A stretch of 64,000 bases of DNA from NCBI RefSeq assembly GCF_000425065.1, contig NZ_AULB01000003.1, positions 1-64,000 of the forward strand. Direction: 5' to 3'. Origin of the DNA: Actinomadura rifamycini DSM 43936. GTDB lineage: Bacteria; Actinomycetota; Actinomycetes; Streptosporangiales; Streptosporangiaceae. This document shows, one piece after another, positions 1 to 64,000 of the stretch. Numbering within the stretch: the first letter of the stretch is position 1; each line of letters opens with the position of its first letter. Made by a program: the position numbers and the translations under genes. Below the pieces are notes generated by a model. That model made no database searches. It was not told where the DNA came from and saw only the letters and a list, made by a program, of their open reading frames with translations.

Positions 1-270
1 CTGGCCGCCTCCGGGCTGCTGGTCCTGGCCGACAAGGGCTACGTCGGCGCCGATCCGCACATCCAGACGCCCTACAGAGGCAAGAACAAGCCCGAGCCAC
101 TCAAGGACGCCAACCGCTCCCACGCCAAGCTCCGCGGACCGGGCGAACGAGCCAACGCCCAGCTCAAGACCTGGAAGATCCTCACGAAGCTACGTTGTTG
201 CCCCCACCGGGCCGGTCACCTCGCCAAGGCCATCCACGTCCTCCAGAACCGCGAGCTCAACGCATGTTGA
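1..270 (+). CDS. IS5-like transposase, C-terminal fragment
   Basis: The reading frame is open from the window edge to the TGA at 268, so only the last 89 residues are visible. ADKGY near residue 10 looks like the second acidic residue of a DDE catalytic core, and GERANAQLKTWKIL near residue 50 carries the final glutamate, as in IS5/DDE_Tnp_4-like transposases of actinomycetes. The right terminal inverted repeat should lie just after the stop (about 265-300), but I cannot define it without the left end. The element marks the edge of a variable region. Whether the transposase is intact cannot be judged from this window. Confidence 0.8.
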   Translation: MAASGLLVLADKGYVGADPHIQTPYRGKNKPEPLKDANRSHAKLRGPGERANAQLKTWKILTKLRCCPHRAGHLAKAIHVLQNRELNAC

Positions 271-483
271 AAAAGCTTCACTGAGCAGTTGGACACCGTG
301 TGGAGTGCGGCTCAGGTCGGATCTCGGCGGCGCGGCGGCATGGGTCGCCGCGGCATCGGCTCCGTCGTGGCGGAGCTGCCGGTGACCGGAGGTGGCCGGA
401 GGTACACGGTTCAACCATCTGGGGGCTTGAGAATCTCTAGGATGGCCCCCTTGGCCTGGGTTCTGGCGGGAGGGGCGTGCGGA

Positions 484-2562
484 GTGGCTGAGCTGGCTAT
501 TGCGAATTCGTTCATGCCGCAGTACGCCAAGCTCGAGCCCAAGGTGCGCAAGGGCGTTGACGCGGCGCTCGCGAAGTTCGCGGAGCACACGCATGCGGGC
601 CTGCACCTGGAAAAACTGCGGAACGCGCGGGACCCCCGTATTCGGACGATCCGGATCGACCAGTACTGGCGCGGGGTCGTGCTCGCGCCCGATCAGGGCG
701 ACGTGTACTGCCTGATCAGCGTGCTCGGGCACGACGACGCGATCGAGTACGCCAAAAGCCGGAGGTTCTCGGTGAACCGGCGGCTCGGCGTCCTGGAGGT
801 CAGAGACGAGGGTGCCCTCGAGGAGATGTCGCCCGCGCTGGAGAAGGCGGCCGAGGGGACCGAGTACCGGCTGTTCGAGCACGTCTTCGACAAGGACCTC
901 ATGCGGCTCGGGATCGACGCGGAACTGATCCCGCTGGTCCGGCTGCTGACGAACGAGGCGCACCTGCAGGCGCTGGAGAAGCTGCTGCCGGAGCCCCAGT
1001 ACATCGCGCTGCTGGCGCTGGTGCAGGGCATGAACCCGCAGGAGGCGTGGGCCGAGGTCGCCCAGTGCCTGCCGGTGGAGGAGTCGCCCGAGGAGGTCGA
1101 CCCCGACGACCTCGTGGCGGCGATGCGGCGGACGCCCGGGCAGGTCGTGTTCGTCAACGGGCCCGAGGAGCTCCGGGACGTGCTCGCCCATCCGTTCGCG
1201 ACGTGGCGTGTCTTCCTGCACCCGGTCCAGCGGAAGGTCGCTTTCAAGCGGTACAACGGGCCCGCGCAGGTGACGGGCGGGGCGGGTACGGGCAAGACGG
1301 TCACCGCGCTCCATCGGGCGAAGTTCCTGGCGGAGCGCGACGGCGCACGGGTGCTGCTGACGACCTTCACGAAGAACCTGGCGGAGGCGCTGGGGGATCA
1401 ACTCGCCTTGCTGGTGGACGATCCCGAGGTGCGCGGGCGGGTGCACGTCCGGAACGTCGACGCGTTGGCGTACGCGATCGTGGGGCGGCATCACCGGCCG
1501 GCCATCGCCGCGCAGAACCTCCTGGACCGGCTGTGGGAGGAGGCCGCGGAGGGGACGGCCCACTCCCCCGTGTTCCTGCAGCGGGAGTGGGAGCAGGTCG
1601 TCCTCGCGCAGGGGCTGGAGAGCGAGGAGGAGTACCTCGCGTGCACCAGGTCGGGGCGCGGGGTGCCGCTCGGGAAGGCGCAGCGGTCGGTGGTGTGGCG
1701 GGCGCTCCGGCATGTGATGGACGGGCTCGCGGCGGCGGGGAAGTCGACGTTCCCGCAGCTCGCGAACGAGGCCGCGGAGCTGGCCGGGGCGCCGGAGTAC
1801 GACCACGTGATCATCGACGAGGCGCAGGACATCCATCCGACGCAGTGGCGGCTGCTGCGGCGGCTGGTGGCGCAGGGGCCGGACGACCTCTTCATCGTGG
1901 GCGACCCGCACCAGCGGATCTACGACAGCCACGTGTCGCTGGCGAGCCTCGGCATCAACGTGCGGGGACGCAGCACGAAGTTGAAGCTGAACTATCGGAC
2001 GACGCAGGAAATCTTGCAGTGGTCCGTGCCGCTGCTGGGGTTCGCGCCCGCCCAGGGGCTGGACGACTCCGCGGACACGCTGGACGGGTACCGGTCGCCG
2101 ATGCACGGACGCCGCCCGCTCGTCCGGGAGTACGGCAGCGCGGACGCGGAGATGGACGGGCTCGTCGCGCAGGTCCGGACGTGGATCGACGACGGAGTGG
2201 AGCCGGGATCGATCGGGGTCGCGGCGCGGTACGTGTTCCTGGTGAAGAGGGTCGTTGGACGGCTCAAGGCGGCGGGCGTGCCCGCGTGCCAGGTGCCCGG
2301 CTCGTCCGACGGCGTGCAGGTCGGAACGATGCACCGGATGAAGGGGCTGGAGTTCCGCTGTATCGCGGTCGTGGGGGCGGACGAGAGTTCTCTGCCGTCC
2401 GGCCAAGCCCTCACGAGCGAGGACGAGGACCCGAAGGCGCACGCGCAGGACGTCCAGAAGGAGCGGTGCCTGCTGTTCGTGGCGTGCACGCGCGCGCGGG
2501 ACCACCTGTACGTGTCGTACACGGACAGGCCCAGCCCTTTCTTGCCTAATTCAACTCGGTGA
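484..2562 (+). CDS. UvrD/Rep-type SF1A DNA helicase
   Basis: ATP-dependent 3'-5' DNA helicase of the UvrD/Rep/PcrA group, about 692 residues. Visible motifs: Walker A GGAGTGKT (about residue 265), Walker B VIIDEAQD (about 445), motif III/IV GDPHQRIYD and LNYRT (about 480-500), motif V TMHRMKGLEF (about 613) and motif VI VACTRARDHLYVS (about 666). The first 200 residues are a non-helicase region I cannot assign. I place the start at GTG 484 because GGGAGGGG lies at 468-475; longer starts at 289 and 442 are open but lack this site. The gene overlaps the 3' end of the opposite kinase gene by 17 bp. A DNA-repair or plasmid/phage-response role is inferred only. Confidence 0.88.
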   Translation: MAELAIANSFMPQYAKLEPKVRKGVDAALAKFAEHTHAGLHLEKLRNARDPRIRTIRIDQYWRGVVLAPDQGDVYCLISVLGHDDAIEYAKSRRFSVNRRLGVLEVRDEGALEEMSPALEKAAEGTEYRLFEHVFDKDLMRLGIDAELIPLVRLLTNEAHLQALEKLLPEPQYIALLALVQGMNPQEAWAEVAQCLPVEESPEEVDPDDLVAAMRRTPGQVVFVNGPEELRDVLAHPFATWRVFLHPVQRKVAFKRYNGPAQVTGGAGTGKTVTALHRAKFLAERDGARVLLTTFTKNLAEALGDQLALLVDDPEVRGRVHVRNVDALAYAIVGRHHRPAIAAQNLLDRLWEEAAEGTAHSPVFLQREWEQVVLAQGLESEEEYLACTRSGRGVPLGKAQRSVVWRALRHVMDGLAAAGKSTFPQLANEAAELAGAPEYDHVIIDEAQDIHPTQWRLLRRLVAQGPDDLFIVGDPHQRIYDSHVSLASLGINVRGRSTKLKLNYRTTQEILQWSVPLLGFAPAQGLDDSADTLDGYRSPMHGRRPLVREYGSADAEMDGLVAQVRTWIDDGVEPGSIGVAARYVFLVKRVVGRLKAAGVPACQVPGSSDGVQVGTMHRMKGLEFRCIAVVGADESSLPSGQALTSEDEDPKAHAQDVQKERCLLFVACTRARDHLYVSYTDRPSPFLPNSTR

Positions 2563-4057
2563 GAAGCGCCCTCAAGCCGGGGATCTGGGGGTGGGTTTCG
2601 CCGTTGCGGCCCACCAGCTCGGTCAGGAGCCCGGAGAGCTCCTCGCGGGCTTCGGCGGTTCGGCCCGCCGCGAGCTTCGCGCGGGCGATCTCCTCGCGGA
2701 GCCGCGGGACGAGCGCGTCGTCCGGACCGCGGCCGGGCGCGACGTCGCCGAGCAGCGCCTCCAGAGCGCGAAGCGCGGATCCGGTCGCCCCCAGCTGGGC
2801 GTGGCAGACCGCCTCCCGCTCGCGGCAGTGCAGGACCTGCGGGCCGTCCGGCCCCTCCCATTCGGCCAGGTCGGCGGCCGCCGAACGGTAGGCGTGGACC
2901 GCGCGCCGGTAGTCGCCGCCGTCGAACAGGACGTCGGCGAGCTCCGCCTGCAGGCGCTGCCACTCCGGATCGTCGTCGCCGAGGGCGAGCCGGGCGGGTT
3001 CGGCGAGGTCGGAGAGCAGTTCCGCGGCCTGCGTGTAGCGGCCCTCGCCCGCGAGGACGGCGGCCTCCTCGCGCGCCCGGACGACCTCGCCGCGGGTGGG
3101 GAGTTCGACGGGTTCCTCGACGCGGCGCGCGGCCGCGGCGACCTTGATGCGGCTGACGGCGTGCGCGTACAGGTGCGCGGGCGGGGACGTGACGATGCCC
3201 GGAAGCGGTTCGAGTGCGGAGACGAACTGCAGAAGCCGCTGGTAGACGTCCTCGGCGTCCCTGGGGCGGTCGCCGGGCTGCTTCTTGAGGAGTTCGAGGA
3301 CGAGAGCGTCGAGACCGGAGGGGATGTCGGGGCGCAGCCGGCGGGGCGGGGCCGGGTCCTCGGTTTCGTGGCGGCGCATCACCTCGTACGGGGTCGCTCC
3401 CTCGAACACTCGGCGTCCGGTGAGCATCTCGTAGAGGACGCACCCGAGGGAGTACAGGTCGCTCTGCGGGCTCGGCGCCCCGTACACCTGCTCCATGGCC
3501 GTGTAGCCGGGCGTGTGGGGCGCGCCGAGGCCGGTGGTGGTGCGGCGCACGTCGTCGGGGCCGAGGGCGACCGCCGCGCCGAAGTCGAGGACCTTCACCG
3601 AGCCGTCCGGGCACAGCATGAGGTTGCCGGGCTTGAGGTCGCGGTGGACGAGCGGGCGCCGGTGGGCGACGCTCAGCACCGCGCAGACCTGCGCGGCGAT
3701 CAGGGCCGCCCACGGGACCGGCAGCCGCTCGCGGGAGTCGACGACGTCGGCGAGGGTGAGGCCCTCGACGTACTGCATCACCAGGTAGAAGCAGTGGCCG
3801 CGGTCGGTGTCGCGGTGCCGCCCGAAGTCGTACACGGTCGGGACGCCGGGGTGCTCGAACCACGCGGTGCTGCGCGCCTCCTGCTCGAACCGCCCGGCGA
3901 GGGCCTCGTCGCCGACGACGGTGAACTTGACCGCGAGCCTGCGGTCGAGGAACCGGTCGTAGGCGCGCCAGACCTCGCCCATGCCGCCGCGCCCGATCGC
4001 CTGGTCCAGCTCGTACCGTCCGCGTTCTCCGAGGAGATCGCCGCGCCGCACTCGCAC
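2546..4057 (-). CDS. Cytosolic Ser/Thr protein kinase with TPR-like C-terminus
   Basis: Hanks-type kinase, 503 residues. Residues 15-270 form the kinase domain: glycine loop GRGGMGEVW (22-30), ATP lysine in LAVKF (K44), catalytic loop HRDLKPGN (138-145) and DFG (158-160). The APE motif is degenerate (TAMEQ, 186-190). A threonine-rich activation segment TTTG lies between them. Residues 300-503 are alpha-helical with TPR-like pairs, for example around EGRYTQAAELL. There is no transmembrane segment and no PASTA or other sensor domain, so the protein should be soluble. Its substrates are unknown. It is transcribed toward the helicase gene and their stop-codon regions overlap. AfsK/Pkn-like regulation is plausible but unproven. 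Confidence 0.9.
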   Translation of the reverse strand: MRVRRGDLLGERGRYELDQAIGRGGMGEVWRAYDRFLDRRLAVKFTVVGDEALAGRFEQEARSTAWFEHPGVPTVYDFGRHRDTDRGHCFYLVMQYVEGLTLADVVDSRERLPVPWAALIAAQVCAVLSVAHRRPLVHRDLKPGNLMLCPDGSVKVLDFGAAVALGPDDVRRTTTGLGAPHTPGYTAMEQVYGAPSPQSDLYSLGCVLYEMLTGRRVFEGATPYEVMRRHETEDPAPPRRLRPDIPSGLDALVLELLKKQPGDRPRDAEDVYQRLLQFVSALEPLPGIVTSPPAHLYAHAVSRIKVAAAARRVEEPVELPTRGEVVRAREEAAVLAGEGRYTQAAELLSDLAEPARLALGDDDPEWQRLQAELADVLFDGGDYRRAVHAYRSAAADLAEWEGPDGPQVLHCREREAVCHAQLGATGSALRALEALLGDVAPGRGPDDALVPRLREEIARAKLAAGRTAEAREELSGLLTELVGRNGETHPQIPGLRALLTELN

Positions 4058-4366
4058 CTCCCTCCGCCGGTCCGGACGCCGGCGGGTCCGCCCGGCACCG
4101 TGTGCGTAGGGTACCGGCGTCCGCGGAGCGCGGCGAGCCTGCGCCGCCGCACGTCCGCGCAGGTAGCGCGGCCCGACGGCCGCTCACCGACAGCGGCGCG
4201 CTGACAGCATCGGCGGCGCCCGCTCCGGAGGTGGGCCCGGGGCGTCTCAAGACAGCCACATCATTGTTACTGCTTGTAGTTAAATGAATTCATAGAGTTA
4301 GCATGGTCCGCGCGGGATGGGTGTTCGTTCGGTCCGGGTTCGGCGCCCGCGACGAAGGAGTGACGG
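4058..4366. promoter_or_regulatory. 309-bp divergent intergenic region with AT-rich patch
   Basis: This gap separates the start of the minus-strand kinase from the plus-strand lyase. Most of it is GC-rich and featureless, but about 4258-4302 is sharply AT-rich for this genome and contains a perfect 10-bp palindrome ATGAATTCAT at 4284-4293. Promoter-like hexamers (TTGTTA, TTGTAG, TTAGCA) occur here without one convincing pair. I take the patch to be the promoter/operator region of the lyase gene. No gene is visible in the gap. Confidence 0.45.
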
Positions 4367-5221
4367 GTGAACTACGGGGACGAGCTACGGCGAGACATCG
4401 CGGCGGAAGGGGTCACTCCGCTCATCGGAGTGTTCGACATGTTCTCGGCCTCGGTGGCCGCGCAGCACTACGACGGCCTGTTCGTGTCCGGCTTCGGGTT
4501 CGCCGCCTCGTTCTACGGCCTGCCCGACATCGGCTTCATCGCCTGGCCGGACATGGTGGCGTTCACGCAGCGGCTGCGGCTGGCCTTCCCGCACCGGCAC
4601 CTGCTGGTCGACATCGACGACGGCTATGTCGACAACGACGTCGCCTGCCACGTCATCGAGCAACTGGAGCTGATCGGCGCCTCCGGGGTGGTCCTGGAGG
4701 ACCAGAAACGGCCGCGCCGCTGCGGCCACGTCGACGGCAAGCGACTCCTCCCCCTGCCGGAGTACCTGGACAAGCTGGCGACGGTGCTGCAGACCCGGCG
4801 CAACCTGGTGGTGGTGGCGCGGACCGACGCCACCGGGGAGGAGATGCTGCGGCGCGCCGAGGCCCTTGCCGCCACCGCCGCCGACGTCGTCCTGGTCGAC
4901 GGGATCGGCAGCATCGAGGGCATCCGCCGGATTCGCGAGGTCATCGGCGACAAGCCGCTGCTGTTCAACCAGATCGCCGGCGGCAAGTCGCCGCGCCTGT
5001 CGCTGCCGGAACTGGCCGCGCTCGGGGTGAACGTCGCCGTCTACAGCACCCCCTGCCTCTTCGCCGCGCACACCGCCATGGAACAGGCGCTCCTGCGCCT
5101 CAAAGGGGAGGACGGCCGGCTCCCCGAGCCGACGTCCGGCGGCGTCGGCGTCAGCGAATCCCTCGCGCTGCTGCAACGCAACATCAGCCGACACCGCTCC
5201 GCCGCACAGCGCCCGTCATGA
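4367..5221 (+). CDS. Isocitrate lyase/PEP mutase superfamily enzyme
   Basis: A 284-residue TIM-barrel protein of the PEP mutase/isocitrate lyase superfamily. VDIDDGY (81-87) supplies the metal-binding aspartates and LEDQ (110-113) the conserved glutamate. RRCGH (117-121) matches the K(K/R)CGH loop with the catalytic cysteine of the lyases. The mutase-type loop of phosphonate biosynthesis is absent, so C-C bond cleavage of a 2-hydroxy- or 2-methyl-dicarboxylate is more likely than P-C bond formation. The substrate cannot be named. The GTG start at 4367 follows GAAGGAG at 4354-4360. The gene stands alone and runs toward the methylase gene. Confidence 0.85.
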   Translation: MNYGDELRRDIAAEGVTPLIGVFDMFSASVAAQHYDGLFVSGFGFAASFYGLPDIGFIAWPDMVAFTQRLRLAFPHRHLLVDIDDGYVDNDVACHVIEQLELIGASGVVLEDQKRPRRCGHVDGKRLLPLPEYLDKLATVLQTRRNLVVVARTDATGEEMLRRAEALAATAADVVLVDGIGSIEGIRRIREVIGDKPLLFNQIAGGKSPRLSLPELAALGVNVAVYSTPCLFAAHTAMEQALLRLKGEDGRLPEPTSGGVGVSESLALLQRNISRHRSAAQRPS

Positions 5222-5272
5222 ACGGGCCTCGCTCGATCCGGCTGGACGCCGCGGGCGCGGCGGGGGCGGCCG

Positions 5273-7258
5273 TCAGGGGCGGGGGCGGAGGGTGCCGGCG
5301 CCGAGCCCCTCTAGGCCGAGGGTGAGGACCCGGTCGCCGGCCTCCTGGGCGGCGCGGAGGGCCGCTTCCAGGTCGGTGAGGCGGCGGAACGCCTCGCCGT
5401 AGCCGGCCTGCTCGTCGAGGGTGAGGCGGGGCAGCCGGGCGCGGCGGACGTCGAACCGGGCGGACGAGGTGGAGCTGCGCAGGCTCGCGCCGCGGGCGCC
5501 CAGCCGCAGCCAGCCCGCGACGAAGTCGGGGTCGCTGCGGGCGGGGTCGACGCGGACGATCGTCAGTCCGGGCCCGAGGACCGGGCCGTCCTCGGCGGCG
5601 ACGCGCGCGACGGGGTGGCGGGCGATCTGGGAGACGACGATGTCGCGGGCCCGGATCCGGACGTGGTCCGCGTCGGGGGCCGCGGCCCCGGTCGGGCCCC
5701 GGCCGCGGGCGGCGTCGTCCAGCGTGAGGACGGGCACGGTGCCCTCGTCCATCCGGATGCGGGGCGACACCCGCAGGAGCTGCAGGACGCCGGCCTTCGC
5801 CAGCTCGCCGATCGTCGTCATCGCGGGCTCGTCGCCGCCCCGCGCCTGTCTCAGCAGGTCCAGCGCGGTGACGGCCCGGGGCAGCGCGGCGGCGGCGCTC
5901 TCGAGGCGCTCGCGTTCGCGGGTGAAGGCGCCCCCGGCGGACGGCGCGGTGCGCTGCGGCAGGTGCCGCGCGGGGTTGAGGTCGACCTCGTCGTCGAGCA
6001 GGTCGATGATGCGGACGACGGTCGCGGCGCCGCGCTGCGGACGGCCGTCGAGGTAGCGGCGCCACGCGTCCACGGCGGCCTCGTGGTACGCGCCGGGCTC
6101 GGCGGACACGTCCGCCATCAGGACGTCGTCGGCGGGCTGGTCGCCCGGGGCGGGGCGGCGCAGCACCCAGACCGAGACCGCGACGGCCATGTTCGGCACG
6201 GCGCCCGCGGGGAGGCCGACGACGGCGCGCAGCGCGCCGCGGCGCAGCAGCTCGGCGCGGATGCGGCGGCCCGAGCGGCGGGCGGCCACGGCGGGCGGCA
6301 CCAGCATCACGACGAGACCGCCCGGCGCGGCGTGCGCGAGCCCGTGCTGCAGCCAGGCGAGCTCCGACTCCATGCGGGGCGGCAGCCCGTACTCCCACCG
6401 GGGGTCGCCGGTCAGCTCCTCGTATCCCCAGTTGCGGTCGTTGAACGGGGGGTTCGTGACGACGAGGTCGGCGGCGCGTCCGGCGAACGCGTCGTCGCGC
6501 AGGGAGTCGCCCGGACGGACCTCGGCCGGGGCCCCGCGCAGTGCGAGCTGTACCGCGGTCATGCGCGCGGTCGTCTCGTCTATCTCCTGCCCGAGGAGCT
6601 CTTGCACGTTCTTGTAGACGTCCTGGGCGGTGGTCAGGAACGCACCCGTGCCGCAGGCGGGGTCGAGGACGGTGCGAGGGGTTTCGGTCGCGAAGTCGAG
6701 CATCAGCCGGACGACCGGTTCGGGCGTCATGTACACGCGGCGGCTGTGGTGCTCCAGGTAGCGCGTGCGTAGGAACTCGAAGGCGTCCGCGGTGCCGAGT
6801 TCGTCGGCGAGCCCGGCGAGCGCGCGCGCCAGGGGGACGTGGGCGGCGGCGTCGAAGGAGGCGGGGAGCCGGTCGGTGTGCGCGCGGACGGCCGCGGCGA
6901 GCGCCTCGCCGGCGCGGTCGTCCGGGAAGGCGGACAGGTCGTTCCGGAGGGACGGGTCCGCGTGCAGGGAGAGCAGGAAGGCCCCGGCGAACGTCATGAC
7001 GTCGGACAGTTCGACGTCGGCGGCGGCGGCCTGCCGGAGGGTCTGCCAGACGCGCTCGCGCAGCGGCGGGTCGGCCAGTTTGCCCTGGTCGCGCAGCCAG
7101 CCCTCGATCTGGCCGAGGGAGAACGTCGGGCTGGTGGCGGTGCCGCCGACCGGCTGCGGGAAGTCGTCGTGCCGGCGCCGCCAGTTGCTCACCGCCGCGC
7201 GCCCCACACCCGCCAATCGGGCGATGTCGGCAGCGGTCACGGTCGCATCGTTCGACAC
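5273..7258 (-). CDS. HTH-containing N6-adenine DNA methyltransferase
   Basis: Class I SAM-dependent DNA methylase of the HsdM/N6_Mtase family, 661 residues. An N-terminal helix-turn-helix (about 8-55, core IARLAGVGRAAVSNW) precedes the catalytic domain with DPACGTG (199-205, SAM binding) and NPPF (269-272, adenine N6 methylation). Residues 500-650 resemble half of a type I specificity subunit (IRARDIVVSQIA, then a helical spacer near the end), so recognition may be built into the same chain. No HsdR gene is adjacent, but the divergent genes to the right encode a helicase-nuclease and a second nuclease. The GTG start at 7258 is the only good start before the HTH. Confidence 0.88.
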   Translation of the reverse strand: MSNDATVTAADIARLAGVGRAAVSNWRRRHDDFPQPVGGTATSPTFSLGQIEGWLRDQGKLADPPLRERVWQTLRQAAAADVELSDVMTFAGAFLLSLHADPSLRNDLSAFPDDRAGEALAAAVRAHTDRLPASFDAAAHVPLARALAGLADELGTADAFEFLRTRYLEHHSRRVYMTPEPVVRLMLDFATETPRTVLDPACGTGAFLTTAQDVYKNVQELLGQEIDETTARMTAVQLALRGAPAEVRPGDSLRDDAFAGRAADLVVTNPPFNDRNWGYEELTGDPRWEYGLPPRMESELAWLQHGLAHAAPGGLVVMLVPPAVAARRSGRRIRAELLRRGALRAVVGLPAGAVPNMAVAVSVWVLRRPAPGDQPADDVLMADVSAEPGAYHEAAVDAWRRYLDGRPQRGAATVVRIIDLLDDEVDLNPARHLPQRTAPSAGGAFTRERERLESAAAALPRAVTALDLLRQARGGDEPAMTTIGELAKAGVLQLLRVSPRIRMDEGTVPVLTLDDAARGRGPTGAAAPDADHVRIRARDIVVSQIARHPVARVAAEDGPVLGPGLTIVRVDPARSDPDFVAGWLRLGARGASLRSSTSSARFDVRRARLPRLTLDEQAGYGEAFRRLTDLEAALRAAQEAGDRVLTLGLEGLGAGTLRPRP

Positions 7259-7511
7259 ACCAGCACTCCCTCCAGCCGACGTTCAGGCGGCGTTCAGTGA
7301 TCACACCTTAGCGGTACCGGCCGGTCGGGCCGGTTGACCTGGTTCACGGTATCGCGGATCCGCGTCGATGAAGGTGACTGCTTGGGCGACGATTCGTCGG
7401 TTGATTGCGTTCACATTGCTATTGTGCTTTGCTGTGAACATCAGACGCCTCGCTGGACGAGCGCGGCGCTGGGCGCGACACCGAGGTGCCGCCGAGAACC
7501 ACGGAGAGAGC
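7259..7511. promoter_or_regulatory. Divergent promoter region with inverted repeat
   Basis: This 253-bp region separates the methylase gene from the DUF4352 gene. The part around 7395-7440 is AT-richer than its surroundings and contains GTTCACA at 7409-7415 and its reverse complement TGTGAAC at 7433-7439, 17 bp apart. That is the layout of a dimeric regulator site. The methylase HTH is an obvious candidate to bind here, by inference only. No clear -35/-10 pair stands out. Confidence 0.4.
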
Positions 7512-8273
7512 ATGAATCCCGGCCACGGAATCCCCGCACCAGGTCCGCAGCCCGCGGGCCCGCACGGTCCGCAGCACCTGCCGCCGCACCCGCCCCTTCC
7601 GCCGCACGGGCACCCGGCGGTCCCCCCGCCCCGGCGGCGCGGCAAGGGCTGCCTCTACGCGGCCGTCGGCGGCGTCGCGGCCCTGTTCCTGATGGTGGCG
7701 TGCGGGGCGATCGTCTCGACCGCGTCCGACCCGGCGGCCACGTCGTCCGGCACGGACGCCGGGTCCGCCGGGACGCGCGGCGAGGAGGCCGCCGCGGGCG
7801 GCGCGGGCACCGGGAAGGGCGCGGACTCGGAGAAGAGCGCGGAGCCCAGGAAGGGCGGGGCGAAGGTCGCCGACGGGATCGGGCGCGAGTACCGGGACGG
7901 CAAGTTCGCCTTCACCGTCACCAAGGTGAAGAAAGGCGTCGCGCGGGTCGGGAACCAGTACGCGGGCTCGGAGGCGCAGGGGCAGTACGTCCTCGTCCAC
8001 ATCACCGTCGAGAACATCGGCGACGAGGCCCGCATGTTCGACGGGACGAACCAGACGCTCATCGACACGAAGGGGCGCGAGTTCGAGGCCGACACCGAGG
8101 CGGCGATCTGGAGCAACCGGGACACGCGGTCGTTCCTGGAGCAGATCAACCCCGGGAACTCGGTGAAGGGCGTCGTCATCTTCGACGTCCCGAAGAACGT
8201 GAAGCTCAAGGCCATCGAACTCCACGACTCGATGTTCTCCGGCGGCGTCACCGTCCCCCTGGGCGGACGCTGA
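7512..8273 (+). CDS. Membrane-anchored DUF4352-type protein
   Basis: 253 residues from ATG 7512, which follows GGAGAG at about 7503-7508. A proline/histidine-rich N-terminus (1-45) leads to a single membrane helix (about 48-68). An Ala/Gly/Ser/Lys-rich linker follows, then a C-terminal beta-sandwich (about 130-253) of the DUF4352 type (YVLVHITVENIGDEARMF). Such Ig-like domains are extracytoplasmic and often sit in phage- or stress-linked loci. The function is unknown. It is the first gene of a rightward run with the ASCH-GTPase and the large helicase-nuclease. An upstream in-frame ATG at 7368 is open but lacks a ribosome binding site. Confidence 0.75.
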   Translation: MNPGHGIPAPGPQPAGPHGPQHLPPHPPLPPHGHPAVPPPRRRGKGCLYAAVGGVAALFLMVACGAIVSTASDPAATSSGTDAGSAGTRGEEAAAGGAGTGKGADSEKSAEPRKGGAKVADGIGREYRDGKFAFTVTKVKKGVARVGNQYAGSEAQGQYVLVHITVENIGDEARMFDGTNQTLIDTKGREFEADTEAAIWSNRDTRSFLEQINPGNSVKGVVIFDVPKNVKLKAIELHDSMFSGGVTVPLGGR

Positions 8274-8317
8274 CGCGCCCCGCGGCCGCCCGAACCGTCG
8301 TCATCACGGGAGTGGAA

Positions 8318-10705
8318 TTGAGCGAGATCTCCTGGGTTCTGACCGTCCCCCAGCCCGCCGCGTGGGCCATCGCCCACGGCCACCAGGACGTCTACAACCG
8401 CACCTATCCGACCGACCGGCGCGGCTGGTTCGCGATCTGCGCGGGCCGCGCCGCGGACTCCGGGCTCCTCGCGGCCACCGCCCGGCTCACCGGCCGCACC
8501 CCGGCGCAGGTCGCGCGGGAGGCGGCCGAGCGGGACGCGATCGTGGCCGTCGCCCGGCTCGCGGACGTGTGCAACGAGCCGTCCTGCGCCTGCGGGCCGT
8601 GGGCGCGGGACCGCTACGTCCACTGGCGGTTCGCGGACGCGGTCCTCCTCCCCGAGCCGGTGCCCGCGCCCCGCGAGGTCGGGATCTGGAAGCCGCCGAA
8701 GGACATCGCCGACGCCGTGGCGCTGCAGTGGCGCGCGGCGGCCGGCGAACCCGCCGACCACACCGCGGTCCGGGACGGCCTGCTGCCGCTCCCGGCCGCC
8801 GGCTACCGCCGCGTCCTGCTCCTCGGGACCACCGGCGCCGGCAAGACGACCGTCGTCCGGCAGCTGCTCGGCACCGACCCGGAGACCGAGCGGTTCCCGT
8901 CCACCTCGACCGCCAAGACGACCGTCGCCGACACCGAGCTGGTCCTGACGCCGGACGGCCCGTACCGCGCGGCCGTCACGTTCGCGGGCCGCGACGAGGT
9001 CGCCGCCCACCTGCGCGACAACGTCTGGGAGGCGGCCCGCGCGGTGCTGGAGGAGCGCCCGGAAAGGATCGTCCAGGACCGGCTGCTCGACCACGTCGGC
9101 CAGCGGTTCCGGTTCAGCTACCTGCTCGGGCGCGCGGCCGCGCCCGGCGCCGCGGACCCGTCCGACGAGCCCGACGACCTCGACGACGACGCGGCGGCCC
9201 TGGGCCCGCCGGACGCCGCGCCCGACCCGGGCACCACCGAGCTCGTCCGGACCTCGGTCCGGGAGCTGCGGCGGTTCGTCCGCGCGGAGCTCGCGCGGCT
9301 CGGGCCCGGCGCGCCGGCGGAGGCCGTCGAGGACGAACTGGAGACCCGCGTGCGCCGCTCCCCCGTGGCCGACCGGATCGTCGCGGCGCTCCTCGCCGCC
9401 GTCCACGACCGGTTCGCGCTGCTCGGCGAGGGCGAGCTGCGCCGCGCGGACGGCTGGCCGGTGTCGTGGACGTGGCGCAGCGACGACCGCGCCGAGTTCC
9501 TGCGGGTGATCACCCGGTTCTCCAGCAACCAGGCGGCGTTCTTCGGGCACCTGCTGACGCCGCTGGTCGACGGCGTCCGCGTGGCGGGCCCGTTCCGCCC
9601 CCGGTGGGCCGGGCGCGCTCCCCGGCTCGTCCTCATCGACGGCGAGGGCCTCGGCCACGCGCCGGGCTCCGTCGCCGAGGTCTCCACCCGGCTGCGGCGG
9701 CGGCTCGACGAAGTCGACGCGATCGTCCTCGTCGACAACGCGCAGCAGCCGATGCAGGCCGCGCCCGTCGCCGTCATGCGCACCGCCGCCGCGACCGGCA
9801 ACGGCGGCAAGCTGTTCTTCGTCTTCACCCACTTCGACCTGGTCAGGGGCGACAACCTGCGGTCGTTCCCGGACCGCGAGCGGCACGTCCTCGGCTCGGC
9901 GGAGAACGTCCTCGGCGACGTCCGGGAGGAGCTCGGCATCGCCGAGCGGGTGCTGCGCCGCCGCCTGGACGACGCGCGCTTCTTCGTCGGCGGCATCGAC
10001 CGGCTGCTCGCCCCCGACCTGGTCGACCCGGCCCGCCCGAAGGCGGCCCGCCGCACCATCGGGCAGCTCAACGCCCTCCTCGACGCCCTCACCGCGGACG
10101 CCGTCCCCCCGGAGACCGGCCCGTCCCGCCCGGTCTACGACCGCGCGCAGGTCACCGCCGCGGTCGTCGAGGCCGCGCGGGCCTTCCACGTCCGCTGGCG
10201 CGGCGCCCTCGGCGACGCCCCCGCCCCGGACGTCCCGCGCCGGCACTGGTCCACGGTCAAGGCCCTCACCCGGCGTCTCGCGGAGGGCCACACCGACGAG
10301 TTCAAGGACCTGCGCCCCGCCGCGAGCCTGCGCACCGCCCTCGAGTACGCGCTGTACCGGGCCCTGCAGCGCCCGGTCGGCTGGACCGGCGCCGAACCCG
10401 ACGCGGACGACCGGGAGGTCATCGTGGGCGAGATCGCCGGGGCCCTCGCCAAACGCCTCATCGCCCCCGTCGACCGCCTCGTCACCACCGGCCCGCGCCC
10501 CGCCTGGGCGCGCGCCCACGAGGAGCACGGCAGGGGCTCGACCGTCCGCCGCGCCCGCATCGTCATCGACGAGATCTACGAACGCGCCGTCCCGACCCCG
10601 CCCCCCGGCGCCCCCGGCGGCGCCCCGTACGCCCCGCCGCTCGCCCGCACCGTCCACACGGCCTTCCAGGAGGCGACCCGGGGCCTCGCCCACATCACCG
10701 GCTGA
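8318..10705 (+). CDS. ASCH-like domain fused to a large P-loop GTPase
   Basis: About 795 residues. Residues 1-60 (LTVPQPAAWAIAHGHQDV, then NRTYPTDRRGW and AICAG) resemble the ASCH fold, a nucleic-acid or modified-nucleoside binding domain. At about 167-178 lies a P-loop (LLLGTTGAGKTT). DGEG near 441 and FTHFD near 504 could serve as G3 and G4, so the core looks like a dynamin/septin-like GTPase, though ATP use is not excluded. Helical segments and an acidic DDLDDDAAAL stretch (about 285) separate the motifs. I prefer the TTG at 8318 because GGGAG ends at 8312; a GTG at 8312 gives two more residues. It lies 160 bp upstream of the helicase-nuclease gene, on the same strand. No close family is recognised. 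Confidence 0.7.
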   Translation: MSEISWVLTVPQPAAWAIAHGHQDVYNRTYPTDRRGWFAICAGRAADSGLLAATARLTGRTPAQVAREAAERDAIVAVARLADVCNEPSCACGPWARDRYVHWRFADAVLLPEPVPAPREVGIWKPPKDIADAVALQWRAAAGEPADHTAVRDGLLPLPAAGYRRVLLLGTTGAGKTTVVRQLLGTDPETERFPSTSTAKTTVADTELVLTPDGPYRAAVTFAGRDEVAAHLRDNVWEAARAVLEERPERIVQDRLLDHVGQRFRFSYLLGRAAAPGAADPSDEPDDLDDDAAALGPPDAAPDPGTTELVRTSVRELRRFVRAELARLGPGAPAEAVEDELETRVRRSPVADRIVAALLAAVHDRFALLGEGELRRADGWPVSWTWRSDDRAEFLRVITRFSSNQAAFFGHLLTPLVDGVRVAGPFRPRWAGRAPRLVLIDGEGLGHAPGSVAEVSTRLRRRLDEVDAIVLVDNAQQPMQAAPVAVMRTAAATGNGGKLFFVFTHFDLVRGDNLRSFPDRERHVLGSAENVLGDVREELGIAERVLRRRLDDARFFVGGIDRLLAPDLVDPARPKAARRTIGQLNALLDALTADAVPPETGPSRPVYDRAQVTAAVVEAARAFHVRWRGALGDAPAPDVPRRHWSTVKALTRRLAEGHTDEFKDLRPAASLRTALEYALYRALQRPVGWTGAEPDADDREVIVGEIAGALAKRLIAPVDRLVTTGPRPAWARAHEEHGRGSTVRRARIVIDEIYERAVPTPPPGAPGGAPYAPPLARTVHTAFQEATRGLAHITG

Positions 10706-10865
10706 ACGGCGGGACCGACCGTCCCCGGCGGGCCGGGCGGCAGGTGGGAGGCTTGCGGGGACAACCGCGAAGTGTCGCCGGACGTCCCACACAGACCGCA
10801 TGCGAAGATCGCGCCCCCCGCGGCGGAGGCGCGAGTGCAGACGTTGAAGGGATGCGAGGGCGTAC

Positions 10866-13800
10866 GTGACCGGTGATGCCATGACGCGGGAGCGGATCGG
10901 GCACCTGTACGACTATCTGGGGGCGCTCGCGCAGGAGGTGTACGCCAAACCCGTCCGGCATCTGGGCGACCACGAGGTGCAGGTGGCGCCGGGCGACCTG
11001 CCGGACCACCGGGCGGTGCGGCTGGTGTCCCCGGCCGGTGGCGGCACCGGGGAGGCGTGGCTGCGGGTCGGCAAGACGCCGAAGCCGAAACCGCCCGCGT
11101 ACCCGCCGGAGATCGCCGGGCTGCTGCGCGGGGTGGGCCGCGGCGACCCCGGCGTCCCGCCCGAGCTGCCGGACGACCTCGCGGCGCGGGCCGGTGAAGA
11201 GGCCGCCGGCAACGCCCGCGCGGTCCTGGCCGCCTGGCGCGCGGACGTGTGGGAGCCGTGGGCTGAGGCGGCCCGCGCCGCGCTCGCCGCCCGGGACCTG
11301 TACGAGACGCTGTTCCGGCTGCGGCAGCGGATGCGCGCCGACGAGGCCACGCACGAACTGGTGTGGGGCCACGGGATCCTGGGCTGGCACCACGGCGGGC
11401 ACCGGATCTGCCATCCGCTGCTGGTCACGCGGACGCGGGTGGCGTTCGACGCGGCGTCCGGGGAGATCTCGATCACGGCCGACGGGCCGACCGCCCTGGA
11501 GCTGGACTGCCTGCAGGGCCTCGGCGTCCCGGGGCTGGACCGGCTCGCCCCGATCGCCGAGGAGCTGCGCGCGGAGCCCGTCGACCCGTGGGCGCCCGAC
11601 GAGGCGCGCCGGCTGTACCGGCGGCTCGTCGCCCCCCTCGGGCTGGACGCCCGCATCGACGACGGGGTCGCGGCCCCGGAGATCGGCCCGACCCCGGTCA
11701 TGGCCGGGACGTGGCGGCTGTTCGTCCGGAAACGTCCGGTGATGTTCCCGCGCTTCTTCGAGCGGCTGAAGCAGACGGTCGCCGCGGGCGGGCGGCTGCC
11801 CGCGCCGATGGTGGCGCTGGCGACCGGCGACGACGCGCCGGCGGACGCCCCCGCGGACGACTGGACGCCGGTCGCCGAACGGCTGCTGCTGCCGCTCGCC
11901 GCGAACGACGAGCAGGAGCAGATCGTCCGCAAGCTCGCGTCGCACAGCGGCGTCACCGTCCAGGGCCCGCCCGGCACCGGCAAGAGCCACACGATCGCGA
12001 ACCTGGTGTCGCACCTGGTCGCGCACGGCAAGCGGGTGCTGGTCACCGCGCACAAGGACCAGGCGCTCGCCGTCCTGCGCGACAAGATCCCCGACGAGCT
12101 GCGGGACCTGTCGCTGGCGGTGCTCGGGTCGTCGTCGGCCGACCTGACCGCGCTGCAGCAGTCCGTCCAGGCGATCACGGGGACGGCCGACGGGATCGAC
12201 GAGGAGCGGGAGCGGCGCGCCACGGAGGCGCTGCGAGAGCGGCTCGACGCGGTGACGGCCGAGGTGCTGGCGCTGCGCAAGCGGCTGCGGACGTCCCTGG
12301 AGCGCGAGCAGGAGACGCTCGAGCTCGACGGCTTCCCCCGGCCCGCCGCCGAGGTCGCCGACCGGCTCGCCCGGCGGCAGGGCGAGCTCGACCTGATACC
12401 CGACCCGGTGCCCGCCGGGTCGCGGCCGCCGCTGGACCCCGGCGAGCTCGCCGAGCTGTACGCGCTGGCCGGGGAGATCGGCGAGCGGGACGCCCGGAAC
12501 GCGGTGCTCGACCTGCCGCCCGCCGACCGGCTCCCGCCGGGCGGGCGGCTCGCGGAACGCTGGGCGGAGCTGCGGCGGCTCGCGGACGTCCTCGCCGGGT
12601 ACCGCGACTACGTCGCCGACCCGGCCGTCCTCGACGCCGCCGGGGAGCCCGCGCTCGCGCGGCTCGCCGAACGCTGCGGGCAGGCCGCCCGCGCCCTCGC
12701 GGACCTGCAGGAACCGTGGTTGCAGCGGCTGCGCGACCAGGTTGTGCAGTCCCCGCGGTGGCGGGAGCTCTGGGAGGGGCACGCGCGGCGGCTCGGCGCG
12801 GACGCCGCCGAATGCGCGCGGCTGCGGGCGGCGACGGCGGGCGCGGCGGTCGAGCTGCCGCCGGGCCCGCCCGGCGAGACGCTCGCGCTGCTGGAGCAGG
12901 CGCGGGCCCGGTTCGCGCAGGGCAAGAAGGTGTCCGGGCTGACGCAGCGGTCGCTGGCGCAGTTCCTCAAGGGCACCGTGCTGGACGGCGAGACGCCGCG
13001 CACCGCCGCGGACGTCGAACGCGTCATCGCGTTCGTGGAGCTGCGGCGCCGCCGGGAGAGCGCGGTGCGGCTCTGGCGGGACGAGCTCGTCGCCGCGCTC
13101 GGCGCGCCCGAGCCCGCCGCCGGCGCCGCCGTCGAGATCTGGATCGACGCGCGGGTCCAGCAGATCACCGCCGCGCTGGCCTGGGAGTTCGGCGAGTGGC
13201 CGCGGCTGCGCGCCGAACTGTGCGCGATCGTCGCGCCCGACGCCGTCCCGCACCGGCCGTCCCCCGACGACCTGCACCGGCTCGCCTCGGTGCTCGGCGG
13301 GCTGACGGCGCGGGCCCGGCAGCGGGCCGTCCAGGCCGAGCTGGACGCCCTCGCCGCCCACGTGGCGGACGGGCGCGGCCGCCAGGGGGCGAGCCCGCTG
13401 TGGACCGACCTCGCGAACGCCGTCAGGCAGCGCGACCGGGGCATCTGGGACGCCGCGCTGGCGGGCGCGGCCCGGCTCGCGGCGCTCCGGCCGCGGGTCG
13501 CGCGGCTGACCGAGCTGCACGACCGGCTGGCGGCCGCCGCTCCGCAGTGGGCGCGCCGCATCCGGGAGACCGGCGGGGACGCCGCCGCGTGCGGCGACCC
13601 GGCCCGGCTCGGCGAGCTGTGGGAGTGGCGGCGCGCCGAGACGTGGCTGCGCGCGATCATCGACGCGGACGATCTCGGCGCCGTCCAGCGGCGCCTCGAC
13701 GCGGCGCAGGAGGAGCAGCGGCGCGTCACGCTCGAGCTGACGCGCCGCTCGGCGTGGCTCGCCATGAAGGGCAACCTCGGCGCCGACCGGCGCCGCGCCC

Positions 13801-15590
13801 TGGTCGGCTGGCTGCAGACCCTCCGCAAGATCGGCAAGGGCACCGGGGCGAGCGCGGGCAAGTGGCGCGCGGAGGCCCGGCGGCTGATGCCGGAGGCGAT
13901 GGGCGCCGTCCCGGTGTGGATCATGCCGTACTACCGGGTGGCGGAGTCGTTCGACCCGGTGGTCGCCCCGCCGTTCGACGTCGTCGTCATCGACGAGAGC
14001 AGCCAGTGCGACGTGTTCGCGCTCGGGCTGCTCGGCCTCGGCCGCAAGGTGGTCGTGGTCGGCGACGACAAGCAGATCAGCCCGTCCGCCGTCGGGATCC
14101 GCCGCGACCGCGTGGACGAGCTGATCCGCACCCACCTGCCGACGCTGCCGAACTCGATGCTGCTCGACATGGAGTCGAGCCTGTACGACGCGGCGACCCG
14201 GCTGTTCCCCGGGGTCGTCCGGCTGCGGGAGCACTTCCGCTGCCTGCCGCGCATCATCGAGTTCTCCTCGCAGCACTACTACGGCGGGGAGATCCAGCCG
14301 CTGCGGGAGGAATCGGACGTCCGGCTGCCCGGGCCCGCCGTGCGGGCGGTGCACGTCCCGGACGGCGTCCGGCGGGACCTGCCGATCGGCGACGTCAACG
14401 AGGCCGAGGCGCACGCCCTCATCGACCGGGTCGTCCAGTGCTGCGCCGACCCCGCCTACGACGGCCGGACGATGGGCGTCATCTCGCTGCTGAGCAGCAG
14501 CAGGCAGGCCCACTACATCGACGAGCGGCTCATGGGCAAGCTCGGCCCGGAGGAGTACGAGCGCCGCGGGCTCCGCTGCGGCGACTCCTACAGCTTCCAG
14601 GGGGACGAACGGGACGTCGTGTTCGTCAGCGTCGTCGCCGACTCGGCCCGCGCGCCGTTCACGTCCCGCCGGTACGAGCAGCGCGTCAACGTCGCCGCGA
14701 GCCGCGCCCGGGACCAGATGTGGGTGTTCCACAGCGTCCGGCCGAACGACCTGCATCCCGACGATCAGCGGGCGGCGCTCGTCCGGTACGCGTCCGACGG
14801 GCCGCGGTCCGCGGATGCGGCCGCCGACCCGGAGTCGCGCTGCGAGTCCGACTTCGAGCGCCGCGTCCTGCGCATGCTGCTGGACCGCGGCTACCTGGTC
14901 ACCCCGCAGCATCCGGTGGGCAACCTGCGGATCGACCTCGTCGTCCGGGGCGGCGGCCGCAAGCTCGCCGTCGAATGCGACGGGGACAAGTTCCACGGCC
15001 CCGACCAGTGGGAGGACGACCTGCGCCGGCAGACCGTCCTGGAACGTCTCGGCTGGCGGTTCTGGCGGGTGCGCGGCAGCGTCTTCTACCGCGATCCCGA
15101 AGCCGCGATGTCGGAGCTGTGGCCGCTCCTCGACCGACTCGGCATCACCCCGGGCGGCGACCCGCCACCCGAACCGGCCGAGGTCTCGCCGACCGCGCCG
15201 CATGCCGGGCCGGACGCCGATCCCCGTCCGCCCGGGCTCTCGCTCTCGCCGGAACCGACCGGCACGCCGGGCACGGCTCCCGTGGACCCCGCCCCGGTCG
15301 TCCCGCCCGCCGCCGACCGCGCGCCCGACCGTCCGGGCGCCGTGGAGGCCCGGACGCTGGAGTTCCTGGAGCTCGCCGGTGCTTCCCGAGACGCTCCGGC
15401 GGACGGGCCCGCCGAGCCGGCGCGGGCCCCGGACGGTCCGCCGCGCGGCCGGCGGAGCACCGGGGAGCAGGTCCGGGCGTGGGCGCGGGCGAACGGGCGG
15501 CACGTCGGCTCCCGCGGCCGGATCGCCAAGGCGATCGTCGACGACTACAACTGGGAGCACCCGGACGCCCCCTATGATCCGGACCGGTGA
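10866..15590 (+). CDS. Giant SF1 (Upf1-like) helicase - DUF559/MTES nuclease - Lsr2-like tail
   Basis: 1574 residues. The SF1B (COG1112-type) helicase has Walker A GPPGTGKSH (about 366), Walker B VVVIDESSQ (about 1040), GDDKQISPS, FRCLPRIIEF, SFQGDERDVVF (about 1242) and NVAASRARDQM (about 1275). A 600-residue helical, arginine-rich insertion separates motif Ia from motif II. Residues 1325-1425 form a Vsr/DUF559-like PD-(D/E)XK nuclease: ESDFERRV, RIDLVV, VECDGDKFH and FWRVRGS. A Pro/Ala linker leads to residues about 1530-1572 (VRAWARANGRHVGSRGRI), which match the C-terminal AT-hook-like DNA-binding domain of Lsr2. The start is GTG 10866; ATG 10881 is possible. A foreign-DNA surveillance nuclease is inferred. 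Confidence 0.88.
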   Translation: MTGDAMTRERIGHLYDYLGALAQEVYAKPVRHLGDHEVQVAPGDLPDHRAVRLVSPAGGGTGEAWLRVGKTPKPKPPAYPPEIAGLLRGVGRGDPGVPPELPDDLAARAGEEAAGNARAVLAAWRADVWEPWAEAARAALAARDLYETLFRLRQRMRADEATHELVWGHGILGWHHGGHRICHPLLVTRTRVAFDAASGEISITADGPTALELDCLQGLGVPGLDRLAPIAEELRAEPVDPWAPDEARRLYRRLVAPLGLDARIDDGVAAPEIGPTPVMAGTWRLFVRKRPVMFPRFFERLKQTVAAGGRLPAPMVALATGDDAPADAPADDWTPVAERLLLPLAANDEQEQIVRKLASHSGVTVQGPPGTGKSHTIANLVSHLVAHGKRVLVTAHKDQALAVLRDKIPDELRDLSLAVLGSSSADLTALQQSVQAITGTADGIDEERERRATEALRERLDAVTAEVLALRKRLRTSLEREQETLELDGFPRPAAEVADRLARRQGELDLIPDPVPAGSRPPLDPGELAELYALAGEIGERDARNAVLDLPPADRLPPGGRLAERWAELRRLADVLAGYRDYVADPAVLDAAGEPALARLAERCGQAARALADLQEPWLQRLRDQVVQSPRWRELWEGHARRLGADAAECARLRAATAGAAVELPPGPPGETLALLEQARARFAQGKKVSGLTQRSLAQFLKGTVLDGETPRTAADVERVIAFVELRRRRESAVRLWRDELVAALGAPEPAAGAAVEIWIDARVQQITAALAWEFGEWPRLRAELCAIVAPDAVPHRPSPDDLHRLASVLGGLTARARQRAVQAELDALAAHVADGRGRQGASPLWTDLANAVRQRDRGIWDAALAGAARLAALRPRVARLTELHDRLAAAAPQWARRIRETGGDAAACGDPARLGELWEWRRAETWLRAIIDADDLGAVQRRLDAAQEEQRRVTLELTRRSAWLAMKGNLGADRRRALVGWLQTLRKIGKGTGASAGKWRAEARRLMPEAMGAVPVWIMPYYRVAESFDPVVAPPFDVVVIDESSQCDVFALGLLGLGRKVVVVGDDKQISPSAVGIRRDRVDELIRTHLPTLPNSMLLDMESSLYDAATRLFPGVVRLREHFRCLPRIIEFSSQHYYGGEIQPLREESDVRLPGPAVRAVHVPDGVRRDLPIGDVNEAEAHALIDRVVQCCADPAYDGRTMGVISLLSSSRQAHYIDERLMGKLGPEEYERRGLRCGDSYSFQGDERDVVFVSVVADSARAPFTSRRYEQRVNVAASRARDQMWVFHSVRPNDLHPDDQRAALVRYASDGPRSADAAADPESRCESDFERRVLRMLLDRGYLVTPQHPVGNLRIDLVVRGGGRKLAVECDGDKFHGPDQWEDDLRRQTVLERLGWRFWRVRGSVFYRDPEAAMSELWPLLDRLGITPGGDPPPEPAEVSPTAPHAGPDADPRPPGLSLSPEPTGTPGTAPVDPAPVVPPAADRAPDRPGAVEARTLEFLELAGASRDAPADGPAEPARAPDGPPRGRRSTGEQVRAWARANGRHVGSRGRIAKAIVDDYNWEHPDAPYDPDR

Positions 15591-15679
15591 GCAAGCCTCG
15601 CCGACTTTTCCGAATCGGTGGTTGATCGAGTTCACGCGTGCTCTAATGGTCGTGGTCATCCCCTAGCGCTGGAGCGGAC

Positions 15680-17452
15680 ATGCCCTTCGGAAACTGGACG
15701 CCGCACGAGGAGCTGAGCGGCGATCCCGGCGTCATCCGGCTCTCGGCGAGCCTGCTCGACCGCGACGACCGGCACTGCCGCGACTTCGCCGCGCTCAAGT
15801 CCCGCCCGCGGGTGTGGCCGCGCAGGCGGGGGGCGCGGCGGTACGCGCCGTGGGAGACGTTCCCGCTCGGGCTCGTGATGGACGCCCTGAACCTGACCGA
15901 GTTCGGGGACGTCCCCGCGGAGGACGCGATCGACAAGGCGCTCGGGCGGGCGCGGTCGGCGGTGCACCCGGGTGTCGCGGTGTGGGTGCGGCACGCGTTC
16001 GACGCGTACCTGCGGGCGGCCGAGTGGATCGCCGACGACCTCGAGGCCGAGGGCGTCGCGGTGCGTCCGGAGCCGCTGCCGCGGGTCGTCCAGGCGGAGT
16101 CGGCCGCGGAGCTGCGGGTGCTCACCGCGTGGGGACGCTGGTACGGGTCGGCCGACGGCGCCGTGCGGGAGTTCCGGCGGCTCCGGGTGGGGCGCCCCGG
16201 CGAGCGCGACGCGCCGTCGAACGACGCGCTCGCGTTCGTCGCGGCGGCGGGCCTGCGCGCGGAGAGCGACGTCTACCGGGACCTGCCGGTCGAGGTGCTC
16301 CCGGACGAGGTCGCACCGCAGCGCGTCCGGTTGGTCGAGGTCGTCCTCACGGGGGACGCGCCGCCGCGGGTGCTCGTGGACGCGCCGCCGGCCGAGGTCC
16401 GCCGCGTGTACCGGGAGCGCACCAGGCCGATCGTCACCGACATCGCGTTCGGCGTGGGCACCCGGCCGGGGTCCGACTGCGTCGACTGCAAGGTGCTGCC
16501 GACGTGCGGCGCGGTCCCGGACGTCCCGGGCCTGCTCGGCCTCGAGGGGCGCGGCACGCACCGCCGCACCTGGTCGGTGACGACCGGCCGCCAGTACCTG
16601 GTGTGCCCGGCGCAGGCGCACCTGCGGGAGCTGCACATCCCCGCCGCGCAGCGCTCGGACGGGACGGCGGCGCGGCGGGGACGCGCCGTGCACCGGTGGC
16701 TCGAGCTGGCGCACGGCCGCGCCGGCGCGCCGGCGTGCACCCGCGGCGACCTCCCCGACCCGGCGGGCGGGCTCGGCATCGCCGCCGGCGTCCTGACGCC
16801 CGAGGAGTACGCGGACGCCCACCCGTACCTGGCGGCGCACGTGGAGGTGTGCCCGCTGCGCGAACCGTCCGCGGACGTCCGGCCGGAACCCGCGGTGGCC
16901 GCGCACGACACCGAAGCGGACGTCGTGGTCATCGCCCACCCCGACCTGATCCGCACCACGGGCGGCACCGTCGTGTACCGGGAGCAGAAGACGACGCAGG
17001 GCGCTCCCCCGGCCGGGGACACCCGGACGGTCTTCACCCTCGTGCCCCAGCTGGCGCTGGCCGTCCTGCTGATGAAGCACGGCGTCCTCGGCGGCGACGG
17101 CGGCGGCATCGTCGAACTGGAGACGATGACGCCGTCGGGCGCGGAGGTGCTGCGGTTCGACGTGTGGGACCCCGACGTCCGGGAGGCCGCCCGCGAGGTG
17201 ATCACGTCGATGACCGCCCGCTGGCACGCCGACGAGTCCTTCCGTGCGCTGCCCGGCCCGTGGTGCGGCGGCTGCCCGGTCGCCGACTGGTGCCCCGACC
17301 GCGCGCCGAACGACCCCGGCGCCCCGATCGTGGTGGACGGCGTCCGCATCGACCCGCTCACCGGCGAGGTCCTCGGCGACGCCGTCACCGGCCGCGCCGC
17401 CGCGGTCGCCGACGGCGTCACCGACCCGACCGAGGAACCCCCGCCCTTCTGA
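15680..17452 (+). CDS. Cas4/AddB-like PD-(D/E)XK nuclease with Fe-S cysteines
   Basis: 590 residues. The C-terminal half is a RecB/Cas4-type nuclease: CPAQ (about 308), GRAVHRWLE (about 335, conserved His), HPDLI (about 419) and YREQKTT (about 433, the ExK of the active site). A final cluster WCGGCPVADWC (about 527-537), together with the first cysteine, suggests an AddB/Cas4-style iron-sulfur centre. The N-terminal half has a second cluster CVDCKVLPTC (about 267) and no recognised fold. The gene starts 90 bp after the helicase-nuclease on the same strand, so the two probably act together in DNA end processing or defence. The substrate is unknown. No adaptation genes or CRISPR repeats are present. 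Confidence 0.82.
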   Translation: MPFGNWTPHEELSGDPGVIRLSASLLDRDDRHCRDFAALKSRPRVWPRRRGARRYAPWETFPLGLVMDALNLTEFGDVPAEDAIDKALGRARSAVHPGVAVWVRHAFDAYLRAAEWIADDLEAEGVAVRPEPLPRVVQAESAAELRVLTAWGRWYGSADGAVREFRRLRVGRPGERDAPSNDALAFVAAAGLRAESDVYRDLPVEVLPDEVAPQRVRLVEVVLTGDAPPRVLVDAPPAEVRRVYRERTRPIVTDIAFGVGTRPGSDCVDCKVLPTCGAVPDVPGLLGLEGRGTHRRTWSVTTGRQYLVCPAQAHLRELHIPAAQRSDGTAARRGRAVHRWLELAHGRAGAPACTRGDLPDPAGGLGIAAGVLTPEEYADAHPYLAAHVEVCPLREPSADVRPEPAVAAHDTEADVVVIAHPDLIRTTGGTVVYREQKTTQGAPPAGDTRTVFTLVPQLALAVLLMKHGVLGGDGGGIVELETMTPSGAEVLRFDVWDPDVREAAREVITSMTARWHADESFRALPGPWCGGCPVADWCPDRAPNDPGAPIVVDGVRIDPLTGEVLGDAVTGRAAAVADGVTDPTEEPPPF

Positions 17453-17663
17453 CCCCGCTTTCCGCCGTCCTCACGGCCCGGCCCGTCCGGCGCGGTAAGG
17501 CACGGTGCGGGCGCCGCCGTTTGAAACCGGCCCTTAAGGCGAGTAACGCGTCGACCGATATGGGCGTTCTGATCAACAACATCCTCTCGGCTGCTAGCGT
17601 TGCCGCGCCGTCGGCACGGCGGTGATCAGCGCCATTCACCGCCAGGATGAGCAGGAGGGTTTC

Positions 17664-17980
17664 ATGGCACCCGGAGGCGAACCGAAGCAGGCCGACCCTC
17701 GCCGCATCGAGACCACGCACATGACCTCGAGAAGGAAGTCATCCCGCAGATCAAAAAGGCGGGAGACACCATCAACGCGGACGGCGTCTACAACCTCGAG
17801 GGCGGCGACTTCAGCCCTGCGTGCATGGCGGCGGCCGGCGCCTATCCGATCAGCGTCCAGTTCGCCTTCGAGGACGTCAAAATGCTGATGACCACCGTGA
17901 AAGGCTACTCGGAGAAGATCGTCAAGGCGGCGGACACCTACCGGAAAACCGAGCAGAAGAACGCGGACCACGGCCGCTGA
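17664..17980 (+). pseudogene. Small EspC/WXG100-like T7SS substrate gene with a 1-base frameshift
   Basis: A strong ribosome site (AGGAGGG, about 17652-17658) precedes ATG 17664, but that frame turns into Arg/Ser-rich nonsense. Stepping back one base at ATGAC (17721-17725) restores a sensible 105-residue helical protein ending at TGA 17978. It has KEVIPQIKKAGDTI, then SEKIVKAADTYRKTEQK. The C-terminal YRKTE fits the YxxxD/E signal of type VII secretion substrates. A single missing G (ATGGAC to ATGAC) would explain the break, either a real mutation or a homopolymer error. The next gene shows the same type of lesion. Confidence 0.6.
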
Positions 17981-18009
17981 CCGACCGCCACGACGGGAGA
18001 CCCTCCACA

Positions 18010-18585
18010 ATGGGAAATACGGACAGGCCCGGAGACGGTCAGCAGCCGCCCCGCCAGACCGGTGACCGGCAGACGCCTCCGCGCGAGCCCGCGCAGGGAG
18101 AGCCCGCCCCTCGGGAGAGCCCGCGGCAGGAGCCGGCGCCCGCGGCGCAGAACCGCCCCCCGGCGGAGCAGGGACGCCCGGCACGCGAGCCCGCCGCCCA
18201 GAAGCAGCACACGCAAGGACTCAAGGCCGGCGCCGCCGGCGGTGCCGGGGCCGCGGGCGCGGCGGCCCTCACCGGGCTGCTCGGCGGTTCGGTCGTGGGC
18301 ACGCACGAGAGCCTCATGCCGATCGCGACGGCTCTGGCGATGGGGGCGGGAATCGACCTTCCGCCCGCTTTCATCGTCGCCTTCCTCTTCAAGGAGGGCA
18401 CGGGGAAGACCACCAAGCTGGAGAAGTGCGCCCAGGAGTGGGACAAGGCCGCCAAGGAACTGCAGGTCGCCGCTCAGAACATCGCCCAGCTCGTGAAGGA
18501 CATCCCGGGCGAGGCGTGGACCATGGACGACCGGCCGCTCTACGAGCGGGAGGTCGAGAACTTCGGGCACAGGGCGAGGCCCTGA
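18010..18585 (+). CDS. T7SS-associated membrane/WXG-like protein, N-terminal part (frameshifted)
   Basis: ATG 18010 follows GGGAGA. Residues 1-70 are Pro/Gln/Arg-rich, 75-125 are hydrophobic and Ala/Gly-rich, and 130-190 form an amphipathic helix (EWDKAAKELQVAAQNIAQLV) with a WXG-like AWTMDDRPLY turn. The frame ends soon after ENFG, where the neighbouring frame continues as AQGEALTAYFNAV. The join needs a one-base step back at 18565-18569 (GGGCA for an expected GGGGCA). I therefore regard this and the next entry as one gene of about 475 residues split by a single-G loss. The function is unknown; the context suggests a T7SS substrate or toxin partner. Confidence 0.6.
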   Translation: MGNTDRPGDGQQPPRQTGDRQTPPREPAQGEPAPRESPRQEPAPAAQNRPPAEQGRPAREPAAQKQHTQGLKAGAAGGAGAAGAAALTGLLGGSVVGTHESLMPIATALAMGAGIDLPPAFIVAFLFKEGTGKTTKLEKCAQEWDKAAKELQVAAQNIAQLVKDIPGEAWTMDDRPLYEREVENFGHRARP

Positions 18586-18602
18586 CGGCCTACTTCAACG
18601 CG

Positions 18603-19439
18603 GTGAGCGTCTCGATCATGATCACGGCGTGGGCCCTGTTCGCCTACTCCGTCTTCGCGAGCGCCATGGGCGCCTACCTCGCCGGGCTCGCCTTCGTCGC
18701 CGGCGCGTCGCTGCTGTCGGTCGTGGGCGCCCCCGCCTATGCCGAGTGCTTGGCCCTTGCCACCACGGCCCTGACCATCACCAAGGTGGCGGTGGGCATC
18801 CTCATCGCGGCAAGTGCGGTGTCCGCGGGCGTGATGCTGGTCAAGATGCACACCACCGCCGGTTCCCAGGAGGGCAACGGCGCCGCGAACGTCGACGCCG
18901 TCCTCGGCAAGGCGTGGGCGACCGGCTCGGCGGGTGCGGCCGCCAACATCACGGAGGGCATCGCCAACACCGGTCTCAATTTCCTCGGCAGGAAGGGCCT
19001 CACGCCCACGGGCCAGCTCGACCTGGACGCCGACCGGGACATCGAGAAGACGTGGAACGTCGGCATCGGCGGCAAGGCGACGAGTGCCGCCGGAGTGCTG
19101 GAGGGCGAGGGCGGCTACCACGCGAAAATCCGGGACGGCGACCTGCAGGGACAGGATGTCGAACTCAAGGCGAAGGTCGGTGACTCCGGCGGGTGGGGCT
19201 CGGGGACGCTGGGCGGGAAGCTCGAATGGGACGAGAACGAGAGCCTGAAGAACAAGTCGGTCATGGCCGGCTTGGAGAGCGCGAACACGGGCAACAAGGC
19301 CGAGTACGAGGGCACCTTCGACGAAAAGAACAAGTACAGCGACAAGTACAGCGTCAACACGCCGATCTACAACATCACTGAAGGGAACTTCAGCAAGAAG
19401 GCCGAGGACGAGACTCCCCCGTGGGACAAGAACCTGTAG
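18603..19439 (+). CDS. T7SS-associated protein, C-terminal part (frameshifted continuation)
   Basis: This frame continues the preceding protein. It has two or three strongly hydrophobic segments (MITAWALFAYSVFASAMGAY and the stretch after ALTITK) and ends in a long hydrophilic region of alternating charged and Gly residues (about 19090-19430), perhaps beta-rich repeats. The only independent starts are GTG 18603 and ATG 18618, both without a ribosome site, which supports reading it as the distal half of the 18010 gene. The stop at 19437 faces the tail of a minus-strand gene 18 bp away. No catalytic motif is recognised. Confidence 0.55.
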   Translation: MSVSIMITAWALFAYSVFASAMGAYLAGLAFVAGASLLSVVGAPAYAECLALATTALTITKVAVGILIAASAVSAGVMLVKMHTTAGSQEGNGAANVDAVLGKAWATGSAGAAANITEGIANTGLNFLGRKGLTPTGQLDLDADRDIEKTWNVGIGGKATSAAGVLEGEGGYHAKIRDGDLQGQDVELKAKVGDSGGWGSGTLGGKLEWDENESLKNKSVMAGLESANTGNKAEYEGTFDEKNKYSDKYSVNTPIYNITEGNFSKKAEDETPPWDKNL

Positions 19440-19457
19440 GCCCGGCCCCGGCTTTCG

Positions 19458-20321
19458 TCACATACCGGAGGACGCGGCAGCGGCGGCCCCACCCTGAACC
19501 TTTTTCCGATGTTCCGCGTAACGCGGTACGAATTCGGTCTGGTAACGAATATAGGGCGCATGCACGTCACTGTATCCGGGGTACGGTTCACCTTCGAGGT
19601 CGAGTGATCGGGGAGCGATCCGGGATGCGCCGTCGATATCGAAGTGGAGACGCTGGTTCACTTCCTTGACGATCATGTACGCCGCGAAGAGCATCTTGAG
19701 GTGATGCGGGGTCTGCGGCGCACAGTGCAAGGCCCGTTCTGAACCGATCATTCTTGCCCAAACGGTGCCGTCACCGTCCACGAAGCGGAACATGTCGACG
19801 TTCGCGTACTCCTCGATCCGCCTGGGGGAGGCGGAGAGGTCCAGACGGACGACAGCGTCGCACAGCACCCGGCGGTTCGGGTCTCGCAACTGCGACCTTC
19901 CACCGATGTTCGTCAAGCCCTCGGAATCGACCGGTCCGTCGTACGGCTCGAGCTCCTTGTCGTGATCGGTGGTGAGGTGCCCCACCACGCCGCCCCGGGT
20001 CGCGACCACGGAGTCCGGCACGACCGGGTGTCCGATCACCTTGTCCGCCCTGTCGATCAGGAAGAGCGGCTTATTCTGCGTGTCCGATACTTGGAAAACC
20101 ATTCGAGGCACGTGGTGCTTGCACAGTTCCGGGAGCGGAGCGAATGGTTTCATGCGCCGTATCCGCCGGAGCAGACTCACCTCTTCCCGGCGCCACTCCC
20201 CTACCATCACCGGCCGGACCGCGGCCAGCTCGGAGGCCGTCGCCGCATCCCGTACCCGGTAATGCAGATCTTCCGGTAGCGCGACGACCTCGAGTTGCCG
20301 CGCCTCGAACAGGTCTGCCAT
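19458..20321 (-). CDS. Unknown protein, paralogue 1 (possibly tubby/LURP-one-like)
   Basis: 287 residues from ATG 20321, which has GGAGGAG about 8 bases upstream on its strand. It aligns along its whole length with the next gene: FEARQLEVVALPEDLHYRV at the start, HHVPRMVFQVSDTQNKPLFL, VGHLTTDHD, LRDPNRRVLCDVV-type strands, and GEPYPGYSDVHAPYIRYQTEF near the end. The alternation of short beta strands with DxxG turns recalls tubby-like/LURP-one (scramblase-type) folds, which is an inference without a diagnostic motif. There is no signal peptide or membrane helix. It lies beside T7SS-like genes, convergently. Confidence 0.7.
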   Translation of the reverse strand: MADLFEARQLEVVALPEDLHYRVRDAATASELAAVRPVMVGEWRREEVSLLRRIRRMKPFAPLPELCKHHVPRMVFQVSDTQNKPLFLIDRADKVIGHPVVPDSVVATRGGVVGHLTTDHDKELEPYDGPVDSEGLTNIGGRSQLRDPNRRVLCDAVVRLDLSASPRRIEEYANVDMFRFVDGDGTVWARMIGSERALHCAPQTPHHLKMLFAAYMIVKEVNQRLHFDIDGASRIAPRSLDLEGEPYPGYSDVHAPYIRYQTEFVPRYAEHRKKVQGGAAAAASSGM

Positions 20322-20516
20322 TCTCAGCTCCTCCGCGCAGAACCGGCTGTTCGGGGAACATACACCGGACCGGCGAGGGGTCGCGGATTCCTTCAGGCCG
20401 CACGCAGCAGGCTTCGAATTCCTTTTCCGGACGGCCCGAAATTTCGGGCGCCCAGCGGCGGCCGCCGCGTTCCCGGCCCGGCGGACCATTCCCGGGACGG
20501 CCGGGCCGGGCGGGGG

Positions 20517-21380
20517 TCAGAAGCCCATGTCGGAGGTTCGGCCGATGTTGCGGGCTCGGCGGTTCATCTCCTCCTTGTACCACTCGATGAACTCCTCCTG
20601 GTGGCTCATGTAGGAGGCGTGGGCGTCGGAGTGGCCGGGGTACGGTTCGGCGCCCGGGTCGAGGGGGGACGGGGGCGTGTAGGAGGACGTGGCGATCGAG
20701 GTGTGGAGGCGCTCGTCGAGGCCGGTGGCGATGACGTGGGCGGCGAGGAGGGTGCGGAGGTGGGGCTGGGCGGACGGGTTGACCTGGGTGGCCGAGCCGG
20801 ACACGAGGCGGCGGGCCCACAGCGTCCCGTCGGGGCCGAGGTAGCGGACGGCGTCGGACGCGGGGTCCTGCGGGGCGTTCGGGTCGGCGGACGGGGGCAG
20901 CGCCATCCGGACGACGACGTCGCACAGCGCCTGGTGGTTCGGGTCGCGCAGGTGGGCGCGGCCGGCGACGAGGGTGAGGCCGTCGGTGTCGAGGGGGCCG
21001 GAGGGCGGGTCGAGGGCCGCGCGGTGCTCGTTGGTGAGGTGCCCGATCGGACGTCCGTCGGGCGCGACGACGGCGTAGTGCGGCGGGCAGACGTTGCCGG
21101 CGAGCTTGTCGGGGCGGTCGACGAAGAAGAGCGTCGCGTTCTGGGCGTCCGCCACCCGGAGGGTGACGCGCGGGACGTGGTGCTGGGCGTTGGGCGGGGT
21201 CAGGGTCGGTCCGGAGGAGCGCATGAACCGCTTGAGGAACCCCTCTTTCCGCTCCTCCCCCACGACGACCGGGGACACGTCGGCGAGGACGGCGCCGGTG
21301 CCGGGGTCGGTCAGGCGGTAGTGCAGGTCCTGGGGCAGGGACTGCAGGTCGAACTGGGAGGCTTGGAACACGTTCGTCAC
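20517..21380 (-). CDS. Unknown protein, paralogue 2 (possibly tubby/LURP-one-like)
   Basis: 287 residues, the same length as its downstream paralogue. It shares FQASQFDLQSLPQDLHYRL, HHVPRVTLRVADAQNATLFF, IGHLTNEHRAAL, HLRDPNHQALCDVVVRM and GAEPYPGHSDAHASYMSHQEEF. The start is GTG 21378-21380. It precedes paralogue 1 by about 195 bp on the same strand. It is much richer in GC-ending codons than paralogue 1, suggesting the downstream copy is the more diverged or more recently acquired one. The function is unknown. It is separated from the oxygenase operon by only about 36 bp and could be read from the same transcript. Confidence 0.7.
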   Translation of the reverse strand: MTNVFQASQFDLQSLPQDLHYRLTDPGTGAVLADVSPVVVGEERKEGFLKRFMRSSGPTLTPPNAQHHVPRVTLRVADAQNATLFFVDRPDKLAGNVCPPHYAVVAPDGRPIGHLTNEHRAALDPPSGPLDTDGLTLVAGRAHLRDPNHQALCDVVVRMALPPSADPNAPQDPASDAVRYLGPDGTLWARRLVSGSATQVNPSAQPHLRTLLAAHVIATGLDERLHTSIATSSYTPPSPLDPGAEPYPGHSDAHASYMSHQEEFIEWYKEEMNRRARNIGRTSDMGF

Positions 21381-21416
21381 CCTCGGATGTCGCGCGGACG
21401 GTCTGCCTGCCGGATG

Positions 21417-21656
21417 CTACCGGCGGCCGCGCGGCGGGCGGGGGCCGTCGGCCAGGGCGCGGAGGCGGGCGGCGGCCTCGGCGAGCTCCTCGGACGCGAC
21501 GACGCAGGCGGTGATGTGCTCGTGCAGGGCGGTGAACAGCCAGTCGGGCGCGGCGTCGTGGGTGCGGAGGCGGGCGGCGAGGGCGCGGAGGCGGTCGGCG
21601 CATTCGGCCATGGTCCGGGCGTCGGCGGCGAGGACCGCGCCGTGGTCGCGGGTCAC
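21417..21656 (-). CDS. Small helical protein of unknown function
   Basis: 79 residues, starting at GTG 21656 and overlapping the stop of the upstream lipase-like gene (GTGA at 21653-21656), so translation is probably coupled. It is almost entirely alpha-helical and Ala/Leu/Arg-rich (TMAECADRLRALAARL, then ACVVASEELAEAAARLRAL), a pattern expected of a small helical bundle or coiled coil that binds a partner. No family is recognised. It is the last member of the oxygenase/P450 operon and may be an accessory subunit. Confidence 0.6.
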   Translation of the reverse strand: MTRDHGAVLAADARTMAECADRLRALAARLRTHDAAPDWLFTALHEHITACVVASEELAEAAARLRALADGPRPPRGRR

Positions 21657-23656
21657 GCGGGGACGCCTTCGGTGCGGGTCGAGCGGTGCTCGCGGGACGT
21701 CCGGCACAGCAGCGGACGGGCGCCGTCCAGGCCCAGGAGGCGCAGGCGGCGGGCCATCGGGTGGTCGCCCCGGACCGTCAGGCGGGCGCGGGGCGCCGGG
21801 TGCAGGCGGGCGGGTCCGCGGACGTCGATGCGGGAGCGCAGCGGCGTCCCGCCGAGGAGGGAGCGGACGGCGACGCCGCGTTCGGCCGCCGGGAGCGCCG
21901 GGCCGAGGTCGCCGGCGAGGGACGCGGCGTCGCCGATCGCGAGGGCGGGTTCGAGGGCGACGGGCGCGGTGGTGGCGGCGTGCCCCCACAGTTCCCGGGC
22001 GATCTCGGTCGTGGCGGCGGTGCTGTAGACGGAGTCGACGAAGCGGACGGCGAGCGGGCTCCGGACGGCGATGCCGAGGTGCGCCTCGCGGTAGGGGCCG
22101 AGGCTCGTGTCGCGGTTGTCGAAGGCGTGCAGGACGACGAGGGCGCGGCCGCCGAGGAGGGCGGGGCGTCCGGGGCCGAGCAGGGCGCGGGCCGGGCCGG
22201 GGTCGGCGGTGAACCAGGCGGTGAGGGCGGCCCCGGACCGGCAGGTGATCGGCAGGTCGAGTTCGCGGCCGGCGACCGTCCGGCGGGTGGGCGCGGCGGG
22301 GGCGGGGTCGTCGAACAGCCGGTACACCTGCGAGCGGGTGACGGGGCCGTGGTAGCGGGCGAGGCGGCGGTCGATCTCCGCGCGGTGCTCGGGGAGGTCG
22401 TCGGCCAGGTTGGCGGTGTAGTGCTCGGCGGAGTGGCAGGCCGGGAACAGGTGGGTGGGGTCGGTGTAGTCGACGACGTACCAGCCGGGCCGGTCGATGC
22501 ACGTCCCGGCGCCCTGGCCGTCGAGGGCGGGGATGATGTCGTGCTGGTTGGTGACGCTGGCGACCCAGGTGTCCGGGGACGCCGGGCGCTTGAAGTCGAC
22601 CGGGGAGCCGACCGCGACGACGTGCGTGACGGTGCGGCGGGCGCAGAAGCCGGCGTCCTGGGCGAGGCTCATGACGGCCGCGCCGCCGGCGCTGTGGCCG
22701 ATCAGCGCGATCTCCGCGCCGGGCGGGACGCCGTAGTCGTCGATGGCGCGGGCGAGCGCGCGGCTGTAGGGGCCGCTGTCGCGGACGGTGCTGCTGAACG
22801 CGCCGAGCAGGTCGCAGGGCGAGGCGTCGTCGGGCACGCCGAGCTTCATGCCGGGCGCGTGGACGACGTGGCGGTCGGTGCCGTCGGGGCCGCGGACGGT
22901 CTGGACGAGCACCCGCCCGCCGGGCCCGAGGGCGCAGATGTTGGCGAGGAAGTCGAGGATCGAGCCGCGGTCCCGCAGCCGGTCGGCGGGGTAGGGGACG
23001 CGGACGGCCGCGCCGGCGCCGGAGTCCAGCAGGGCGACGGCGCGGTTGCTGATGCCGGTGAGCGGGTCGGCGGTCGCGGTGCCGGCGCCGGTCGCGATGA
23101 GCCAGGCGGTCGCGTCGTTGAGGGGGTTGCGGTCGAGCAGGGCGCGCAGCGCGAGGACCTCGCCGAAGACCGGCGCGATCGCGGTGAGGGCGCGGACGGC
23201 GCCGCGGTCGCGCACGAGGGCGTACAGGGCGCGGACGGAGTCGAGGTCGCGGTCGGCGGCGACGGCGTCGACGAGCCGCCGGACGAGCGGGTCGCGGAGG
23301 AGCCCGGGGTCGGTGAGGCCCACGGCGGTGATGCGCAGCCGCAGCGAGGTGACCATCAGCCGGATCGCGAGGCTGCCGGCGCCGGCCATGCCGCCGAGCC
23401 GTGCCGCGGCGGTGCCGAGCGGGCCGCCGGTGAGGGCGTGCCCGAGCCCGCCGGGGCCGGCGACGGCCCGCAGCAGGGCGTGTTCGGCGCGGGCGGCGGC
23501 GACGGGCGCGCGCGGGAGGGCGGCGAGCGCGCCGCCGCCGGTGAGGGCGGCGGTGGCGTGCGCGGACGCCTCGCGGACGGCCACCGCGGTCTCGGCGAGC
23601 TCGCGGGCGGCGCGGCGCAGTTCCGCGGCGGTCGCGGGGGCGGTCTCGGCGGTCAC
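21653..23656 (-). CDS. Alpha/beta hydrolase (lipase-like) fused to an acetoacetate-decarboxylase-like domain
   Basis: About 667 residues from GTG 23656, overlapping the stop of the COX-like gene by four bases. The N-terminal 200 residues are helical. The middle holds a lipase-type nucleophile elbow GHSAGG (about 317) with THVVAVGSPVDF and NQHDIIP downstream, as in class 3 or PE-PPE-like lipases. Residues about 470-640 resemble the acetoacetate decarboxylase fold: LGPYREAHLGIAV (about 515) and ARELWGHAATTAPVALE. The ADC Schiff-base lysine is not obvious. In this operon it could release a fatty acid from a lipid for the dioxygenase, with the ADC-like part binding or processing a carbonyl product; both are inferences. 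Confidence 0.7.
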   Translation of the reverse strand: MTAETAPATAAELRRAARELAETAVAVREASAHATAALTGGGALAALPRAPVAAARAEHALLRAVAGPGGLGHALTGGPLGTAAARLGGMAGAGSLAIRLMVTSLRLRITAVGLTDPGLLRDPLVRRLVDAVAADRDLDSVRALYALVRDRGAVRALTAIAPVFGEVLALRALLDRNPLNDATAWLIATGAGTATADPLTGISNRAVALLDSGAGAAVRVPYPADRLRDRGSILDFLANICALGPGGRVLVQTVRGPDGTDRHVVHAPGMKLGVPDDASPCDLLGAFSSTVRDSGPYSRALARAIDDYGVPPGAEIALIGHSAGGAAVMSLAQDAGFCARRTVTHVVAVGSPVDFKRPASPDTWVASVTNQHDIIPALDGQGAGTCIDRPGWYVVDYTDPTHLFPACHSAEHYTANLADDLPEHRAEIDRRLARYHGPVTRSQVYRLFDDPAPAAPTRRTVAGRELDLPITCRSGAALTAWFTADPGPARALLGPGRPALLGGRALVVLHAFDNRDTSLGPYREAHLGIAVRSPLAVRFVDSVYSTAATTEIARELWGHAATTAPVALEPALAIGDAASLAGDLGPALPAAERGVAVRSLLGGTPLRSRIDVRGPARLHPAPRARLTVRGDHPMARRLRLLGLDGARPLLCRTSREHRSTRTEGVPA

Positions 23657-25224
23657 GCGCCGCGCCGCGTCATGGAGACGAACCGGGGGCGGGGGTCCTC
23701 CGGGACGTTGCGGTGCAGGACGTCCGACAGCGTCCGGGTGCTCCCGATGATCCGCATGCCGAGCGGGGTGAACGTCTCGGGGGTGAGCACGCGCGGCGCC
23801 AGCAGCGGGTTGGTCAGCGCCTGCGAGAACGCGTCGATGGCGATGATCTTCGTGAGCAGCGGCGGGAGGATGGCCCGCGCGGAGCTCGGCTCCTCGGCGA
23901 ACAGGCCGACGTACAGGTCGAGGTCGTCGACGCTCGTGTACAGCTCGCGCAGGGCGTTGCTCACCCGCGGGTCGCCGGACACGTGCTCGAACCGCCGGAC
24001 GCGCGGGAAGCCGCAGTGCGCGCGGTAGTCGTTGTAGGGGGCGAGTTCGAGGGCCCGGGAGTCGGCGATGCTGGCGACGTCCACGGCGTGCAGGCTCGGG
24101 TCGGTGTTGAACAGGCCGATGCGCCCGGCGCGCTGCTCGGACGCCTCCTCGAAGAGCCGCCCGAGCCCGGCCTCGGGGAGCAGGTCCGGGGCGAAGAGGG
24201 TGGCGGGGACGGGGAGTTCCGATCCGCCGACGACCAGGGTGGACGGGATGAGGCTGTGCCAGCGGTAGACGAGGTTGAACTCGACCGACGCCCAGTTCTC
24301 GCGCTGCCACGGCGCGCCCGCGAGGCGGGCGGTGAGCGACGGGTCGAGCAGGAAGCGGAAGTGGTAGGGGGTGATGTGGTTGATGTACTCCTCGACCACC
24401 AGCTTGACGACCTCGACGATGACGATGTTGCGGGCCGTCTGGAAGAGGCGCTCGTCGTCCCACCGGGGGTTCCGCTCGGCGAGCAGGCGGGCCACCCGGT
24501 TGTGCTCGCGCAGGAACAGCACGGTGAGCATGGTGAAGCCGACCTGGGTGTTGCCGCGGTCGCCGGCGAGCGCGAAGAGCCGGTCGCGGCGCTCGTCCGG
24601 GAGCGTCTCGAACCGGACGACGTCCAGCCCGGCGAACTCGGACTTGATCTTGCCGTTCTCGCAGAGGTACGGCGGGAACTCGCCGCCGTTGATCGTCTGG
24701 CTCTTGAGCAGGCCGCCGTCGAAGGCGCGGACGGCGGCGGCCGCGGCGGCGTCGAGCCCGTAGAGGGGGTTGAGGTCGACGTGGTGGTTGGAGCTGCTCC
24801 GGCGGGGGTCGCGGGGCTCGGCGGCGTCGCCGCGCAGGAACCCGTCGGTGAACCACTGCGCGAAGTAGGCGAACAGGACGGTCGAGCGCGGGCACGGGAT
24901 CGTGTCGCCGGTGCGGGCGAACAGGCCGGCGGCGCGTTCGGGCGCCGGGCGGGCGCCGTCCCGGACGGGGACGGGCGGGAGGTGCCGGCCGCTGAACGTC
25001 TTGTCGGTGAGCGAGGCCCAGGACGTGTAGGGGGCCATGGTGCTGAGCGGTTCGGGCCGTCCGGGCATCTCGCGGACCGCCCGGTCGATGATGGCGGCGT
25101 TGAGCCCGCGCCGCAGCGGGCGGACGCTCTCGGCGGCCCGCCACAGCGGGCGCCCGCGGGTGAGGGCGAGGTAGCGCAGCCGGTTGGCCGCGCCGTCGGT
25201 GGCGATGCTCCGCGCGCCGGGCAT
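23653..25224 (-). CDS. Cyclooxygenase/linoleate-dioxygenase-like haem peroxidase
   Basis: Animal-type haem peroxidase of 523 residues that aligns with the COX/fungal Ppo catalytic domain almost end to end. EFNLVYRWHSLIP carries the radical tyrosine (Y320, COX Tyr385) and proximal haem His (H323). LFLREHNRVARLL (236-248) and ITPYHFRFLLDP are further COX landmarks, as is HHVDLNPLYG (147-156). FAYFAQWFTD (118-127) matches the COX distal helix but has Asp127 where COX has the distal His. Arg51 and Ser467 are candidate equivalents of Arg120 and Ser530. Expected reaction: fatty acid plus O2 to hydroperoxide. No signal peptide is visible. The P450 stop lies 2 bp from its ATG, so the genes are co-transcribed. 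Confidence 0.88.
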   Translation of the reverse strand: MPGARSIATDGAANRLRYLALTRGRPLWRAAESVRPLRRGLNAAIIDRAVREMPGRPEPLSTMAPYTSWASLTDKTFSGRHLPPVPVRDGARPAPERAAGLFARTGDTIPCPRSTVLFAYFAQWFTDGFLRGDAAEPRDPRRSSSNHHVDLNPLYGLDAAAAAAVRAFDGGLLKSQTINGGEFPPYLCENGKIKSEFAGLDVVRFETLPDERRDRLFALAGDRGNTQVGFTMLTVLFLREHNRVARLLAERNPRWDDERLFQTARNIVIVEVVKLVVEEYINHITPYHFRFLLDPSLTARLAGAPWQRENWASVEFNLVYRWHSLIPSTLVVGGSELPVPATLFAPDLLPEAGLGRLFEEASEQRAGRIGLFNTDPSLHAVDVASIADSRALELAPYNDYRAHCGFPRVRRFEHVSGDPRVSNALRELYTSVDDLDLYVGLFAEEPSSARAILPPLLTKIIAIDAFSQALTNPLLAPRVLTPETFTPLGMRIIGSTRTLSDVLHRNVPEDPRPRFVSMTRRGA

Positions 25225-25225
25225 G

Positions 25226-26608
25226 TCAGGCGCTCCCTTCGCCGGACGGGCCGAGTCCGAGGACGAACCGGTCGGGGAACACGCCGCGGTCGCGCACGAC
25301 GTCGCCGTCCGGCGGCGGCAGGAGCCGGACGTCCCGGCGCAGCAGGCGGCGCGCGACCTCGCCGACCACCGCGGCGCCGGGGTGGACGCCGAGGCACGCG
25401 TGCGGGCCGTGCCCGAAGTGCAGGTAGACGTCGGCGGGGCGGCCGGGGCGGTAGTCGTCCGGGTCGGGGACGGCGTCGCCGTCGAACATCGCGGACGCCG
25501 CGGCGGCGAGGACGAGCGTGCCGGCGGGGACGGTCGCGGCGTGCGGGGTGCCGGCGGCGAGCACGTGGTCGCGCTCGCAGAACCGCGTGATGACCTTGAG
25601 GAACGGGTCGAAGCGCAGCGCCTCCCAGACGTGGCCGTCGAACCGGGCGGGGTCGGGGCCGCGGGCGGCCGCCGCGGCGCGGGCGTGCGCGTCCGGCCGG
25701 GACAGCAGCTCGCGGACGAGGTGGACCAGGGAGCCGGACGCGTTCTCGACGAAGCCGAGCATGAGCGCCGCGACGTTGATCAGGACGCGTTCGTCGTCGA
25801 CGCCGGCGCGGGCGGGGAGCGGCGTGCGGAGCAGGCGGTCGAAGACGTCCGCGGGCGCGTCGTCGCGGTGCCCCGGGGCGGCGCGGCGTTCGGCGAGGCG
25901 CTCGCGCAGGTGGTCCATCATGGCGCGGCCGGCGGCGGCGGACCCGGCGCGGACGGCGGGGTCGCCCGCCGGGTTCGCGGTGACGTCGGCGATCACGGCC
26001 CGGGACCAGCGGGAGAGGGTCGCCTCGTCGGGGCCCGCGAAGCCGAAGTACTCGGCGCAGACCGCGAGCGCGACGCGGCGGAACAGGCCGCCGACCGCCT
26101 CGATGCGGCCGTGCGGCTCGGCGGCGTCGAGGGCCGCGTCGGCGGCCCGGCCCGCGAGCGCCCGCACCGCCGGGACGTCCTCGGGCGGCAGCATGATCTG
26201 CATGAGGCCCCGCTCCCGCCAGTTCAGCGGCGTGGCGTCGCGGGAGAGGACGACCGGGCCGCCGAGGGCGCCCTCGAGCCGGTCGGTGTAGGCGGCGACG
26301 GTGAACACCTCCCAGCGGGACAGCACCTCGCGGACGTCCGGGGCGCGGGTGACGAGCGCCAGGCCGGGCGCGAGCAGGACGGGGCGCCGGGCGCGGAGTT
26401 CGGCGAAGAGGGGGCGCCAGTCGGTGCGGAGCCAGCCGGTGAGGAGCGCCGGGGCCGCCGCGGGGTCGCGGCGGACGGCCGCGTCGTACTGCCGCAGGTA
26501 ACCCTCGGTGGTCGTCTGCTGGGACCGTTGCATGCGGCGGACCTCTTGTTCGGTCGGTTCCTGCGGCGGCGGGAGGGGGTTTCCGGCGCCCTGATCACGT
26601 GCGATCAC
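25226..26608 (-). CDS. Cytochrome P450 with Asn in place of the I-helix Thr (putative hydroperoxide isomerase)
   Basis: About 460 residues. The haem loop HFGHGPHACLG (Cys ligand) and the K-helix EALR (EXXR) are intact. The I-helix reads MLGFVENASGSL rather than the (A/G)Gx(D/E)T(T/S) motif, so the oxygen-activating Thr is replaced by Asn. P450s that rearrange peroxides without NADPH (prostacyclin synthase, CYP74, the P450 half of fungal Ppo enzymes) show such changes. With the adjacent COX-like gene this suggests a hydroperoxide isomerase. GTG 26608 gives the longest form. ATG 26533, with AGAGG upstream, gives 435 residues and suits the promoter at 26622-26650 better. Confidence 0.87.
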   Translation of the reverse strand: MIARDQGAGNPLPPPQEPTEQEVRRMQRSQQTTTEGYLRQYDAAVRRDPAAAPALLTGWLRTDWRPLFAELRARRPVLLAPGLALVTRAPDVREVLSRWEVFTVAAYTDRLEGALGGPVVLSRDATPLNWRERGLMQIMLPPEDVPAVRALAGRAADAALDAAEPHGRIEAVGGLFRRVALAVCAEYFGFAGPDEATLSRWSRAVIADVTANPAGDPAVRAGSAAAGRAMMDHLRERLAERRAAPGHRDDAPADVFDRLLRTPLPARAGVDDERVLINVAALMLGFVENASGSLVHLVRELLSRPDAHARAAAAARGPDPARFDGHVWEALRFDPFLKVITRFCERDHVLAAGTPHAATVPAGTLVLAAAASAMFDGDAVPDPDDYRPGRPADVYLHFGHGPHACLGVHPGAAVVGEVARRLLRRDVRLLPPPDGDVVRDRGVFPDRFVLGLGPSGEGSA

Positions 26609-26621
26609 ACGTCGTGGCGGG

Positions 26622-26650
26622 AGATTAGCGGCACGTGACGATGATCACAA
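26622..26650 (-). promoter_or_regulatory. Sigma-70-type promoter of the P450/COX-like/lipase operon
   Basis: On the minus strand TTGTGA (complement of 26645-26650) is followed after 17 bp by TAATCT (complement of 26622-26627). Transcription would begin near 26615, only about 7 nt before GTG 26608 and about 80 nt before the alternative ATG 26533. The surrounding bases contain repeated GATCAC/GTGATG words that could be an operator shared with the divergent desaturase promoter. Confidence 0.55.
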
Positions 26651-26685
26651 TGCGTGATGACGAAAAGCCAGGACATGACGACCGT

Positions 26686-26715
26686 TTGTGACGTCTTCAT
26701 TACTCTTCGGATACT
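26686..26715 (+). promoter_or_regulatory. Sigma-70-type promoter of the desaturase gene
   Basis: TTGTGA at 26686-26691 is followed after 18 bp by GATACT at 26710-26715. The -35 hexamer is identical to that of the divergent operon promoter, with which it sits back to back. This hints at co-regulation of the desaturase and the oxygenase/P450 operon. Confidence 0.5.
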
Positions 26716-26738
26716 GTCAGCGGTGTCCGGCGCCTCCT

Positions 26739-26772
26739 TCAATGGGCAGCGTCCGTCAATGGGCGGCGTCCG
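26739..26772 (+). repeat. 17-bp tandem repeat in the desaturase leader
   Basis: Two head-to-tail copies (26739-26755 and 26756-26772) of a 17-bp unit beginning TCAATGGGC, with one mismatch (A/G). They lie between the predicted promoter and the ribosome site GAGGGG (26783-26788). This could be an operator or a leader duplication. Confidence 0.7.
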
Positions 26773-26793
26773 CCGGACCGACGAGGGGAACCG

Positions 26794-27834
26794 ATGCCCG
26801 GATCCGCACCCGCCGCCGAGACCGTGGCGATCTCGCCGGCCCGGCGCGCCGCGTACCTGGTCGTGCTCGTCGCGCTCCCGCCGCTGGCCCTGGCCGCGGG
26901 CGTCGCCGTCGCCTGGGGGCGGGGCATCGGCCCGCGCGACGCGGTGATCGCCCTCGCCATGTACGTGATCAGCATCTACGGCATCGGCGTGGGCTACCAC
27001 CGGCTGTTCACGCACCGGTCGTTCAAGTGCCGGCGCCCGCTGCGGATCGGCCTGGCGCTGGCGGGCGGGCTGGCCGTGGAGGGCCCGGTCAGCCTGTGGG
27101 CGGCCGAGCACCGGCGGCACCACAAGTACGCCGACCGGCCCGGCGACCCGCACTCGCCGTGGGCCTACGGCGAGACGGCCCGCGGCCTCGCGCGGGGGCT
27201 GCTGCACGCGCAGGCCGGCTGGTTCTTCACCGCGCGCCGCAGGTCCGACCGGCGGCACTGGGCGCCCGACCTGCTCGCCGACCCCGACGTCCGCCGGCTG
27301 GACGCCGCCTACCCCGCGGTGGTCGCCCTGTCCTTCCTGCTCCCCGCCGCGGCCGGGGGCCTGTGGTCGTGGTCGTGGGCGGGCATGTGGACGGCGCTGT
27401 TCTGGGGCGGCCTGGTGCGGTACGCGGTCGTCCACCACGTGACCTGGTCGGTGAACTCGCTCGCGCACGCCTTCGGCGACCGCGACTTCCGCACCCGCGA
27501 CCGGTCGACGAACCTGCCGCTGGTCGCGTACCTGACGCTCGGCGAGGGCTGGCACAACTGGCACCACGCCGACCCGACGAGCGCCCGGCACGGGGTGCTC
27601 AAGGGGCATCTCGACCCGAGCGCCCGGCTGATCCGGCTGTTCGAGCAGGCCGGCTGGGCCTACGACGTCCGCTGGCCCGACCCGTCCCGGGTCGCCGCCC
27701 GGCGCGCGTCCGCCGAGCCGTCCGAGCCGTCCGAGCCGTCCGAGCCGTCCGAGCCGTCGGAGCCGTCCGAGCCGTCCGAGCCGTCGGAGCCGTCCGAGCC
27801 GTCCGAGCCGTCGGAGCCGTCCGGCGTTCCCTGA
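26794..27834 (+). CDS. Membrane acyl-CoA (delta-9 type) fatty acid desaturase
   Basis: 346 residues with the three histidine boxes of membrane di-iron desaturases: HRLFTH (69-74), EHRRHH (105-110) and GWHNWHH (252-258). The short gap between boxes 1 and 2 is typical of stearoyl-CoA-type enzymes. Membrane helices lie at about 20-40, 50-65, 85-100, 170-190 and 195-215. It would introduce a double bond into a saturated acyl chain. It is divergent from the COX-like/P450 operon and may supply its unsaturated substrate. The C-terminus ends in 11 Ser-Glu-Pro repeats (from 27721) that lie antisense to the tail of the next P450 gene. The ATG is supported by GAGGGG at 26783-26788. Confidence 0.9.
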   Translation: MPGSAPAAETVAISPARRAAYLVVLVALPPLALAAGVAVAWGRGIGPRDAVIALAMYVISIYGIGVGYHRLFTHRSFKCRRPLRIGLALAGGLAVEGPVSLWAAEHRRHHKYADRPGDPHSPWAYGETARGLARGLLHAQAGWFFTARRRSDRRHWAPDLLADPDVRRLDAAYPAVVALSFLLPAAAGGLWSWSWAGMWTALFWGGLVRYAVVHHVTWSVNSLAHAFGDRDFRTRDRSTNLPLVAYLTLGEGWHNWHHADPTSARHGVLKGHLDPSARLIRLFEQAGWAYDVRWPDPSRVAARRASAEPSEPSEPSEPSEPSEPSEPSEPSEPSEPSEPSEPSGVP

Positions 27835-29084
27835 GGGCGGCCGGCGGGGTCGGGCCCGGCGACCGGATGCCTGCCCGGAGGTCCCCCCGGGTCGGCGTGG
27901 GTGAAGGTGACCGGGAGCCGGACCGGGCAGCGCGTCCACGGGGACGGCTCGTACTCGAGGTCGGCCGGGTCGATGGCGAGCCGGACGCCGCGCAGCGCGT
28001 GCAGGACGGTCGCGACGGCCGTACGGGCGATGGTGCGGGCCGGGTCGCGGGCGGGGCACGCGTGCGGGCCGGCGCTCCAGGCGAAGTGCGCGCGGTTGCC
28101 GCGCTGCCAGAACCGGGCCCCGGCGTGCGCGCGGACGTCGTGCGCGACGGCGGCGAGGCCGAGGACGAGGGCGTCGCCGCGGGCGATGGCGCGGCCGCCC
28201 AGCTCGGTGTCGCGCAGCGCGAACCGGGCCGGCATGTTGATCATCGGGGGCGCGACGGCGAGGACCTCGTCGAGGGCGTCGTCGATGCCGAGCCGCCCGC
28301 CGCGGACCCGTCCGGCGAACCGGGGGTCGGTCAGCATGAGCCGGAGCGTCTGCGCGATCCAGCTCATCGTCGTGTGGTTCCCGGCGGACACGAGGACGGC
28401 GACCGACCGCAGCGCCTCGGCTTCGCCGCGCAGGCCGGGGTGCGCGAGGAGCAGCGACGCGACGTCGTCGGCGGGCCGCGCGCGGCGGGCGGCGAGGAGC
28501 CCGCCGAGCAGGGCCTCCAGGCGGCGGTCGCCGTCCCGGGCGTCCTCCCCGGAGCCGCCGGAGAGGGCCCGCACGGCGTCCCGCAGCTCGCGGCTCTGCC
28601 GGGGGTCGAAGCCGATGAGGCCGCCGAGGGCCAGCAGCGGGACGGTCGCGGCGTACTCGGCGACGAGGTCAGCGGAGCCGCGGTCGGCGAACGCGCCGAT
28701 GAGGCCGCGGCACAGGTACTCGACGGTGCGGCGCAGCCGGCGGTGGTCGACGGCGGCGATCGCGTCCTCGACGGGGCGGCGCAGCCGGCGGTGCTCCTCG
28801 CCGTCGTGGCCGGTGACGTTGTCGCGGAAGAACATCATCGGGCCGAGGGGCGAGTCGGGCCGGACGGCGCCGTCCCGGAAGGCGCGCCAGTCGCGGCCGT
28901 CCCGCGAGTACAGCCGCGGCGACCCGGTGACCGTCTTCAGCTCCTCGTAGCCCATCACGAGCCAGGCGTGCACGCCCGGTTCGAGCTCGACCGGGGCGAC
29001 GGGGCCGTGGTCGCGCCAGAGCCGGTCGAACACCGGCCCCGTGTCGGGGCAGGTGGTGGTGGCCGCCAGCGGCAGGGGGTTCAC
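27660..29084 (-). CDS. cvnE: Cvn-operon cytochrome P450 lacking EXXR (CYP157-like)
   Basis: 474 residues from GTG 29084, overlapping the GTPase stop by four bases. The haem-binding Cys is present (WSAGPHACPAR), but the K-helix reads DEVLAVAPP, so the arginine of EXXR is missing. The I-helix is AGNHTT, with His where Asp/Glu is usual. CYP157 members found in actinomycete conservons are known to lack EXXR, so this is probably one of them and may not be an ordinary monooxygenase. A tail of about 75 residues includes 11 Gly-Ser-Asp repeats and runs 175 bp antisense into the desaturase gene. A role with the GTPase module is inferred from position. Confidence 0.85.
   Translation of the reverse strand: MNPLPLAATTTCPDTGPVFDRLWRDHGPVAPVELEPGVHAWLVMGYEELKTVTGSPRLYSRDGRDWRAFRDGAVRPDSPLGPMMFFRDNVTGHDGEEHRRLRRPVEDAIAAVDHRRLRRTVEYLCRGLIGAFADRGSADLVAEYAATVPLLALGGLIGFDPRQSRELRDAVRALSGGSGEDARDGDRRLEALLGGLLAARRARPADDVASLLLAHPGLRGEAEALRSVAVLVSAGNHTTMSWIAQTLRLMLTDPRFAGRVRGGRLGIDDALDEVLAVAPPMINMPARFALRDTELGGRAIARGDALVLGLAAVAHDVRAHAGARFWQRGNRAHFAWSAGPHACPARDPARTIARTAVATVLHALRGVRLAIDPADLEYEPSPWTRCPVRLPVTFTHADPGGPPGRHPVAGPDPAGRPQGTPDGSDGSDGSDGSDGSDGSDGSDGSDGSDGSDGSDGSADARRAATRDGSGQRTS
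27721..27819 (+). repeat. 11-copy 9-bp tandem repeat coding on both strands
   Basis: Eleven exact-length copies of TC(C/G)GAGCCG. From the third copy the variants follow a C, C, G order three times, so the last 81 bp are three copies of a 27-bp higher-order unit. On the plus strand it encodes Ser-Glu-Pro repeats of the desaturase, and on the minus strand Gly-Ser-Asp repeats of the P450. Slippage would change both proteins in frame. Confidence 0.95.
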
Positions 29085-29722
29085 GGGGCGGGCTCCCGGA
29101 CGGTGAGGGCGTGCTCGGCGAGCGCGACGAGGGCCGCGACGGACGAGTCGCGGTCGAGGGCGTTGCAGTCGACGATCGGGGTGTGCGGCAGCAGGTCGAG
29201 GGCGCCGCGGAGCCGGTCGTGGGGGTGCGGCGGGGTGTCGGGGAAGTGGTTGACGGCGACCGCGAACGGCGCGGCGACGTGCGTCTCCACCTGGTCGAGG
29301 ACGTCGAAGCCGCCGGCGAGCCGCCGCGAGTCGACGATCACCAGGACCCCGACGGCGCCCTCGGCGAGCCCGGCCCACATGTCCCAGAAGCGGCGCTGGC
29401 CGGGCGTCCCGAACAGGTAGAGGGCGAGAGACGGGTTCAGGGTGATGCGCCCGAAGTCCATCGCGACGGTCGTGGACGTCTTGCCGGGGAGCCGCGCGAG
29501 GTCGTCCACGCCGGTGCTGGCCTCGGTGATGGGCTCTTCGGTGCGCAGCGGGCGGATCTCGCTGACCGAGCCGATGAACGACGTCTTGCCGACGCCGAAG
29601 TCGCCGACGACGAGGATCTTGGCCGTCCGGGCGACGGTGTCGGCGACGTACGGCCCCGGCGGACCGGGCGCGGCGGGCGGGGCGGGCGGATCAGAGGGAG
29701 CGTCAGAGGGCGCGGAGCCCAT
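29081..29722 (-). CDS. cvnD: Cvn-type small GTPase (CvnD)
   Basis: 213 residues. After a Pro/Ala-rich N-terminus, GDFGVGKTS (about 40-48) is the P-loop and LFGTPGQRRF the switch II region. AVNHF takes the place of the G4 motif, as is usual in the MglA/CvnD group. It is expected to cycle between GTP and GDP under control of the roadblock protein encoded two genes upstream. It overlaps the DUF742 gene by about 20 bp and the P450 gene by 4 bp, so the five genes form one translationally coupled operon. In streptomycetes such operons tune development and antibiotic production. Confidence 0.93.
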   Translation of the reverse strand: MGSAPSDAPSDPPAPPAAPGPPGPYVADTVARTAKILVVGDFGVGKTSFIGSVSEIRPLRTEEPITEASTGVDDLARLPGKTSTTVAMDFGRITLNPSLALYLFGTPGQRRFWDMWAGLAEGAVGVLVIVDSRRLAGGFDVLDQVETHVAAPFAVAVNHFPDTPPHPHDRLRGALDLLPHTPIVDCNALDRDSSVAALVALAEHALTVREPAP

Positions 29723-30071
29723 CGAGCACCTCCTTCAGCAGGTCGATTCCGGGTTCGGTGTGGCCGCCGGCGAGGGTCTCCAGGCGGCCGGCCGCGACGA
29801 GGTCGCCGACCAGCACCCGGACGGCGCTGACCGGCAGCTCCAGGTGCGCGGCGGCCTCGGCCACCGACAGGACGCCGCCGGCGCAGAGCCGCAGCAGCGC
29901 GCGGAGCTGCGGCGGGGCGTCCGCCGGGAGCGGTTCGGCGGCCCCGGCGGGCGGCGGGACCGCCTTCAGCAGCGTGTCGACCCCCACCCGGGCCCCCGGG
30001 CCGGCGGCGCGGCCGCCGGTGACCACGTAGGCCCGCAGCGGCGTGTCGCGGTACTCGCCGGGGCCGGACAA
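29703..30071 (-). CDS. cvnC: DUF742 protein (CvnC)
   Basis: 122 residues, DUF742 family. The N-terminal RAYVVTGGRA leads to a winged-helix-like region (LLRLCAGGVLSVAEAAAHLELPVSAVRVLVGDLVAAG). The predicted TTG start at 30069-30071 abuts the stop of the roadblock gene. The family always occurs in Cvn operons and is thought to connect the sensor module to the GTPase; its biochemical activity is not known. Confidence 0.92.
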   Translation of the reverse strand: MSGPGEYRDTPLRAYVVTGGRAAGPGARVGVDTLLKAVPPPAGAAEPLPADAPPQLRALLRLCAGGVLSVAEAAAHLELPVSAVRVLVGDLVAAGRLETLAGGHTEPGIDLLKEVLDGLRAL

Positions 30072-30072
30072 G

Positions 30073-30462
30073 TCAGCCGCTCCCCCGCGCGGGCGTGGCG
30101 AGCTGCTCGCCGAGCTTCAGCACGGTCGCCTGCATCTCCTGCGCGACCAGCGCCGCGTTGATCACCGGGCCGGTGACGACGGCGAGGCACGAGCGGGCGG
30201 CGGCGCTGCGGACGAACAGGTAGCCGCCCTCGTGCCCGACCATGAGCTGGTGCAGGGCCTTGGCGCCGGTGCCGAACTCCCCGGCCTGGTCGCGGGCGAG
30301 GGACAGCAGCCCGCTGCACCGTGCGGCGAGCCGGTCGGCCTCGTCCCGTCCGGTGTCGGCGGAGCGCGCCTTGAGCAGGCCGTCCACGGTGCACACGATG
30401 GCGTGCCGGACGCCCTGGACGCGGGCGAGCCGCGCCACCACCCAGTCCTGGTCAGCCGTCAT
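30073..30462 (-). CDS. cvnB: Roadblock/LC7 protein (CvnB)
   Basis: 129 residues, a single Roadblock/LC7 domain (WVVARLARVQGVRHAIVCTV, then VTGPVINAAL). It is the likely regulator (GAP-like) of the CvnD GTPase by analogy with MglB. The ATG at 30462 has AGGAGG seven bases upstream and overlaps the CvnA stop. Confidence 0.93.
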   Translation of the reverse strand: MTADQDWVVARLARVQGVRHAIVCTVDGLLKARSADTGRDEADRLAARCSGLLSLARDQAGEFGTGAKALHQLMVGHEGGYLFVRSAAARSCLAVVTGPVINAALVAQEMQATVLKLGEQLATPARGSG

Positions 30463-31973
30463 CGGTCCTCCTGTCGTCGGTTCGGTGGTGCCCCGGGGGG
30501 CGGGGCGGGCGCGTCCGGCGCGGGGGTGTTCGGCGCGGGTGCGCCGGGCGCGGGGGCGTACGGGATGAGGGCGTCCATCAGCGCCCCGGCCTCCTCGGGC
30601 GTCTCCGGCGGCGGCGCGACCGGCGGCGGGCCGGGCGGCGGCACCGGGCGGAGGGCGGCGCGGTGGCGGCCGCGGCGGGCGACGCGCTGCGGGAGGGCGT
30701 CGCCGGGGCCGGCGGGGCCGCCGTCCCCCGCCGGGTCCGGCGCGGCGGGCGGCTCGGGCCGCGGCGCCGGGGCGTCCATGGCGTCGGGGACGAGGACGAC
30801 GGCCTGCAAGCCGCCGTAGGGCGACTCCCCGAGGCTGACCTTGAAGCCGTGCCTCCGCACGTAGCGGGCGATGACGGCGAAGCCGAGGCGCGGCACCTCG
30901 CCCATCTCGGCGAGGGTGACCTCGCGGGAGCCGTCCAGCAGTTCGCGGGCGAGGGTGAGGCGGGGCTCCTCGAGGCCGGCGCCGTGGTCGTCGACGCGGA
31001 ACACGGCGCCCTGCGCGGCGGCGGTGACGCGGACGGTGACGGGCGCGGCGGTCGGCGACGACTCGGTGGCGTTGGCGAGCAGTTCGGCGAGGACGTGGAT
31101 GACGGCCTCGAGCACGACGGGCCCGACCGCGAGGTCGGGGTCGCCCTCGATGCGGACGCGCTGGAAGTCCTCGATGCGGGCGGCGGCGGACTGCACGACC
31201 TCGGCGAGCCGCATCGGGGTGTCCCACTGCTGGCCCTCCCACGTCCCGGCGGCGACGGCGAGGCCCTGCGCGAGGCGGGCGGACTGCGCGGCGAGGTGGT
31301 CGATGGCCTGGCAGGCGAGGTACACGTCGGCGTGGTCGCTGTGCCGTTCGGCGGTGACGGCGGCCTCGGCCTGGACGCGGTGCATGGCGGACTGGACGCG
31401 CCGGGCGAGCGCGACGGTCGCGAGCTGCTGGGACTCGAGCCGGCCGCGGGCCTCGGCGCGCAGTTCGGCGACGGCTTCGAGGGCGGCGTCCCGGGCGGCG
31501 GCGAGCGCGGCGCCGCCGGAGCCGGCGCCGGGGTCGCCGGCGAGCGGCGGCGGGACGGGCTCGCCGCGCAGCGCGGCGGGCAGCTGCGCGGTCAGCAGGT
31601 GGTCGGCCATCGCGGCGAGGGCGTCGCGCTGCGCGGCGACGCCCGCGACCTGGGCGTGCCGGGCCCGTTCCCGGTCGGTCTCGGCCCGGTCGCGGCGCCG
31701 CAGCTCGTCGTCGCGGCCGCGCAGTTCGGCGGCGTGCGCGGCGGCGTCCCGGGCGGCCGCCGCGCACGCGGCGCGGCAGCGGGCGTGCAGCCGCCACGCG
31801 GCGGCCGCGGCGGCGAGGGCGGCGACGGCGAGCAGGACGGCCAGCCCCCGGTGCAGCGGTCCCGTGCCGCCCCCGGGCAGCAGGGGCGCCGCGACGGCGA
31901 GCACGGCCGCGCCGGCGGCGGGCAGCAGCGCCGCGGGCCCCGGAGCGGACGGGAGCGGGGTTGTGTTCATCAT
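30459..31973 (-). CDS. cvnA: Histidine-kinase-like sensor (CvnA)
   Basis: 504 residues. Two N-terminal hydrophobic segments (about 12-35 and 43-62) anchor it. A helical region of about 220 residues follows, rich in Ala, Arg and Glu, then an HATPase_c domain (about 275-405) with LAELLANATESSP as the N box and VDDHGAGL as the G box. The C-terminal 100 residues are Pro/Ala-rich and disordered. No phosphoacceptor His in a standard H-box is obvious, as is common in CvnA proteins. It is the first gene of the conservon; the stop overlaps the ATG of the roadblock gene. Confidence 0.9.
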   Translation of the reverse strand: MMNTTPLPSAPGPAALLPAAGAAVLAVAAPLLPGGGTGPLHRGLAVLLAVAALAAAAAAWRLHARCRAACAAAARDAAAHAAELRGRDDELRRRDRAETDRERARHAQVAGVAAQRDALAAMADHLLTAQLPAALRGEPVPPPLAGDPGAGSGGAALAAARDAALEAVAELRAEARGRLESQQLATVALARRVQSAMHRVQAEAAVTAERHSDHADVYLACQAIDHLAAQSARLAQGLAVAAGTWEGQQWDTPMRLAEVVQSAAARIEDFQRVRIEGDPDLAVGPVVLEAVIHVLAELLANATESSPTAAPVTVRVTAAAQGAVFRVDDHGAGLEEPRLTLARELLDGSREVTLAEMGEVPRLGFAVIARYVRRHGFKVSLGESPYGGLQAVVLVPDAMDAPAPRPEPPAAPDPAGDGGPAGPGDALPQRVARRGRHRAALRPVPPPGPPPVAPPPETPEEAGALMDALIPYAPAPGAPAPNTPAPDAPAPPPGAPPNRRQEDR

Positions 31974-32443
31974 CGGCTTTCGTGACGGACGAGGTGACGC
32001 GGCGCGCGGCGCGTCCCGCCGGGCGGAGGGGGGTCACTCCGGCGGGACGGGCGGACTCCATTCGGGCGTCCGATAACCGCAATGCGGACGGGACGAATGC
32101 GCGGCCCGGAAAATGGCCGTGTTCCCGTCCGGTGTCGCGTGCGACATTCGGCCTCGAGATTCACGCTGGGGGGATTTTGGACTTCGCAAGCAAAGCGTGA
32201 CGCACCGCGCCGCGTCAAGGCGATCCCGGGCGAACCATCGGTGACGCTCAGGCTTGCCAGAAATGTCCGGGTGACGTCTTGGTCGTCGCCCGGATGCCCC
32301 GGCGGGGCGCGTCGGAGCGTTCCACGGGAAACGCGGGCGGAGAAATGCGCAATCGCGCCCCCGGTGCAATGCGAACGGCTATTCTGCCCCGCCGGTTCGC
32401 CCGCTTGTGCGGCGTGCGTCCGGGATGCGGAAGAATCGGGCGC
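31974..32443. other. 470-bp divergent intergenic region
   Basis: Lies between the Cvn operon and the SARP regulator. I see no gene. It contains an inverted repeat TGACGC/GCGTCA (32198-32203 and 32212-32217) and a TATTCT hexamer at 32380-32385, a possible -10 for the SARP gene without a clear -35. The rest is unremarkable GC-rich sequence. Confidence 0.4.
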
Positions 32444-35400
32444 ATGCGGTTCGGGGTGCTCGGGGAGGTCGAGGTCCGACGGGACACGGCGCAACGCGCC
32501 CCCGCCGGAGCACCCCCGAACGAGCTCGCCGCGGGCGGGACCGGTGCGGGTGGGGCCGTGGCGGTCGGGGGGCCGCGGGTGCGGGCGCTGCTGGCGATGC
32601 TCGCGCTGGACGCCGGGCGCGTGGTGCCCGCCGAGCGGCTCATCGACGGCCTGTACGGGGCGGACCCGCCGCGCGGCGCCGCCAACGCGCTGCAGTCGCA
32701 GGTGTCGCGGTTGCGCCGCGGCCTCGGCGACGCCGCGCTCGTCGAGGGCGGGCCGGCCGGGTACCGGCTGGCGGTCGAGCCCGGCGCCGTGGACGCCCAC
32801 CGGTTCGCGCGGCTGGCGCGGGAGGGGCGCGCGGCGGCGGGGCGCGGCGAGCACGCGCGGGCGGCGGGGCTGCTGCGGGAGGCGCTCGACCTGTGGCGCG
32901 GGCCCGCGCTGGCCGGGGTGGACGCGCCGTTCGCCGCCGCCCGCGCGGTGCGGCTGGAGGACGAGCGCGCGGCGGCCGTCGAGGAGCGCGGCGCGGCGGT
33001 GCTCGCGTCCGGCGCCGAGCCGGGCGCGGTGCTCGCGGAGCTGCGGGCGCTGGTGGACGAGCGCCCGCTGCGCGAGCGGGCGCGCGCGCTGCTGATGCGG
33101 GCGCTGCACGCCGCCGGGCGGCGGGCCGAGGCGCTCGCGGTGTTCGAGGAGGGCCGCCGGCTGCTGGCGGACGAGCTGGGCGCCGACCCGTCCCGCGAGC
33201 TGGCCGCGGCGCACCTGGACGTCCTGCGCGGCGGACCGGAGCGCGCCCCGGCGGACGCCCCGCGCGCGGTCTCGCCGCCCGCGCAGCTCACCAGCTTCGT
33301 CGGCCGGGAGGACGCGGTCCGGCACGTCGGCGGGATGCTCGCCGCCGGGCGCCTCGTGACGCTGCTCGGACCGGGCGGGGCGGGCAAGACGCGGCTGGCG
33401 GTGGAGGCGGCGGCCCGCGAGGACGGCGAGGTCTGCTTCGTCGACCTGGCGCCGGTCGGCCGGGGCGACGCGGGCCGGGCGCTGCTCGCCGCGCTGGGGC
33501 TGCGGGAGAGCGCGGTGCGGCAGGCGCCGGGCATGCTGCTCGTCCTCGACAACTGCGAGCACGTCGTCGCGGAGGCGGCGGGGCTGGCGCGGCGGCTGCT
33601 CGGCGCGTGCCCGGCGCTGCGGGTGCTGGCCACGTCCCGGGAGGTCCTCGGCGTCACCGGGGAGGCGGTGTGGCCGCTGCCGCCGCTGGCGCTGCCGCCT
33701 CCCGGGACGCCGGCCGGGGAGCTCACCGGGTACCCGGCGGTGCGGCTGTTCGCCGATCGGGCGGCGGCCGTCCGGCCCGGCTTCGCGGTCGACGCGGCGA
33801 ACGCGGCGGACGTCCTGCGGATCTGCACGGCGCTGGACGGGCTGCCGCTGGCGATCGAGCTGGCGGCGGCGCGGCTGCGGTCGCTGCCGGTCGGCGAGGT
33901 CGCGGCGCGGCTGGGCGACCGGTTCCGGCTGCTGTCGCGCGGCGACCGGACGGCCGCGCCGCGCCACCAGACGCTGCGCGCGGTCGTCGGGTGGAGCTGG
34001 GACCTGCTCGGCGCGGACGAGCAGACGCTCGCGCGCCGCCTGACCGTGTTCACCGGCGGGTTCACGGTGGAGGCCGTCTCGGAGGTCTGCGGGTTCGAGT
34101 ACGCCGACGAGGTGCTGGCGGAGCTGGTGGACAAGTCGCTGGTGCAGCTGGAACCGCACGGGGGCGGCGACCGCTACCGGATGCTCGACACCGTCCGGGC
34201 GTTCTGCGCGGAGCGGCTCGCGGACGCCGGCGAGGACGAGCGGTTCCGGCGGGCGCACGCCGCGTACTTCCTGGACCTGGCGCTGCGCGCCGACCCGCAC
34301 CTGCGGGGCGCCGAGCAGCTCGCGTGGCTGGACCGGCTGGCCGCGGACCACGCGAACCTGCACGCGGCGCTGCGCCGGTGCGTCGGGTCGGGCGAGACCG
34401 CCCGCGCGCTGCGGCTGATCGCGGCGCTGTCCTGGTACTGGTGGCTGCGGGGCCGCGTCGAGGGGGCGCCGCTCGCGGCCGCGCTGCTCGAGAAGATCGG
34501 CGGCGAGCCTCCTCCGGGACTGGAGGAGGAGTACGTGCTGTGCGTGTGCAACGTGGTGTCGGCGGGCGGCACGGGCCCGGCGGTCCTCGCGTGGCTGGAC
34601 CGCGCGGAGCGGACGCTGGCGGGCGTCCGGCGGCTGCTGGCGTTCCCGGCGACGACCGTGCTGTGGGCGATGACGGCGGGGCCGGAGCGGACGCAGGAGT
34701 CCGTGCTCATCGAGCAGATCGGCGACGATCCGTGGACGCTGGCGCTGCTGGACATGAGCGACGGGTTCCTCGACCAGTTCTCCGGCGACCGGGAGCGGGC
34801 GGAGCGAAGGTGCGCGGCGGCGCTGGCGCGGTTCCGCGCCATCGGCGACCGGTGGGGGATGGCGAACTGCCTCGACCCGTTCGCGCAGCTCGCCGACTGG
34901 CGCGGCGACCGGGCCGCGGCGCTGGCGCTGCTCGGTGAGGCGCTGGAGCTGGTCGGCGAGCTGGGCGCGCTGGAGGACGGCGCCGACCTGCTGTGCCGCC
35001 GCGGCGAGGTGCGCATCCACGGCGGGGACCTGGACGGCGCCCGGTCCGACTTCGAGCGCGCCGCGGAGCTCGCCCGGCGGGCCGGGACGCCGGACAAGGT
35101 GGCCGCCGCGGTGCACGGGCTCGCCGAGATCGCGCGGCTGCGCGGGGACCAGGCGGAGGCGCGGCGCCTGTACGAGACGGCGCGGACGGGCTACGCGTCG
35201 GACCGGTTCGTCGTCGCCGCCGTCCGGGGCGCCACGCTGGTGGGGCTCGGCTGGGTGGCGCTGGACGACGGCGACGTGCGGCGGGCCCGCGCGCTGTTCG
35301 GCGAGGCCCTGGCCATGGCGCACGACCATCCGATCTTTGGCTACCGGGCGAGCGTGGCGGTGGGGCTGGCCGGTCTCGCGCTGGCGGGCGGCGACGGGGA

Positions 35401-35587
35401 GCGCGCGGCGGTGCTGCTCGGCGTGGCGCGGGCGCTGCGGGGCGTGCAGATCCCGGGCGACCACGACGCCGAGCGCGTCGAGGCGTCCGCCCGGGCGCTG
35501 CTCGGCGACGCGCGGTTCGAGGAGCGGTACGCGAGCGGCGCCGCCCTGTCGCACGCGGACGCCCTGGCGGCGCTGCCGCGCCGCTGA
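32444..35587 (+). CDS. AfsR/SARP-family transcriptional activator
   Basis: 1047 residues from ATG 32444. An N-terminal OmpR-like winged helix (about 1-110, with LLAMLALDAGRVVPAERLID) is followed by a BTAD domain (about 115-265). An NB-ARC ATPase comes next with P-loop LLGPGGAGKTRLA (about 309) and VLDNCEHVV (Walker B, about 365). TPR-type helices fill about 630-1047. This is the AfsR-type domain order of pathway or pleiotropic activators of secondary metabolism. It is divergent from the Cvn operon and 68 bp upstream of a DHA2 exporter gene on the same strand, which it may activate. The natural target is not visible. Confidence 0.9.
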   Translation: MRFGVLGEVEVRRDTAQRAPAGAPPNELAAGGTGAGGAVAVGGPRVRALLAMLALDAGRVVPAERLIDGLYGADPPRGAANALQSQVSRLRRGLGDAALVEGGPAGYRLAVEPGAVDAHRFARLAREGRAAAGRGEHARAAGLLREALDLWRGPALAGVDAPFAAARAVRLEDERAAAVEERGAAVLASGAEPGAVLAELRALVDERPLRERARALLMRALHAAGRRAEALAVFEEGRRLLADELGADPSRELAAAHLDVLRGGPERAPADAPRAVSPPAQLTSFVGREDAVRHVGGMLAAGRLVTLLGPGGAGKTRLAVEAAAREDGEVCFVDLAPVGRGDAGRALLAALGLRESAVRQAPGMLLVLDNCEHVVAEAAGLARRLLGACPALRVLATSREVLGVTGEAVWPLPPLALPPPGTPAGELTGYPAVRLFADRAAAVRPGFAVDAANAADVLRICTALDGLPLAIELAAARLRSLPVGEVAARLGDRFRLLSRGDRTAAPRHQTLRAVVGWSWDLLGADEQTLARRLTVFTGGFTVEAVSEVCGFEYADEVLAELVDKSLVQLEPHGGGDRYRMLDTVRAFCAERLADAGEDERFRRAHAAYFLDLALRADPHLRGAEQLAWLDRLAADHANLHAALRRCVGSGETARALRLIAALSWYWWLRGRVEGAPLAAALLEKIGGEPPPGLEEEYVLCVCNVVSAGGTGPAVLAWLDRAERTLAGVRRLLAFPATTVLWAMTAGPERTQESVLIEQIGDDPWTLALLDMSDGFLDQFSGDRERAERRCAAALARFRAIGDRWGMANCLDPFAQLADWRGDRAAALALLGEALELVGELGALEDGADLLCRRGEVRIHGGDLDGARSDFERAAELARRAGTPDKVAAAVHGLAEIARLRGDQAEARRLYETARTGYASDRFVVAAVRGATLVGLGWVALDDGDVRRARALFGEALAMAHDHPIFGYRASVAVGLAGLALAGGDGERAAVLLGVARALRGVQIPGDHDAERVEASARALLGDARFEERYASGAALSHADALAALPRR

Positions 35588-35604
35588 CCGCCCGGCGGGG
35601 CGGC

Positions 35605-35626
35605 GGTGCGCGGACGGTGCGCGGAC
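35605..35626 (+). repeat. 11-bp tandem duplication
   Basis: Two perfect adjacent copies of GGTGCGCGGAC between the SARP stop and the exporter start. SARP activators bind short direct repeats near -35 regions with an 11-bp pitch, so the spacing is suggestive, but the gap holds no clear -10. Confidence 0.6.
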
Positions 35627-35655
35627 GGTCAGCGCGCCCGGCGACGCTCGTCCGC

Positions 35656-37197
35656 ATGTCGTACAGTCCGGCCCGCAAGCGGGCCACATTCGCGGTCGGG
35701 GCGCTGGTGGCGCTGGTGCCCGCCCTCGACCTGACCGCCCTCAACCAGGCCATCCCGCACCTGTCGGCCGACCTCGGTCCGTCGGCGACGCAGATCCTGT
35801 GGATCGCGGACGCCTACGGGTTCGCGCTCGCGGGGCTCCTCATCACCATGGGCGCGGTCGGCGACCGCATCGGGCACCGCCGGCTGCTGCTGATCGGGAC
35901 AGCGGTGTTCGCCGCCGCGTCGGCGGTGACGGCGTACGCGCCGTCCGCCGAGGCGCTGATCGCGGCGCGGGCGCTGCTGGGCGTCGCGGGGGCGACGCTG
36001 ATGCCGTCCGCGCTGTCGCTGATCCGGCGGGTGTTCACCGATCCGAAGGAGCGGACGGCGGCGGTCGGGGGCTTCTTCGGTCTCGGCGCGTTCGCGGTCG
36101 GGCTCGGCCCGGTGCTCGGCGGCGCGCTGCTGGAGCGGTTCTGGTGGGGCTCGGTGTTCCTCATCAACGTGCCGATCATGATCGTCGCGCTGGTCGCGGG
36201 CGCGCTCGTCCTGCCCGAGTCGCGCAACCGGCTCACCGGGTGGCCGGACCTGCCCGGGGTGCCGCTGTCGGTCGCCGGGGTCCTCGGCGTCGTGTACGCG
36301 GTGAAGGAGGCGGCGGCGCACGGCGCGGACGAGCCGCGGGTGTGGGCGGCGGCGCTGGTCGGGGCGCTCGCGCTCGCGGCGTTCGCGGTCCGGCAGACGC
36401 GGGCCGCCGAGCCGCTCATCGACGTCCGGCTGTTCCGCCGGGCGGCGTTCTCCGGAGCCGTCGTCACCAACATGTTCGCGATGTTCGCGCTGGTCGCGCA
36501 GTCGCTGATCTTCTCGATGTTCTTCCAGCTCGCGCTGGGCTGGGCCCCGCTCAAGGCGGGCCTGGCGGGGCTGCCGGGCGCGGCGGGCGCGATGCTCGGC
36601 GGCGCCGCGCTGGCCCCGCCGCTGATCACGCTGCTCGGCCGCGCCCGGGTGGTGGCGCTCGGCCTGGTCGTCTCGGCGGGCGGGTACGCGCTGTTCCTGA
36701 CGATCGGGCTGGACACCGGCTACCCGCTGATGCTCCCGGCGATGCTGCTGGCGGGGCTCGGCATGGGGATGGCGATGACGGTCACCGGCGACACGGTGCT
36801 GGCGTCGGTGCCGAAGGAGCGGTCGGGCGCCGCGTCGGCGATCTCGGAGACGGCGATCGAGCTGGGCGGGGCGCTGGGGATGGCGGTGCTCGGCAGCGTC
36901 CTGACGGCGGTGTACCGGAACGACCTGGAGCTGCCGGCCGGGACGCCGGCGCCCGCGGCCGCGGCGGCGCGCGACTCGCTCGCCGGCGCGGTGGAGGCGG
37001 CCGCGGCCCTGCCCGGGCGGGCGGGCGCGGAGGTCCTCGCGACGGCGCGGGAGGCGTTCGTCTCCGGCATGCACACCGCCCTGCTGTGCGCGGCGGTGCT
37101 GGCGGCCGCGGTGGCGGTGCTCTCCCTGGTCACGCTGCGCCGCGTGCCGAAGGTGATCGAGGAGCTGCCGGACCCGGAGCCCGTCGCCGCGCGGTGA
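35656..37197 (+). CDS. DHA2-family MFS drug/metabolite exporter
   Basis: 513 residues with 14 predicted membrane helices. The DHA2 signature D-LTALNQAIPHLSADLG is in TM1, GDRIGHRRLLLIG in the TM2-3 loop and GFFGLGAFAVGLGPVLGG in TM5 (antiporter motif C region). It is a proton-driven efflux pump of the QacA/SmvA type in the cytoplasmic membrane; the substrate is unknown. ATG 35656 lies 68 bp behind the SARP gene. Confidence 0.92.
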   Translation: MSYSPARKRATFAVGALVALVPALDLTALNQAIPHLSADLGPSATQILWIADAYGFALAGLLITMGAVGDRIGHRRLLLIGTAVFAAASAVTAYAPSAEALIAARALLGVAGATLMPSALSLIRRVFTDPKERTAAVGGFFGLGAFAVGLGPVLGGALLERFWWGSVFLINVPIMIVALVAGALVLPESRNRLTGWPDLPGVPLSVAGVLGVVYAVKEAAAHGADEPRVWAAALVGALALAAFAVRQTRAAEPLIDVRLFRRAAFSGAVVTNMFAMFALVAQSLIFSMFFQLALGWAPLKAGLAGLPGAAGAMLGGAALAPPLITLLGRARVVALGLVVSAGGYALFLTIGLDTGYPLMLPAMLLAGLGMGMAMTVTGDTVLASVPKERSGAASAISETAIELGGALGMAVLGSVLTAVYRNDLELPAGTPAPAAAAARDSLAGAVEAAAALPGRAGAEVLATAREAFVSGMHTALLCAAVLAAAVAVLSLVTLRRVPKVIEELPDPEPVAAR

Positions 37198-37230
37198 CGT
37201 CCGCGTTCCCTCCGTCCGCGCCCGTTTGGA

Positions 37231-37246
37231 AAAGTGATATCACTTT
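37231..37246. promoter_or_regulatory. Perfect 16-bp palindromic operator
   Basis: AAAGTGATATCACTTT is perfectly self-complementary and lies 36 bp upstream of the SPFH start codon, in a short AT-rich window. The ribbon-helix-helix protein encoded second in this operon is the obvious candidate ligand (autoregulation), though GntR- or PadR-type repressors also use such sites. Confidence 0.75.
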
Positions 37247-37281
37247 GCTAGATTGGCGATAACAGGACAGAGGGAGGCCCC

Positions 37282-38193
37282 ATGGACACCACGGCGAAGG
37301 TCGAGATGCCGGCTCCGAAGATCTCGGAACGCCCGGCGAGCGACATGAACGGCTGGGGGATGCTGGCGCTGGCGGTGGTGCTGATCCTGGCGGGCGCGCT
37401 GGCCGTGGTGCTCGGCGTGCTCGCCGGCGGCGCCGCCGCCCTCACCGCCGGCATCGCGACCGGCTCGGTGCTCGTCATCGCCGGGCTGGTCGCGGCGGTC
37501 GGGCTGACCGCGGTCGCGCCGGGCGAGGCGCGGGTGCTGCAGGTGCTCGGCCGCTACGCCGGGACCGTCCGGACGGACGGCCTGCGGTGGGTCAACCCGA
37601 TCAGCGAGCGGCAGAAGATCTCCACCCGGATCCGCAACCACGAGACGGGGCTCGCCAAGGTCAACGACCTGGACGGGAACCCGATCGAGATCTCCGCGGT
37701 CGTCGTCTGGCAGGTCCGCGACACCGCCCGCGCGGTGTTCGAGGTGGACGACTTCGTCGAGTTCGTCGCGTTCCAGACCGAGGCGGCCGTCCGGCACATC
37801 GCCGGCAGCTACCCCTACGACAGCCACGAGCAGACCTCGCTGCGCGACAACGCCGACGAGATCACCGCGCAGCTGTCGGCCGAGGTGACGCAGCGGGTCG
37901 CGTCCGCGGGCGTCGACATCATCGAGTCGCGGATCACCGGGCTGGCGTACGCGCCGGAGATCGCGCAGGCGATGCTGCGCCGCCAGCAGGCGGGCGCGGT
38001 CGTCGCGGCCCGGCAGCGGATCGTGGAGGGCGCCGTCGGCATGGTGCAGCTCGCACTGGACCGCCTGGTCGAGGACGACGTCGTCGAGCTCGACGAGGAG
38101 CGCAAGGCCACCATGGTCAGCAACCTGCTGGTGGTCCTGTGCGGCGACCGCGACGCCCAGCCCGTCCTGAACACCGGCAGCCTGTACCAGTGA
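37282..38193 (+). CDS. SPFH/band-7 membrane protein
   Basis: 303 residues. Two hydrophobic segments (about 26-48 and 50-72) are followed by the SPFH domain (about 75-270; [51 protein letters not shown]). It has a stomatin/prohibitin-like architecture and should form membrane-associated oligomers that organise lipid microdomains. The ATG follows GAGGGAGG. It is the first gene of an operon with an RHH regulator and a GPP34 protein, behind a 16-bp palindrome. Confidence 0.92.
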
Positions 38194-38221
38194 GCGAACC
38201 GACGGCGGGCGATGATCGGCC

Positions 38222-38530
38222 TTGACCTCCGAGCGCAAGAAGATCCTCCTGCGGCTCGATCCGGCCGTCCACGACGCGCTGGCCCGGTGGGCCGGGGACG
38301 AGCTGCGCAGCACGAACGCGCAGATCGAGTTCCTGCTGCGCAGGGCCCTCGCCGACGCGGGGCGGCTGCCCGGCTCGGTGGGCCGGATGCGCAAGCGGGG
38401 CCGTCCCCGCAAGACCGGCGCCGCGGACGGCCCGGACGCCCAGGAGGATGCCGGCGACACGGACACGACCCGACGAGAGACGGACACGGAACCCCCGAAG
38501 GACCCGCCGCCCGGCGGGAGCGAGGACTGA
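38222..38530 (+). CDS. Ribbon-helix-helix DNA-binding protein
   Basis: 102 residues. Residues 1-45 ([20 protein letters not shown], then [15 protein letters not shown]) are a clear Arc/MetJ/CopG-type ribbon-helix-helix. The remainder is basic ([10 protein letters not shown]) and then acidic/Pro-rich and disordered. The TTG start at 38222 is assumed; no ATG or GTG is available in frame. It sits between the SPFH and GPP34 genes and probably represses the operon through the palindrome at 37231-37246. Confidence 0.78.
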
Positions 38531-38532
38531 CC

Positions 38533-39168
38533 ATGGTGGTGCGGATTCCCGAGTCGCTGCCGGCGCGGATGTTCCTGCTGGCCTACGACCTGCGCAAGAA
38601 GAAGATGACCAAGAGCGGCCGCCACCTGGGCTACCTGCTGCGGGCCGCCGCGCTGACCGAGCTGTACCTGGACGGGCGGCTCGGCGAGGACGAGAAGGCC
38701 CGGCCGCGGCCGGGCACCCCCGGCACCGACCCCTACGGGCTCGTGGCGCAGATCGCCGAGGCGCCCCGGCCCCGCTCCTGGCAGCACTGGGTCCGCAAGG
38801 ACGCCAAGGCGCTCGTCGCGCCGGTGCGCGACGAGCTCGTGGCGGACGGGCTGGTCCGGGTGCGGCGGCGGCGGGTGCTCGGCGTGTTCGCCGTCGAGGA
38901 CGTCACCGTGAAGGACCCGCGGGTCGTGAAGGCGCTGTGGGGCGGGGCGTCCTCGGCGCTGCGCGGCCGGCCGGTCGCGCACGTCAACAGCTACGACGCG
39001 GCGGCGGTCGCGCTGGCGGCGGCCTGCGAGCTGAAGTCGGTGCTGCCCGCCCGCGACCGGCGGCGGCACAAGCGCCGGATCGAGGAGCTGACCGCCCGGT
39101 CGGGTCCCGCGCCGCGCGCCGTCCGCAAGGTCCTCCAGGCGGAGTACGCCGCCGCGAGCAGCGGCTGA
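38533..39168 (+). CDS. GPP34 (Golgi phosphoprotein 3-like) protein
   Basis: 211 residues, GPP34 family: [33 protein letters not shown] and the C-terminal [26 protein letters not shown]. In eukaryotes GOLPH3 binds phosphatidylinositol-4-phosphate. Bacterial copies, abundant in actinomycetes, probably bind anionic membrane lipids but have no assigned role. Pairing with an SPFH protein suggests a membrane-domain function. The ATG is 2 bp after the RHH stop. A strong hairpin terminator follows. Confidence 0.9.
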
Positions 39169-39175
39169 CCCGCCC

Positions 39176-39200
39176 CGGCCCCGGCTGCCGGCCGGGGCCG
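39176..39200. terminator. Rho-independent-type hairpin
   Basis: CGGCCCCGGC (39176-39185) pairs perfectly with GCCGGGGCCG (39191-39200) across a 5-nt loop, 8 bp after the GPP34 stop. No U-tract follows, as is common in high-GC actinomycetes. Confidence 0.7.
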
Positions 39201-39292
39201 CGCAATGAGGGGTTCCGACAAGATCCGGCGGTGCCGTCTTGTATCGGGGCCCCACCGCGCGCGGGCGGGCGGCGCCCATAGATTCCTCCGGC

Positions 39293-40000
39293 ATGGACCC
39301 CGAACGCCTGATCTATCCCGTCACGAAGCACCTCCTGCTCGGCCCCGCGATGCGGGTCGCGTTCCTGCCGCGGGTGCGGGGGCTCGGGCACGTCCCCCGG
39401 CGGGGGCCGGTCATCCTGGCGGCGAACCACCTCGCGGTCCTCGACTCGTTCGTCCTGCCGCTGATGGTGCCGCGGCGGGTCCACTTCCTCGGCAAGCAGG
39501 AGTACTTCACCGCGGCGGGCCCGCGCGGCCGCGCGACGGCCGCGTTCTTCCGCGGCCTCGGCGCGATCGCGGTGGACCGTTCCGGCGGCCGCGCCGCCCT
39601 GGCCGCCCTCGACGCGTCGGCGCGCGTGCTGGAGCGCGGCGGGGTGTTCGCGATCCACCCGGAGGGCACCCGCTCCCCCGACGGCCGGCTCTACCGGGGC
39701 CGGACGGGCGTGGCGCGGCTCGCGCTGCGGACGGGCGCGCCGGTCGTCCCGGTCGCGATCGAGGGCACGGACCGGGTGCAGCCGCGCGGCCGGGCCGTCC
39801 CGCGCCCGGGCCGGATCGCGCTGCGGTTCGGCGCGCCGCTGCGGTTCGCCGGCCGGGACGCGGGGACGCCGCGCGGCCGCGCCGCCCGCGAGGTCACCGA
39901 CGAGATCATGGCGGCGATCCGCGACCTGTCGGGACAGGAGTACGCCGGCTCCTACGCCCCGCCGCCCGGGGACGGCCGGGCGGCGGAAAACCCTTCGTGA
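39293..40000 (+). CDS. PlsC-type 1-acyl-glycerol-3-phosphate acyltransferase
   Basis: 235 residues. The catalytic NHxxxxD motif is AANHLAVLDSF (about 43-53), block III is FAIHPEGTRSPDG (about 123-135) and block IV VPVAIEGTDRV. It would transfer an acyl group from acyl-CoA or acyl-ACP to a lysophospholipid-type acceptor at the membrane. It is monocistronic, or the first gene before the exonuclease 31 bp downstream. Confidence 0.92.
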   Translation: MDPERLIYPVTKHLLLGPAMRVAFLPRVRGLGHVPRRGPVILAANHLAVLDSFVLPLMVPRRVHFLGKQEYFTAAGPRGRATAAFFRGLGAIAVDRSGGRAALAALDASARVLERGGVFAIHPEGTRSPDGRLYRGRTGVARLALRTGAPVVPVAIEGTDRVQPRGRAVPRPGRIALRFGAPLRFAGRDAGTPRGRAAREVTDEIMAAIRDLSGQEYAGSYAPPPGDGRAAENPS

Positions 40001-40031
40001 ACCGGCGGCGGCCCCGGTATCGTCCGCCGCC

Positions 40032-40610
40032 ATGGACGAGAAGACCGGCCGCTTCCTCAACGTCGTCGATCTCGAGGCGACGTGCTGGGACGGGCCCGTC
40101 CCGCCGGGGCAGGCGAACGAGATCATCGAGATCGGGCTCTGCGTCGTCGACCTCGAGGAGCGCGAGCGGGTCGCGCGGCACCGCGTCCTGGTGCGTCCGG
40201 AACGGTCGGAGGTCAGCGCGTTCTGCACCGAGCTGACCGGGCTCACGCAGGACGAGGTGAACGGGGGCGTCCCGTTCCGGGAGGCGTGCGCGCTGCTGGA
40301 GCGGGAGCACCGGTCGCACACGCGGACGTGGGCGAGCTGGGGCGACTACGACCGCAAGCAGTTCGAGCGGCAGTGCGGCGGGGGCGACGGGGGCGTCCGG
40401 TACCCGTTCGGGCGGCGGCACGTCAACGCGAAGGCCGTGTACGCGGCGTCGCACGGGCTGCGCCGGATGGGCATGGCGGGCGCGCTGCGGCACGCCGGCC
40501 TGCCGCTGGAGGGCCGCCACCACAGCGGGGCGGACGACGCCTGGAACATCGCGGCGCTCGTCCTGGACACCGTGCGGCGCGGCGCCTGGCCCGACCGAAA
40601 GGATGTTTGA
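40032..40610 (+). CDS. DEDDh 3'-5' exonuclease (ERI1/KapD-like)
   Basis: 192 residues. Exo I VVDLEATCWD (D13, E15), Exo II WASWGDYDRKQF and Exo III HHSGADDAWNIA (His and Asp) form the DEDDh active site. The layout and length match the ERI1/KapD group of RNA or DNA exonucleases. The stop overlaps an upstream ATG of the next gene, but a better start for that gene lies at 40669. Confidence 0.9.
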   Translation: MDEKTGRFLNVVDLEATCWDGPVPPGQANEIIEIGLCVVDLEERERVARHRVLVRPERSEVSAFCTELTGLTQDEVNGGVPFREACALLEREHRSHTRTWASWGDYDRKQFERQCGGGDGGVRYPFGRRHVNAKAVYAASHGLRRMGMAGALRHAGLPLEGRHHSGADDAWNIAALVLDTVRRGAWPDRKDV

Positions 40611-40668
40611 TCCCGCCCGCTCGGGCACCTTTTCGTGGAGGGCCGAGACGGACGAGCACGGAGACGAC

Positions 40669-41517
40669 GTGGAGATCAGCCTGGACCTCCTGCTGCCGAG
40701 GGACGCGGCGAGCGTCCCGGCGACCCGGAGGATCCTGGACGCGGCGCTGCAGACGCTCGGCGTCGAGCAGCAGATCTGCGGGGACATCGAGATGATGCTG
40801 AGCGAGGCGTGCACGAACGTGATCGAGCACGCCGAGAACGGCGCCGACTACACCGTGCGGGCCACCATCCAGGACCGGCGGTGCCTGATCAAGGTCATCG
40901 ACGCGGGCCGGGGGTTCGACGCCGAGCGGGTGCCGGAGCCGGACCCGGGCGCCGAGCACGGCCGCGGCCTCATGATCATGCGGTCGCTGGCCGACGACGT
41001 CAGGTTCGGCACGCACGCCGAGGACGGGGCGCTCGTCGCCCTGGAGAAGCGGCTCAGCTACGGGGAGGGCAGCCTCGGCGGGCTGCTCGTCGCGGGAAGT
41101 GGGGTCACGGACATGAGCGAGGCCGATCCCGAACTGGAGGAGTTCGCGTCCCGTCTGTTCGAGGCGGCGCGCACGGGCGACACCGAGCGGCTCGTCGCCT
41201 ACATCGACGCGGGGGTGCCCGCGAACCTGGCGAACGACAAGGGCGACACGCTGCTGATGCTGGCCGCCTACCACGGGCACGCCGACGCGGTGCGCGCGCT
41301 GGCCGCGCGCGGCGCCGACCCCGAGCGGCCGAACGACCGGGGGCAGCGTCCCCTCGCCGGCGCGGTGTTCAAGAAGGAGCCGGACGTGGTGCGCGCGCTG
41401 CTGGACGCGGGCGCCGACCCCCGCGCGGGGACGCCGTCCGCCGTCGACACCGCGCAGATGTTCGGCCACACCGAGTTCCTCGCCTGGTTCGAGCAGGCCC
41501 CGCCGTCCGGTTCCTGA
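40669..41517 (+). CDS. Anti-sigma-type HATPase fused to ankyrin repeats
   Basis: About 282 residues. The N-terminal 145 residues are an RsbW/SpoIIAB-type HATPase: MLSEACTNVIEHAENG (N box), VIDAGRGFD (G1) and GRGLMIMRSL (G2), typical of anti-sigma serine kinases. The second half carries three to four ankyrin repeats (GDTLLMLAAYHGHADAVRALAARGAD and two more). There is no stop between the parts, although ATG 41113 (MSEADPELE) could start a separate ankyrin protein. GTG 40669 is preferred, with GGAG five bases upstream; ATG 40603 is open and overlaps the exonuclease. The ankyrin part may bind the client sigma factor or antagonist. Confidence 0.82.
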   Translation: MEISLDLLLPRDAASVPATRRILDAALQTLGVEQQICGDIEMMLSEACTNVIEHAENGADYTVRATIQDRRCLIKVIDAGRGFDAERVPEPDPGAEHGRGLMIMRSLADDVRFGTHAEDGALVALEKRLSYGEGSLGGLLVAGSGVTDMSEADPELEEFASRLFEAARTGDTERLVAYIDAGVPANLANDKGDTLLMLAAYHGHADAVRALAARGADPERPNDRGQRPLAGAVFKKEPDVVRALLDAGADPRAGTPSAVDTAQMFGHTEFLAWFEQAPPSGS

Positions 41518-41587
41518 CCAACGGAAGGGGGCACGCGGGCCGTTCGTTCATGGCGGCCGGCGGGCGCCGGACGCGAGCGTGGAGGGC

Positions 41588-42853
41588 ATGCGAACACGTA
41601 TGTCCGGCCGTCCGCTCGTCGCGGCGGCCCTGACCCCCTTCGTCCTCGCCGGGTGCGGCCTCTCGGCCGCGGGTCCCGTCGCCGCGGAGAAGGCGGGCGC
41701 GGCGGAGACCGCCGCGCCCGCGACGTTCACGCTGCCGCCGCCGACCGGGCCGCGGGCCGTCGGGACGACCGAGCTGCACCTGGTCGACGCGGGGCGCCCC
41801 GACCCGTGGACGCCCGACCGCGACCGCGAACTGATGATCAGCGTCTGGTACCCGGCGGCGAAGGGCGCGCACGGGGACCGTCCGGTCGCGCCGTTCCTGC
41901 GTCCGGGCGTCGCGCGGCTGTTCACGGACGTCGACGCGCTGGGCGTCTTCAAGGCCGGGACCGTCGACTGGGCGGGCGCCCGGACGCACGCGGCGAAATC
42001 CGCCCCGGCCGACGCGCGCCGGGCACGGCCCGTCGTGCTGTACTCCCCCGGGTTCGGGGTGCCGCGCACGCTCGGCACGCCGCTCGCCGAGGAGCTCGTC
42101 AGCCGCGGGTACGTCGTGGTCACGATGGACCACAGCGGCGAGGCGCCGGTGGAGTTCCCCGGCGGGCGGGTGGACGCCGGGCGGCTGCCCGAGCGCACCC
42201 CCGACCGGCTCAAGACGGCGATGGACGCGCGGGCGCGGGACACCCGGCTGGTCCTGGACGCCCTCGCCGAGCTGCGGCGGGGCGGCAACCCGGACGCCGG
42301 CGGGCGGGCGCTCCCGGCCGGGCTCGCGCGGACGCTGGACCTGTCGGACATCGGCATGGTCGGGCACTCGGCGGGCGGCATCCAGGCGGCCGAGGCGATG
42401 CGGACGGACCGGCGGGTGGACGCCGGGATCGACCTGGACGGGACCCTGCAGTACGAGGACGGGACGCTCATGCCCGTCGCGGCCGAGGGGCTCGACCGCC
42501 CGTTCCTGCTGATGGGCGGGTCGATCGCCGGGAAGCCGCAGACGCACCTGACGAACCCGTCGTGGGGGGCGTTCTGGCGGAACTCGACCGGCTGGAAGCG
42601 GGACCTGAACGTCCCGGCGGCGGGCCACTACTCGTTCACCGCGGTGCAGTCGATCCTGCCGCAGGTGGACGTGCGCGGCGACATCCCCGCGGAGGCGCGG
42701 GAGCAGCTCATCGGGACGGTCGATCCGGAGCGGATGACGGCGTCCCTGCGGGCGTACGTGACCGCGTTCTTCGACCGGTCGCTGCAGGGTCGGACGCGCC
42801 CGGTCCTGGACCGGCCGTCGCCCCGGTACCCGCACGTCCGGTTCGTCGAGTAG
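41588..42853 (+). CDS. Lipoprotein PAF-acetylhydrolase-like esterase
   Basis: 421 residues. The N-terminal signal ends in a lipobox (PFVLAGC), so the protein should be lipid-anchored outside the membrane. The alpha/beta hydrolase domain has ISVWYPA near the start, VLYSPGFG (oxyanion region) and the nucleophile elbow GHSAGG. A late AGHYSFT supplies the probable catalytic His. This order matches bacterial PAF-AH/dienelactone-hydrolase-like esterases. Starts at 41579 (GTG) and 41600 (ATG) are alternatives. It converges on the MscS gene through a strong bidirectional terminator. Confidence 0.85.
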   Translation: MRTRMSGRPLVAAALTPFVLAGCGLSAAGPVAAEKAGAAETAAPATFTLPPPTGPRAVGTTELHLVDAGRPDPWTPDRDRELMISVWYPAAKGAHGDRPVAPFLRPGVARLFTDVDALGVFKAGTVDWAGARTHAAKSAPADARRARPVVLYSPGFGVPRTLGTPLAEELVSRGYVVVTMDHSGEAPVEFPGGRVDAGRLPERTPDRLKTAMDARARDTRLVLDALAELRRGGNPDAGGRALPAGLARTLDLSDIGMVGHSAGGIQAAEAMRTDRRVDAGIDLDGTLQYEDGTLMPVAAEGLDRPFLLMGGSIAGKPQTHLTNPSWGAFWRNSTGWKRDLNVPAAGHYSFTAVQSILPQVDVRGDIPAEAREQLIGTVDPERMTASLRAYVTAFFDRSLQGRTRPVLDRPSPRYPHVRFVE

Positions 42854-42867
42854 GGCGGGAAAGCGGA

Positions 42868-42904
42868 AGCCCCGCGCGCCCGGACGGGCCGGGCGCGCGG
42901 GGCT
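42868..42904. terminator. Bidirectional hairpin terminator
   Basis: A perfect 15-bp inverted repeat (42868-42882 with 42890-42904, AGCCCCGCGCGCCCG arm) around a 7-nt loop fills the 62-bp gap between convergent genes. Confidence 0.88.
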
Positions 42905-42915
42905 CGCGGGGCCGG

Positions 42916-43998
42916 TCAGAGGGGCGGTTCGCCCTTCGCGGCGCCGTTCCCGTTCCCGTTGCCGCTGCCGTTGCCGTTCGCCTCCTGGAGGCTGACGCGG
43001 TGGTGCCAGTACGGCGGCGCGTAGCCGCGCTGGCGCAGCTCCCGGTGGAGCCGCTTGAGGTACTCGTGCTTGATGCGGAACTGGTCCTCGAACTCGGTGG
43101 AGCGCACGATGACGTGGAAGCCGACGGACGAGTCGTTGAAGTCGTCGAAGCGCACGAAGATGCCCGCGCCCTCGACGCCGCCCTGCACTTCCTTCATCAC
43201 CTCGTGCCCGACCTCCTCGAGCAGGCTCTCGGCCTTGTCGAGGTCGATCTCGTAGGGCAGCTTGGCGTAGACGAGGACCGACATCTCCTCGCCGGGACGG
43301 CTGTAGTTGGTGAGGATCGTGTCGGAGAACCGCTGGTTGGGGATCACCTCGATGTTGTCGGACAGGGTCCGGATCGTGGTGTTCCGCCAGTTGATGTCGA
43401 CGACGTAGCCCTCCTGGCCGGTGTCGAGCCGGATGTAGTGGCCGGGCTCGATCGTCTTGGCGGCCAGGATGTGCACGCCCGCGAAGAGGTTGGCGAGGGT
43501 GTCCTGGAGGGCCAGGGCGACGGCGAGACCGCCGACGCCGAGGGCGCCGAGCAGCGGTCCTATCGAGACGCCGAGGCTCTGCAGCATGATCAGCATGCCG
43601 ATGCCGATCACGATCACCTTGGCGATGTTGGCGAAGATCGTCACGTTCGCCGCGACGCCCTGCCGGGCCATCGCGTAGGAGGAGAGGCTTCCGGCGATCA
43701 GCCGCGCCGCCGCCACCGACACGAAGAAGATCGCGATGGCGGTCAGCAGCCGGGCGAGGACGTCGAGGGTGCCGCGCGGCGCGTCCCAGATCTTCAGCGC
43801 GATCCAGATCCCGGCGATGAGCGTGAGCGGGAGCGCCAGGTCGTGCACGAGCTTGGCGACCAGGTCGTCCCAGGTCCAGCGCGTGTCACCGGCCCGCTTG
43901 CCCAGCCGGGCGGTCAGCAGCCGCAGCCCGACGGCCACCACGACGGCCACCGCGAGGGTGATCGCGGCGGCGATCGGCCGTTCCCAGCTATCACTCAT
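42916..43998 (-). CDS. MscS-family mechanosensitive channel
   Basis: 360 residues. Four hydrophobic segments precede the pore helix region GVSIGPLLGALGVGGLAVALALQDTLANLF, the Gly/Ala-rich TM3 signature of MscS. The beta domain (VVDINWRNTTIRTLSDNIEVIPNQRF) and a C-terminal alpha/beta domain follow. The last 25 residues are a Gly/Asn repeat tail. It releases osmolytes on hypo-osmotic shock. The ATG is at 43998, divergent from the hydrolase gene. Confidence 0.93.
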   Translation of the reverse strand: MSDSWERPIAAAITLAVAVVVAVGLRLLTARLGKRAGDTRWTWDDLVAKLVHDLALPLTLIAGIWIALKIWDAPRGTLDVLARLLTAIAIFFVSVAAARLIAGSLSSYAMARQGVAANVTIFANIAKVIVIGIGMLIMLQSLGVSIGPLLGALGVGGLAVALALQDTLANLFAGVHILAAKTIEPGHYIRLDTGQEGYVVDINWRNTTIRTLSDNIEVIPNQRFSDTILTNYSRPGEEMSVLVYAKLPYEIDLDKAESLLEEVGHEVMKEVQGGVEGAGIFVRFDDFNDSSVGFHVIVRSTEFEDQFRIKHEYLKRLHRELRQRGYAPPYWHHRVSLQEANGNGSGNGNGNGAAKGEPPL

Positions 43999-44203
43999 GA
44001 GGGGTGCAGTCTCCTTCCGGGCACGGCCGTGCGGCCTTTGCCGGTCAGGTGAGGTTTGCGTGATGTGCGTGCAAAGTACGCTTTACGCGGATCGCCTCGA
44101 TCGTAGTTAACCCGCGGCCCGCTCGAGACCCGATCGCGGCGAATGGGCGCCCGCCGGCCAGTGAACGGTGTCGTTTACGATCGATCGCGTGGTAGGTGTG
44201 GGC

Positions 44204-45934
44204 ATGATGCGCCGGCTGGGGGTCACGGCGCTGGGACTGCGGAACGGCCCCCACAAGGTGACCGTCGAGCGGGACCTGGAAGTCCCCGCCGGCGACGGTG
44301 TGACGTTGCTCGCCGACCGGTACGCGCCCGTCCTCGATGACGGGGACGTGCGCGACGCCCCGACGGTGCTCGTCCGCTCCCCGTACGGGCGGCGCGGGCC
44401 GTTCGGGCTGATGTGCGGGCAGGCGTTCGCGTCGCACAGGTTCCAGGCGGTGGTGCAGAGCGTCCGCGGCGGGTTCGGGTCCGGCGGCGTGTTCGAGGCG
44501 CTGGACGAGCGGGAGGACGGCCTCGCCACCATCGCGTGGCTGACGTCGCAGCCCTGGTTCGGCGGAACGTTCGCGATGCACGGCCCGAGCTACCTCGGCT
44601 ACGTGCAGTGGGCGGTGGCGGCCGAGGCCGGCCCGGAGCTGAAGGCGCTGTCGATGCAGGTCACGGCGTCCACGTTCCGGGACGCCGTCAACGTGGGCGG
44701 GACGTTCGCGCTCGAGTCGGCGCTGATCTGGGTGGACATGACCGCCCGGATGAAGAACTCCCTGTCGGGCATCACGACCGGCTTCCTGTCGCCGCGCCGC
44801 GCCCGCCGGGCCGCGCTGTCGGGCCGTCCGCTCGCCGAACTGGACCGGATCGCCACCGGCGAGCAGCAGCGCTTCTTCCAGGACCTTTTGGTCAACGGCC
44901 CCGACACCCCGTTCTGGGACAAGCGCGACTTCAGCCCGACGGTGTCGCGGGTCACCGCGCCGGTGAACATGACCGGCGGCTGGTACGACATCTTCCTGCC
45001 GTGGCAGCTGAAGGACTACGCGGCGCTGCGGGCCGCCGGGCAGGAGCCGTACCTGACGATCGGCCCCTGGTTCCACGCCGACCAGCGGATGATGCGCGGT
45101 TCGGTCGGCGAGTCGGTGGCGTGGTTCCGCGCCCACCTGCTGGACGACCCGTCCGGCCTGCGCCCGAACCCGGTGCGGCTGTACGTGACGGGCGCCGGCG
45201 AGTGGCGCGAGTTCCCGCACTGGCCCGTCCCGGGGATGCGGGAGGAGCGCTGGCACCTGCGGCCGGAGGGCGGCCTGGCGCCCGCGGAGCCGCCCGAGTC
45301 CGAGCCCGACCGGTACCGGTACGACCCGGAGCACCCGACGCCGTTCCTCGGCGGGCCCACGCTGCTCGGCGAGACGCACCCGTCCACCGACCAGCGGCGG
45401 CTGGAGCGGCGGCGGGACGTGCTGACGTTCACGTCCGCGGAACTCGACGAGGACCTCGAGATCATCGGCCCGGTCACCGCCGACCTGCACATCAGGTCGA
45501 ACCGGGAGCACACCGACTTCGTGGTGCGGCTCTGCGACGTCACGCCGGAGGGCGAGTCGCTGAACCTGTGCGAGGGCATGCGGCGGCTCGTCCCCGGCGC
45601 GCCCGACGCGGACGCGGACGGGGTGCGGGCGGTCGCGATCGAGCTGTGGCCCGCGGGGCACCGGTTCCGCGCCGGGCACCGCGTCCGCGTGCAGGTGGCC
45701 AGCGGCGCCTACCCGCGGGTCGCGCGCAACCCGGGCACCGGCGCGCCGATCGGCACCGCGACCGAGATGCTCACCGCCGACCAGGAGATCTTCCACACAC
45801 CCGGCCGGCCCTCGACGATCAACCTTCCCGTGGTCCCCGCGGGCGCCGGGCGCATCGAGGACGCCGGGAACACCGCGGGCATCGGCGGCGCCGAAGAGGC
45901 CGGGGGCGTCGGACGGGCGGACGCGGGCGAGTAA
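44204..45934 (+). CDS. CocE/NonD-type X-Pro dipeptidyl-peptidase-like hydrolase
   Basis: About 576 residues. The N-terminal alpha/beta hydrolase has LVRSPYGRRG, QSVRGGFGSGG (oxyanion loop) and HGPSYLGYVQW (Ser nucleophile). WYDIFLPWQ and GPWFHADQR follow, the latter with the catalytic His region. The C-terminal jelly roll (about 380-560; LTFTSAELDEDLEIIGPVTA) is the X-Pro peptidase/CocE type. It hydrolyses esters or peptides; the substrate is unknown. I prefer ATG 44204 with GGTAGG upstream; GTG 44168 is open, but its extra residues do not look coding. The last 30 residues are Gly/Ala-rich. Confidence 0.88.
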   Translation: MMRRLGVTALGLRNGPHKVTVERDLEVPAGDGVTLLADRYAPVLDDGDVRDAPTVLVRSPYGRRGPFGLMCGQAFASHRFQAVVQSVRGGFGSGGVFEALDEREDGLATIAWLTSQPWFGGTFAMHGPSYLGYVQWAVAAEAGPELKALSMQVTASTFRDAVNVGGTFALESALIWVDMTARMKNSLSGITTGFLSPRRARRAALSGRPLAELDRIATGEQQRFFQDLLVNGPDTPFWDKRDFSPTVSRVTAPVNMTGGWYDIFLPWQLKDYAALRAAGQEPYLTIGPWFHADQRMMRGSVGESVAWFRAHLLDDPSGLRPNPVRLYVTGAGEWREFPHWPVPGMREERWHLRPEGGLAPAEPPESEPDRYRYDPEHPTPFLGGPTLLGETHPSTDQRRLERRRDVLTFTSAELDEDLEIIGPVTADLHIRSNREHTDFVVRLCDVTPEGESLNLCEGMRRLVPGAPDADADGVRAVAIELWPAGHRFRAGHRVRVQVASGAYPRVARNPGTGAPIGTATEMLTADQEIFHTPGRPSTINLPVVPAGAGRIEDAGNTAGIGGAEEAGGVGRADAGE

Positions 45935-45993
45935 TTCTGCCGGTATCCGCGCTGATCGGAGGCGATCCGGTGGAGCCATCCGATTCGTGAGGT

Positions 45994-46021
45994 TTGACGG
46001 AGACGCCGCCAGGGGTAAGGA
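45994..46021 (+). promoter_or_regulatory. Probable promoter of the glycosyltransferase gene
   Basis: TTGACG at 45994-45999 is followed after 16 bp by TAAGGA at 46016-46021, close to actinomycete vegetative promoters. This leaves a leader of about 65 nt before ATG 46092. Confidence 0.5.
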
Positions 46022-46091
46022 TCTCTACGAGCAGGTGTCTACGACGCAGATACCTCCAGGCTTCCCCTGTGTTGTCCCGGAGGGTCCCGTT

Positions 46092-47369
46092 ATGCACCGC
46101 CCGCTGAACATCGCGCTCGTGTCCGCCTCCGACCTCGACGGCGAACACCTGCAGTCCGTCCACGTCCGGGATCTCGCCCGCTCTCTGGTCCGCCCCCTGC
46201 ACGGCGACGGAGAGCCGAACCACGTGACCGTCTACGCCCGCCGGCAGGACAAGGACGCGAAGAACCGCGTCCGGCTCGGCCCGGGCGCCGCCCTGGTCCA
46301 CCTCGACGCCGGCCCGGCCCGGCCGCTGACCGAGGACGAGACGCTCGCGTACCTGCGCGACTTCGCCGACGGGCTCCGGCGCCGCTGGTCCGGCGCCGGC
46401 CGTCCCGACATCGTCCACGCGCACGGCTGGATCGGCGGCCTCGCCGCCTGCGCCGTCGCCCGCGAGCTGGACATCCCCTTCGCGCACAGCTACCACGGCG
46501 TCGCCGCCGCCGAGCGCCGCACCGGCCGCGCGGTGCACCCGCACCGCGACCGGCTGGAGAAGGCCATCGGCCGGGACGCCGCCGTCGTGCTCGCCGGGCA
46601 CGCCGAGGAGGCGAACGCGATCGTGCGGATGGGCGTCCCGCGCCCCGCCGTCACGGTCGTCCCCTACGCGGTGGACGGCGAGCAGTTCGCGCAGACCGGC
46701 CCGGCGATGCCGCACGGCGACCGCCCCCGGCTGGTGATGGTCTGCGACGACCTCGAGGCCGGGGACGTCCCGACCGCGCTGCGCGCCCTCGTGCACGTCC
46801 CGGACGCCGAACTGGCCGTCGCCGGCGGCCCCGCCCGCGAGGAGCTGGAGAACGACCCGGTCGTGCACCGGCTCAAGCTCATGGCCAAGGAACTGCACGT
46901 CGCCGACCGGGTGATCTTCCTGGGCCGGCTGCCCCGCAAGTCGCTGCCGCGGCTGCTGCGCACCGCCCGGCTGGCGCTGTGCCTGGAGCCGGTCCAGCCG
47001 TCGCCCGCCGTGCCGCTGGAGGCCATGGCCTGCGGCGTCCCGGTGGTGGCGACCACCGCCGGCGGCAACGCCGACGAGGTGCTCGACAAGATCACCGGGC
47101 TGCACGTCCCGGCGGGCCGCCCGGTGCAGATCGGCCGCGCCGTCCGGCACCTGCTGTCGGAGGAGACCACCCGGCACGGCTACTCGATCGCCGCGGCCGA
47201 CCGCGCCCGCTCCCGCTACTCCTGGGAGCGGATCGCCGCCGAGACTCTGCGCGCCTACCACAAGGTGCTGCCCGTGCCGGAGGTCCCGGCACCCCGCGAC
47301 GAGGACGCCGCCGACCGGCTCGAGGAGCCCGCGGCGGCGGCGGAGCGCGAGCCCGCCCTCGCCCGCTGA
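46092..47369 (+). CDS. GT4-family glycosyltransferase
   Basis: 425 residues with a GT-B fold. DIVHAHGWIGGLAA (about 112-125) is in the N-terminal half. The C-terminal domain has RVIFLGRLPRKSLPRLLRTA and the GT4 EX7E region PLEAMACGVPVVATTAGGNADEV (about 313-335). It transfers a sugar from a nucleotide donor; the acceptor is unknown. ATG 46092 is 7 bp after GGAGGG. The Glu/Ala/Pro-rich end is disordered. A terminator hairpin follows. Confidence 0.9.
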   Translation: MHRPLNIALVSASDLDGEHLQSVHVRDLARSLVRPLHGDGEPNHVTVYARRQDKDAKNRVRLGPGAALVHLDAGPARPLTEDETLAYLRDFADGLRRRWSGAGRPDIVHAHGWIGGLAACAVARELDIPFAHSYHGVAAAERRTGRAVHPHRDRLEKAIGRDAAVVLAGHAEEANAIVRMGVPRPAVTVVPYAVDGEQFAQTGPAMPHGDRPRLVMVCDDLEAGDVPTALRALVHVPDAELAVAGGPAREELENDPVVHRLKLMAKELHVADRVIFLGRLPRKSLPRLLRTARLALCLEPVQPSPAVPLEAMACGVPVVATTAGGNADEVLDKITGLHVPAGRPVQIGRAVRHLLSEETTRHGYSIAAADRARSRYSWERIAAETLRAYHKVLPVPEVPAPRDEDAADRLEEPAAAAEREPALAR

Positions 47370-47389
47370 CCGCCCGCCGCACCGCCCGT

Positions 47390-47424
47390 CCGGGCCCCGG
47401 ACCCCGCGCCGGTCCGGGGCCCGG
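47390..47424. terminator. Strong hairpin terminator
   Basis: CCGGGCCCCGGACC (47390-47403) pairs perfectly with GGTCCGGGGCCCGG (47411-47424) over a 7-nt loop, just after the glycosyltransferase stop. Confidence 0.85.
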
Positions 47425-47489
47425 CGCATGCGCCCGGACCACCGCCCGCCCGGTGGAATACTGGACGCGATGGAACAGAAGGACGTTCG

Positions 47490-50420
47490 GTGCTGATCGG
47501 CAGGGCGGCGGAGCTCGCCGAGCTGACCGGCGCGCTCGACGGCGCCGCGGCGGGCCGCGCCCGCGCCGTCCTCGTCGGCGGCGACGCCGGGATCGGCAAG
47601 ACGCACCTGGTCTCGACGCTGCGCCGCGCGGCCCGCGAGCGGGACTGCGCCGTCCTGGTCGGGCAGTGCGCCGAGCTGGGCGAGAGCGTCCCGTACCTGC
47701 CGCTCGCGGACGCCCTGTGGACGGCCTCGCGCGGCGACGGCCCGGAGGCCGCGGCCGTCCGGGACGCGCTGGCCGCCCGCCCGGTGCTGGGCCGGCTGCT
47801 GCCCGACGGCGACGGCGGCCCCGGCGAGGGCGACCCGCTCGCGCCCGACCTCGGCCGGCAGCGGCTGTTCGGCGCCGTGCTGGGACTGCTCGGCGAACTC
47901 GGCGCCGACCGGCCCGTCCTGCTCGTCCTGGAAGACCTGCACTGGGCCGACCGCTCCACCCGCGACCTGCTGACGTTCCTGTGCCGGGTGCTCGAGCGCG
48001 AGCGGATCTGCCTCGTCGGGACGTACCGGTCGGACGACCTGCACCGGCGGCACCCGCTGCGCCCGCTGGTGGCGGAGCTGCGGCGGCTGCCGAACGTGAC
48101 GGGCGTCCAGGTGCGGCCGTTCGGGCGCGACGAGACCGGCGCGTACCTGGCCGCCCTGTCGGGGACGCCGTCCGCGCCGGTGGCCGCCGAGGTCGTCGAG
48201 CGCGTGCACCTGCGATCCGAGGGCAACCCGTTCTACGCCGCCGAGCTGCACGCCACCGGGGACCTGGAGGAGCTGCCCGCCGGGCTCGCCGACCTGCTGC
48301 TGTCGCGGGTCGAGCGGCTGTCGCCGGACGCGCGCCGCGTCGTGCGGGTCGCGGCGGTCGCCGGCCGCCGGGTGGACGACGAGCTGGTGCGGCGGGTGTC
48401 GGGCCTCGCGGAGGACCCGGCCGGCGAGGCGCTGCGCGAGGTGGTGTCGCACCAGCTGCTCGTCCCGGACGGCGCCGGGTACGTGTTCCGGCACGCGCTG
48501 CTGCGCGAGGCCGTCTACGCCGACCTGCTGCCGGGCGAGCGGACCCGGCTGCACGCCGACTTCGCGCGGCTGCTCGCCGGGGACGGCGACGGGAGGGGCG
48601 GCTCGGCGGCGGAGCTGGCGCACCACAGCCGGGCCGCGCACGACCTGCCCGCCGCGTTCGCCGCGTCGGTGCGGGCCGCGCGGGAGGCCGGGCGGCTCGG
48701 CGCGCCCGCGGAGGAGTTCGAGCACTACGAGCGGGCGCTGGAGCTGTGGGACACCGTCGCGGACCCGGAGGCGGCCGCCGGGACGGACCGGAGCCGGCTG
48801 GCGCTGGCCGCCGCGCAGGCCGCGGCGGAGGCCGGCGAGGTGCGCCGCGCCGTGCAGCGGCTGCGCCGCATGCTGGAGAGCGCCGACCCGGCCGACCTGC
48901 GGCTCGGCGTGCTGATCCGCGAGCAGCTCTCCACCTACCTCGGTGAGCTCGACCTGGACGAGGAGGCGCAGGCGACCGCTCGGGAGGCGGTGTCGATGCT
49001 GCCTCCCGACCCGCCCACGACGGAGCACGCCCGCGCGCTGGCCACCTACGCGAAGACGCTGCTGTACCGGGACGCGGACGGCGAGATGCCGGAGTTCGCG
49101 GAGCGGGCGGTGGCGGTGGCCCGCGCGGCGGGCGCGGTCGACGCGGAGGCGAGCCTGCTGATCAGCCTCGGCGCCTACTGGAAGCGGCGGGCCGACGAGA
49201 AGGCCGACGAGGTCATCGAGGGGGCCCGCGCCCTCGCGTTGAAGGGCGGGGACCCGCTGGTCGCCCTCCGCTCGATGTTCCAGTACGCGGGCGTCCGGTT
49301 CGACCGCGGCGACCTGGCGGACGCGGCCCGCGCCGCCGACGACGGCGCCCGGTACGCGCACGAGAACGGCCTCGACTGGAGCACGTACGGCGCGCTGCTG
49401 CGCTGCCTGCGGTTCCTGATCCGCTACACGGCCGGCGACTGGGCGGAGGCGGCCCGCCTGGCGGAGGGGTTCGGCGTCCAGGCGACGCGGCGGGCCGACG
49501 CGCAGGTCTCCGCCTACGCGCTGTTCCTGGAGGTCGCGCGGGGCGACGCCGGCGTGGACGAGCGGCTGCGCCGGCTGGAGCCGCTCCTGCCGGAGGACCA
49601 CTTCCTCATCTACATCACGCGGGGCCTGGCCGCCGAGCACGCCCTGTGGCGCGGCGACCCCGGCACGGCGGTCGCGCACGTCGACGCGGTGCTGGCCGGC
49701 CCGTACGGCGCCGAGACAAGCGCCATCCGAATCGCCGCGACGGGCCTGTGGGCGCACGCCGAACTCGCCGCCCGCGCCCGCTCCGCCGGGGACGCGGCGG
49801 CCGCGGCGGCCGCCGCCGCGGCCGCCGACGCGCTCGCCGAGCGGGCCCGGACGGTCGCCGAGTACGACGCCGACGGGCGGCACCGCCCGTCCCTCGGCGT
49901 GGAGGGGCGCGCGTGGCTCGCCCGCGTGGAGGCCGAGCGCCGCCGCGTGGACGGCGTCCTCGACCCGGACCTGTGGCGCCGGGCCGCCGAGCTGTTCCGG
50001 TACGGGACGGACGGCGGCGGGTTCGTGTACGAGGTGGCGCGGTCGCGCTGGCGGCTGGCCGAGGCGCTCGCCGAGGCCGGCGACCGGGACGCCGCCGCCG
50101 CGCAGTGGCGGCGCGCCGCCGGGACCGCCGAGCGGCTGGGCGCCGCGCCGCTGCTGGCGGCGCTCCGCGACCTCGGCGCCCGCGCCCGGCTGGCCGCGCC
50201 CGCGGAGCGCCCGGCCGCGGGCGGCCCGTTCGCCGCGCTGACCGCGCGGGAGCGGGAGGTGCTGAAGCTCGTCGCCGAGGGCCGCAGCAACCGCGAGATC
50301 GCCGAGACGCTGTTCATCTCGCCGAAGACGGCGAGCGTCCACGTCTCCAACATCCTCGCGAAACTGAACGTTTCCGGCCGCACCCAGGCCGCCGCGCTCG
50401 CCCTCCGCGAGAATCTGTGA
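47490..50420 (+). CDS. LAL-type LuxR-family transcriptional regulator
   Basis: 976 residues. The N-terminal AAA-like ATPase has Walker A VGGDAGIGKTHL (about 30-41) and Walker B VLEDLHWAD (about 148). A long TPR-like helical middle follows, then a C-terminal LuxR helix-turn-helix (about 908-970; LTAREREVLKLVAEGRSNRE, FISPKTASVHVSNIL). This is the large ATP-binding LuxR (MalT-like) class, which often activates biosynthetic clusters; the inducer is unknown. The GTG start at 47490 follows AGAAGGA. A short 8-codon frame (ATG 47470) overlaps the start and may be chance. Confidence 0.93.
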   Translation: MLIGRAAELAELTGALDGAAAGRARAVLVGGDAGIGKTHLVSTLRRAARERDCAVLVGQCAELGESVPYLPLADALWTASRGDGPEAAAVRDALAARPVLGRLLPDGDGGPGEGDPLAPDLGRQRLFGAVLGLLGELGADRPVLLVLEDLHWADRSTRDLLTFLCRVLERERICLVGTYRSDDLHRRHPLRPLVAELRRLPNVTGVQVRPFGRDETGAYLAALSGTPSAPVAAEVVERVHLRSEGNPFYAAELHATGDLEELPAGLADLLLSRVERLSPDARRVVRVAAVAGRRVDDELVRRVSGLAEDPAGEALREVVSHQLLVPDGAGYVFRHALLREAVYADLLPGERTRLHADFARLLAGDGDGRGGSAAELAHHSRAAHDLPAAFAASVRAAREAGRLGAPAEEFEHYERALELWDTVADPEAAAGTDRSRLALAAAQAAAEAGEVRRAVQRLRRMLESADPADLRLGVLIREQLSTYLGELDLDEEAQATAREAVSMLPPDPPTTEHARALATYAKTLLYRDADGEMPEFAERAVAVARAAGAVDAEASLLISLGAYWKRRADEKADEVIEGARALALKGGDPLVALRSMFQYAGVRFDRGDLADAARAADDGARYAHENGLDWSTYGALLRCLRFLIRYTAGDWAEAARLAEGFGVQATRRADAQVSAYALFLEVARGDAGVDERLRRLEPLLPEDHFLIYITRGLAAEHALWRGDPGTAVAHVDAVLAGPYGAETSAIRIAATGLWAHAELAARARSAGDAAAAAAAAAAADALAERARTVAEYDADGRHRPSLGVEGRAWLARVEAERRRVDGVLDPDLWRRAAELFRYGTDGGGFVYEVARSRWRLAEALAEAGDRDAAAAQWRRAAGTAERLGAAPLLAALRDLGARARLAAPAERPAAGGPFAALTAREREVLKLVAEGRSNREIAETLFISPKTASVHVSNILAKLNVSGRTQAAALALRENL

Positions 50421-50807
50421 ATTGCCGATTGCGATGACCGGCCGACGCTGATACCTTTTCGATCGTGACTGCCGGGTCTGCCCTGTCTGGGCATGAGCGA
50501 GTGAGGCACCCGGCCTCGGCGTGAGCCCGAGGCGGGCGCGTGCCCCGCCCTTCCTTCGCACTTCCTCCTTCTCTTCTCCGTGTGCGCTCCGTGCGCGCCG
50601 CAGGTGCGCCCTGAACGCTCCCTGAACGCTTTCTGAGCGTTCCGACGCGCCTTCCGACGCGCCTCTCGGTGACGTTCCGCGCACGGTTCCCTTCGCGCCG
50701 CGCGAACCGATTCGGCGCACTTTTCCCCACCCTTTTCCCAGCCATGGCCGCACCTCGCCCCATGGCCGATCACCCCTGCCCGAAAACAAAAGGAGAGACA
50801 CCGCAGA
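50421..50807. other. 387-bp intergenic region with short tandem repeats
   Basis: No gene is seen. The middle is pyrimidine-rich. CCTGAACGCT occurs at 50610-50619 and 50621-50630 with a diverged third copy to 50640. Directly after it TTCCGACGCGCC occurs twice in perfect tandem (50640-50651, 50652-50663). The region probably holds the promoter of the Ddn-hemerythrin gene. Confidence 0.6.
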
Positions 50808-51635
50808 ATGGATTTCAACCGTCAGGTCATCGAGGAGTTCCGCGCCAATGACGGCCGCGTCGGGGGCATGTTCGAGGGCGGCCGGCTGCTCCTGCTGACG
50901 ACGACCGGCGCACGGTCCGGCGCCCGGCACACCGTCCCGCTCGGCTACCTGCCGGACGGGCCCGAGCGGCTGCTGGTCATCGCGTCCGCCGGCGGCGCCC
51001 CCCGGCACCCGGCCTGGTTCCGCAACCTCGTCGCGAACCCGCGCGTCACCATCGAGACCGGCGCGTTCACGCAGGAGGCGGACGCGTCCGTCCTGGACGG
51101 CGAGGAACGCGACCGGCTGTTCGCCCGCGCCGTCGAGGCCGACGCCGGATGGGCCGAGTACGAGGAGAAGTCCGGCCGCACGCTGCCGGTCGTCGCGCTC
51201 ACCCCCATCGACTCGGGTCCGCCGCGCGGCCCCCAGGGGCAGGGGCTCAAGCGGATCCACGGCGAGTTCCGCCGCGAGCTCGACGCGATCCGGCGGGAGG
51301 TCGCCGCGTCCGGAACGACGATCGGTGCCCAACTCCGCGTCAACTGCCTCACCTTCTGCCACGGGCTCGAGTTCCACCACGGGAGCGAGGACCGCATGAT
51401 CTTCCCGACTCTGGAGCGGAACCGTCCCGAGCTGGCCCCGGTCATCGACCTGCTCCGCGAGGAGCACGAGGTGCTGAAGGGCCTGCTGGCGGAGCTGCGG
51501 GCCGCGCTGGCGTCGGACGCGCCCGACCCCGCCGCGCTCGCGGCCGACGTCGACCGCCTCGTGGCCGAAGTGAACGCCCACCTCGACCACGAGGAGGAGC
51601 GGCTCGTGCCGGTCCTCGACGAGTTCGTGCTGTAG
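50808..51635 (+). CDS. F420-dependent (Ddn-like) oxidoreductase fused to hemerythrin domain
   Basis: 275 residues. Residues 1-130 match the deazaflavin-dependent nitroreductase family (GRLLLLTTTGARSGARHTVPLGYL; HPAWFRNLVANPRVTIETGA). Residues 145-275 are a hemerythrin-like four-helix bundle with histidine ligands in RIHGEF, FCHGLEFHHGSEDRMIFP, LREEHEVL and HLDHEEERLVP. The pairing joins an F420H2-dependent reductase with a di-iron O2/NO-binding module, which suggests oxidative or nitrosative stress sensing or detoxification by inference. The ATG follows AAAGGAGAG. Confidence 0.9.
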   Translation: MDFNRQVIEEFRANDGRVGGMFEGGRLLLLTTTGARSGARHTVPLGYLPDGPERLLVIASAGGAPRHPAWFRNLVANPRVTIETGAFTQEADASVLDGEERDRLFARAVEADAGWAEYEEKSGRTLPVVALTPIDSGPPRGPQGQGLKRIHGEFRRELDAIRREVAASGTTIGAQLRVNCLTFCHGLEFHHGSEDRMIFPTLERNRPELAPVIDLLREEHEVLKGLLAELRAALASDAPDPAALAADVDRLVAEVNAHLDHEEERLVPVLDEFVL

Positions 51636-51648
51636 GCGGGGCGGGCCG

Positions 51649-52602
51649 TCAGGCGAGGAAGTCGAACTCGCGGCCGACGCCGGCGGCGCGGGCGGCCTCG
51701 TACGCGGCCCAGCTCAGCGCGAGGTCCTGCCAGGGCAGGCCGACCGGCGCGTACACGGTCACCTCCTCGTCCCGCGCCCGGCCCGGGACCTCGCCGCGCA
51801 GCAGGTCGCGGAGGGTCCCGGCCGCGTGCTGGACGTCCAGGCCGGCGGACGCGAGGACGCCCGTCTCGACCGCGAACGCGATGTCGTCGACGACGACGCG
51901 GGCGTTCTTCAGCAGGTCGGGGCCGAGTTCGGCCTTGCCGGGCTCGTCCGCGCCGAGGGAGGTGACGTGCGTGCCGGGCGCGACGTCGGCGGCGTGCAGG
52001 AGCGGGCGGCGCGTCCAGGTGGCGGTGACGACGATCCCGGCGGCGCGGGCGGCGGCGCGCGGGTTCGGCGCGACGGACGCGGGCGCGCCGAGCCGCTCGC
52101 CGTGCCGTTCGGCGAACGCGGCGGCGCGTCCGGCGTCCACGTCGCAGACGGTGAGGGCGCGGACGGGACGCAGTTCGGCGAGGCCCCGCAGGACGAGTTC
52201 CGCCTGGGCGCCCGCGCCGACGACGGCGACCGTGTCGGCGGCGGGCCGGGCGAGCGCGTGGGTGCCGAGCGCGGCGGCGAGCCCGGTGCGCCACGCGGTG
52301 ACGGTGGCGGAGTCGAGCTGGGCGAGCAGCTCGCCGGTCTCCGCGTCGTGCAGGCAGACGACGCCGCGCAGCGCGGGCCGGTTCCCGGGGAACTTCGCGT
52401 TGACCTTCACGGTGTAGGCGGGCACGCCGGGGACGAGGCCGGGCAGCAGCGCCGTCGCGGTGCCGGGGCCGGGCAGCGGCGCGACCGTCCGGTGCGCCGC
52501 CGTCTCGGCAGGCGGGGCGGTGAAACCGCGGCGGATCGCGTCGAGGCACCCGGCGGGCTCGAGCAGCCCTTCCAGGTCGGAACGGTTCAGAAGGAGCGTC
52601 AC
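51649..52602 (-). CDS. Ornithine cyclodeaminase/mu-crystallin family protein
   Basis: 317 residues. YTVKVNAKFPGN (active-site Lys region), LDSATVTAWRTGLAAALG and the Rossmann motif VAVVGAGAQAELVLRGLAEL identify the OCD/mu-crystallin/alanine dehydrogenase family. Members are NAD(P)-dependent and deaminate or reduce amino acids or imino acids; the exact substrate cannot be told. GTG 52602 is the start. It is convergent with the Ddn-hemerythrin gene (13-bp gap). Confidence 0.88.
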   Translation of the reverse strand: MTLLLNRSDLEGLLEPAGCLDAIRRGFTAPPAETAAHRTVAPLPGPGTATALLPGLVPGVPAYTVKVNAKFPGNRPALRGVVCLHDAETGELLAQLDSATVTAWRTGLAAALGTHALARPAADTVAVVGAGAQAELVLRGLAELRPVRALTVCDVDAGRAAAFAERHGERLGAPASVAPNPRAAARAAGIVVTATWTRRPLLHAADVAPGTHVTSLGADEPGKAELGPDLLKNARVVVDDIAFAVETGVLASAGLDVQHAAGTLRDLLRGEVPGRARDEEVTVYAPVGLPWQDLALSWAAYEAARAAGVGREFDFLA

Positions 52603-52633
52603 CGGACCATTCTCCCGATCCGGGCGGGCGGCG

Positions 52634-53626
52634 TCACGGGCGGGGGCGCTGCCGCGCGGCGACGAGGGCGTCCCAGTCGGTGAGCCAGTCGCGCCCGTTC
52701 TCGTCGATGAACGAGCCGGGCGGCGGCGTCACCCGGTGCGCGGCGAGCCATTCGCCGGGGCGGTGCATGGACGGGCGGATCCGCCCGTCGCTCGGCATGA
52801 GCTGCGGCGGGATCGGCGCGGGCGGCGGCACCGGGGCGCTCTCGGCCGCCAGTTCCGCGACGTCCTTCTCCTCGGCCATCCCGATGGGGCCCTCGCGGCG
52901 CGCGTTGAAGAACTGGTTCACCGCCGGGTGCGTGCTGGACAGGACCATCTCGCGCGGCCCGAACATGACCAGGCCGCGGCGGAACAGCAGGCCGAGGTTG
53001 TCGGGGAGGACGCGGGCGGTGCCGATGTCGTGGGTGACGATGAGGAAGGTCGTCCCGAACTCGGCGTTGACGTCCACGAACAGCTGGTTGAGGTAGGCGG
53101 TGCGGACGGGGTCGAGGCCCGAGTCGGGCTCGTCGGCGAGGATGATCTCCGGTTCCAGGACGAGCGCGCGGGCGAGGCCGGCGCGCTTCTTCATCCCGCC
53201 GGAGATCTCGCCGGGCAGCTTGTCGCCCGAGCCGGACAGGCCGACCATGTCCATCTTCTCCAGGACGATCCTGCGGATCTCGGCCTCGCCCTTCCTCGTG
53301 TGCTCGCGGAGCGGGAACGCGATGTTGTCGAAGACGTTCATGGAGCCGAACAGGGCGCCGTCCTGGAACAGCACCCCGAACGTGCGGCGCATCCGGTACA
53401 GGTCGCGCTCGCGCAGGCGGGGGACGTCGCCGCCGCCGACGTAGACGTGGCCGCGGTCGGGGCGCAGCAGGCCGACGAGGTTCTTGAGGAACACGGACTT
53501 GCCGGTTCCGGAGGGGCCGAGCAGGGCGGAGATCTCCCCCGCCGGGACGGTGAGGGACACGTCGTCCCAGATCACCTGCCTCCCGAACGACTTCCTGAGC
53601 CCCTCCACCCGGATCTCGACGCCCAT
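52634..53626 (-). CDS. Mce/Mla-type ABC transporter ATPase
   Basis: 330 residues. Walker A LLGPSGTGKSVFLKNL (about 33), Q-loop FGVLFQDGALF, signature EISGGMKKRAGLARAL (about 140), Walker B EIILADEPDSGLD and the H-loop in IVTHDIG are all intact. The GTGKS P-loop and SGGMKKR signature are those of MlaF/Mkl-type ATPases that power Mce lipid importers. A C-terminal extension (about 250-330) is Pro-rich, as in Mkl. No YrbE permease or Mce gene is nearby, so it probably serves transporters elsewhere. The ATG at 53626 follows GGGAGGG. Confidence 0.92.
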   Translation of the reverse strand: MGVEIRVEGLRKSFGRQVIWDDVSLTVPAGEISALLGPSGTGKSVFLKNLVGLLRPDRGHVYVGGGDVPRLRERDLYRMRRTFGVLFQDGALFGSMNVFDNIAFPLREHTRKGEAEIRRIVLEKMDMVGLSGSGDKLPGEISGGMKKRAGLARALVLEPEIILADEPDSGLDPVRTAYLNQLFVDVNAEFGTTFLIVTHDIGTARVLPDNLGLLFRRGLVMFGPREMVLSSTHPAVNQFFNARREGPIGMAEEKDVAELAAESAPVPPPAPIPPQLMPSDGRIRPSMHRPGEWLAAHRVTPPPGSFIDENGRDWLTDWDALVAARQRPRP

Positions 53627-54024
53627 GGGCCCTCCCGTGCCTTCCGCGCGGGACCGGGGGCGGCGGGGGTTCCGCCGGCGCTCGTCCGGCCCCCCGTCCC
53701 TCCGTTGTACGCCCCGATCGGCCCGGTGGGGAGGCCCAGCGTGCGCCGGATCGGGCCCGGACCGGCGGCGGTCCGAGCGGCGGTCCGGACGGTGGTCCGG
53801 GGGGCGGGCCGGGGCCTTATCGAACGCGCGATTGAACATTGAACGGCACGTCGAACGGCGCCCCCCTCACTCCGCCCGCCGCCTGCGGCTCCGCACTCAA
53901 CGTGCCAACGGGTTCACACATGTTTGTCACCTTCTTGCCTTACGTCTGCTTTGCCGGTTCCTCAACCATGTGCGGTGTCTCCGGCGCGCCATCGGGGCGT
54001 GCCAGCTCCCCCCTGGAGGCACGA
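53627..54024. other. 398-bp divergent intergenic region
   Basis: No gene is seen. From about 53767 to 53803 three imperfect GCGGTCCGgacg-like repeats follow each other. ATTGAAC is repeated in tandem at 53831-53844. The AT-richer part around 53915-53970 probably holds the protease promoter, but no hexamer pair is convincing. Confidence 0.5.
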
Positions 54025-55083
54025 ATGTCCAAGCGTCACGGACGCGCCCGCGCCGCCGCCGCAACCGCCGCCGCGGCGGCCGGCCTCGCGGCGGCCGCCC
54101 TCGTCACCGCCCCGCCGGCGGCCGCCGCACCCGCGGCCCCGGGCGCCCCCGACCAGGTGGCCGCCCAGCTCGCCGAGCGGCTCGGCGCCCGCAGCGCGGG
54201 CGCCTACCTCGACTCGTCCACCGACAAGCTCGTCGTCACCGTCACCGACGCCGCCGCCGCGCGGACCGTCCGCGCGGCGGGCGCGCAGCCGAAGACGGTC
54301 GAGCGCAGCGGCGCCGACCTGAAGGAGGTCATGGCCGAGCTGAAGCGGGACGCGACCGTCCCCGGCACCGCGTGGGCGATCGACCCCGTGTCCAACAAGG
54401 TCGTGCTGACGATGGACAGCACCGTCAAGGGCGCGAACCTGGAGAAGGTGCGCGGCGAGGCCGCCCAGCACGGCGCGGCCGTCCGCACCGAGCGGGTCGC
54501 CGGCGAGTTCCGCATGTTCACCGCCGGCGGCCAGGCCATCTACGCGGGCGGCGGCCGCTGCTCGCTCGGCTTCAACGTCCGCAGCGGCAGCACCTACTAC
54601 TTCCTGACGGCGGGGCACTGCACCGCCATCGGGTCGACCTGGACGGACGGCAGCGGGCGCACCCTCGGCCGCAACTACGCCAGCAGCTTCCCCGGCAACG
54701 ACTACGGCGTCGTGCGGTACACGTCGACCCCGCAGGACACCCGCGGCGTCGTCCACCTGTACGGCGGCGGCACGCAGGACATCACGCGGGCCGGCAACGC
54801 GACGGTCGGCCAGAGCGTCACCCGCAGCGGCAGCACCACCGGCGTCCACCGCGGCCAGGTCACCGCCCTCAACCAGACCGTCAACTACGCGGAGGGCAGC
54901 GTCAGCGGCCTCATCCGGACGACCGTGTGCGCCGAGCCGGGCGACAGCGGCGGGTCGCTGTTCTCCGGGTCGACCGCGCTGGGCCTGACCTCGGGCGGCA
55001 GCGGCAACTGCACCTGGGGCGGCACCACGTTCTTCCAGCCGGTCACCGAGCCCCTGTCCCGGTACGGCCTGAGCGTGTACTGA
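54025..55083 (+). CDS. Secreted chymotrypsin-like (S1E, streptogrisin-type) protease with propeptide
   Basis: 352 residues. A signal peptide (1-36, ending AAAAAP) is followed by an alpha-lytic-type propeptide (about 40-165) and the mature protease (about 170-352). The triad is His198 (TAGHC), Asp226 (GNDYGVV) and Ser308 (GDSGGS). Cysteine pairs 179/199 and 302/329 match the family disulfides. The propeptide assists folding and is then cleaved off. The start ATG 54025 has GGAGG seven bases upstream. Likely specificity is for large hydrophobic P1 residues, as in streptogrisins. Confidence 0.95.
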
Positions 55084-55114
55084 TCCCGGACCCGATCCGG
55101 CGAACCTCACAGGT

Positions 55115-55143
55115 CCGGCGCGCACCGACCCGGTGCGCGCCGG
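55115..55143. terminator. Hairpin between convergent genes
   Basis: CCGGCGCGCACCG (55115-55127) pairs perfectly with CGGTGCGCGCCGG (55131-55143) over 3 nt, between the protease and the thioesterase genes. It can serve both. Confidence 0.8.
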
Positions 55144-55172
55144 TCCCCTGTTCGCGCCGGTCCCCTGTTCGC
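55139..55172 (+). repeat. 17-bp perfect tandem repeat
   Basis: Two identical adjacent copies of GCCGGTCCCCTGTTCGC, the first overlapping the terminator arm. It is noncoding and probably a replication-slippage duplication. Confidence 0.9.
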
Positions 55173-55195
55173 GCCGATCTCCGAAGGGGTCCGCG

Positions 55196-55930
55196 CTAGA
55201 CGGCGGGGACCTCGAGGGTCCGCAGGACCTCGGCGATCACGTCGGGCTGCCGGTCGGCCAGGTAGAAGTGGCCGCCCGGCAGCGTCCTGAGGGCGAACCG
55301 GCCGTCGGTGACGTCCGCCCATCCGGCGGCCTGGTCCGCCGTGACGTGCGGGTCGTCGTCCCCGATGATCGCCGTGACCGGGACGGCGAGCCGGGTGCCG
55401 TCCCGGTGCGCGTAGCCCTCGATCAGCGCGAAGTCGTTGCGGACGTACGGCAGGACGAGCTCCCGCAGCTCCGGGTCGCGCAGCGCCTCGGCGTCCGTCC
55501 CGCCGAGCTTCACCATCTCGGCGACCAGCCCGTCGTCGTCGCGCTCGGCGACCCGGTCGTCCCCCCGGTCGTGCGGCGGGCGGGCACCGGACACGAACAG
55601 GTGCACGGGGGCGCTCCCCCGCTCCTGCAGCAGCCGCGCCGCCTCGTAGGCGATGACGGCGCCCATGCTGTGCCCGAACAGCGCGGCCGGGCGGTCGACG
55701 AGCGGCGCCATCGCGCCCGCGACGAGCCGCGCGAGCTGGTGCGGGTCGGTGACGAGCGGCTCGCCCATCCGGTCGGCGCGCCCCGGGTACTGCACGGCGT
55801 GGACCTCGACGGCGGGGCTGATCTCCTTGGCCCAGGTCCGGTAGAACACCGCCGACCCGCCCGCGTGCGGCAGGCAGAACAGCCGCATGGACGCCCAGGG
55901 GCGCGGCTCGGCGCAGCGGAACCAGCTCAC
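55196..55930 (-). CDS. Type II thioesterase of the NRPS cluster
   Basis: 244 residues, alpha/beta hydrolase of the TEII/GrsT group: LFCLPHAGGSAVFYRTWA, HAVQYPGRADRM, nucleophile FGHSMGA (Ser), IGDDDPH (Asp) and LPGGHFYL (His). It frees stalled acyl groups from carrier domains. The GTG start at 55930 overlaps the acetyltransferase stop and has GGAGGAG upstream. It is the last gene of the NRPS operon in this window. Confidence 0.93.
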   Translation of the reverse strand: MSWFRCAEPRPWASMRLFCLPHAGGSAVFYRTWAKEISPAVEVHAVQYPGRADRMGEPLVTDPHQLARLVAGAMAPLVDRPAALFGHSMGAVIAYEAARLLQERGSAPVHLFVSGARPPHDRGDDRVAERDDDGLVAEMVKLGGTDAEALRDPELRELVLPYVRNDFALIEGYAHRDGTRLAVPVTAIIGDDDPHVTADQAAGWADVTDGRFALRTLPGGHFYLADRQPDVIAEVLRTLEVPAV

Positions 55931-56565
55931 GTGATCAACTCCTCCTCGCCCCGGCGGGGGACGGCGCGCGGATCGCGCGGCAGCGGCCACGGCGCCGTCC
56001 GGGGGTCGGGGACGAGCTTGGGGGCAACGGTCTCCGCGGCCACCTTAAAGCCCCGGCGCCGGTAGTTCGCCATCGCGTTGGGGTGGTCGAGGCTGCTGGT
56101 GCGCAGCCACACCCGCGTGGCCGGGCCGGCGCCCGGCGCCCACAGCTCGCCGCGCCGCCACGCCCGCCGGACGCACTGCTCCACCAGGTACCCGCCGCAG
56201 CCGCGGCCGACGAACGCGGGACCCAGCCCGACCAGGTGGATCTCGGTGTCGCCGCCGGGCTGCGCCTCGATCTCGAAGAACCCGGCGACGGTGCCCTCGG
56301 CCATCGCGATCCACGTGCCCAGCTCGGGGCGCTCCACCCAGGCGCACCAGTCGGCGTGCGTCCAGCCGAACCGGTCGGTCCAGCAGACGCGGGCGCCGAC
56401 CAGCGCGTACAGGGCGCGGTTGACCTCGGCGGAGGGCCGCCGGGCCAGCGTGAACGTCATCTCGGCGCCGGGCAGCGGCGCGGGGCGCAGGTCGGCGGCG
56501 TCGAGCATCTCCATCGTCCACTCGGTGACGGCGGGGACTTCGACGGGCTCTCCCGGGCTAGTCAC
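55927..56565 (-). CDS. GNAT-family N-acetyltransferase
   Basis: 212 residues, GCN5-related fold: AGFFEIEAQ (strand 4), [27 protein letters not shown] (acetyl-CoA loop, GRGCGG) and [22 protein letters not shown]. It lies between the MbtH and thioesterase genes with overlapping ends (GTG 56565; stop inside the next start), so it is co-translated. It may acylate the peptide product or a precursor, or protect the host; which of these cannot be decided here. Confidence 0.85.
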
Positions 56566-56767
56566 CCATGGCCTCGACGAGGCTCTTGGGCCGCATGTCG
56601 GTCCAGTTCTCGTCGACGTACCGCAGGCAGGCGTCGCGCGTGTCCTCGTCCTTCGCCACGGTCCAGCCGGCGGGGACCTCCGCGAAGGACGGCCACAGCG
56701 AGTGCTGGCCCTCGTCGTTGACGAGCACGAGGTACGTGCCGTCGGGGTCCTCGAACGGGTTCGTCAT
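56558..56767 (-). CDS. MbtH-like protein
   Basis: 69 residues with the family hallmarks [33 protein letters not shown] and WTDMRPKSL. It binds and activates NRPS adenylation domains. The ATG is 1 bp after the stop of the terminal NRPS gene. Confidence 0.97.
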
Positions 56768-56768
56768 G

Positions 56769-59700
56769 TCATCCCTTTCCGGTCTCGCTGTGGAGTTTGT
56801 CGAGCCTTGCGGCGAGCACGGCGCCGATCTCGGCGGCGGGGCCGGGCTCCATCAGCAGGTGGTGGTCGACGTCGATCGGGTACTCCTCGACGCCGCCGTC
56901 GACGAGCGGGCCCCAGTTCGCCCGCCCGGTGGGGGAGTCGGCGGTGCGCCCCCTGAGCGCGGTGAAGAACACCACGTCGCCGCGGTACCGGCCGGGCCGG
57001 TACTCCTCGGCGTGCCGGAGCCCGTTCTCGTAGTTGCGGTAGACGTTGACGAGGTCGTCCTCGCCGAGGGTGGCGAGGGCGTCCTCGCGCTCGGCGAGCA
57101 CCGCCATGATCCGCGCCATGTCGGGGGCGCCGTCCGCGGCGATCATCCCGGCGTCGATGCCGATGGCCTGGAGCAGCTCGGGCAGGACCTCGCGGCGCTC
57201 GGACTCGAGGTCCTGCCCGTGGTAGGCGTCGATGAGCGCGAGCATCCCGACCTCCTCTCCCGCGGCCCGGAGGCGGACGGCCATCTCGTAGGCGACGAGC
57301 CCGCCGAGCGACCAGCCCGCGAGGTGGTAGGGGCCGGACGGGCGGACGGCGCGGATCTGCGCCAGGTAGTCCTCGGCCATCTCCTCGACCGACCCCGGCA
57401 GCTCGGACCGGGTGAACGCCCGCGCCTGGAGCCCGTAGACGGGCTGGTCGGGTCCGAGGTGCCGCCGGAACTGCAGGTAGCCCCACGCGAGGCCCCCGGC
57501 GGGGTGCACGAAGAACACCGGCGGCCGCGTCCCGGACGCCCGGATCGGGAGCAGCACCTCGAAGCCGAGCCGGTCCTCGGGGTCGCCGACGCGGGTGAGG
57601 GCCTCGACCGTCTGGTGGGTGAACACGTCCTTGGGGGTCAGCTCGATGCCGGCCTGCCGGGCGCGGGTGACGACCTTCAGCGCGGTGATGCTGTCGCCGC
57701 CGAGGTCGAAGAAGCTGACGTCCGCGCCGACCTCGTCGAGGCCGAGGACGCCCGCGACGATCCCGGCGAGCCGCTCCTCCTCGGGGGTGGCCGGGGGGCG
57801 CCCGGCGGCGGCCTCCCCGTAGTCGGGGGCGGGCAGCGCGCGGCGGTCGAGCTTGCCGTTGGGCCCGACGGGGAACGTGTCGAGCCGGACGAACGCCGCG
57901 GGCACCATGTACTCGGGGAGCCGGCGGGCGACGAACCGCCGCAGGCCGCCCGTCCCGTCCCCGTCCCCGTCCCCGGCGGGCAGGCCGGGGGCGATGACGT
58001 ACGCGACGAGCGACTTCACGCCGGGCGCGTCCTCGCGGGCGACGACGGCGACGTTCGCGACGGCGGGGTGCGCGGCGACCGCGGCCTCGATCTCGCCCAG
58101 CTCGATGCGGAAGCCCCGCACCTTCACCTGGAAGTCGGCGCGGTCGACGTACTCCAGGGTGCCGCCGGGGCGCCACCGCACCAGGTCGCCCGTCCGGTAC
58201 ATGCGGTCGCCGGGCGCGCCGTACGGGTCGGCGACGTACCGCTCGGCGGTGAGCGCCGGGCGGCGCAGGTAGCCGCGGCCGAGCCCGGCGCCCGCGATGT
58301 ACGCCTCCCCCACCACCCCGGGCGGGACGGGCCGCAGGCCCGCGTCCAGCACGTAGACGCGCATGTCGCCGATCGGGCGGCCCAGCACGGCGGACGTCTC
58401 GGCGGGGTCGGCGAGCGGGCCGCGCAGCCCGGTGACGGTCGTGTACGTGGTGGCCTCGGTCGGCCCGTACACGTTGCCGACCTCGGTGCCGGGGCACGCG
58501 GCGAGGACCTTGCGGACCGCCGCCGGGGATCCGGCCTCGCCGCCGGTGAGCACCTCGCGGAGCCGCGCGAACGCCTGCGGCCGCTCGTCCGCGACGAGGT
58601 TGAACAGGGTCGTGGTGAGGAACAGGCCGGTGAGGTCGCCGTCCTCGGCGAGCCGCTCGATGGCGGCGCCGTCGAGGTGGCCGGGCGGCGCGACGACGGC
58701 CGTGCCGCCGTGCAGCAGCGGCGTCCACAGCTCGTAGAGCGACGCGTCGAACGCGTGCGGCGAGTGCACCAGGACGCGGTCGTGGGCCCCGCCGCGCAGC
58801 CGTCCGTCCGTGGCGAGGTCGACGGCGTCGCGGTGCCGGAGCATCACGCCCTTCGGCACGCCCGTCGACCCGGAGGTGAACAGGACGCACGCGAGCTGCT
58901 CGGGGTGGCACGGGACGCCGGGGTCGGTGCCGGGCAGCGCGGCGAGTTCGGGGTCGCCGTCGAGGTCGAGGACGTGCGCGGACGTCTCCAGGTCCGCGGC
59001 GCGCCCGCGCATCGGCGCGTTCACCACGAGGACGGGCGCCGCGACCTCGGCGACCGCCCACGCGGTGCGCTCGGCCGGGTACCCGTGGTGGATCGGCGCG
59101 TACGCGCCGCCCGCCTTGAGGATCGCGAGGGACGCGACGGCGATGTCGGCGGACCGCTCCAGCAGCACGGCGACCGGCACGTCCCGCCCGACCCCGAGCC
59201 CGATGAGCCGGTGCGCGAGCCGGTTGGCGCGCTCGTCCAGGTCGGCGTAGGTGAGCGACGCGCCGGTGTGCGGCGTCCGGACGGCGACCGCGCCGGGCGC
59301 GGCGGCGACCCGCTCGGCGAAGACGCCGGTGACGGTGCGGGCGGGGCGGCCGGTCTCCGGTCCCTGCCAGTCGCGCAGGACGAGCGCGCGCTCCTCGGCG
59401 TCGAGGACGTCGACGGCGCCGAGCGGCAGGCCGGGCCGGTGCGCGATCGCCTCGAGGACGCGGACCAGCCGCCGCATCAGCCGTTCGGCGTCGTCCGGCG
59501 GGAACAGGTCGGTGCGGTGGTCGATCCGCAGCGACAGCGCCCGGCCGGGGACGGCCGCGAACGTCAGCGGGTAGTGGCTGGCGTCGTGGCCGTCCACGCC
59601 GTGCAGGGACAGCCCGCCGAGGTCGGTGCCCGCGGCGTCGGGGTCGAACGGGTAGTTCTCCAGCACCGTCATCGTGTCGAACAGCGCCCGGCCGCCCGCG

Positions 59701-60719
59701 AGCCGCTGCACGTCGGAGAGGCCGAGGTGGTGGTGCGGCATCAGCGCGGCCTGCTCGTCCTGCAGCCGGGTGAGCGCGGCGGCGACGGTGTCGGCGGGGC
59801 GGACCCGCACCCGGATCGGCAGCGTGTTGATGAACAGGCCGATCATCTGCTCGACGCCCTGCAGTTCGGGGGGCCGTCCGGACACGGCGGCGCCGAACAC
59901 GACGTCCGTGCTCCCGGTGAGGCGGCCCAGCAGGACGCCCCACGCGAGCTGCAGGACGGTGTTGAGGGTGACGCCCTGCGCGCGGGCGCGCGCGCCGAGC
60001 GCGGCGGTGAGGTCTTCGGTGAGGCGGGTGCGGACCCGTCCCGGCGTCTCCGCGCCGGGCTCGGACGCGCCGGGCGCGACGAGCGCGGGCTCGGTGAACC
60101 CGTCGAGGGCGCGGCGCCAGGCGTCCTCGGCGGCGGCCCGGTCCTGCTGCGCGAGCCACGCGAGGTAGTTCTTGTACGGGGCGACGCGCGGCATGCCGGT
60201 GTCGTCGCCCTTCGCCAGGTAGAGCGCGAACAGCTCGGTCTGCAGGACGGGCGTGGACCAGCCGTCGAGCAGGATGTGGTGGTTGGTGAACACCATGCGG
60301 TGCAGGTCGTCGCCCAGCCGGATGAGCAGGAACCGCAGCAGCGGCGGCTTCGCCATGTCGAACGGCCGGGCCCGCTCGGCGTCCGCGAGCCGCCGCGCCT
60401 CCGCCTCCCGGTCGGCGTCCGGCAGGCCGGTCAGGTCGGCGTCCCGCCAGGGCAGCTTCACCGTGCGGTGGACGACCTGGACGGGCGAGCCCTCCTTGCG
60501 CTGCCGGAACCCGGCGCGCAGGTTCGCGTGGCGGCGCAGCAGCGTCGCGGCGGCGGCCCGCAGCGCGTCCGCGTCCAGCGGTCCGCGCAGGTCGAACACG
60601 ATCTGCGCCGTGTAGACGTCGCGGTCCGAGTCGTACAGGGCGTGGAAGAACAGCCCCTGCTGCAGGGGGGACAGCGGGAGGATGTCCTCGAGTTGCGACG
60701 TGCTCAATCGTCCTCCCAT
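56769..60719 (-). CDS. NRPS terminal module: C-A-T-TE
   Basis: 1316 residues. The condensation domain (about 1-430) has [11 protein letters not shown] as its HHxxxDG. The adenylation domain (about 460-970) has [13 protein letters not shown] and YRTGDLVRW; specificity residues read by hand against PheA are D A Y F L G V T Y K. The closest code I recall is the Ile one (DGFFLGVVYK, 7 of 10), so a branched hydrophobic residue is a weak guess. The carrier domain is [13 protein letters not shown] (about 1000). The type I thioesterase has GWSLGG (Ser about 1138) and releases the product. It follows an epimerising module, so the C domain should be of the D-accepting type. ATG 60719 overlaps the previous stop by 16 bp. 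Confidence 0.93.
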
Positions 60720-63700
60720 TCCCCGTCGAGCTCCGCGGCGAGCTCGTCGATCTCGTCCTGGCTGACGTCCACCAGCGACAGGTCGGACGGCGTGAACCCG
60801 CCGACCGGGCCCGCGGCGGCGCCGTCCACGACGTGCGCGACGAGGCCGCGCAGCGCCGCCGTCCAGCGCCCCGCCAGGTCGGCGATCGCGGCGTCGTCGA
60901 ACAGGTCCGCGGCGTAGGTCCAGGTGGCGGTCAGTTCGGGGCCGTCCGGCAGGTCCCGGGTGTGGGCGTTCACCTCGATCGCGTGGACGAGCGCGAGCGC
61001 GTCGTCCTGCCCGCCGCCCAGGGCGTCGGACTCCTCCTGCGCGGCCGGGCCCCAGTCGGCGGCCTCCGGGGCGGCCGACCGCCCCAGGTAGTTGAACGCG
61101 ACCTGCGGGTGCGGGCGCCCGGCGAGCCGCGCCGCCGACGACGGGTTGAGGTACCGCAGCAGCCCGTACCCGATCCCGTTGTCGGGGATCTCCCGGAGCT
61201 GCTCCTTGACGCGTTTCAGCGCGGTCCCGACCGCCTGGCCGCCCTCGCGGACGTCGGACGGCTCCACCCAGCCCGCGTCGAGCCGCACCGGGAAGATCGA
61301 CGTGAACCAGCCGACCGTCCGCGACAGGTCCACGCCCGGGACGATCTCCTCGCGGCCGTGGCCCTCGAGGTCGACGAGCACCGCCGTCTCGTCCGTCACG
61401 CCCCGGTCGCGGCGCCACTCGGCGACGGCCAGCGCGAGCGCGGTGAGCAGCACGTCGTTGACCCGCCCGTGGAACGCGGCCGGGACGTCCGCGAGGAGCG
61501 GCCCGGTGACGTCGGCGGGCAGGCTCACCGTGCGGTGGCGGGCGGCGCCGAACGTGTCGGCGGCCGGGTCCAGCGGCCGCGCGCCCAGCGCGGGATCGGG
61601 CGTCGCGAGGACGTCCTCCCACAGCGGCAGCTCGGCGGCGCGGGCCGGGTCGGACGCCTCGGCGGCGAGCCGCTGCGCCCACCGGCGGAACGACGTCGGG
61701 ACGGGGTCGGGCGCCTCCCCGGCCCACGCGGTGACGAGGTCGGGCAGCAGCACCCGCCACGACACGCCGTCCACGACCAGGTGGTGCAGGGTGAGCAGGA
61801 GGCGGCCCGAGCGGTCCGGGCCGGCGTCGAACCAGACGAGCTGCGCCGTCGTCCCGGCCTCGGGGTCGAGCCGGGCGCGCGCGGCGCGGGCCTCCGCGGC
61901 GAGGACCGCCCGCAGCTCCGCGCCGTCCAGCCCGGCGACGTCCACGCGCCGGACGAGCGGCGCCGCGTCGACCGCCCCCCGCTCGGCGACCTCGAACTCG
62001 GCGCCGTGCACGCGGAGGCGGAGCATGTCGTGGTGGTCGATGACCATGCGCAGCGCCCGGGTCAGGTCCGCGACGCCGAGGGACGGCGGCACCTGGAGCA
62101 GCATGCGCTGGCTGTAGCCCGCGACCGGCCCGTCGAGGTCCCGGAACCAGTGCATGATCGGCGTCGCGGGAACCTGCCCGATCCCCGCGCCGGGCGGTTC
62201 CGCCTCGACCTGCTCGTCCTCCCCCACCGGCCGGGCGACCGCCGCGAGCTCCTCGACGGTCTGGTGCTGGAACACCTCGCGCGGACTCACCACCAAGCCG
62301 CTCTGACGGGCCCGGGAAACGAGCTGGATGGCGATGATGGAGTCGCCGCCGAGGTCGAAGAACCCGTCGTCCACCCCGACCCGCTCAAGGTTCAGCACCT
62401 CGGCGAACAGCCGGGCCAGGGTCTCTTCTTCGGGAGTGGAGGGAGTGCGGGAGGAGACCTTGGCCGACAGGTCCGGTTCGGGGAGCGCCTTGCGGTCGAG
62501 CTTCCCGTTCACCGTCAGCGGGAGGGCGTCCAGCTCGACGATGACCGCGGGAACCATGTAGTCCGGCAGGTCACGGCCCACAAACCGCCGCAGCTCCGAC
62601 GACTCGACGCCCGAGCCGACGACGTAGGCGACCAGGCGGTCGTCGCGCACGACGACAGCGGCGTCGCGGATGTCGCCGTGGCGGGTGAGGGCCGCCTCCA
62701 CCTCGCCCAGCTCGATCCGGAACCCACGCAGCTGAACCTGCTGGTCCGCGCGCCCGAGGTACTCCAGTGCCCCGTCGCGGCGCCATCGGCCCAGGTCACC
62801 CGTCCGGTACATGCGGGTGCCCGCTTTGCCGTGGGGGTCGGCGACGAACCGCTCGGCGGACAGTCCCGGACGGTCGAGGTAGCCGCGCGCGAGGCCGGGA
62901 CCCGCCACGTACAGCTCGCCCACGACGCCCGGCGGAACGGGCTGGAGGTAGTCGTCGAGCACGTAGACGCGCAGGTCGGGGATCCCGGTGCCGATGATGC
63001 TGCCGGGCGCGGTCGCCGCGTACGCACGGTCGAGGGCGATGTACGAGACGTGCACCGTGGTCTCGGTGATCCCGTACATGTTGACGAGCGTCGGAGCGTT
63101 CTCCGGATGCCGCGAGTACCAGTCGTCCAGACGGCCGAGTTCGAGAGCTTCCCCGCCGAAGACGACATAGCGCAGCACCGAAAGGTCGTGGCCCGGGTTC
63201 TCCCGGTCGGCGGCCATCAACTGGTAGAACGCCGACGGCGTCTGGTTGAGGACCGTCACCCGCTCCGCTTCGAGCAGGCGAAGGAAGTCCTGCGGCGACC
63301 GTGAAGTCATGTAGGGGACGACCACGAGACGGCCGCCGTACAGGAGCGAGCCCCACAGCTCCCACACCGAGAAGTCGAACGCGTACGAGTGGAACAGCGT
63401 CCACACGTCGTCCGGACCGAAGTCGAACCACTTCTCCGTAGAGCGCAGGAGTCGGACCACGTTCTGGTGCGGGACGACAACACCCTTCGGGCGGCCCGTC
63501 GAACCGGACGTGTAGATCACGTACGCCGGGTTGTCCGGGGAGATCGGCACGTCCAGGTTCGTGTCGTCGTATCCGGGAGCGTCGACGTCCTCCGGCCGGA
63601 TCGTCAGGACGGGACGGGCGTCGTCCAGCATGTACGCGATCCGATCCTCCGGATAATCCGGATCGATCGGCACATACGCCGCGCCCGCCTTCAACACCGC

Positions 63701-64000
63701 AAGGATCGCAACGACCAGCTCCGCCGAACGCGGCAGCGCCAGCGCAACGAACTGCTCCGGACCCACACCCCGCTCGACCAAGCGACGCGCCAACCGGTTC
63801 GCCCGCGCGTTCACCTCACCGAACGTCCACGACACCCCCTCGAACGACACCGCCACCGCGTCCGGACGCTCCGCCGCACGCGCCTCGAACAACGCAGGGA
63901 TCGTCGCCCGCTCGGCGACCGGGGCGCGGCCGCCCGCCCACGTGCGCAGGAGGGTGCGGCGCTCGGTGCGGTCGAGGACGTCGGCGGTGCCGATGGGGGC
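60704..64000 (-). CDS. NRPS module (C)-A-T-E, partial; threonine code
   Basis: 1098 residues visible; the start lies beyond the right edge. The first 30 residues are the C-to-A linker ([13 protein letters not shown]), so a C domain should precede. The adenylation domain has [15 protein letters not shown]-type A3 and YRTGDLGRW. Its specificity residues, by hand, are D F W N V G M V H K, one change from the known Thr code DFWNIGMVHK. The carrier is [14 protein letters not shown]. The epimerisation domain follows ([39 protein letters not shown]), so a D-Thr or D-allo-Thr residue is expected. The acidic C-terminus docks with the next module in the same operon. Confidence 0.93.

What the first reader, a model, noticed from the sequence alone, without database searches (positions are those of the whole stretch)
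5273..17452. Possible undescribed defence island: methylase, DUF4352 membrane protein, ASCH-GTPase, helicase-nuclease-Lsr2, Cas4-like nuclease
Four rightward genes of unusual architecture face an HTH-linked N6-adenine methylase. The parts (self-marking methylase, GTPase switch, translocating helicase with nuclease, second end-processing nuclease, Ig-like membrane protein) are those found in anti-phage systems, and an IS remnant lies nearby. COG1112-type helicases occur in Mokosh, but there with kinase or PLD partners in cis, so this would be a different arrangement. The defence role is inferred.
Basis: partly seen in the sequence, partly recalled or inferred. Interest (0 to 1): 0.75.

Follow-up and report, generated by a model that had tools for sequence, protein, structure and literature searches.

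The report
Mosaic defence island, recycled DISARM/pPIWI-RE parts
This stretch of an actinobacterial chromosome looks like a patchwork of antivirus genes that are reshuffled from species to species, built on a DNA-methylase/kinase/helicase trio that in other bacteria belongs to the DISARM defence system, rather than a single new defence system that travels whole.

Summary
The genes are real, intact and defence-like, but they are not one system. Relatives of the window's genome (genus Actinomadura) break the proposed unit at gene borders: one species has lost the helicase-nuclease and keeps a 46-nt stub of its start; another carries a HelD/UvrD-like helicase where the GTPase and helicase-nuclease sit. 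Across three actinobacterial families this trio, or two of its genes, adjoins the DISARM core (DrmA-DrmB-DrmC), McrBC or pPIWI-RE. No DISARM core gene lies in the window. The 'Cas4-like' nuclease belongs to the pPIWI-RE nuclease family, yet the genome has no pPIWI-RE. The helicase-nuclease is a distant relative of Hhe/ProA with an AT-rich-DNA-binding Lsr2 tail in at least 4 of 10 orthologues. The GTPase is an undescribed, usually solitary family found in many phyla, whose N-terminal domain varies (ASCH-like here). Most likely: a composite defence island in which one methylase-kinase-UvrD module is combined with interchangeable effectors.

The parts
514..2562 (+). UvrD-family helicase (682 aa), part of the conserved methylase-kinase-UvrD module
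   Evidence: Pfam UvrD-helicase 9e-20, GajB/C3a187-like in PADLOC; relatives in 66 of 394 genomes of the class, next to a kinase or methylase relative in 21 of 29 loci read with only 1.5 kb flanks
2546..4057 (-). Ser/Thr protein kinase with C-terminal TPRs (503 aa from GTG; 478 aa from a later ATG), tail-to-tail with UvrD
   Evidence: Pkinase 7e-34; conserved beside the methylase in ~19 of 25 Actinomadura loci and in DISARM-linked loci
5273..7258 (-). N6-adenine DNA methylase (type I M-like), most likely the self-marking enzyme
   Evidence: N6_Mtase 1.9e-40, motifs DPACGTGAF and NPPF; PADLOC MTase_I PDLC03037 4e-104
7509..8273 (+). Membrane-anchored DUF4352 protein (Pro-rich, TM, then DUF4352)
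   Evidence: PF11611 1.4e-28; start by homology; recurrent to the right of the methylase in the genus
8318..10705 (+). ASCH-like domain fused to an undescribed GTPase with a large insert between G2 and G3
   Evidence: G motifs invariant or nearly so in 69 homologues; ASCH-like N-term by tblastn to annotated ASCH proteins; present in 8 of 65 congeners
10866..15590 (+). SF1 (Upf1-like) helicase + Vsr-like MTES_1575 nuclease + Lsr2 DNA-binding tail
   Evidence: Pfam, PDC-S37 5e-60, ProA 217 bits and Hhe 149 bits, both far below cut-off; tail ends ...GSRGRIAKAIVDDYNWEHP
15680..17452 (+). PD-(D/E)XK nuclease of the pPIWI-RE-associated family (PprPDDEXK)
   Evidence: PADLOC PDLC02423 3.7e-84; conserved catalytic and Cys residues H345, D422, E435, K437, C309, C529, C532, C538

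Best explanation
The locus (514-17452) is a composite anti-phage/anti-plasmid island. Its conserved part is a methylase-kinase-UvrD module, homologous to the module that in other Actinomycetes follows the DISARM core genes DrmA-DrmB-DrmC. Around it, effector cassettes are gained, lost and replaced; here these are an ASCH-GTPase, an Hhe-like helicase-nuclease with an Lsr2 tail, and a nuclease of the pPIWI-RE-associated family that occurs here without the Argonaute. Proposed mechanism (inferred): the methylase marks host DNA; the kinase and UvrD helicase act in sensing or licensing; the helicase-nuclease loads on unmarked DNA, in some species directed by its Lsr2 tail towards AT-rich foreign DNA, and cuts while translocating; the PD-(D/E)XK nuclease processes ends; the GTPase is an independent single-gene cassette. 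Shown: gene content, modularity, conservation of the trio and its partners. Inferred: the defence role and every biochemical step.
For: Module: >UvrD<KIN<MTase in ~19 of 25 Actinomadura loci with a close methylase; DrmA-DrmB-DrmC followed by MTase and/or KIN and UvrD in seven loci of other genera (G341, G289, G111, G196, G307, G324, G185), with DrmC at the fragment edge in G357, and McrB-McrC-UvrD facing MTase in five; pairwise distances of the three proteins correlate (Spearman 0.88-0.92 over 25 loci). Cassettes: gene-sized absence of the helicase-nuclease in G006 with a 46-nt 5' stub, and a HelD/UvrD-like gene in place of GTPase + helicase-nuclease in G057, at 83-92% flanking identity. PDDEXK tracks pPIWI-RE in 19 of 23 genomes (Fisher p 8.5e-10), but the window's genome (98% complete) has no pPIWI-RE. 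Helicase-nuclease: 7 of 10 orthologues lie within ~15 kb of this methylase or in the same gene order on broken contigs. Plasmid relatives of the GTPase lie beside BREX, type I R-M and MmeI genes.
Against: No phage or plasmid assay exists. Correlated distances also follow from shared species history. Orthologues of the helicase-nuclease exist without the methylase nearby (G013, G037; G031 47 kb away). The UvrD family is common in Actinomycetes and may have a housekeeping role. Neighbours of the GTPase across phyla are only modestly enriched in defence genes, judged without a matched control.
Confidence: 0.62

Rival explanations
1. A single undescribed defence system (DUF4352, ASCH-GTPase, helicase-nuclease-Lsr2, PD-(D/E)XK nuclease plus methylase) acting as one machine.
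For: Same order in the window and, on broken contigs, in G036; co-directional with 45-175 nt gaps; the four-species PDDEXK clade probably had the full set ancestrally (tree).
Against: G006 lacks the helicase-nuclease and G057 lacks both GTPase and helicase-nuclease although the flanks are 83-92% identical. The GTPase is solitary in most other taxa. PDDEXK follows pPIWI-RE, not the GTPase.
Confidence: 0.13
2. A decaying DISARM or pPIWI-RE locus: leftover accessory genes with no remaining defence function of their own.
For: DISARM-linked trio without DrmABC and PprPDDEXK without pPIWI; G006 shows loss.
Against: All seven genes are intact with catalytic motifs and strong coding bias; the trio without DrmABC nearby is kept in ~19 Actinomadura genomes at about 65-80% identity.
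Confidence: 0.15
3. The methylase, kinase and UvrD are a chromosomal regulatory/repair unit, and the right-hand genes are unrelated insertions.
For: UvrD relatives occur in 66 of 394 genomes of the class, often twice per genome; none of the cargo families lies beside the trio in some loci (L102, L106, L110).
Against: In other genera the trio is co-directional with DrmABC and often a GmrSD-type restriction gene, or adjoins McrBC.
Confidence: 0.1

Closest known systems
DISARM (DrmA, DrmB, DrmC with DrmMI/DrmMII; Ofir 2018; structure paper PMC9142583)
   Same: The window's methylase, kinase and UvrD are homologous (about 35-50% identity) to genes that directly follow DrmA-DrmB-DrmC in seven loci of other actinobacterial genera; self-marking methylase plus helicase and nuclease logic.
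   Different: No DrmA, DrmB or DrmC in the window; a kinase is not named as a DISARM component in the papers read.
pPIWI-RE system (Burroughs 2013, PMC3702460; PADLOC 'Ppr')
   Same: 15680-17452 belongs to the PprPDDEXK family; in congeners the order is PDDEXK-REase-DinG-pPIWI, in two genomes followed by UvrD-KIN-MTase.
   Different: pPIWI-RE is absent from the whole genome; REase and DinG are absent from 1-26.6 kb of the window.
Hhe (DUF4011-helicase-nuclease) and ProA
   Same: C-terminal helicase half plus Vsr-like nuclease, matched over ~400 aa.
   Different: 149 and 217 bits against cut-offs of 2000 and 1500; no DUF4011 found; an Lsr2 tail is added.
McrBC-type restriction
   Same: UvrD and methylase homologues lie next to McrB-McrC in five loci of other genera; the ASCH-GTPase also pairs a nucleic-acid-reader-like domain with a GTPase.
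   Different: The GTPase is not McrB-like AAA+ by Pfam, and no McrC was found in the locus.
Mokosh
   Same: MkoA/MkoC match the helicase (1.4e-32, 1.5e-30).
   Different: Weaker than PDC-S37 (5e-60); no kinase or PLD domain in cis.

Membership tests
DISARM | DrmA + DrmB core complex present at the locus | tested here: not met
   tblastn of DrmA/B/C from L253/L264 against the window: no match at 1e-15; elsewhere in the genome not tested
DISARM | DNA methylase and auxiliary genes of the kind found in DISARM operons | tested here: met
   MTase-KIN-UvrD homologues directly downstream of DrmABC in other genera
pPIWI-RE | pPIWI-RE protein with DinG helicase and REase | tested here: not met
   PF13032 absent from the whole genome; REase/DinG/pPIWI absent from 1-26.6 kb
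pPIWI-RE | associated PD-(D/E)XK nuclease (PADLOC PprPDDEXK) | tested here: met
   PDLC02423 3.7e-84; tree places it among nucleases linked to pPIWI-RE
Hhe / ProA | full-length model over the curated cut-off | tested here: not met
   149 of 2000 and 217 of 1500 bits
MADS | MAD2 methylase and MAD6 kinase over cut-off | tested here: not met
   29 of 720 and 128 of 460 bits
Type I restriction-modification | HsdM over cut-off, with HsdR and HsdS | tested here: not met
   HsdM 38.5 of 242.75 bits; no HsdR among the Pfam-scanned neighbours
Mokosh | helicase with kinase in cis (type I) or PLD partner | tested here: not met
   no Pkinase or PLD domain in 10866-15590

The most novel reading that the evidence does not exclude
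A methylase-kinase-UvrD trio is a general licensing module of actinobacterial immunity that serves several effector cores (DISARM DrmABC, McrBC, pPIWI-RE). In this window it licenses an effector combination not described before: an Hhe-like helicase-nuclease aimed at AT-rich foreign DNA by an Lsr2 tail, with a pPIWI-RE-type nuclease working without the Argonaute and a new family of reader-domain GTPases.
Probability: 0.3. Interest if true: 0.8.

Novelty: new variant of a known kind. Interest (0 to 1): 0.58.

Why it matters
If right, DISARM, pPIWI-RE and McrBC loci share a portable methylase-kinase-helicase module in Actinomycetes, which would explain how effectors are swapped while self-recognition is kept, and would make the role of the kinase testable. 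It also brings out an unnamed GTPase family present in many phyla and an Lsr2-tailed helicase-nuclease that could discriminate foreign DNA by base composition.

Tried and rejected
Genome searches with the whole helicase-nuclease and with its C-terminal 675 aa failed on the server. My first short query was translated out of frame by mistake; one search repeats it in frame and replaces it (10 genomes, not 7), so the helicase-nuclease rows of the Fisher tests use an outdated list and are not relied on. The window-frame ORF 4303-5325 that I first scanned was the wrong frame; the real ORF is 4367-5221. The sample of GTPase neighbours showed only modest R-M enrichment, so I do not claim that context proves the GTPase to be a defence gene. 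Promoter and terminator scans gave nothing above chance. Mokosh, MADS, BREX/Pgl and type I R-M were considered and not supported.
Full report
WHAT IS THERE. The window is the first 64 kb of contig C2 of an 8.4 Mb, 98%-complete genome. Its genus is most likely Actinomadura: one congener contig with the GTPase, G009:C44, has the exact length of an A. violacea contig. From left to right: UvrD helicase 514-2562(+), Ser/Thr kinase with TPRs 2546-4057(-), a PEP-mutase-like ORF 4367-5221(+), N6-methylase 5273-7258(-), DUF4352 7509-8273(+), ASCH-like domain + GTPase 8318-10705(+), helicase-nuclease-Lsr2 10866-15590(+), PD-(D/E)XK nuclease 15680-17452(+).

THE RIGHT-HAND GENES ARE CASSETTES. Against its nearest relatives the window aligns in blocks that end at gene borders. 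In G006, homology (86%) runs from 5239 to 10912 and resumes (90%) at 15619: the helicase-nuclease is missing but its first 46 nt remain, so it was deleted there. In G057, methylase, DUF4352 and PDDEXK are kept (83-92%), an RNase H-like gene is present between methylase and DUF4352, and a 2.9-kb stretch with a HelD/UvrD-like gene occupies the place of GTPase and helicase-nuclease. G036 has the window's set on broken contigs. The PDDEXK tree groups these four species, so the full set was probably present in their ancestor and has since been eroded (parsimony, inference).

EACH CASSETTE HAS ITS OWN HISTORY. The GTPase is found in 8 of 65 congeners, in five of them in this island and in three on its own. 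A genome-collection scan gave 74 loci across many phyla, one of them Actinomadura. The other 73 have no methylase or intact PDDEXK partner; one (Nocardia, L150) has a helicase-nuclease relative nearby, 38% identical; no neighbour is constant. In Actinoallomurus (L122) it lies near an RNase H-like gene, DUF4352 and a PDDEXK fragment. Its N-terminus varies: ASCH-like in Actinomadura and Actinoallomurus, none in Rhodococcus, another unassigned domain in proteobacteria. On plasmids it lies near BREX-1 plus AbiE, type I R-M, MmeI and other restriction-type genes. The PDDEXK nuclease belongs to PADLOC's pPIWI-RE set; in 65 genomes it co-occurs with pPIWI-RE (19 both, 4 nuclease only, 3 pPIWI only, 39 neither; p 8.5e-10), but the window's genome is one of the four with the nuclease alone. 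The helicase-nuclease is in 10 of 65 genomes. In seven it lies within ~15 kb of this methylase or in the same gene order on broken contigs; in G031 the methylase is 47 kb away; in G013 and G037 there is none nearby. The Lsr2 tail is present in four (window, G036, G009, G052), is lacking in the four others read for it (G051, G025, G010, G031), and was not read in G013 and G037.

THE CONSERVED PART. Among 25 Actinomadura genomes with a close methylase (65% identity or more), about 19 have >UvrD<KIN<MTase, whatever lies to the right. A search of 394 genomes of the class found UvrD relatives in 66. Of 20 of these regions read out to 8 kb on each side, seven show DrmA-DrmB-DrmC followed by methylase and/or kinase and UvrD (five of these, all in the window's family, then have a GmrSD-type gene; the two of family f19 do not); an eighth (G357) shows DrmC at the edge of the fragment; five show McrB-McrC-UvrD facing the methylase. 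PADLOC scores for the DISARM genes are unambiguous (DrmA 6e-285, DrmB 2e-74, DrmC 1e-108). In Actinomadura G012 and G054 the same trio directly follows PDDEXK-REase-DinG-pPIWI. Distances among the three proteins correlate across 25 loci (0.88-0.92), as expected for a co-inherited module, though shared species history contributes. I found no paper in the library that describes this trio with DISARM; that search is limited to open-licence text.

MECHANISM (inferred). The methylase, with intact motifs, most likely marks the host. Kinase and UvrD are the best candidates for sensing or licensing, because they persist when the effectors change. The helicase-nuclease has the parts to translocate and cut (Walker A GPPGTGKS, DESSQ, Vsr-like nuclease motif), and the Lsr2 tail carries an RGR motif of the kind known (my own knowledge of Lsr2) to bind AT-rich minor grooves, a plausible mark of foreign DNA in a 75% GC genome. 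The PDDEXK nuclease keeps its catalytic and cysteine residues. The GTPase is best regarded as a separate one-gene cassette.

VERDICT. New variant of a known kind: no single gene class is unheard of, but the shared methylase-kinase-UvrD module, the pPIWI-RE-type nuclease without the Argonaute, and the undescribed GTPase family deserve follow-up.

Noticed in passing
window 4367-5221(+): PEP-mutase/isocitrate-lyase-like gene (PF13714 1.7e-28) between kinase and methylase; among the loci held, its only relative is near a GTPase in a Chloroflexota contig (L139, 32%).
   Followed up: partly
window 18295-18585 and 18603-19439(+): Small protein and a hydrophobic, possibly secreted partner, no Pfam match; the same pair follows the PDDEXK nuclease in G057 (L081).
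   Followed up: partly
L050 10604-11110, L053 7830-8333, L054 8970-9476: Short (167-168 aa) ORF made only of the GTPase's middle insert, kept in three Actinomadura species in front of other cargo; either a remnant or a free-standing domain.
   Followed up: no
L250-L269: GmrSD-like gene (HEC-05-related) follows UvrD in many actinobacterial DISARM-type loci, so DrmABC-MTase-KIN-UvrD-GmrSD may be one extended DISARM variant.
   Followed up: partly
L083 16745-17632 and relatives: RNase H-like protein (PF00075 6e-6) recurs between methylase and DUF4352 in the genus but is missing from the window.
   Followed up: no
L132 11980-13449, L137, L141: A ~490-aa protein (SEC-C tail in L132) directly follows the GTPase in several loci from proteobacteria.
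   Followed up: no

Follow-up and report, generated by a model that had tools for sequence, protein, structure and literature searches.

An SF1 helicase with a Vsr-fold nuclease and an optional Lsr2-type tail, a candidate AT-rich docking module, in Actinomadura rifamycini

The gene at positions 10866-15590 of the window, which is the whole stretch of 64,000 nucleotides that was analysed, encodes a 1574-aa protein that joins an SF1 helicase, a predicted MTES_1575 nuclease and a C-terminal Lsr2 DNA-binding domain. With a little less than even confidence, we take it to be a DNA-processing enzyme that probably needs no partner and most likely acts as a helicase-nuclease effector against phages or plasmids; its tail would serve as an optional docking module for AT-rich DNA. 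The features are as follows (all positions in the window).

10866-15590, + strand: whole gene, SF1 helicase, MTES_1575 nuclease, linker and Lsr2 tail, 1574 aa (open reading frame, codon-position composition, orthologues)
10866-11885, + strand: N-terminal region, residues 1-340, with no Pfam family but conserved among orthologues (Pfam, orthologue comparison)
11901-12281, + strand: first helicase lobe AAA_11, residues 346-472, with Walker A GPPGTGKS (Pfam; UPF1/SMUBP-2-like by sequence)
14178-14729, + strand: second helicase lobe AAA_12, residues 1105-1288 (Pfam)
14853-15125, + strand: MTES_1575 REase (Vsr-fold) nuclease, residues 1330-1420, with conserved D, ECDGD and H positions (Pfam, alignment, structure model)
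15165-15443, + strand: disordered Pro/Ala-rich linker, residues 1434-1526 (pLDDT <50; aligns poorly among orthologues)
15465-15551, + strand: Lsr2 DNA-binding domain, residues 1534-1562 (Pfam, PDB sequence and structure matches, phage families)
15513-15521, + strand: RGR AT-hook-like motif, residues 1550-1552, in the loop between two helices (sequence alignment, model)

The open reading frame starts with GTG at 10866 and stops at 15588-15590, and its codon-position composition (GC3 0.97, GC2 0.53) is that of a real gene. Full-length orthologues are present in other Actinomadura. In the 1574-aa protein, AAA_11, AAA_12, MTES_1575 and Lsr2_DNA-bd each exceeded their own Pfam cut-off, and the SF1 helicase of the original prediction was borne out by both of its lobes. 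The helicase core matched NAM7/UPF1, SMUBP-2 and SEN1 in a sequence search of the PDB, and with both lobes and Walker A present it is of the UPF1-like SF1 type. The putative nuclease belongs to the MTES_1575 family of the Vsr fold (PF18741; 101.2 bits against a cut-off of 38.2, E 3.4e-29), which has been described as a novel Vsr REase (PMC3710099). It had been called both Vsr-like and DUF559-type; the former clearly holds, whereas the latter is close but inexact, the DUF559 match being narrowly below its cut-off (20.1 vs 20.6). In our nuclease alignment (A2), D68, C82, D85 and Q100 are invariant and E81, D83 and H88 almost invariant, and the model of the domain matched the catalytic domain of I-Bth0305I (3r3p) with a probability of 1.00 and a target TM of 0.75.

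With regard to the tail, its claimed match to the C-terminal domain of Lsr2 proved correct. Lsr2_DNA-bd (PF23359; cut-off 26.9) scored 33.0 bits in the whole protein, 38.4 in the C-terminal 108 aa alone and 39.3 in the profile search of the genome, and the solved Lsr2 C-domains 6qkp, 2kng and 6qkq were matched in sequence at E ~1e-4 with the intact RGR aligned. Phage Lsr2-like families matched the tail too (phrog_1223, E 2.7e-9). Actinobacteria ordinarily employ this domain for the silencing of foreign AT-rich genes. Lsr2 inserts RGR into the minor groove of AT-rich DNA and no longer binds DNA when the motif is mutated (PMC4466236; PMC8125055). The AlphaFold model of the tail (56 residues) has helices at 15-24 and 37-46 with RGR at 32-34 in the loop, and its comparison with known structures points to an Lsr2-like fold, the best two PDB matches being Lsr2 C-domains (Foldseek probability 0.72 and 0.80, next 0.09). 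In absolute terms, both matches score weakly (Foldseek E 0.4-0.5; Z 4.9 and 3.6, no other chain at Z 2), as is expected from a 56-residue model. When nuclease and tail were modelled together, the confidence was good for both domains, and the connecting stretch of ~93 residues was disordered. The tail thus resembles the tuberculosis Lsr2 (PDB 2kng, 6qkp) in sequence and in two helices with an RGR-bearing loop. On the other hand, Lsr2 has an N-terminal oligomerisation domain, while the tail is an appendage of a helicase-nuclease without one, and no such domain was among the Pfam matches over the whole 1574 aa. The dN/dS of the tail against the window copy was ~0.02 for G043, ~0.07 for L010, ~0.15 for L009 and 0.43 for the diverged L014, so the tail is under purifying selection in comparison with its three nearest homologues (0.02-0.15), and the linker is diverging. 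Because the tail is kept in frame in other genomes at low dN/dS, its match to Lsr2 is more than chance. Standalone Lsr2 genes are separately present in the host genome.

The helicase was found in 10 of the 65 genomes of the genus, and a strong tail in four of those ten. Our survey of 394 genomes of the class and 341 of the family, in which the C-termini were read from the DNA, revealed a second, distant clade (clade B), whose core is ~46% identical to that of the window's own clade (clade A). Five of the 14 members of clade A have the tail (the window protein, L009, L010, L014 and G043) and the other nine are without it; no hidden or frameshifted tail was found downstream of the tailless orthologues. 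Two of the latter, L011 and L019, retain a linker piece like that of L010, which suggests that they lost the tail. In clade B, the tail is present in 13 of 15 assessable members, with RGR in ten (L092, L155, L157, L159, L160, L161, L166, L167, L168 and G225, the last of which had too little core matched for tree entry and was assigned by its C-terminus) and degenerate without RGR in three (L153, L169 and L170). The degenerate tails are preceded by an extra conserved helical stretch, ~60 residues long, with no Pfam match. Among the fused tails, canonical RGR is kept in 13 of 17 and lost in those three and L014. The search for the fusion across actinobacteria found the tail in clades A and B, so it is not absent from all orthologues, and in no row outside these two clades in a tree of 111 rows. 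When A and B were forced into one clade, this was rejected (AU p 1.7e-34, for a quick tree with groups picked after the tree was seen), and with it a single origin of the tailed proteins through common descent of their cores, since A and B are not sisters. By this phylogeny, the tail would have been gained twice, moved between the clades or lost very many times. Transfer between the clades is possible, because the degenerate clade B tails and clade A have a YNxxxPxxP-like ending in common. Relative to Lsr2, the clade A tails have an additional YNWEHPxxxY ending.

The tail is optional and lies in a C-terminal slot where relatives carry other modules. After the nuclease, L008 has a GreA/GreB C-domain (37.1 bits, exceeding the cut-off), sub-threshold matches were found to GreA/GreB in L096 and L103 and to a winged helix in L124, and the remaining homologues have sequence without assigned family or nothing. 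The GreA/GreB C-terminal-like domain of L008, L096 and L103 is a hint of some RNA polymerase link. Similarly, giant proteins of the MTES_1575 type consist of an SF1 helicase, then the MTES_1575 nuclease, then a C-terminal nucleic-acid-binding module and, like the window protein, require no modification gene, whereas their C-terminal module consists of winged helices instead of Lsr2, and they also have HEPN and transglutaminase domains (PMC3710099). Neither HEPN nor transglutaminase was among the Pfam matches of the window protein. For related giant proteins, it has been proposed that invading DNA is recognised by their C-terminal winged helices (PMC3710099). Moreover, the Ku-Lsr2 fusion of cluster J mycobacteriophages likewise carries an RGR-bearing Lsr2 DNA-binding domain on the C-terminus of a DNA-processing protein, though this is Ku, not a helicase-nuclease, and is encoded by phages (PMC8612146). 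A search of the literature, mostly non-subscription papers, for fusions of Lsr2 with a helicase or nuclease yielded this Ku fusion alone. The parts and the Lsr2-tailed phage Ku are known, and we found no report of a helicase-nuclease-Lsr2 fusion there. The C-terminus of the PADLOC model PDLC03328 (type II methyltransferase) matched 15 of the 18 A1 sequences (17 fused tails and Lsr2). Its positions 523-570 seem to be an Lsr2-like segment, so other restriction-modification enzymes may carry such a tail as well. Lsr2 tails on type II methyltransferases were, however, not borne out in 296 genomes, where PDLC03328 had one match, which did not include the Lsr2-like part.

Docking on AT-rich DNA would be the best-supported mechanism for the tail, in view of the RGR retained in most fused tails, the purifying selection, the presence in two non-sister clades and the other modules in the slot. 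AT-rich tracts are enriched in DNA acquired by GC-rich genomes, as is known from xenogeneic silencing, and the GC content of the window is 75%. From its likeness to Lsr2 we infer that the tail binds AT-rich DNA, on which the helicase-nuclease would then dock. Detection of the trigger, which could be a DNA end, a fork or a replication structure, would fall to the helicase and the N-terminal region and not to the tail. However, several facts weaken a strong claim of steering. The tail is not essential, since nine of the 14 clade A members lack it, and RGR was lost from four tails. Host chromosomes too contain AT-rich, Lsr2-bound tracts, so the tail alone cannot tell foreign from host AT-rich DNA and the latter should be bound as well. 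The DNA-binding domain of Lsr2 works jointly with the oligomerisation domain, and since the protein has no such domain, one tail by itself may bind DNA with low affinity. Thus, an optional docking module is probably a better description of the tail than a discriminator between self and foreign.

The same facts bear on a second explanation, which we consider somewhat unlikely, that the tail is a generic tether of low specificity, giving more affinity or processivity on any DNA with no role in foreign-versus-host choice. It would account for the common tailless close orthologues and for the three clade B tails and L014 that keep the domain despite the lost canonical RGR; GC-rich DNA is also bound by an Lsr2 paralogue that has no RGR (PMC8125055), and the phage Ku-Lsr2 fusion is a precedent on a DNA-end protein (PMC8612146). 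The retention of RGR in the other fused tails, ten of them in clade B, is against it. A bolder form of the docking reading, unlikely in our judgement, is an immune helicase-nuclease family with an exchangeable C-terminal slot, which would have adopted the Lsr2 domain twice and aim destruction instead of silencing at AT-rich invaders or at phage replication zones occupied by Lsr2. When M. smegmatis is infected with phage Fionnbharth, its Lsr2 relocates to the zones in which phage DNA replicates, which does not happen with phage BPs (PMC10066036). Should the enzyme indeed be aimed by its tail, base composition would serve GC-rich actinobacteria for attacking foreign DNA as well as for silencing it. 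Steering is directly testable, because nature provides orthologues with and without the tail whose cores are closely alike, and the variable slot offers a route to studying target choice by helicase-nucleases. That the tail is instead a protein-interaction or bait module, which binds a partner or mimics Lsr2 so that phage factors that act on Lsr2 also contact and trigger the enzyme as an integrated decoy, is speculative and very doubtful, because the conserved part is the DNA-contacting motif, even though phages encode Lsr2-like proteins, host Lsr2 matters in infection by some phages (PMC10066036) and the modelled linker would leave the tail accessible.

A role of the helicase-nuclease in phage defence is suggested by its patchy distribution in the genus, by its deletion from a near relative, which left a scar, and by similarity to the models of PDC-S37, Hhe and Mokosh. 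In the near relative (G002, L193:3615-3730, compared with window 10860-15620), only about the first 15 helicase codons are left between flanking NTPase and PDDEXK genes that are 86-89% identical to those of the window, so the helicase has been deleted there. PDC-S37, a phage defence candidate, was the best PADLOC match (E 5e-60 for the window protein, E 4.5e-55 for clade B), the best stretch in the window protein covering residues 1005-1419 only (second lobe and nuclease, with the tail outside) in a model without a curated cut-off. The anti-phage proteins Hhe and ProA (NCBIfam) have a similar second helicase lobe and nuclease, with scores far under the curated equivalog cut-offs (148.7 vs 2000 and 217 vs 1500 bits). 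Assignment to Mokosh itself was rejected, as MkoA and MkoC match the helicase regions only and no PLD domain was found in the protein or its Pfam-scanned neighbours. It is quite improbable that the protein is an enzyme of DNA repair or replication forks held on the nucleoid by the tail: the UPF1/SMUBP-2-like core and the fusion of Lsr2 to Ku, an end-joining protein (PMC8612146), would fit, but only 10 of the 65 genomes of the genus have the gene, a near relative has lost it by deletion, and the nearest curated families are anti-phage.

Across the orthologue neighbourhoods, no constant partner genes were found beside the helicase. The flanking NTPase and PDDEXK genes were rejected as fixed operon partners, because both remain in G002, from which the helicase has been deleted, and they do not adjoin the helicase in most orthologues. 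The upstream P-loop protein of ~800 aa (window ~8290-10705, + strand) has only sub-threshold AAA Pfam matches and is conserved in some relatives, among them G002 and G043. Directly downstream, the PDDEXK_1 nuclease of 590 aa (15680-17452, + strand; PADLOC PprPDDEXK match, E 3.7e-84) is kept in G002, where the called ORF begins at the old helicase start and has 646 aa instead. A type I-like N6 DNA methylase is encoded at 5273-7258 (- strand), and its orthologues lie 3-12 kb from the helicase locus in several genomes. An orthologue of at least 68% identity occurs in 8 of the 10 genomes that have the helicase and in 17 of the 55 that lack it (Fisher p 0.005); the helicase thus tends to lie at a variable site close to this methylase. 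Obligate pairing of the two is not supported, since those 17 genomes have the methylase without the helicase; in genomes without the helicase, different genes adjoin it. Farther downstream, an animal haem peroxidase family protein is encoded at 23653-25224 (- strand; An_peroxidase, 164 bits).

Follow-up and report, generated by a model that had tools for sequence, protein, structure and literature searches.

A conserved COX-like dioxygenase–cytochrome P450 gene pair in Actinomadura rifamycini, a probable two-protein oxylipin module

Gene content of the locus

The locus occupies positions 21417-27834 of a 64,000-nt window, the whole stretch of DNA analysed, on contig NZ_AULB01000003.1 (GCF_000425065.1) of Actinomadura rifamycini DSM 43936. 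On the minus strand, a P450 gene directly precedes a COX-like dioxygenase gene, followed by the gene for a lipase/acetoacetate decarboxylase (ADC)-fold protein and a 79-aa ORF (Table 1). The four genes listed in the initial annotation are all present where it placed them. The 79-aa ORF, which that annotation lacked, is co-directional with the lipase gene and shares 4 nt with it at the lipase stop. Three of the genes had been described as overlapping. This holds for the lipase and dioxygenase genes, which overlap by 4 nt, whereas the P450 and dioxygenase genes abut with 1 nt between them. The gene arrangement of the locus is far beyond chance.

Table 1. Features of the locus and their coordinates in the window.
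Feature	Position	Strand	Remarks
Divergent bacterial cytochrome P450	25226..26533	-	435 aa from ATG 26533; PF00067 match
COX-like fatty-acid dioxygenase, bacterial 10S-DOX type by motifs	23653..25224	-	523 aa; Pfam An_peroxidase and COX-2 match
Lipase-like alpha/beta hydrolase with C-terminal ADC-fold domain	21653..23656	-	Motifs, structure prediction
79-aa ORF, no function assigned	21417..21656	-	Overlaps lipase stop; present in a subset of conserved loci
Membrane acyl desaturase, SCD1-like	26794..27834	+	346 aa; PF00487 match; divergent
Divergent promoter region	26622..26715		TTGTGA/TAATCT on -, TTGTGA/GATACT on +

The COX-like dioxygenase

The description of the second gene product as a COX/Ppo-like haem dioxygenase is borne out by profile and sequence comparisons. 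The protein matches the An_peroxidase profile (PF03098) with an E-value of 6.6e-48 (164 bits, cut-off 25), which places it in the peroxidase-cyclooxygenase superfamily, and it aligns with human COX-2 over residues 14-511 (E 5.5e-60). Tyr280, Tyr320, and His323 correspond to Tyr348, Tyr385, and His388 of COX. These three residues are invariant in 63 of 63 diverse dioxygenase sequences, the window protein included. Asp replaces the COX distal His207 in the same 63 sequences (Asp127 in the window protein), the aspirin site Ser530 is replaced by Ala465, and the terminal motif reads DAFSQA.

The characterized 10S-dioxygenase of Nostoc (B2J5P4) has the motifs F143-t-d-s-F, Y305IxxIT310P, and DA487FxQ490A, and uses free oleic and linoleic acid as substrates (PMC13049297). 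Sequences of the clade that holds the window dioxygenase match these motifs, DAFxQA among them, and likewise have Asp where COX has the distal His. By its motifs, the window enzyme is of the bacterial 10S-DOX type; oxygenation of oleate or linoleate at C10 with S configuration is predicted. The absence of the COX distal His bears on how the haem is oxidized at the start of the reaction and counts against the module model developed below. Nostoc 10S-DOX likewise lacks it.

The cytochrome P450

The P450 most likely starts at ATG 26533, with GTG 26608 as an upstream alternative. It carries the E-x-x-R motif as WEALR, a haem loop FGHGPHACLG, and the I-helix sequence GFVEN, and its predicted structure has a pLDDT of 90.3. 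E304, R307, and C380 (A2 numbering) are invariant among its relatives. The initial annotation had stressed that the I-helix Thr is Asn. This is true of the window protein (E287-N288), but the position is variable among relatives. The Glu is invariant; as the next residue, the deepest relatives have Thr and the Streptosporangium/Nonomuraea clade has Ser. The Asn was therefore dropped as a diagnostic feature.

Both sequence profile search and fold comparison group the P450 with ordinary bacterial P450s. In the fold comparison of its model, structures of P450BioI in complex with acyl-ACP rank highest, level with those of other bacterial P450s. The solved eukaryotic oxylipin P450s (CYP74, CYP8A1) are absent from the top 60 profile hits and the top 50 rows of the fold comparison, a result that leaves room for kinship. 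A relationship to Ppo, CYP74, CYP5, or CYP8 is thus not shown. CYP74 enzymes, the allene oxide synthase group, have an extended haem-binding loop and a conserved I-helix Asn. In contrast, the window P450 has the standard bacterial loop, and the Asn of the window member is replaced by Thr or Ser in other members of its group. CYP152 peroxygenases have Arg in place of the I-helix acid/alcohol pair, whereas in the window group the Glu never varies and the next residue is Thr, Asn, or Ser.

The lipase-like protein, the desaturase, and the intergenic region

The lipase-like protein consists of a helical N-terminus, a hydrolase region, and an ADC-fold domain (about residues 457-667). The hydrolase region contains a GHSAGG motif and a putative catalytic triad, S322, D373, and H408, all invariant. 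Its match to Lipase_3 (PF01764) is sub-threshold (15.5 bits, cut-off 22), and its predicted structure has an alpha/beta-hydrolase fold (Z 8-9). The initial annotation called the protein a lipase-ADC fusion. The fold assignment stands on structure prediction, as residues 459-667 superpose on acetoacetate decarboxylase with Z 22.4 and 2.2 A over 198 residues (Foldseek E 3.2e-09). However, the chemistry implied by the name does not follow. Acetoacetate decarboxylase forms its Schiff base through a Lys within a REIYGxPKK-like motif. The window protein has RELWGHAATT at this site and no Lys anywhere in the domain, relatives have none at the site, and the catalytic motif is absent from all lipase-ADC members. 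A decarboxylase function was ruled out on this ground. The domain itself is missing from several relatives.

The idea that the lipase supplies substrate gains independent support from hydrolases that recur near, or fused to, related dioxygenases. Tle1-like phospholipases are found at 14 cyanobacterial dioxygenase loci, in three of them as an in-frame fusion with the dioxygenase. Patatins lie beside related dioxygenases in Frankia and in one further cyanobacterium.

The desaturase has a low-complexity SEP-repeat tail. Most conserved loci, though not every one, carry its gene in divergent orientation. It is missing from six of the 36 family loci, two of which are complete with P450 and lipase, and desaturase paralogues occur in 197 of 201 family genomes. 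These counts weaken the view of the desaturase as an essential module part.

The intergenic region holds TTGTGA on the minus strand (26645-26650), 17 nt from TAATCT, and on the plus strand (26686-26691), 18 nt from GATACT. The matching hexamers reported earlier are thus both present, but they are not conserved. TTGTGA occurs in the forward orientation in 2 and in the reverse orientation in 6 of 26 loci, with the window included in both counts, and was dropped as a conserved regulatory site.

Conservation of the gene pair

Among 201 family genomes, 35 encode the dioxygenase and 34 the P450. All 34 P450s occur together with the dioxygenase, and none occurs alone (Fisher p 1e-37, shared ancestry ignored). 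The dioxygenase is patchily distributed, being present in 14 of 68 genera. The initial annotation had made conservation of the pairing in relatives the test of its proposal, and the adjacency does recur in two cyanobacteria and in a second actinobacterial family, where identity is about 50%. The pairwise distances of the two proteins also correlate (r 0.88), with none of 2000 permutations reaching as high a value. Near-perfect co-occurrence in the family, adjacency in distant lineages, and correlated divergence argue for a split two-protein pair, as originally proposed.

The partner of the dioxygenase alternates between lineages. At 80 named dioxygenase loci, the P450 is adjacent in 49 and a catalase-related gene in 17; no locus has both, and 14 have neither. 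The 17 catalase-related genes follow the dioxygenase in cyanobacteria, never together with this P450, and the three that were tested all match PF00199. In 15 of 16 genomes that have the dioxygenase with no adjacent P450, this P450 is absent genome-wide.

In one genome (G143), the P450 lies far from the sole dioxygenase, which is itself distant (43%). Both this separation and the 14 loci with neither partner count against the module model.

Relation to known dioxygenase systems

Nostoc punctiforme pairs a linoleate 10S-dioxygenase with a catalase-related hydroperoxide lyase (Brash et al., 2014, as summarized in PMC13049297). The window dioxygenase belongs to the same clade, is 47-49% identical to catalase-paired cyanobacterial dioxygenases, and shares with the Nostoc enzyme the Asp for the distal His and the SRS motifs. 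In both systems, two separate adjacent genes encode the dioxygenase and a haem protein, which cleaves the hydroperoxide in Nostoc and is proposed to process it at the window locus. However, the Nostoc partner is catalase-related, whereas the window locus has a P450 and, in addition, the lipase/ADC protein and the desaturase.

The fungal Ppo, linoleate diol synthase (LDS), and DOX-AOS fusions combine a COX-like dioxygenase with a P450 that has an HxCxG haem loop, as found here. Unlike the single fused fungal polypeptides, the window proteins are encoded by separate genes, and the window P450 groups with bacterial enzymes. Asn occupies the SRS4 position in the window member but is not conserved in its relatives. 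In animals, COX acts in sequence with a separate P450, prostacyclin or thromboxane synthase (CYP8A1, CYP5A1), which is the logic proposed here, although no close kinship of these P450s to the window P450 is shown. The window dioxygenase retains the COX residues Tyr385 and His388, but has Asp and Ala where animal COX has distal His207 and Ser530, and there is no sign of cyclooxygenase (endoperoxide) chemistry.

Proposed pathway and alternatives

The locus probably encodes a self-contained two-protein oxylipin module, in which the lipase and desaturase would supply the substrate, the dioxygenase would make a hydroperoxide, and the P450 would rearrange or cleave it. The analysis shows what the genes are, that the catalytic residues are conserved, that the genes co-occur and adjoin across phyla, and that catalase-related partners alternate with the P450; we infer the substrate, the hydroperoxide position, the P450 reaction, and the biological role. 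The fatty acid released by the lipase-like hydrolase would be monounsaturated, most likely a C16-C18 acid unsaturated at C9, and the divergent desaturase may help to produce it. A Tyr320 radical of the dioxygenase would abstract an allylic hydrogen, and addition of O2 would yield a hydroperoxide. By analogy with Nostoc, the 10S hydroperoxide is the best guess. This product may then serve as both substrate and oxidant of the P450, which would need no redox partner and would isomerize or cleave it, with a diol, an epoxy alcohol, a ketone, or an aldehyde as the product.

It is unlikely that the P450 is instead a conventional monooxygenase that takes O2 and ferredoxin from elsewhere and hydroxylates the reduced product or a fatty acid, with the dioxygenase still making the hydroperoxide. 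Its place among ordinary bacterial P450s agrees with this role. The P450 keeps the I-helix acid residue, which is followed by Thr in deep branches (the canonical Glu-Thr pair) and by Ser within the Streptosporangium/Nonomuraea clade, and so may carry out ordinary O2/NAD(P)H-dependent hydroxylation. However, the P450 never occurs without a dioxygenase in the 201 family genomes, and in other lineages it is replaced by a catalase-related protein, of the hydroperoxide lyase type in Nostoc. Fungal 8R/9R-AOS act on hydroperoxides yet have Thr at the same I-helix position. A regex scan of the available flanks of 87 P450-bearing loci also revealed no credible ferredoxin-like gene or other redox partner, its single hit appearing spurious. 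This local absence is weak evidence, as the redox partners of many bacterial P450s are encoded at other sites in the genome.

The remaining alternatives concern the substrate and the purpose of the pathway. We give little credence to the substrate being an acyl-ACP, an acyl-CoA, or an intact lipid, with a transferase, lid, or lipid-carrier role for the "lipase" and ADC-fold domain. The top ranking of the P450BioI-acyl-ACP complexes (tied with others), the ADC-fold domain devoid of its catalytic Lys, and the sub-threshold Lipase_3 match are in its favor; the use of free oleic and linoleic acid by Nostoc 10S-DOX (PMC13049297) and the recurrence of independent phospholipase-type hydrolases near the dioxygenase argue against it. 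Membrane-lipid repair or detoxification, in which the dioxygenase and P450 would respond to stress by oxidizing and clearing unwanted unsaturated lipids or peroxides and make no dedicated signal, is improbable. A lipase and haem enzymes would also suit damaged-lipid turnover, and the patchy distribution of the dioxygenase is consistent with this. However, the COX/10S-DOX active-site motifs, with Asp for the distal His, are not those of peroxidases, and the dioxygenase should therefore make peroxides and not remove them. The divergent desaturase found at most loci also speaks against repair.

COX-like dioxygenase and P450 pairs occur in animals as separate proteins and in fungi as fusions. In the open-licence literature searched, no earlier report of a bacterial pairing of this kind was found, and the catalase-paired cyanobacterial enzyme was the only bacterial COX-like system found described. 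On a broader proposal we are almost evenly divided, with a slight lean against. It holds that the locus is a bacterial two-protein counterpart of COX/P450 and Ppo systems, with a dedicated, redox-partner-free isomerase or lyase derived from ordinary bacterial P450s, interchangeable with catalase-related proteins as the processing enzyme that acts after a lipase and a dioxygenase, and making an undescribed actinomycete oxylipin. If so, such operons could model the ancestors of the fungal fusions. A dioxygenase-P450 operon conserved both in actinomycetes and in two cyanobacteria would add antibiotic-producing soil bacteria to the organisms that make oxylipins, offer small, soluble, separate enzymes for the study of hydroperoxide isomerization, and render the origin of the dioxygenase/P450 partnership testable. 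The alternation of P450 and catalase-related proteins at the same place would be a natural experiment on how one hydroperoxide is processed.

Borders of the module

On the left, the ORF at 20517-21380 and the genes beyond it are not conserved next to the module and were set aside. On the right, a second P450 (27834-29078) was rejected as a module part, as it is module-adjacent only in the closest relative. Its neighbors are a DUF742 gene, an ATP-binding CvnD-like gene, and a kinase-type ATPase gene, which form a conservon-like set.

Conservation of the Dioxygenase-P450 Unit

The conserved unit is the dioxygenase plus the P450, accompanied in Streptosporangiaceae/Thermomonosporaceae by the lipase and usually the desaturase. 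The P450, dioxygenase, lipase-like gene, and 79-aa ORF are closely packed. The dioxygenase occurs in 35 of the 201 family genomes (14 of 68 genera), the lipase protein in 35, and the P450 in 34. Dioxygenase and P450 share the same 34 genomes, and none of the 201 carries the P450 alone (Fisher p 1e-37, a descriptive figure that ignores shared ancestry). The sole family genome with a dioxygenase and no P450 (G131) encodes a distant dioxygenase. Among 36 family loci fetched, 34 contain the P450, 31 the lipase, and 30 the desaturase, with all four complete in 28. The module borders could be set because flanking genes are not conserved among these loci. No earlier description of the dioxygenase-P450 pairing was found in the open-licence papers searched.

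Features of the window and of cyanobacterial fusion loci
Feature	Position	Strand	Remarks
Defence-island-like region	289-17449		UvrD helicase; PD-T4-6-like Ser/Thr kinase; N6 DNA methylase; 1574-aa AAA/REase_MTES_1575 protein (PDC-S37-like); PDDEXK nuclease (PprPDDEXK)
79-aa ORF	21417-21656	minus	
Lipase-like protein	21653-23656	minus	sub-threshold family matches only
COX-like dioxygenase	23653-25224	minus	PF03098, E 6.6e-48
P450	25226-26533 (from likely ATG)	minus	PF00067 member
Membrane desaturase	26794-27834	divergent to the other four	Pfam member
Second P450	27834-29078	minus	ExxR motif not recognisable
CvnD-like ATP-binding	29084-29722	minus	
DUF742	29706-30071	minus	
HATPase	30462-31973	minus	
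Thioesterase and non-ribosomal peptide synthetase genes	55199-63892	minus	two condensation/adenylation/PCP proteins; cut by window end
Tle1-like/dioxygenase single frames	L112:5081-7912; L108:5792-8590; L114:6825-9623		catalase-related gene next

Proposed Substrate Supply and Oxygenation

In the most likely working pathway, a lipid would yield a free monounsaturated acid, which would be converted to a hydroperoxide and then, by the P450, to a rearrangement or cleavage product. For the steps up to the hydroperoxide, the support comes from a characterized homologue; for the P450 step, it comes from gene association and the alternation with catalase-related partners.

The dioxygenase matches COX-2 over residues 14-511 (E 5.5e-60). 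Across 63 diverse sequences, the Tyr385, His388, and Tyr348 equivalents are invariant; every one of the 63 has Asp at the distal His207 position, and Ala replaces Ser530. The characterized Nostoc 10S-DOX is reported to depart from COX likewise (F143-t-d-s-F; Y305IxxIT310P; DA487FxQ490A) and to form 10S-hydroperoxides from oleic and linoleic acid, the next step being carried out by a catalase-related lyase that a separate gene encodes (PMC13049297). Window-clade dioxygenases have the same departures, which suggests a similar substrate for the module. In G000 (L082, L084), a second, unrelated-looking gene of the animal heme peroxidase family lies elsewhere in the genome (G000:C41:5501-7201; 277 bits).

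The lipase-like protein has an alpha/beta-hydrolase core (Z 8-9) with GHSAGG and invariant S322, D373, and H408. The initial annotation's lipase-ADC fusion is right as to fold (C-terminal Z 22.4 over 198 residues; Foldseek E 3.2e-09), but decarboxylase activity is not supported because the catalytic Lys is absent in every relative; the window domain has no lysines at all. Several relatives lack the domain altogether. At 14 cyanobacterial loci, the gene directly upstream of the dioxygenase encodes a phospholipase-type protein that is Tle1-like (PF09994; Pfam run on L112, L108, L109, and L099), and in L112, L108, and L114 a single reading frame of 933-944 aa encodes both. The unpaired dioxygenases of Frankia (L088) and L139 have patatin-like phospholipases close by. 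This repeated assembly of unrelated hydrolases with the dioxygenase points to a substrate derived from lipid.

The desaturase is SCD1-like (E 5.8e-31), with paralogues in 197 of 201 family genomes. It is missing at some loci, two of which (L047, L055) retain an intact P450 and lipase, so it is accessory. Its C-terminal tail (27710-27830) carries low-complexity, non-conserved Ser-Glu-Pro repeats. The proposed TTGTGA promoters exist as two hexamers with 17- and 18-nt spacing, but are not conserved in relatives.

Partner Alternation and the P450

A profile scan of genome contigs with the dioxygenase alignment confirmed 245 relatives, the best 80 of which were analyzed: Actinomadura, Nonomuraea, Streptosporangium, Thermomonospora, Acrocarpospora, Frankia, Solirubrobacter, cyanobacteria, and one MAG each from Verrucomicrobia and Chloroflexi. 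Among these 80, this P450 adjoins the dioxygenase at 49 loci (L091 counted on a partial match), a catalase-related gene lies just downstream at 17 (PF00199 verified for three), and no locus has both. Another actinobacterial family also has the P450 pair (L074-L076; about 50% and 45-48% identity), as do two cyanobacteria (L123, L137; PF00067). On the dioxygenase tree, P450-paired L137 and catalase-paired L094 are fully supported sisters, and at least six changes are needed to account for the P450 label; exchange, loss, or transfer of partners has therefore taken place. Distances among the P450s correlate with those among the dioxygenases (r 0.88; 0/2000 permutations as high). Sixteen genomes have a dioxygenase with no adjoining P450, and 15 of them lack this P450 family altogether; the exception, G143, has it beside a Tle1-like phospholipase gene (L166:5878-9255) with no dioxygenase nearby. 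In Thermomonospora echinospora (L091 / L060), a second dioxygenase copy has upstream of it only the C-terminal part of a P450, some 95 residues long, possibly a decayed pair.

The P450 model (pLDDT 90.3) ranks P450BioI-acyl-ACP complexes at the top (Z 39.0; entries within 1 Z tied); all tied structures are bacterial P450s, and the profile search concurs. The I-helix of the window's P450 reads GFVEN. Its Glu is invariant among relatives and is followed by Thr in distant actinobacteria and cyanobacteria, Asn in Actinomadura, Thermomonospora, and Acrocarpospora, and Ser in Streptosporangium and Nonomuraea. The Asn is therefore a lineage trait and no proof of isomerase chemistry. Nor do Thr or Ser exclude it, since fungal AOS enzymes have Thr or nonpolar residues there (PMC13049297). 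A simple pattern scan, which is weak evidence, found no ferredoxin-like gene in the examined flanks of P450-bearing loci. The window's second P450 forms a conservon-like set with the CvnD-like, DUF742, and HATPase genes, apart from the proposed oxylipin module.
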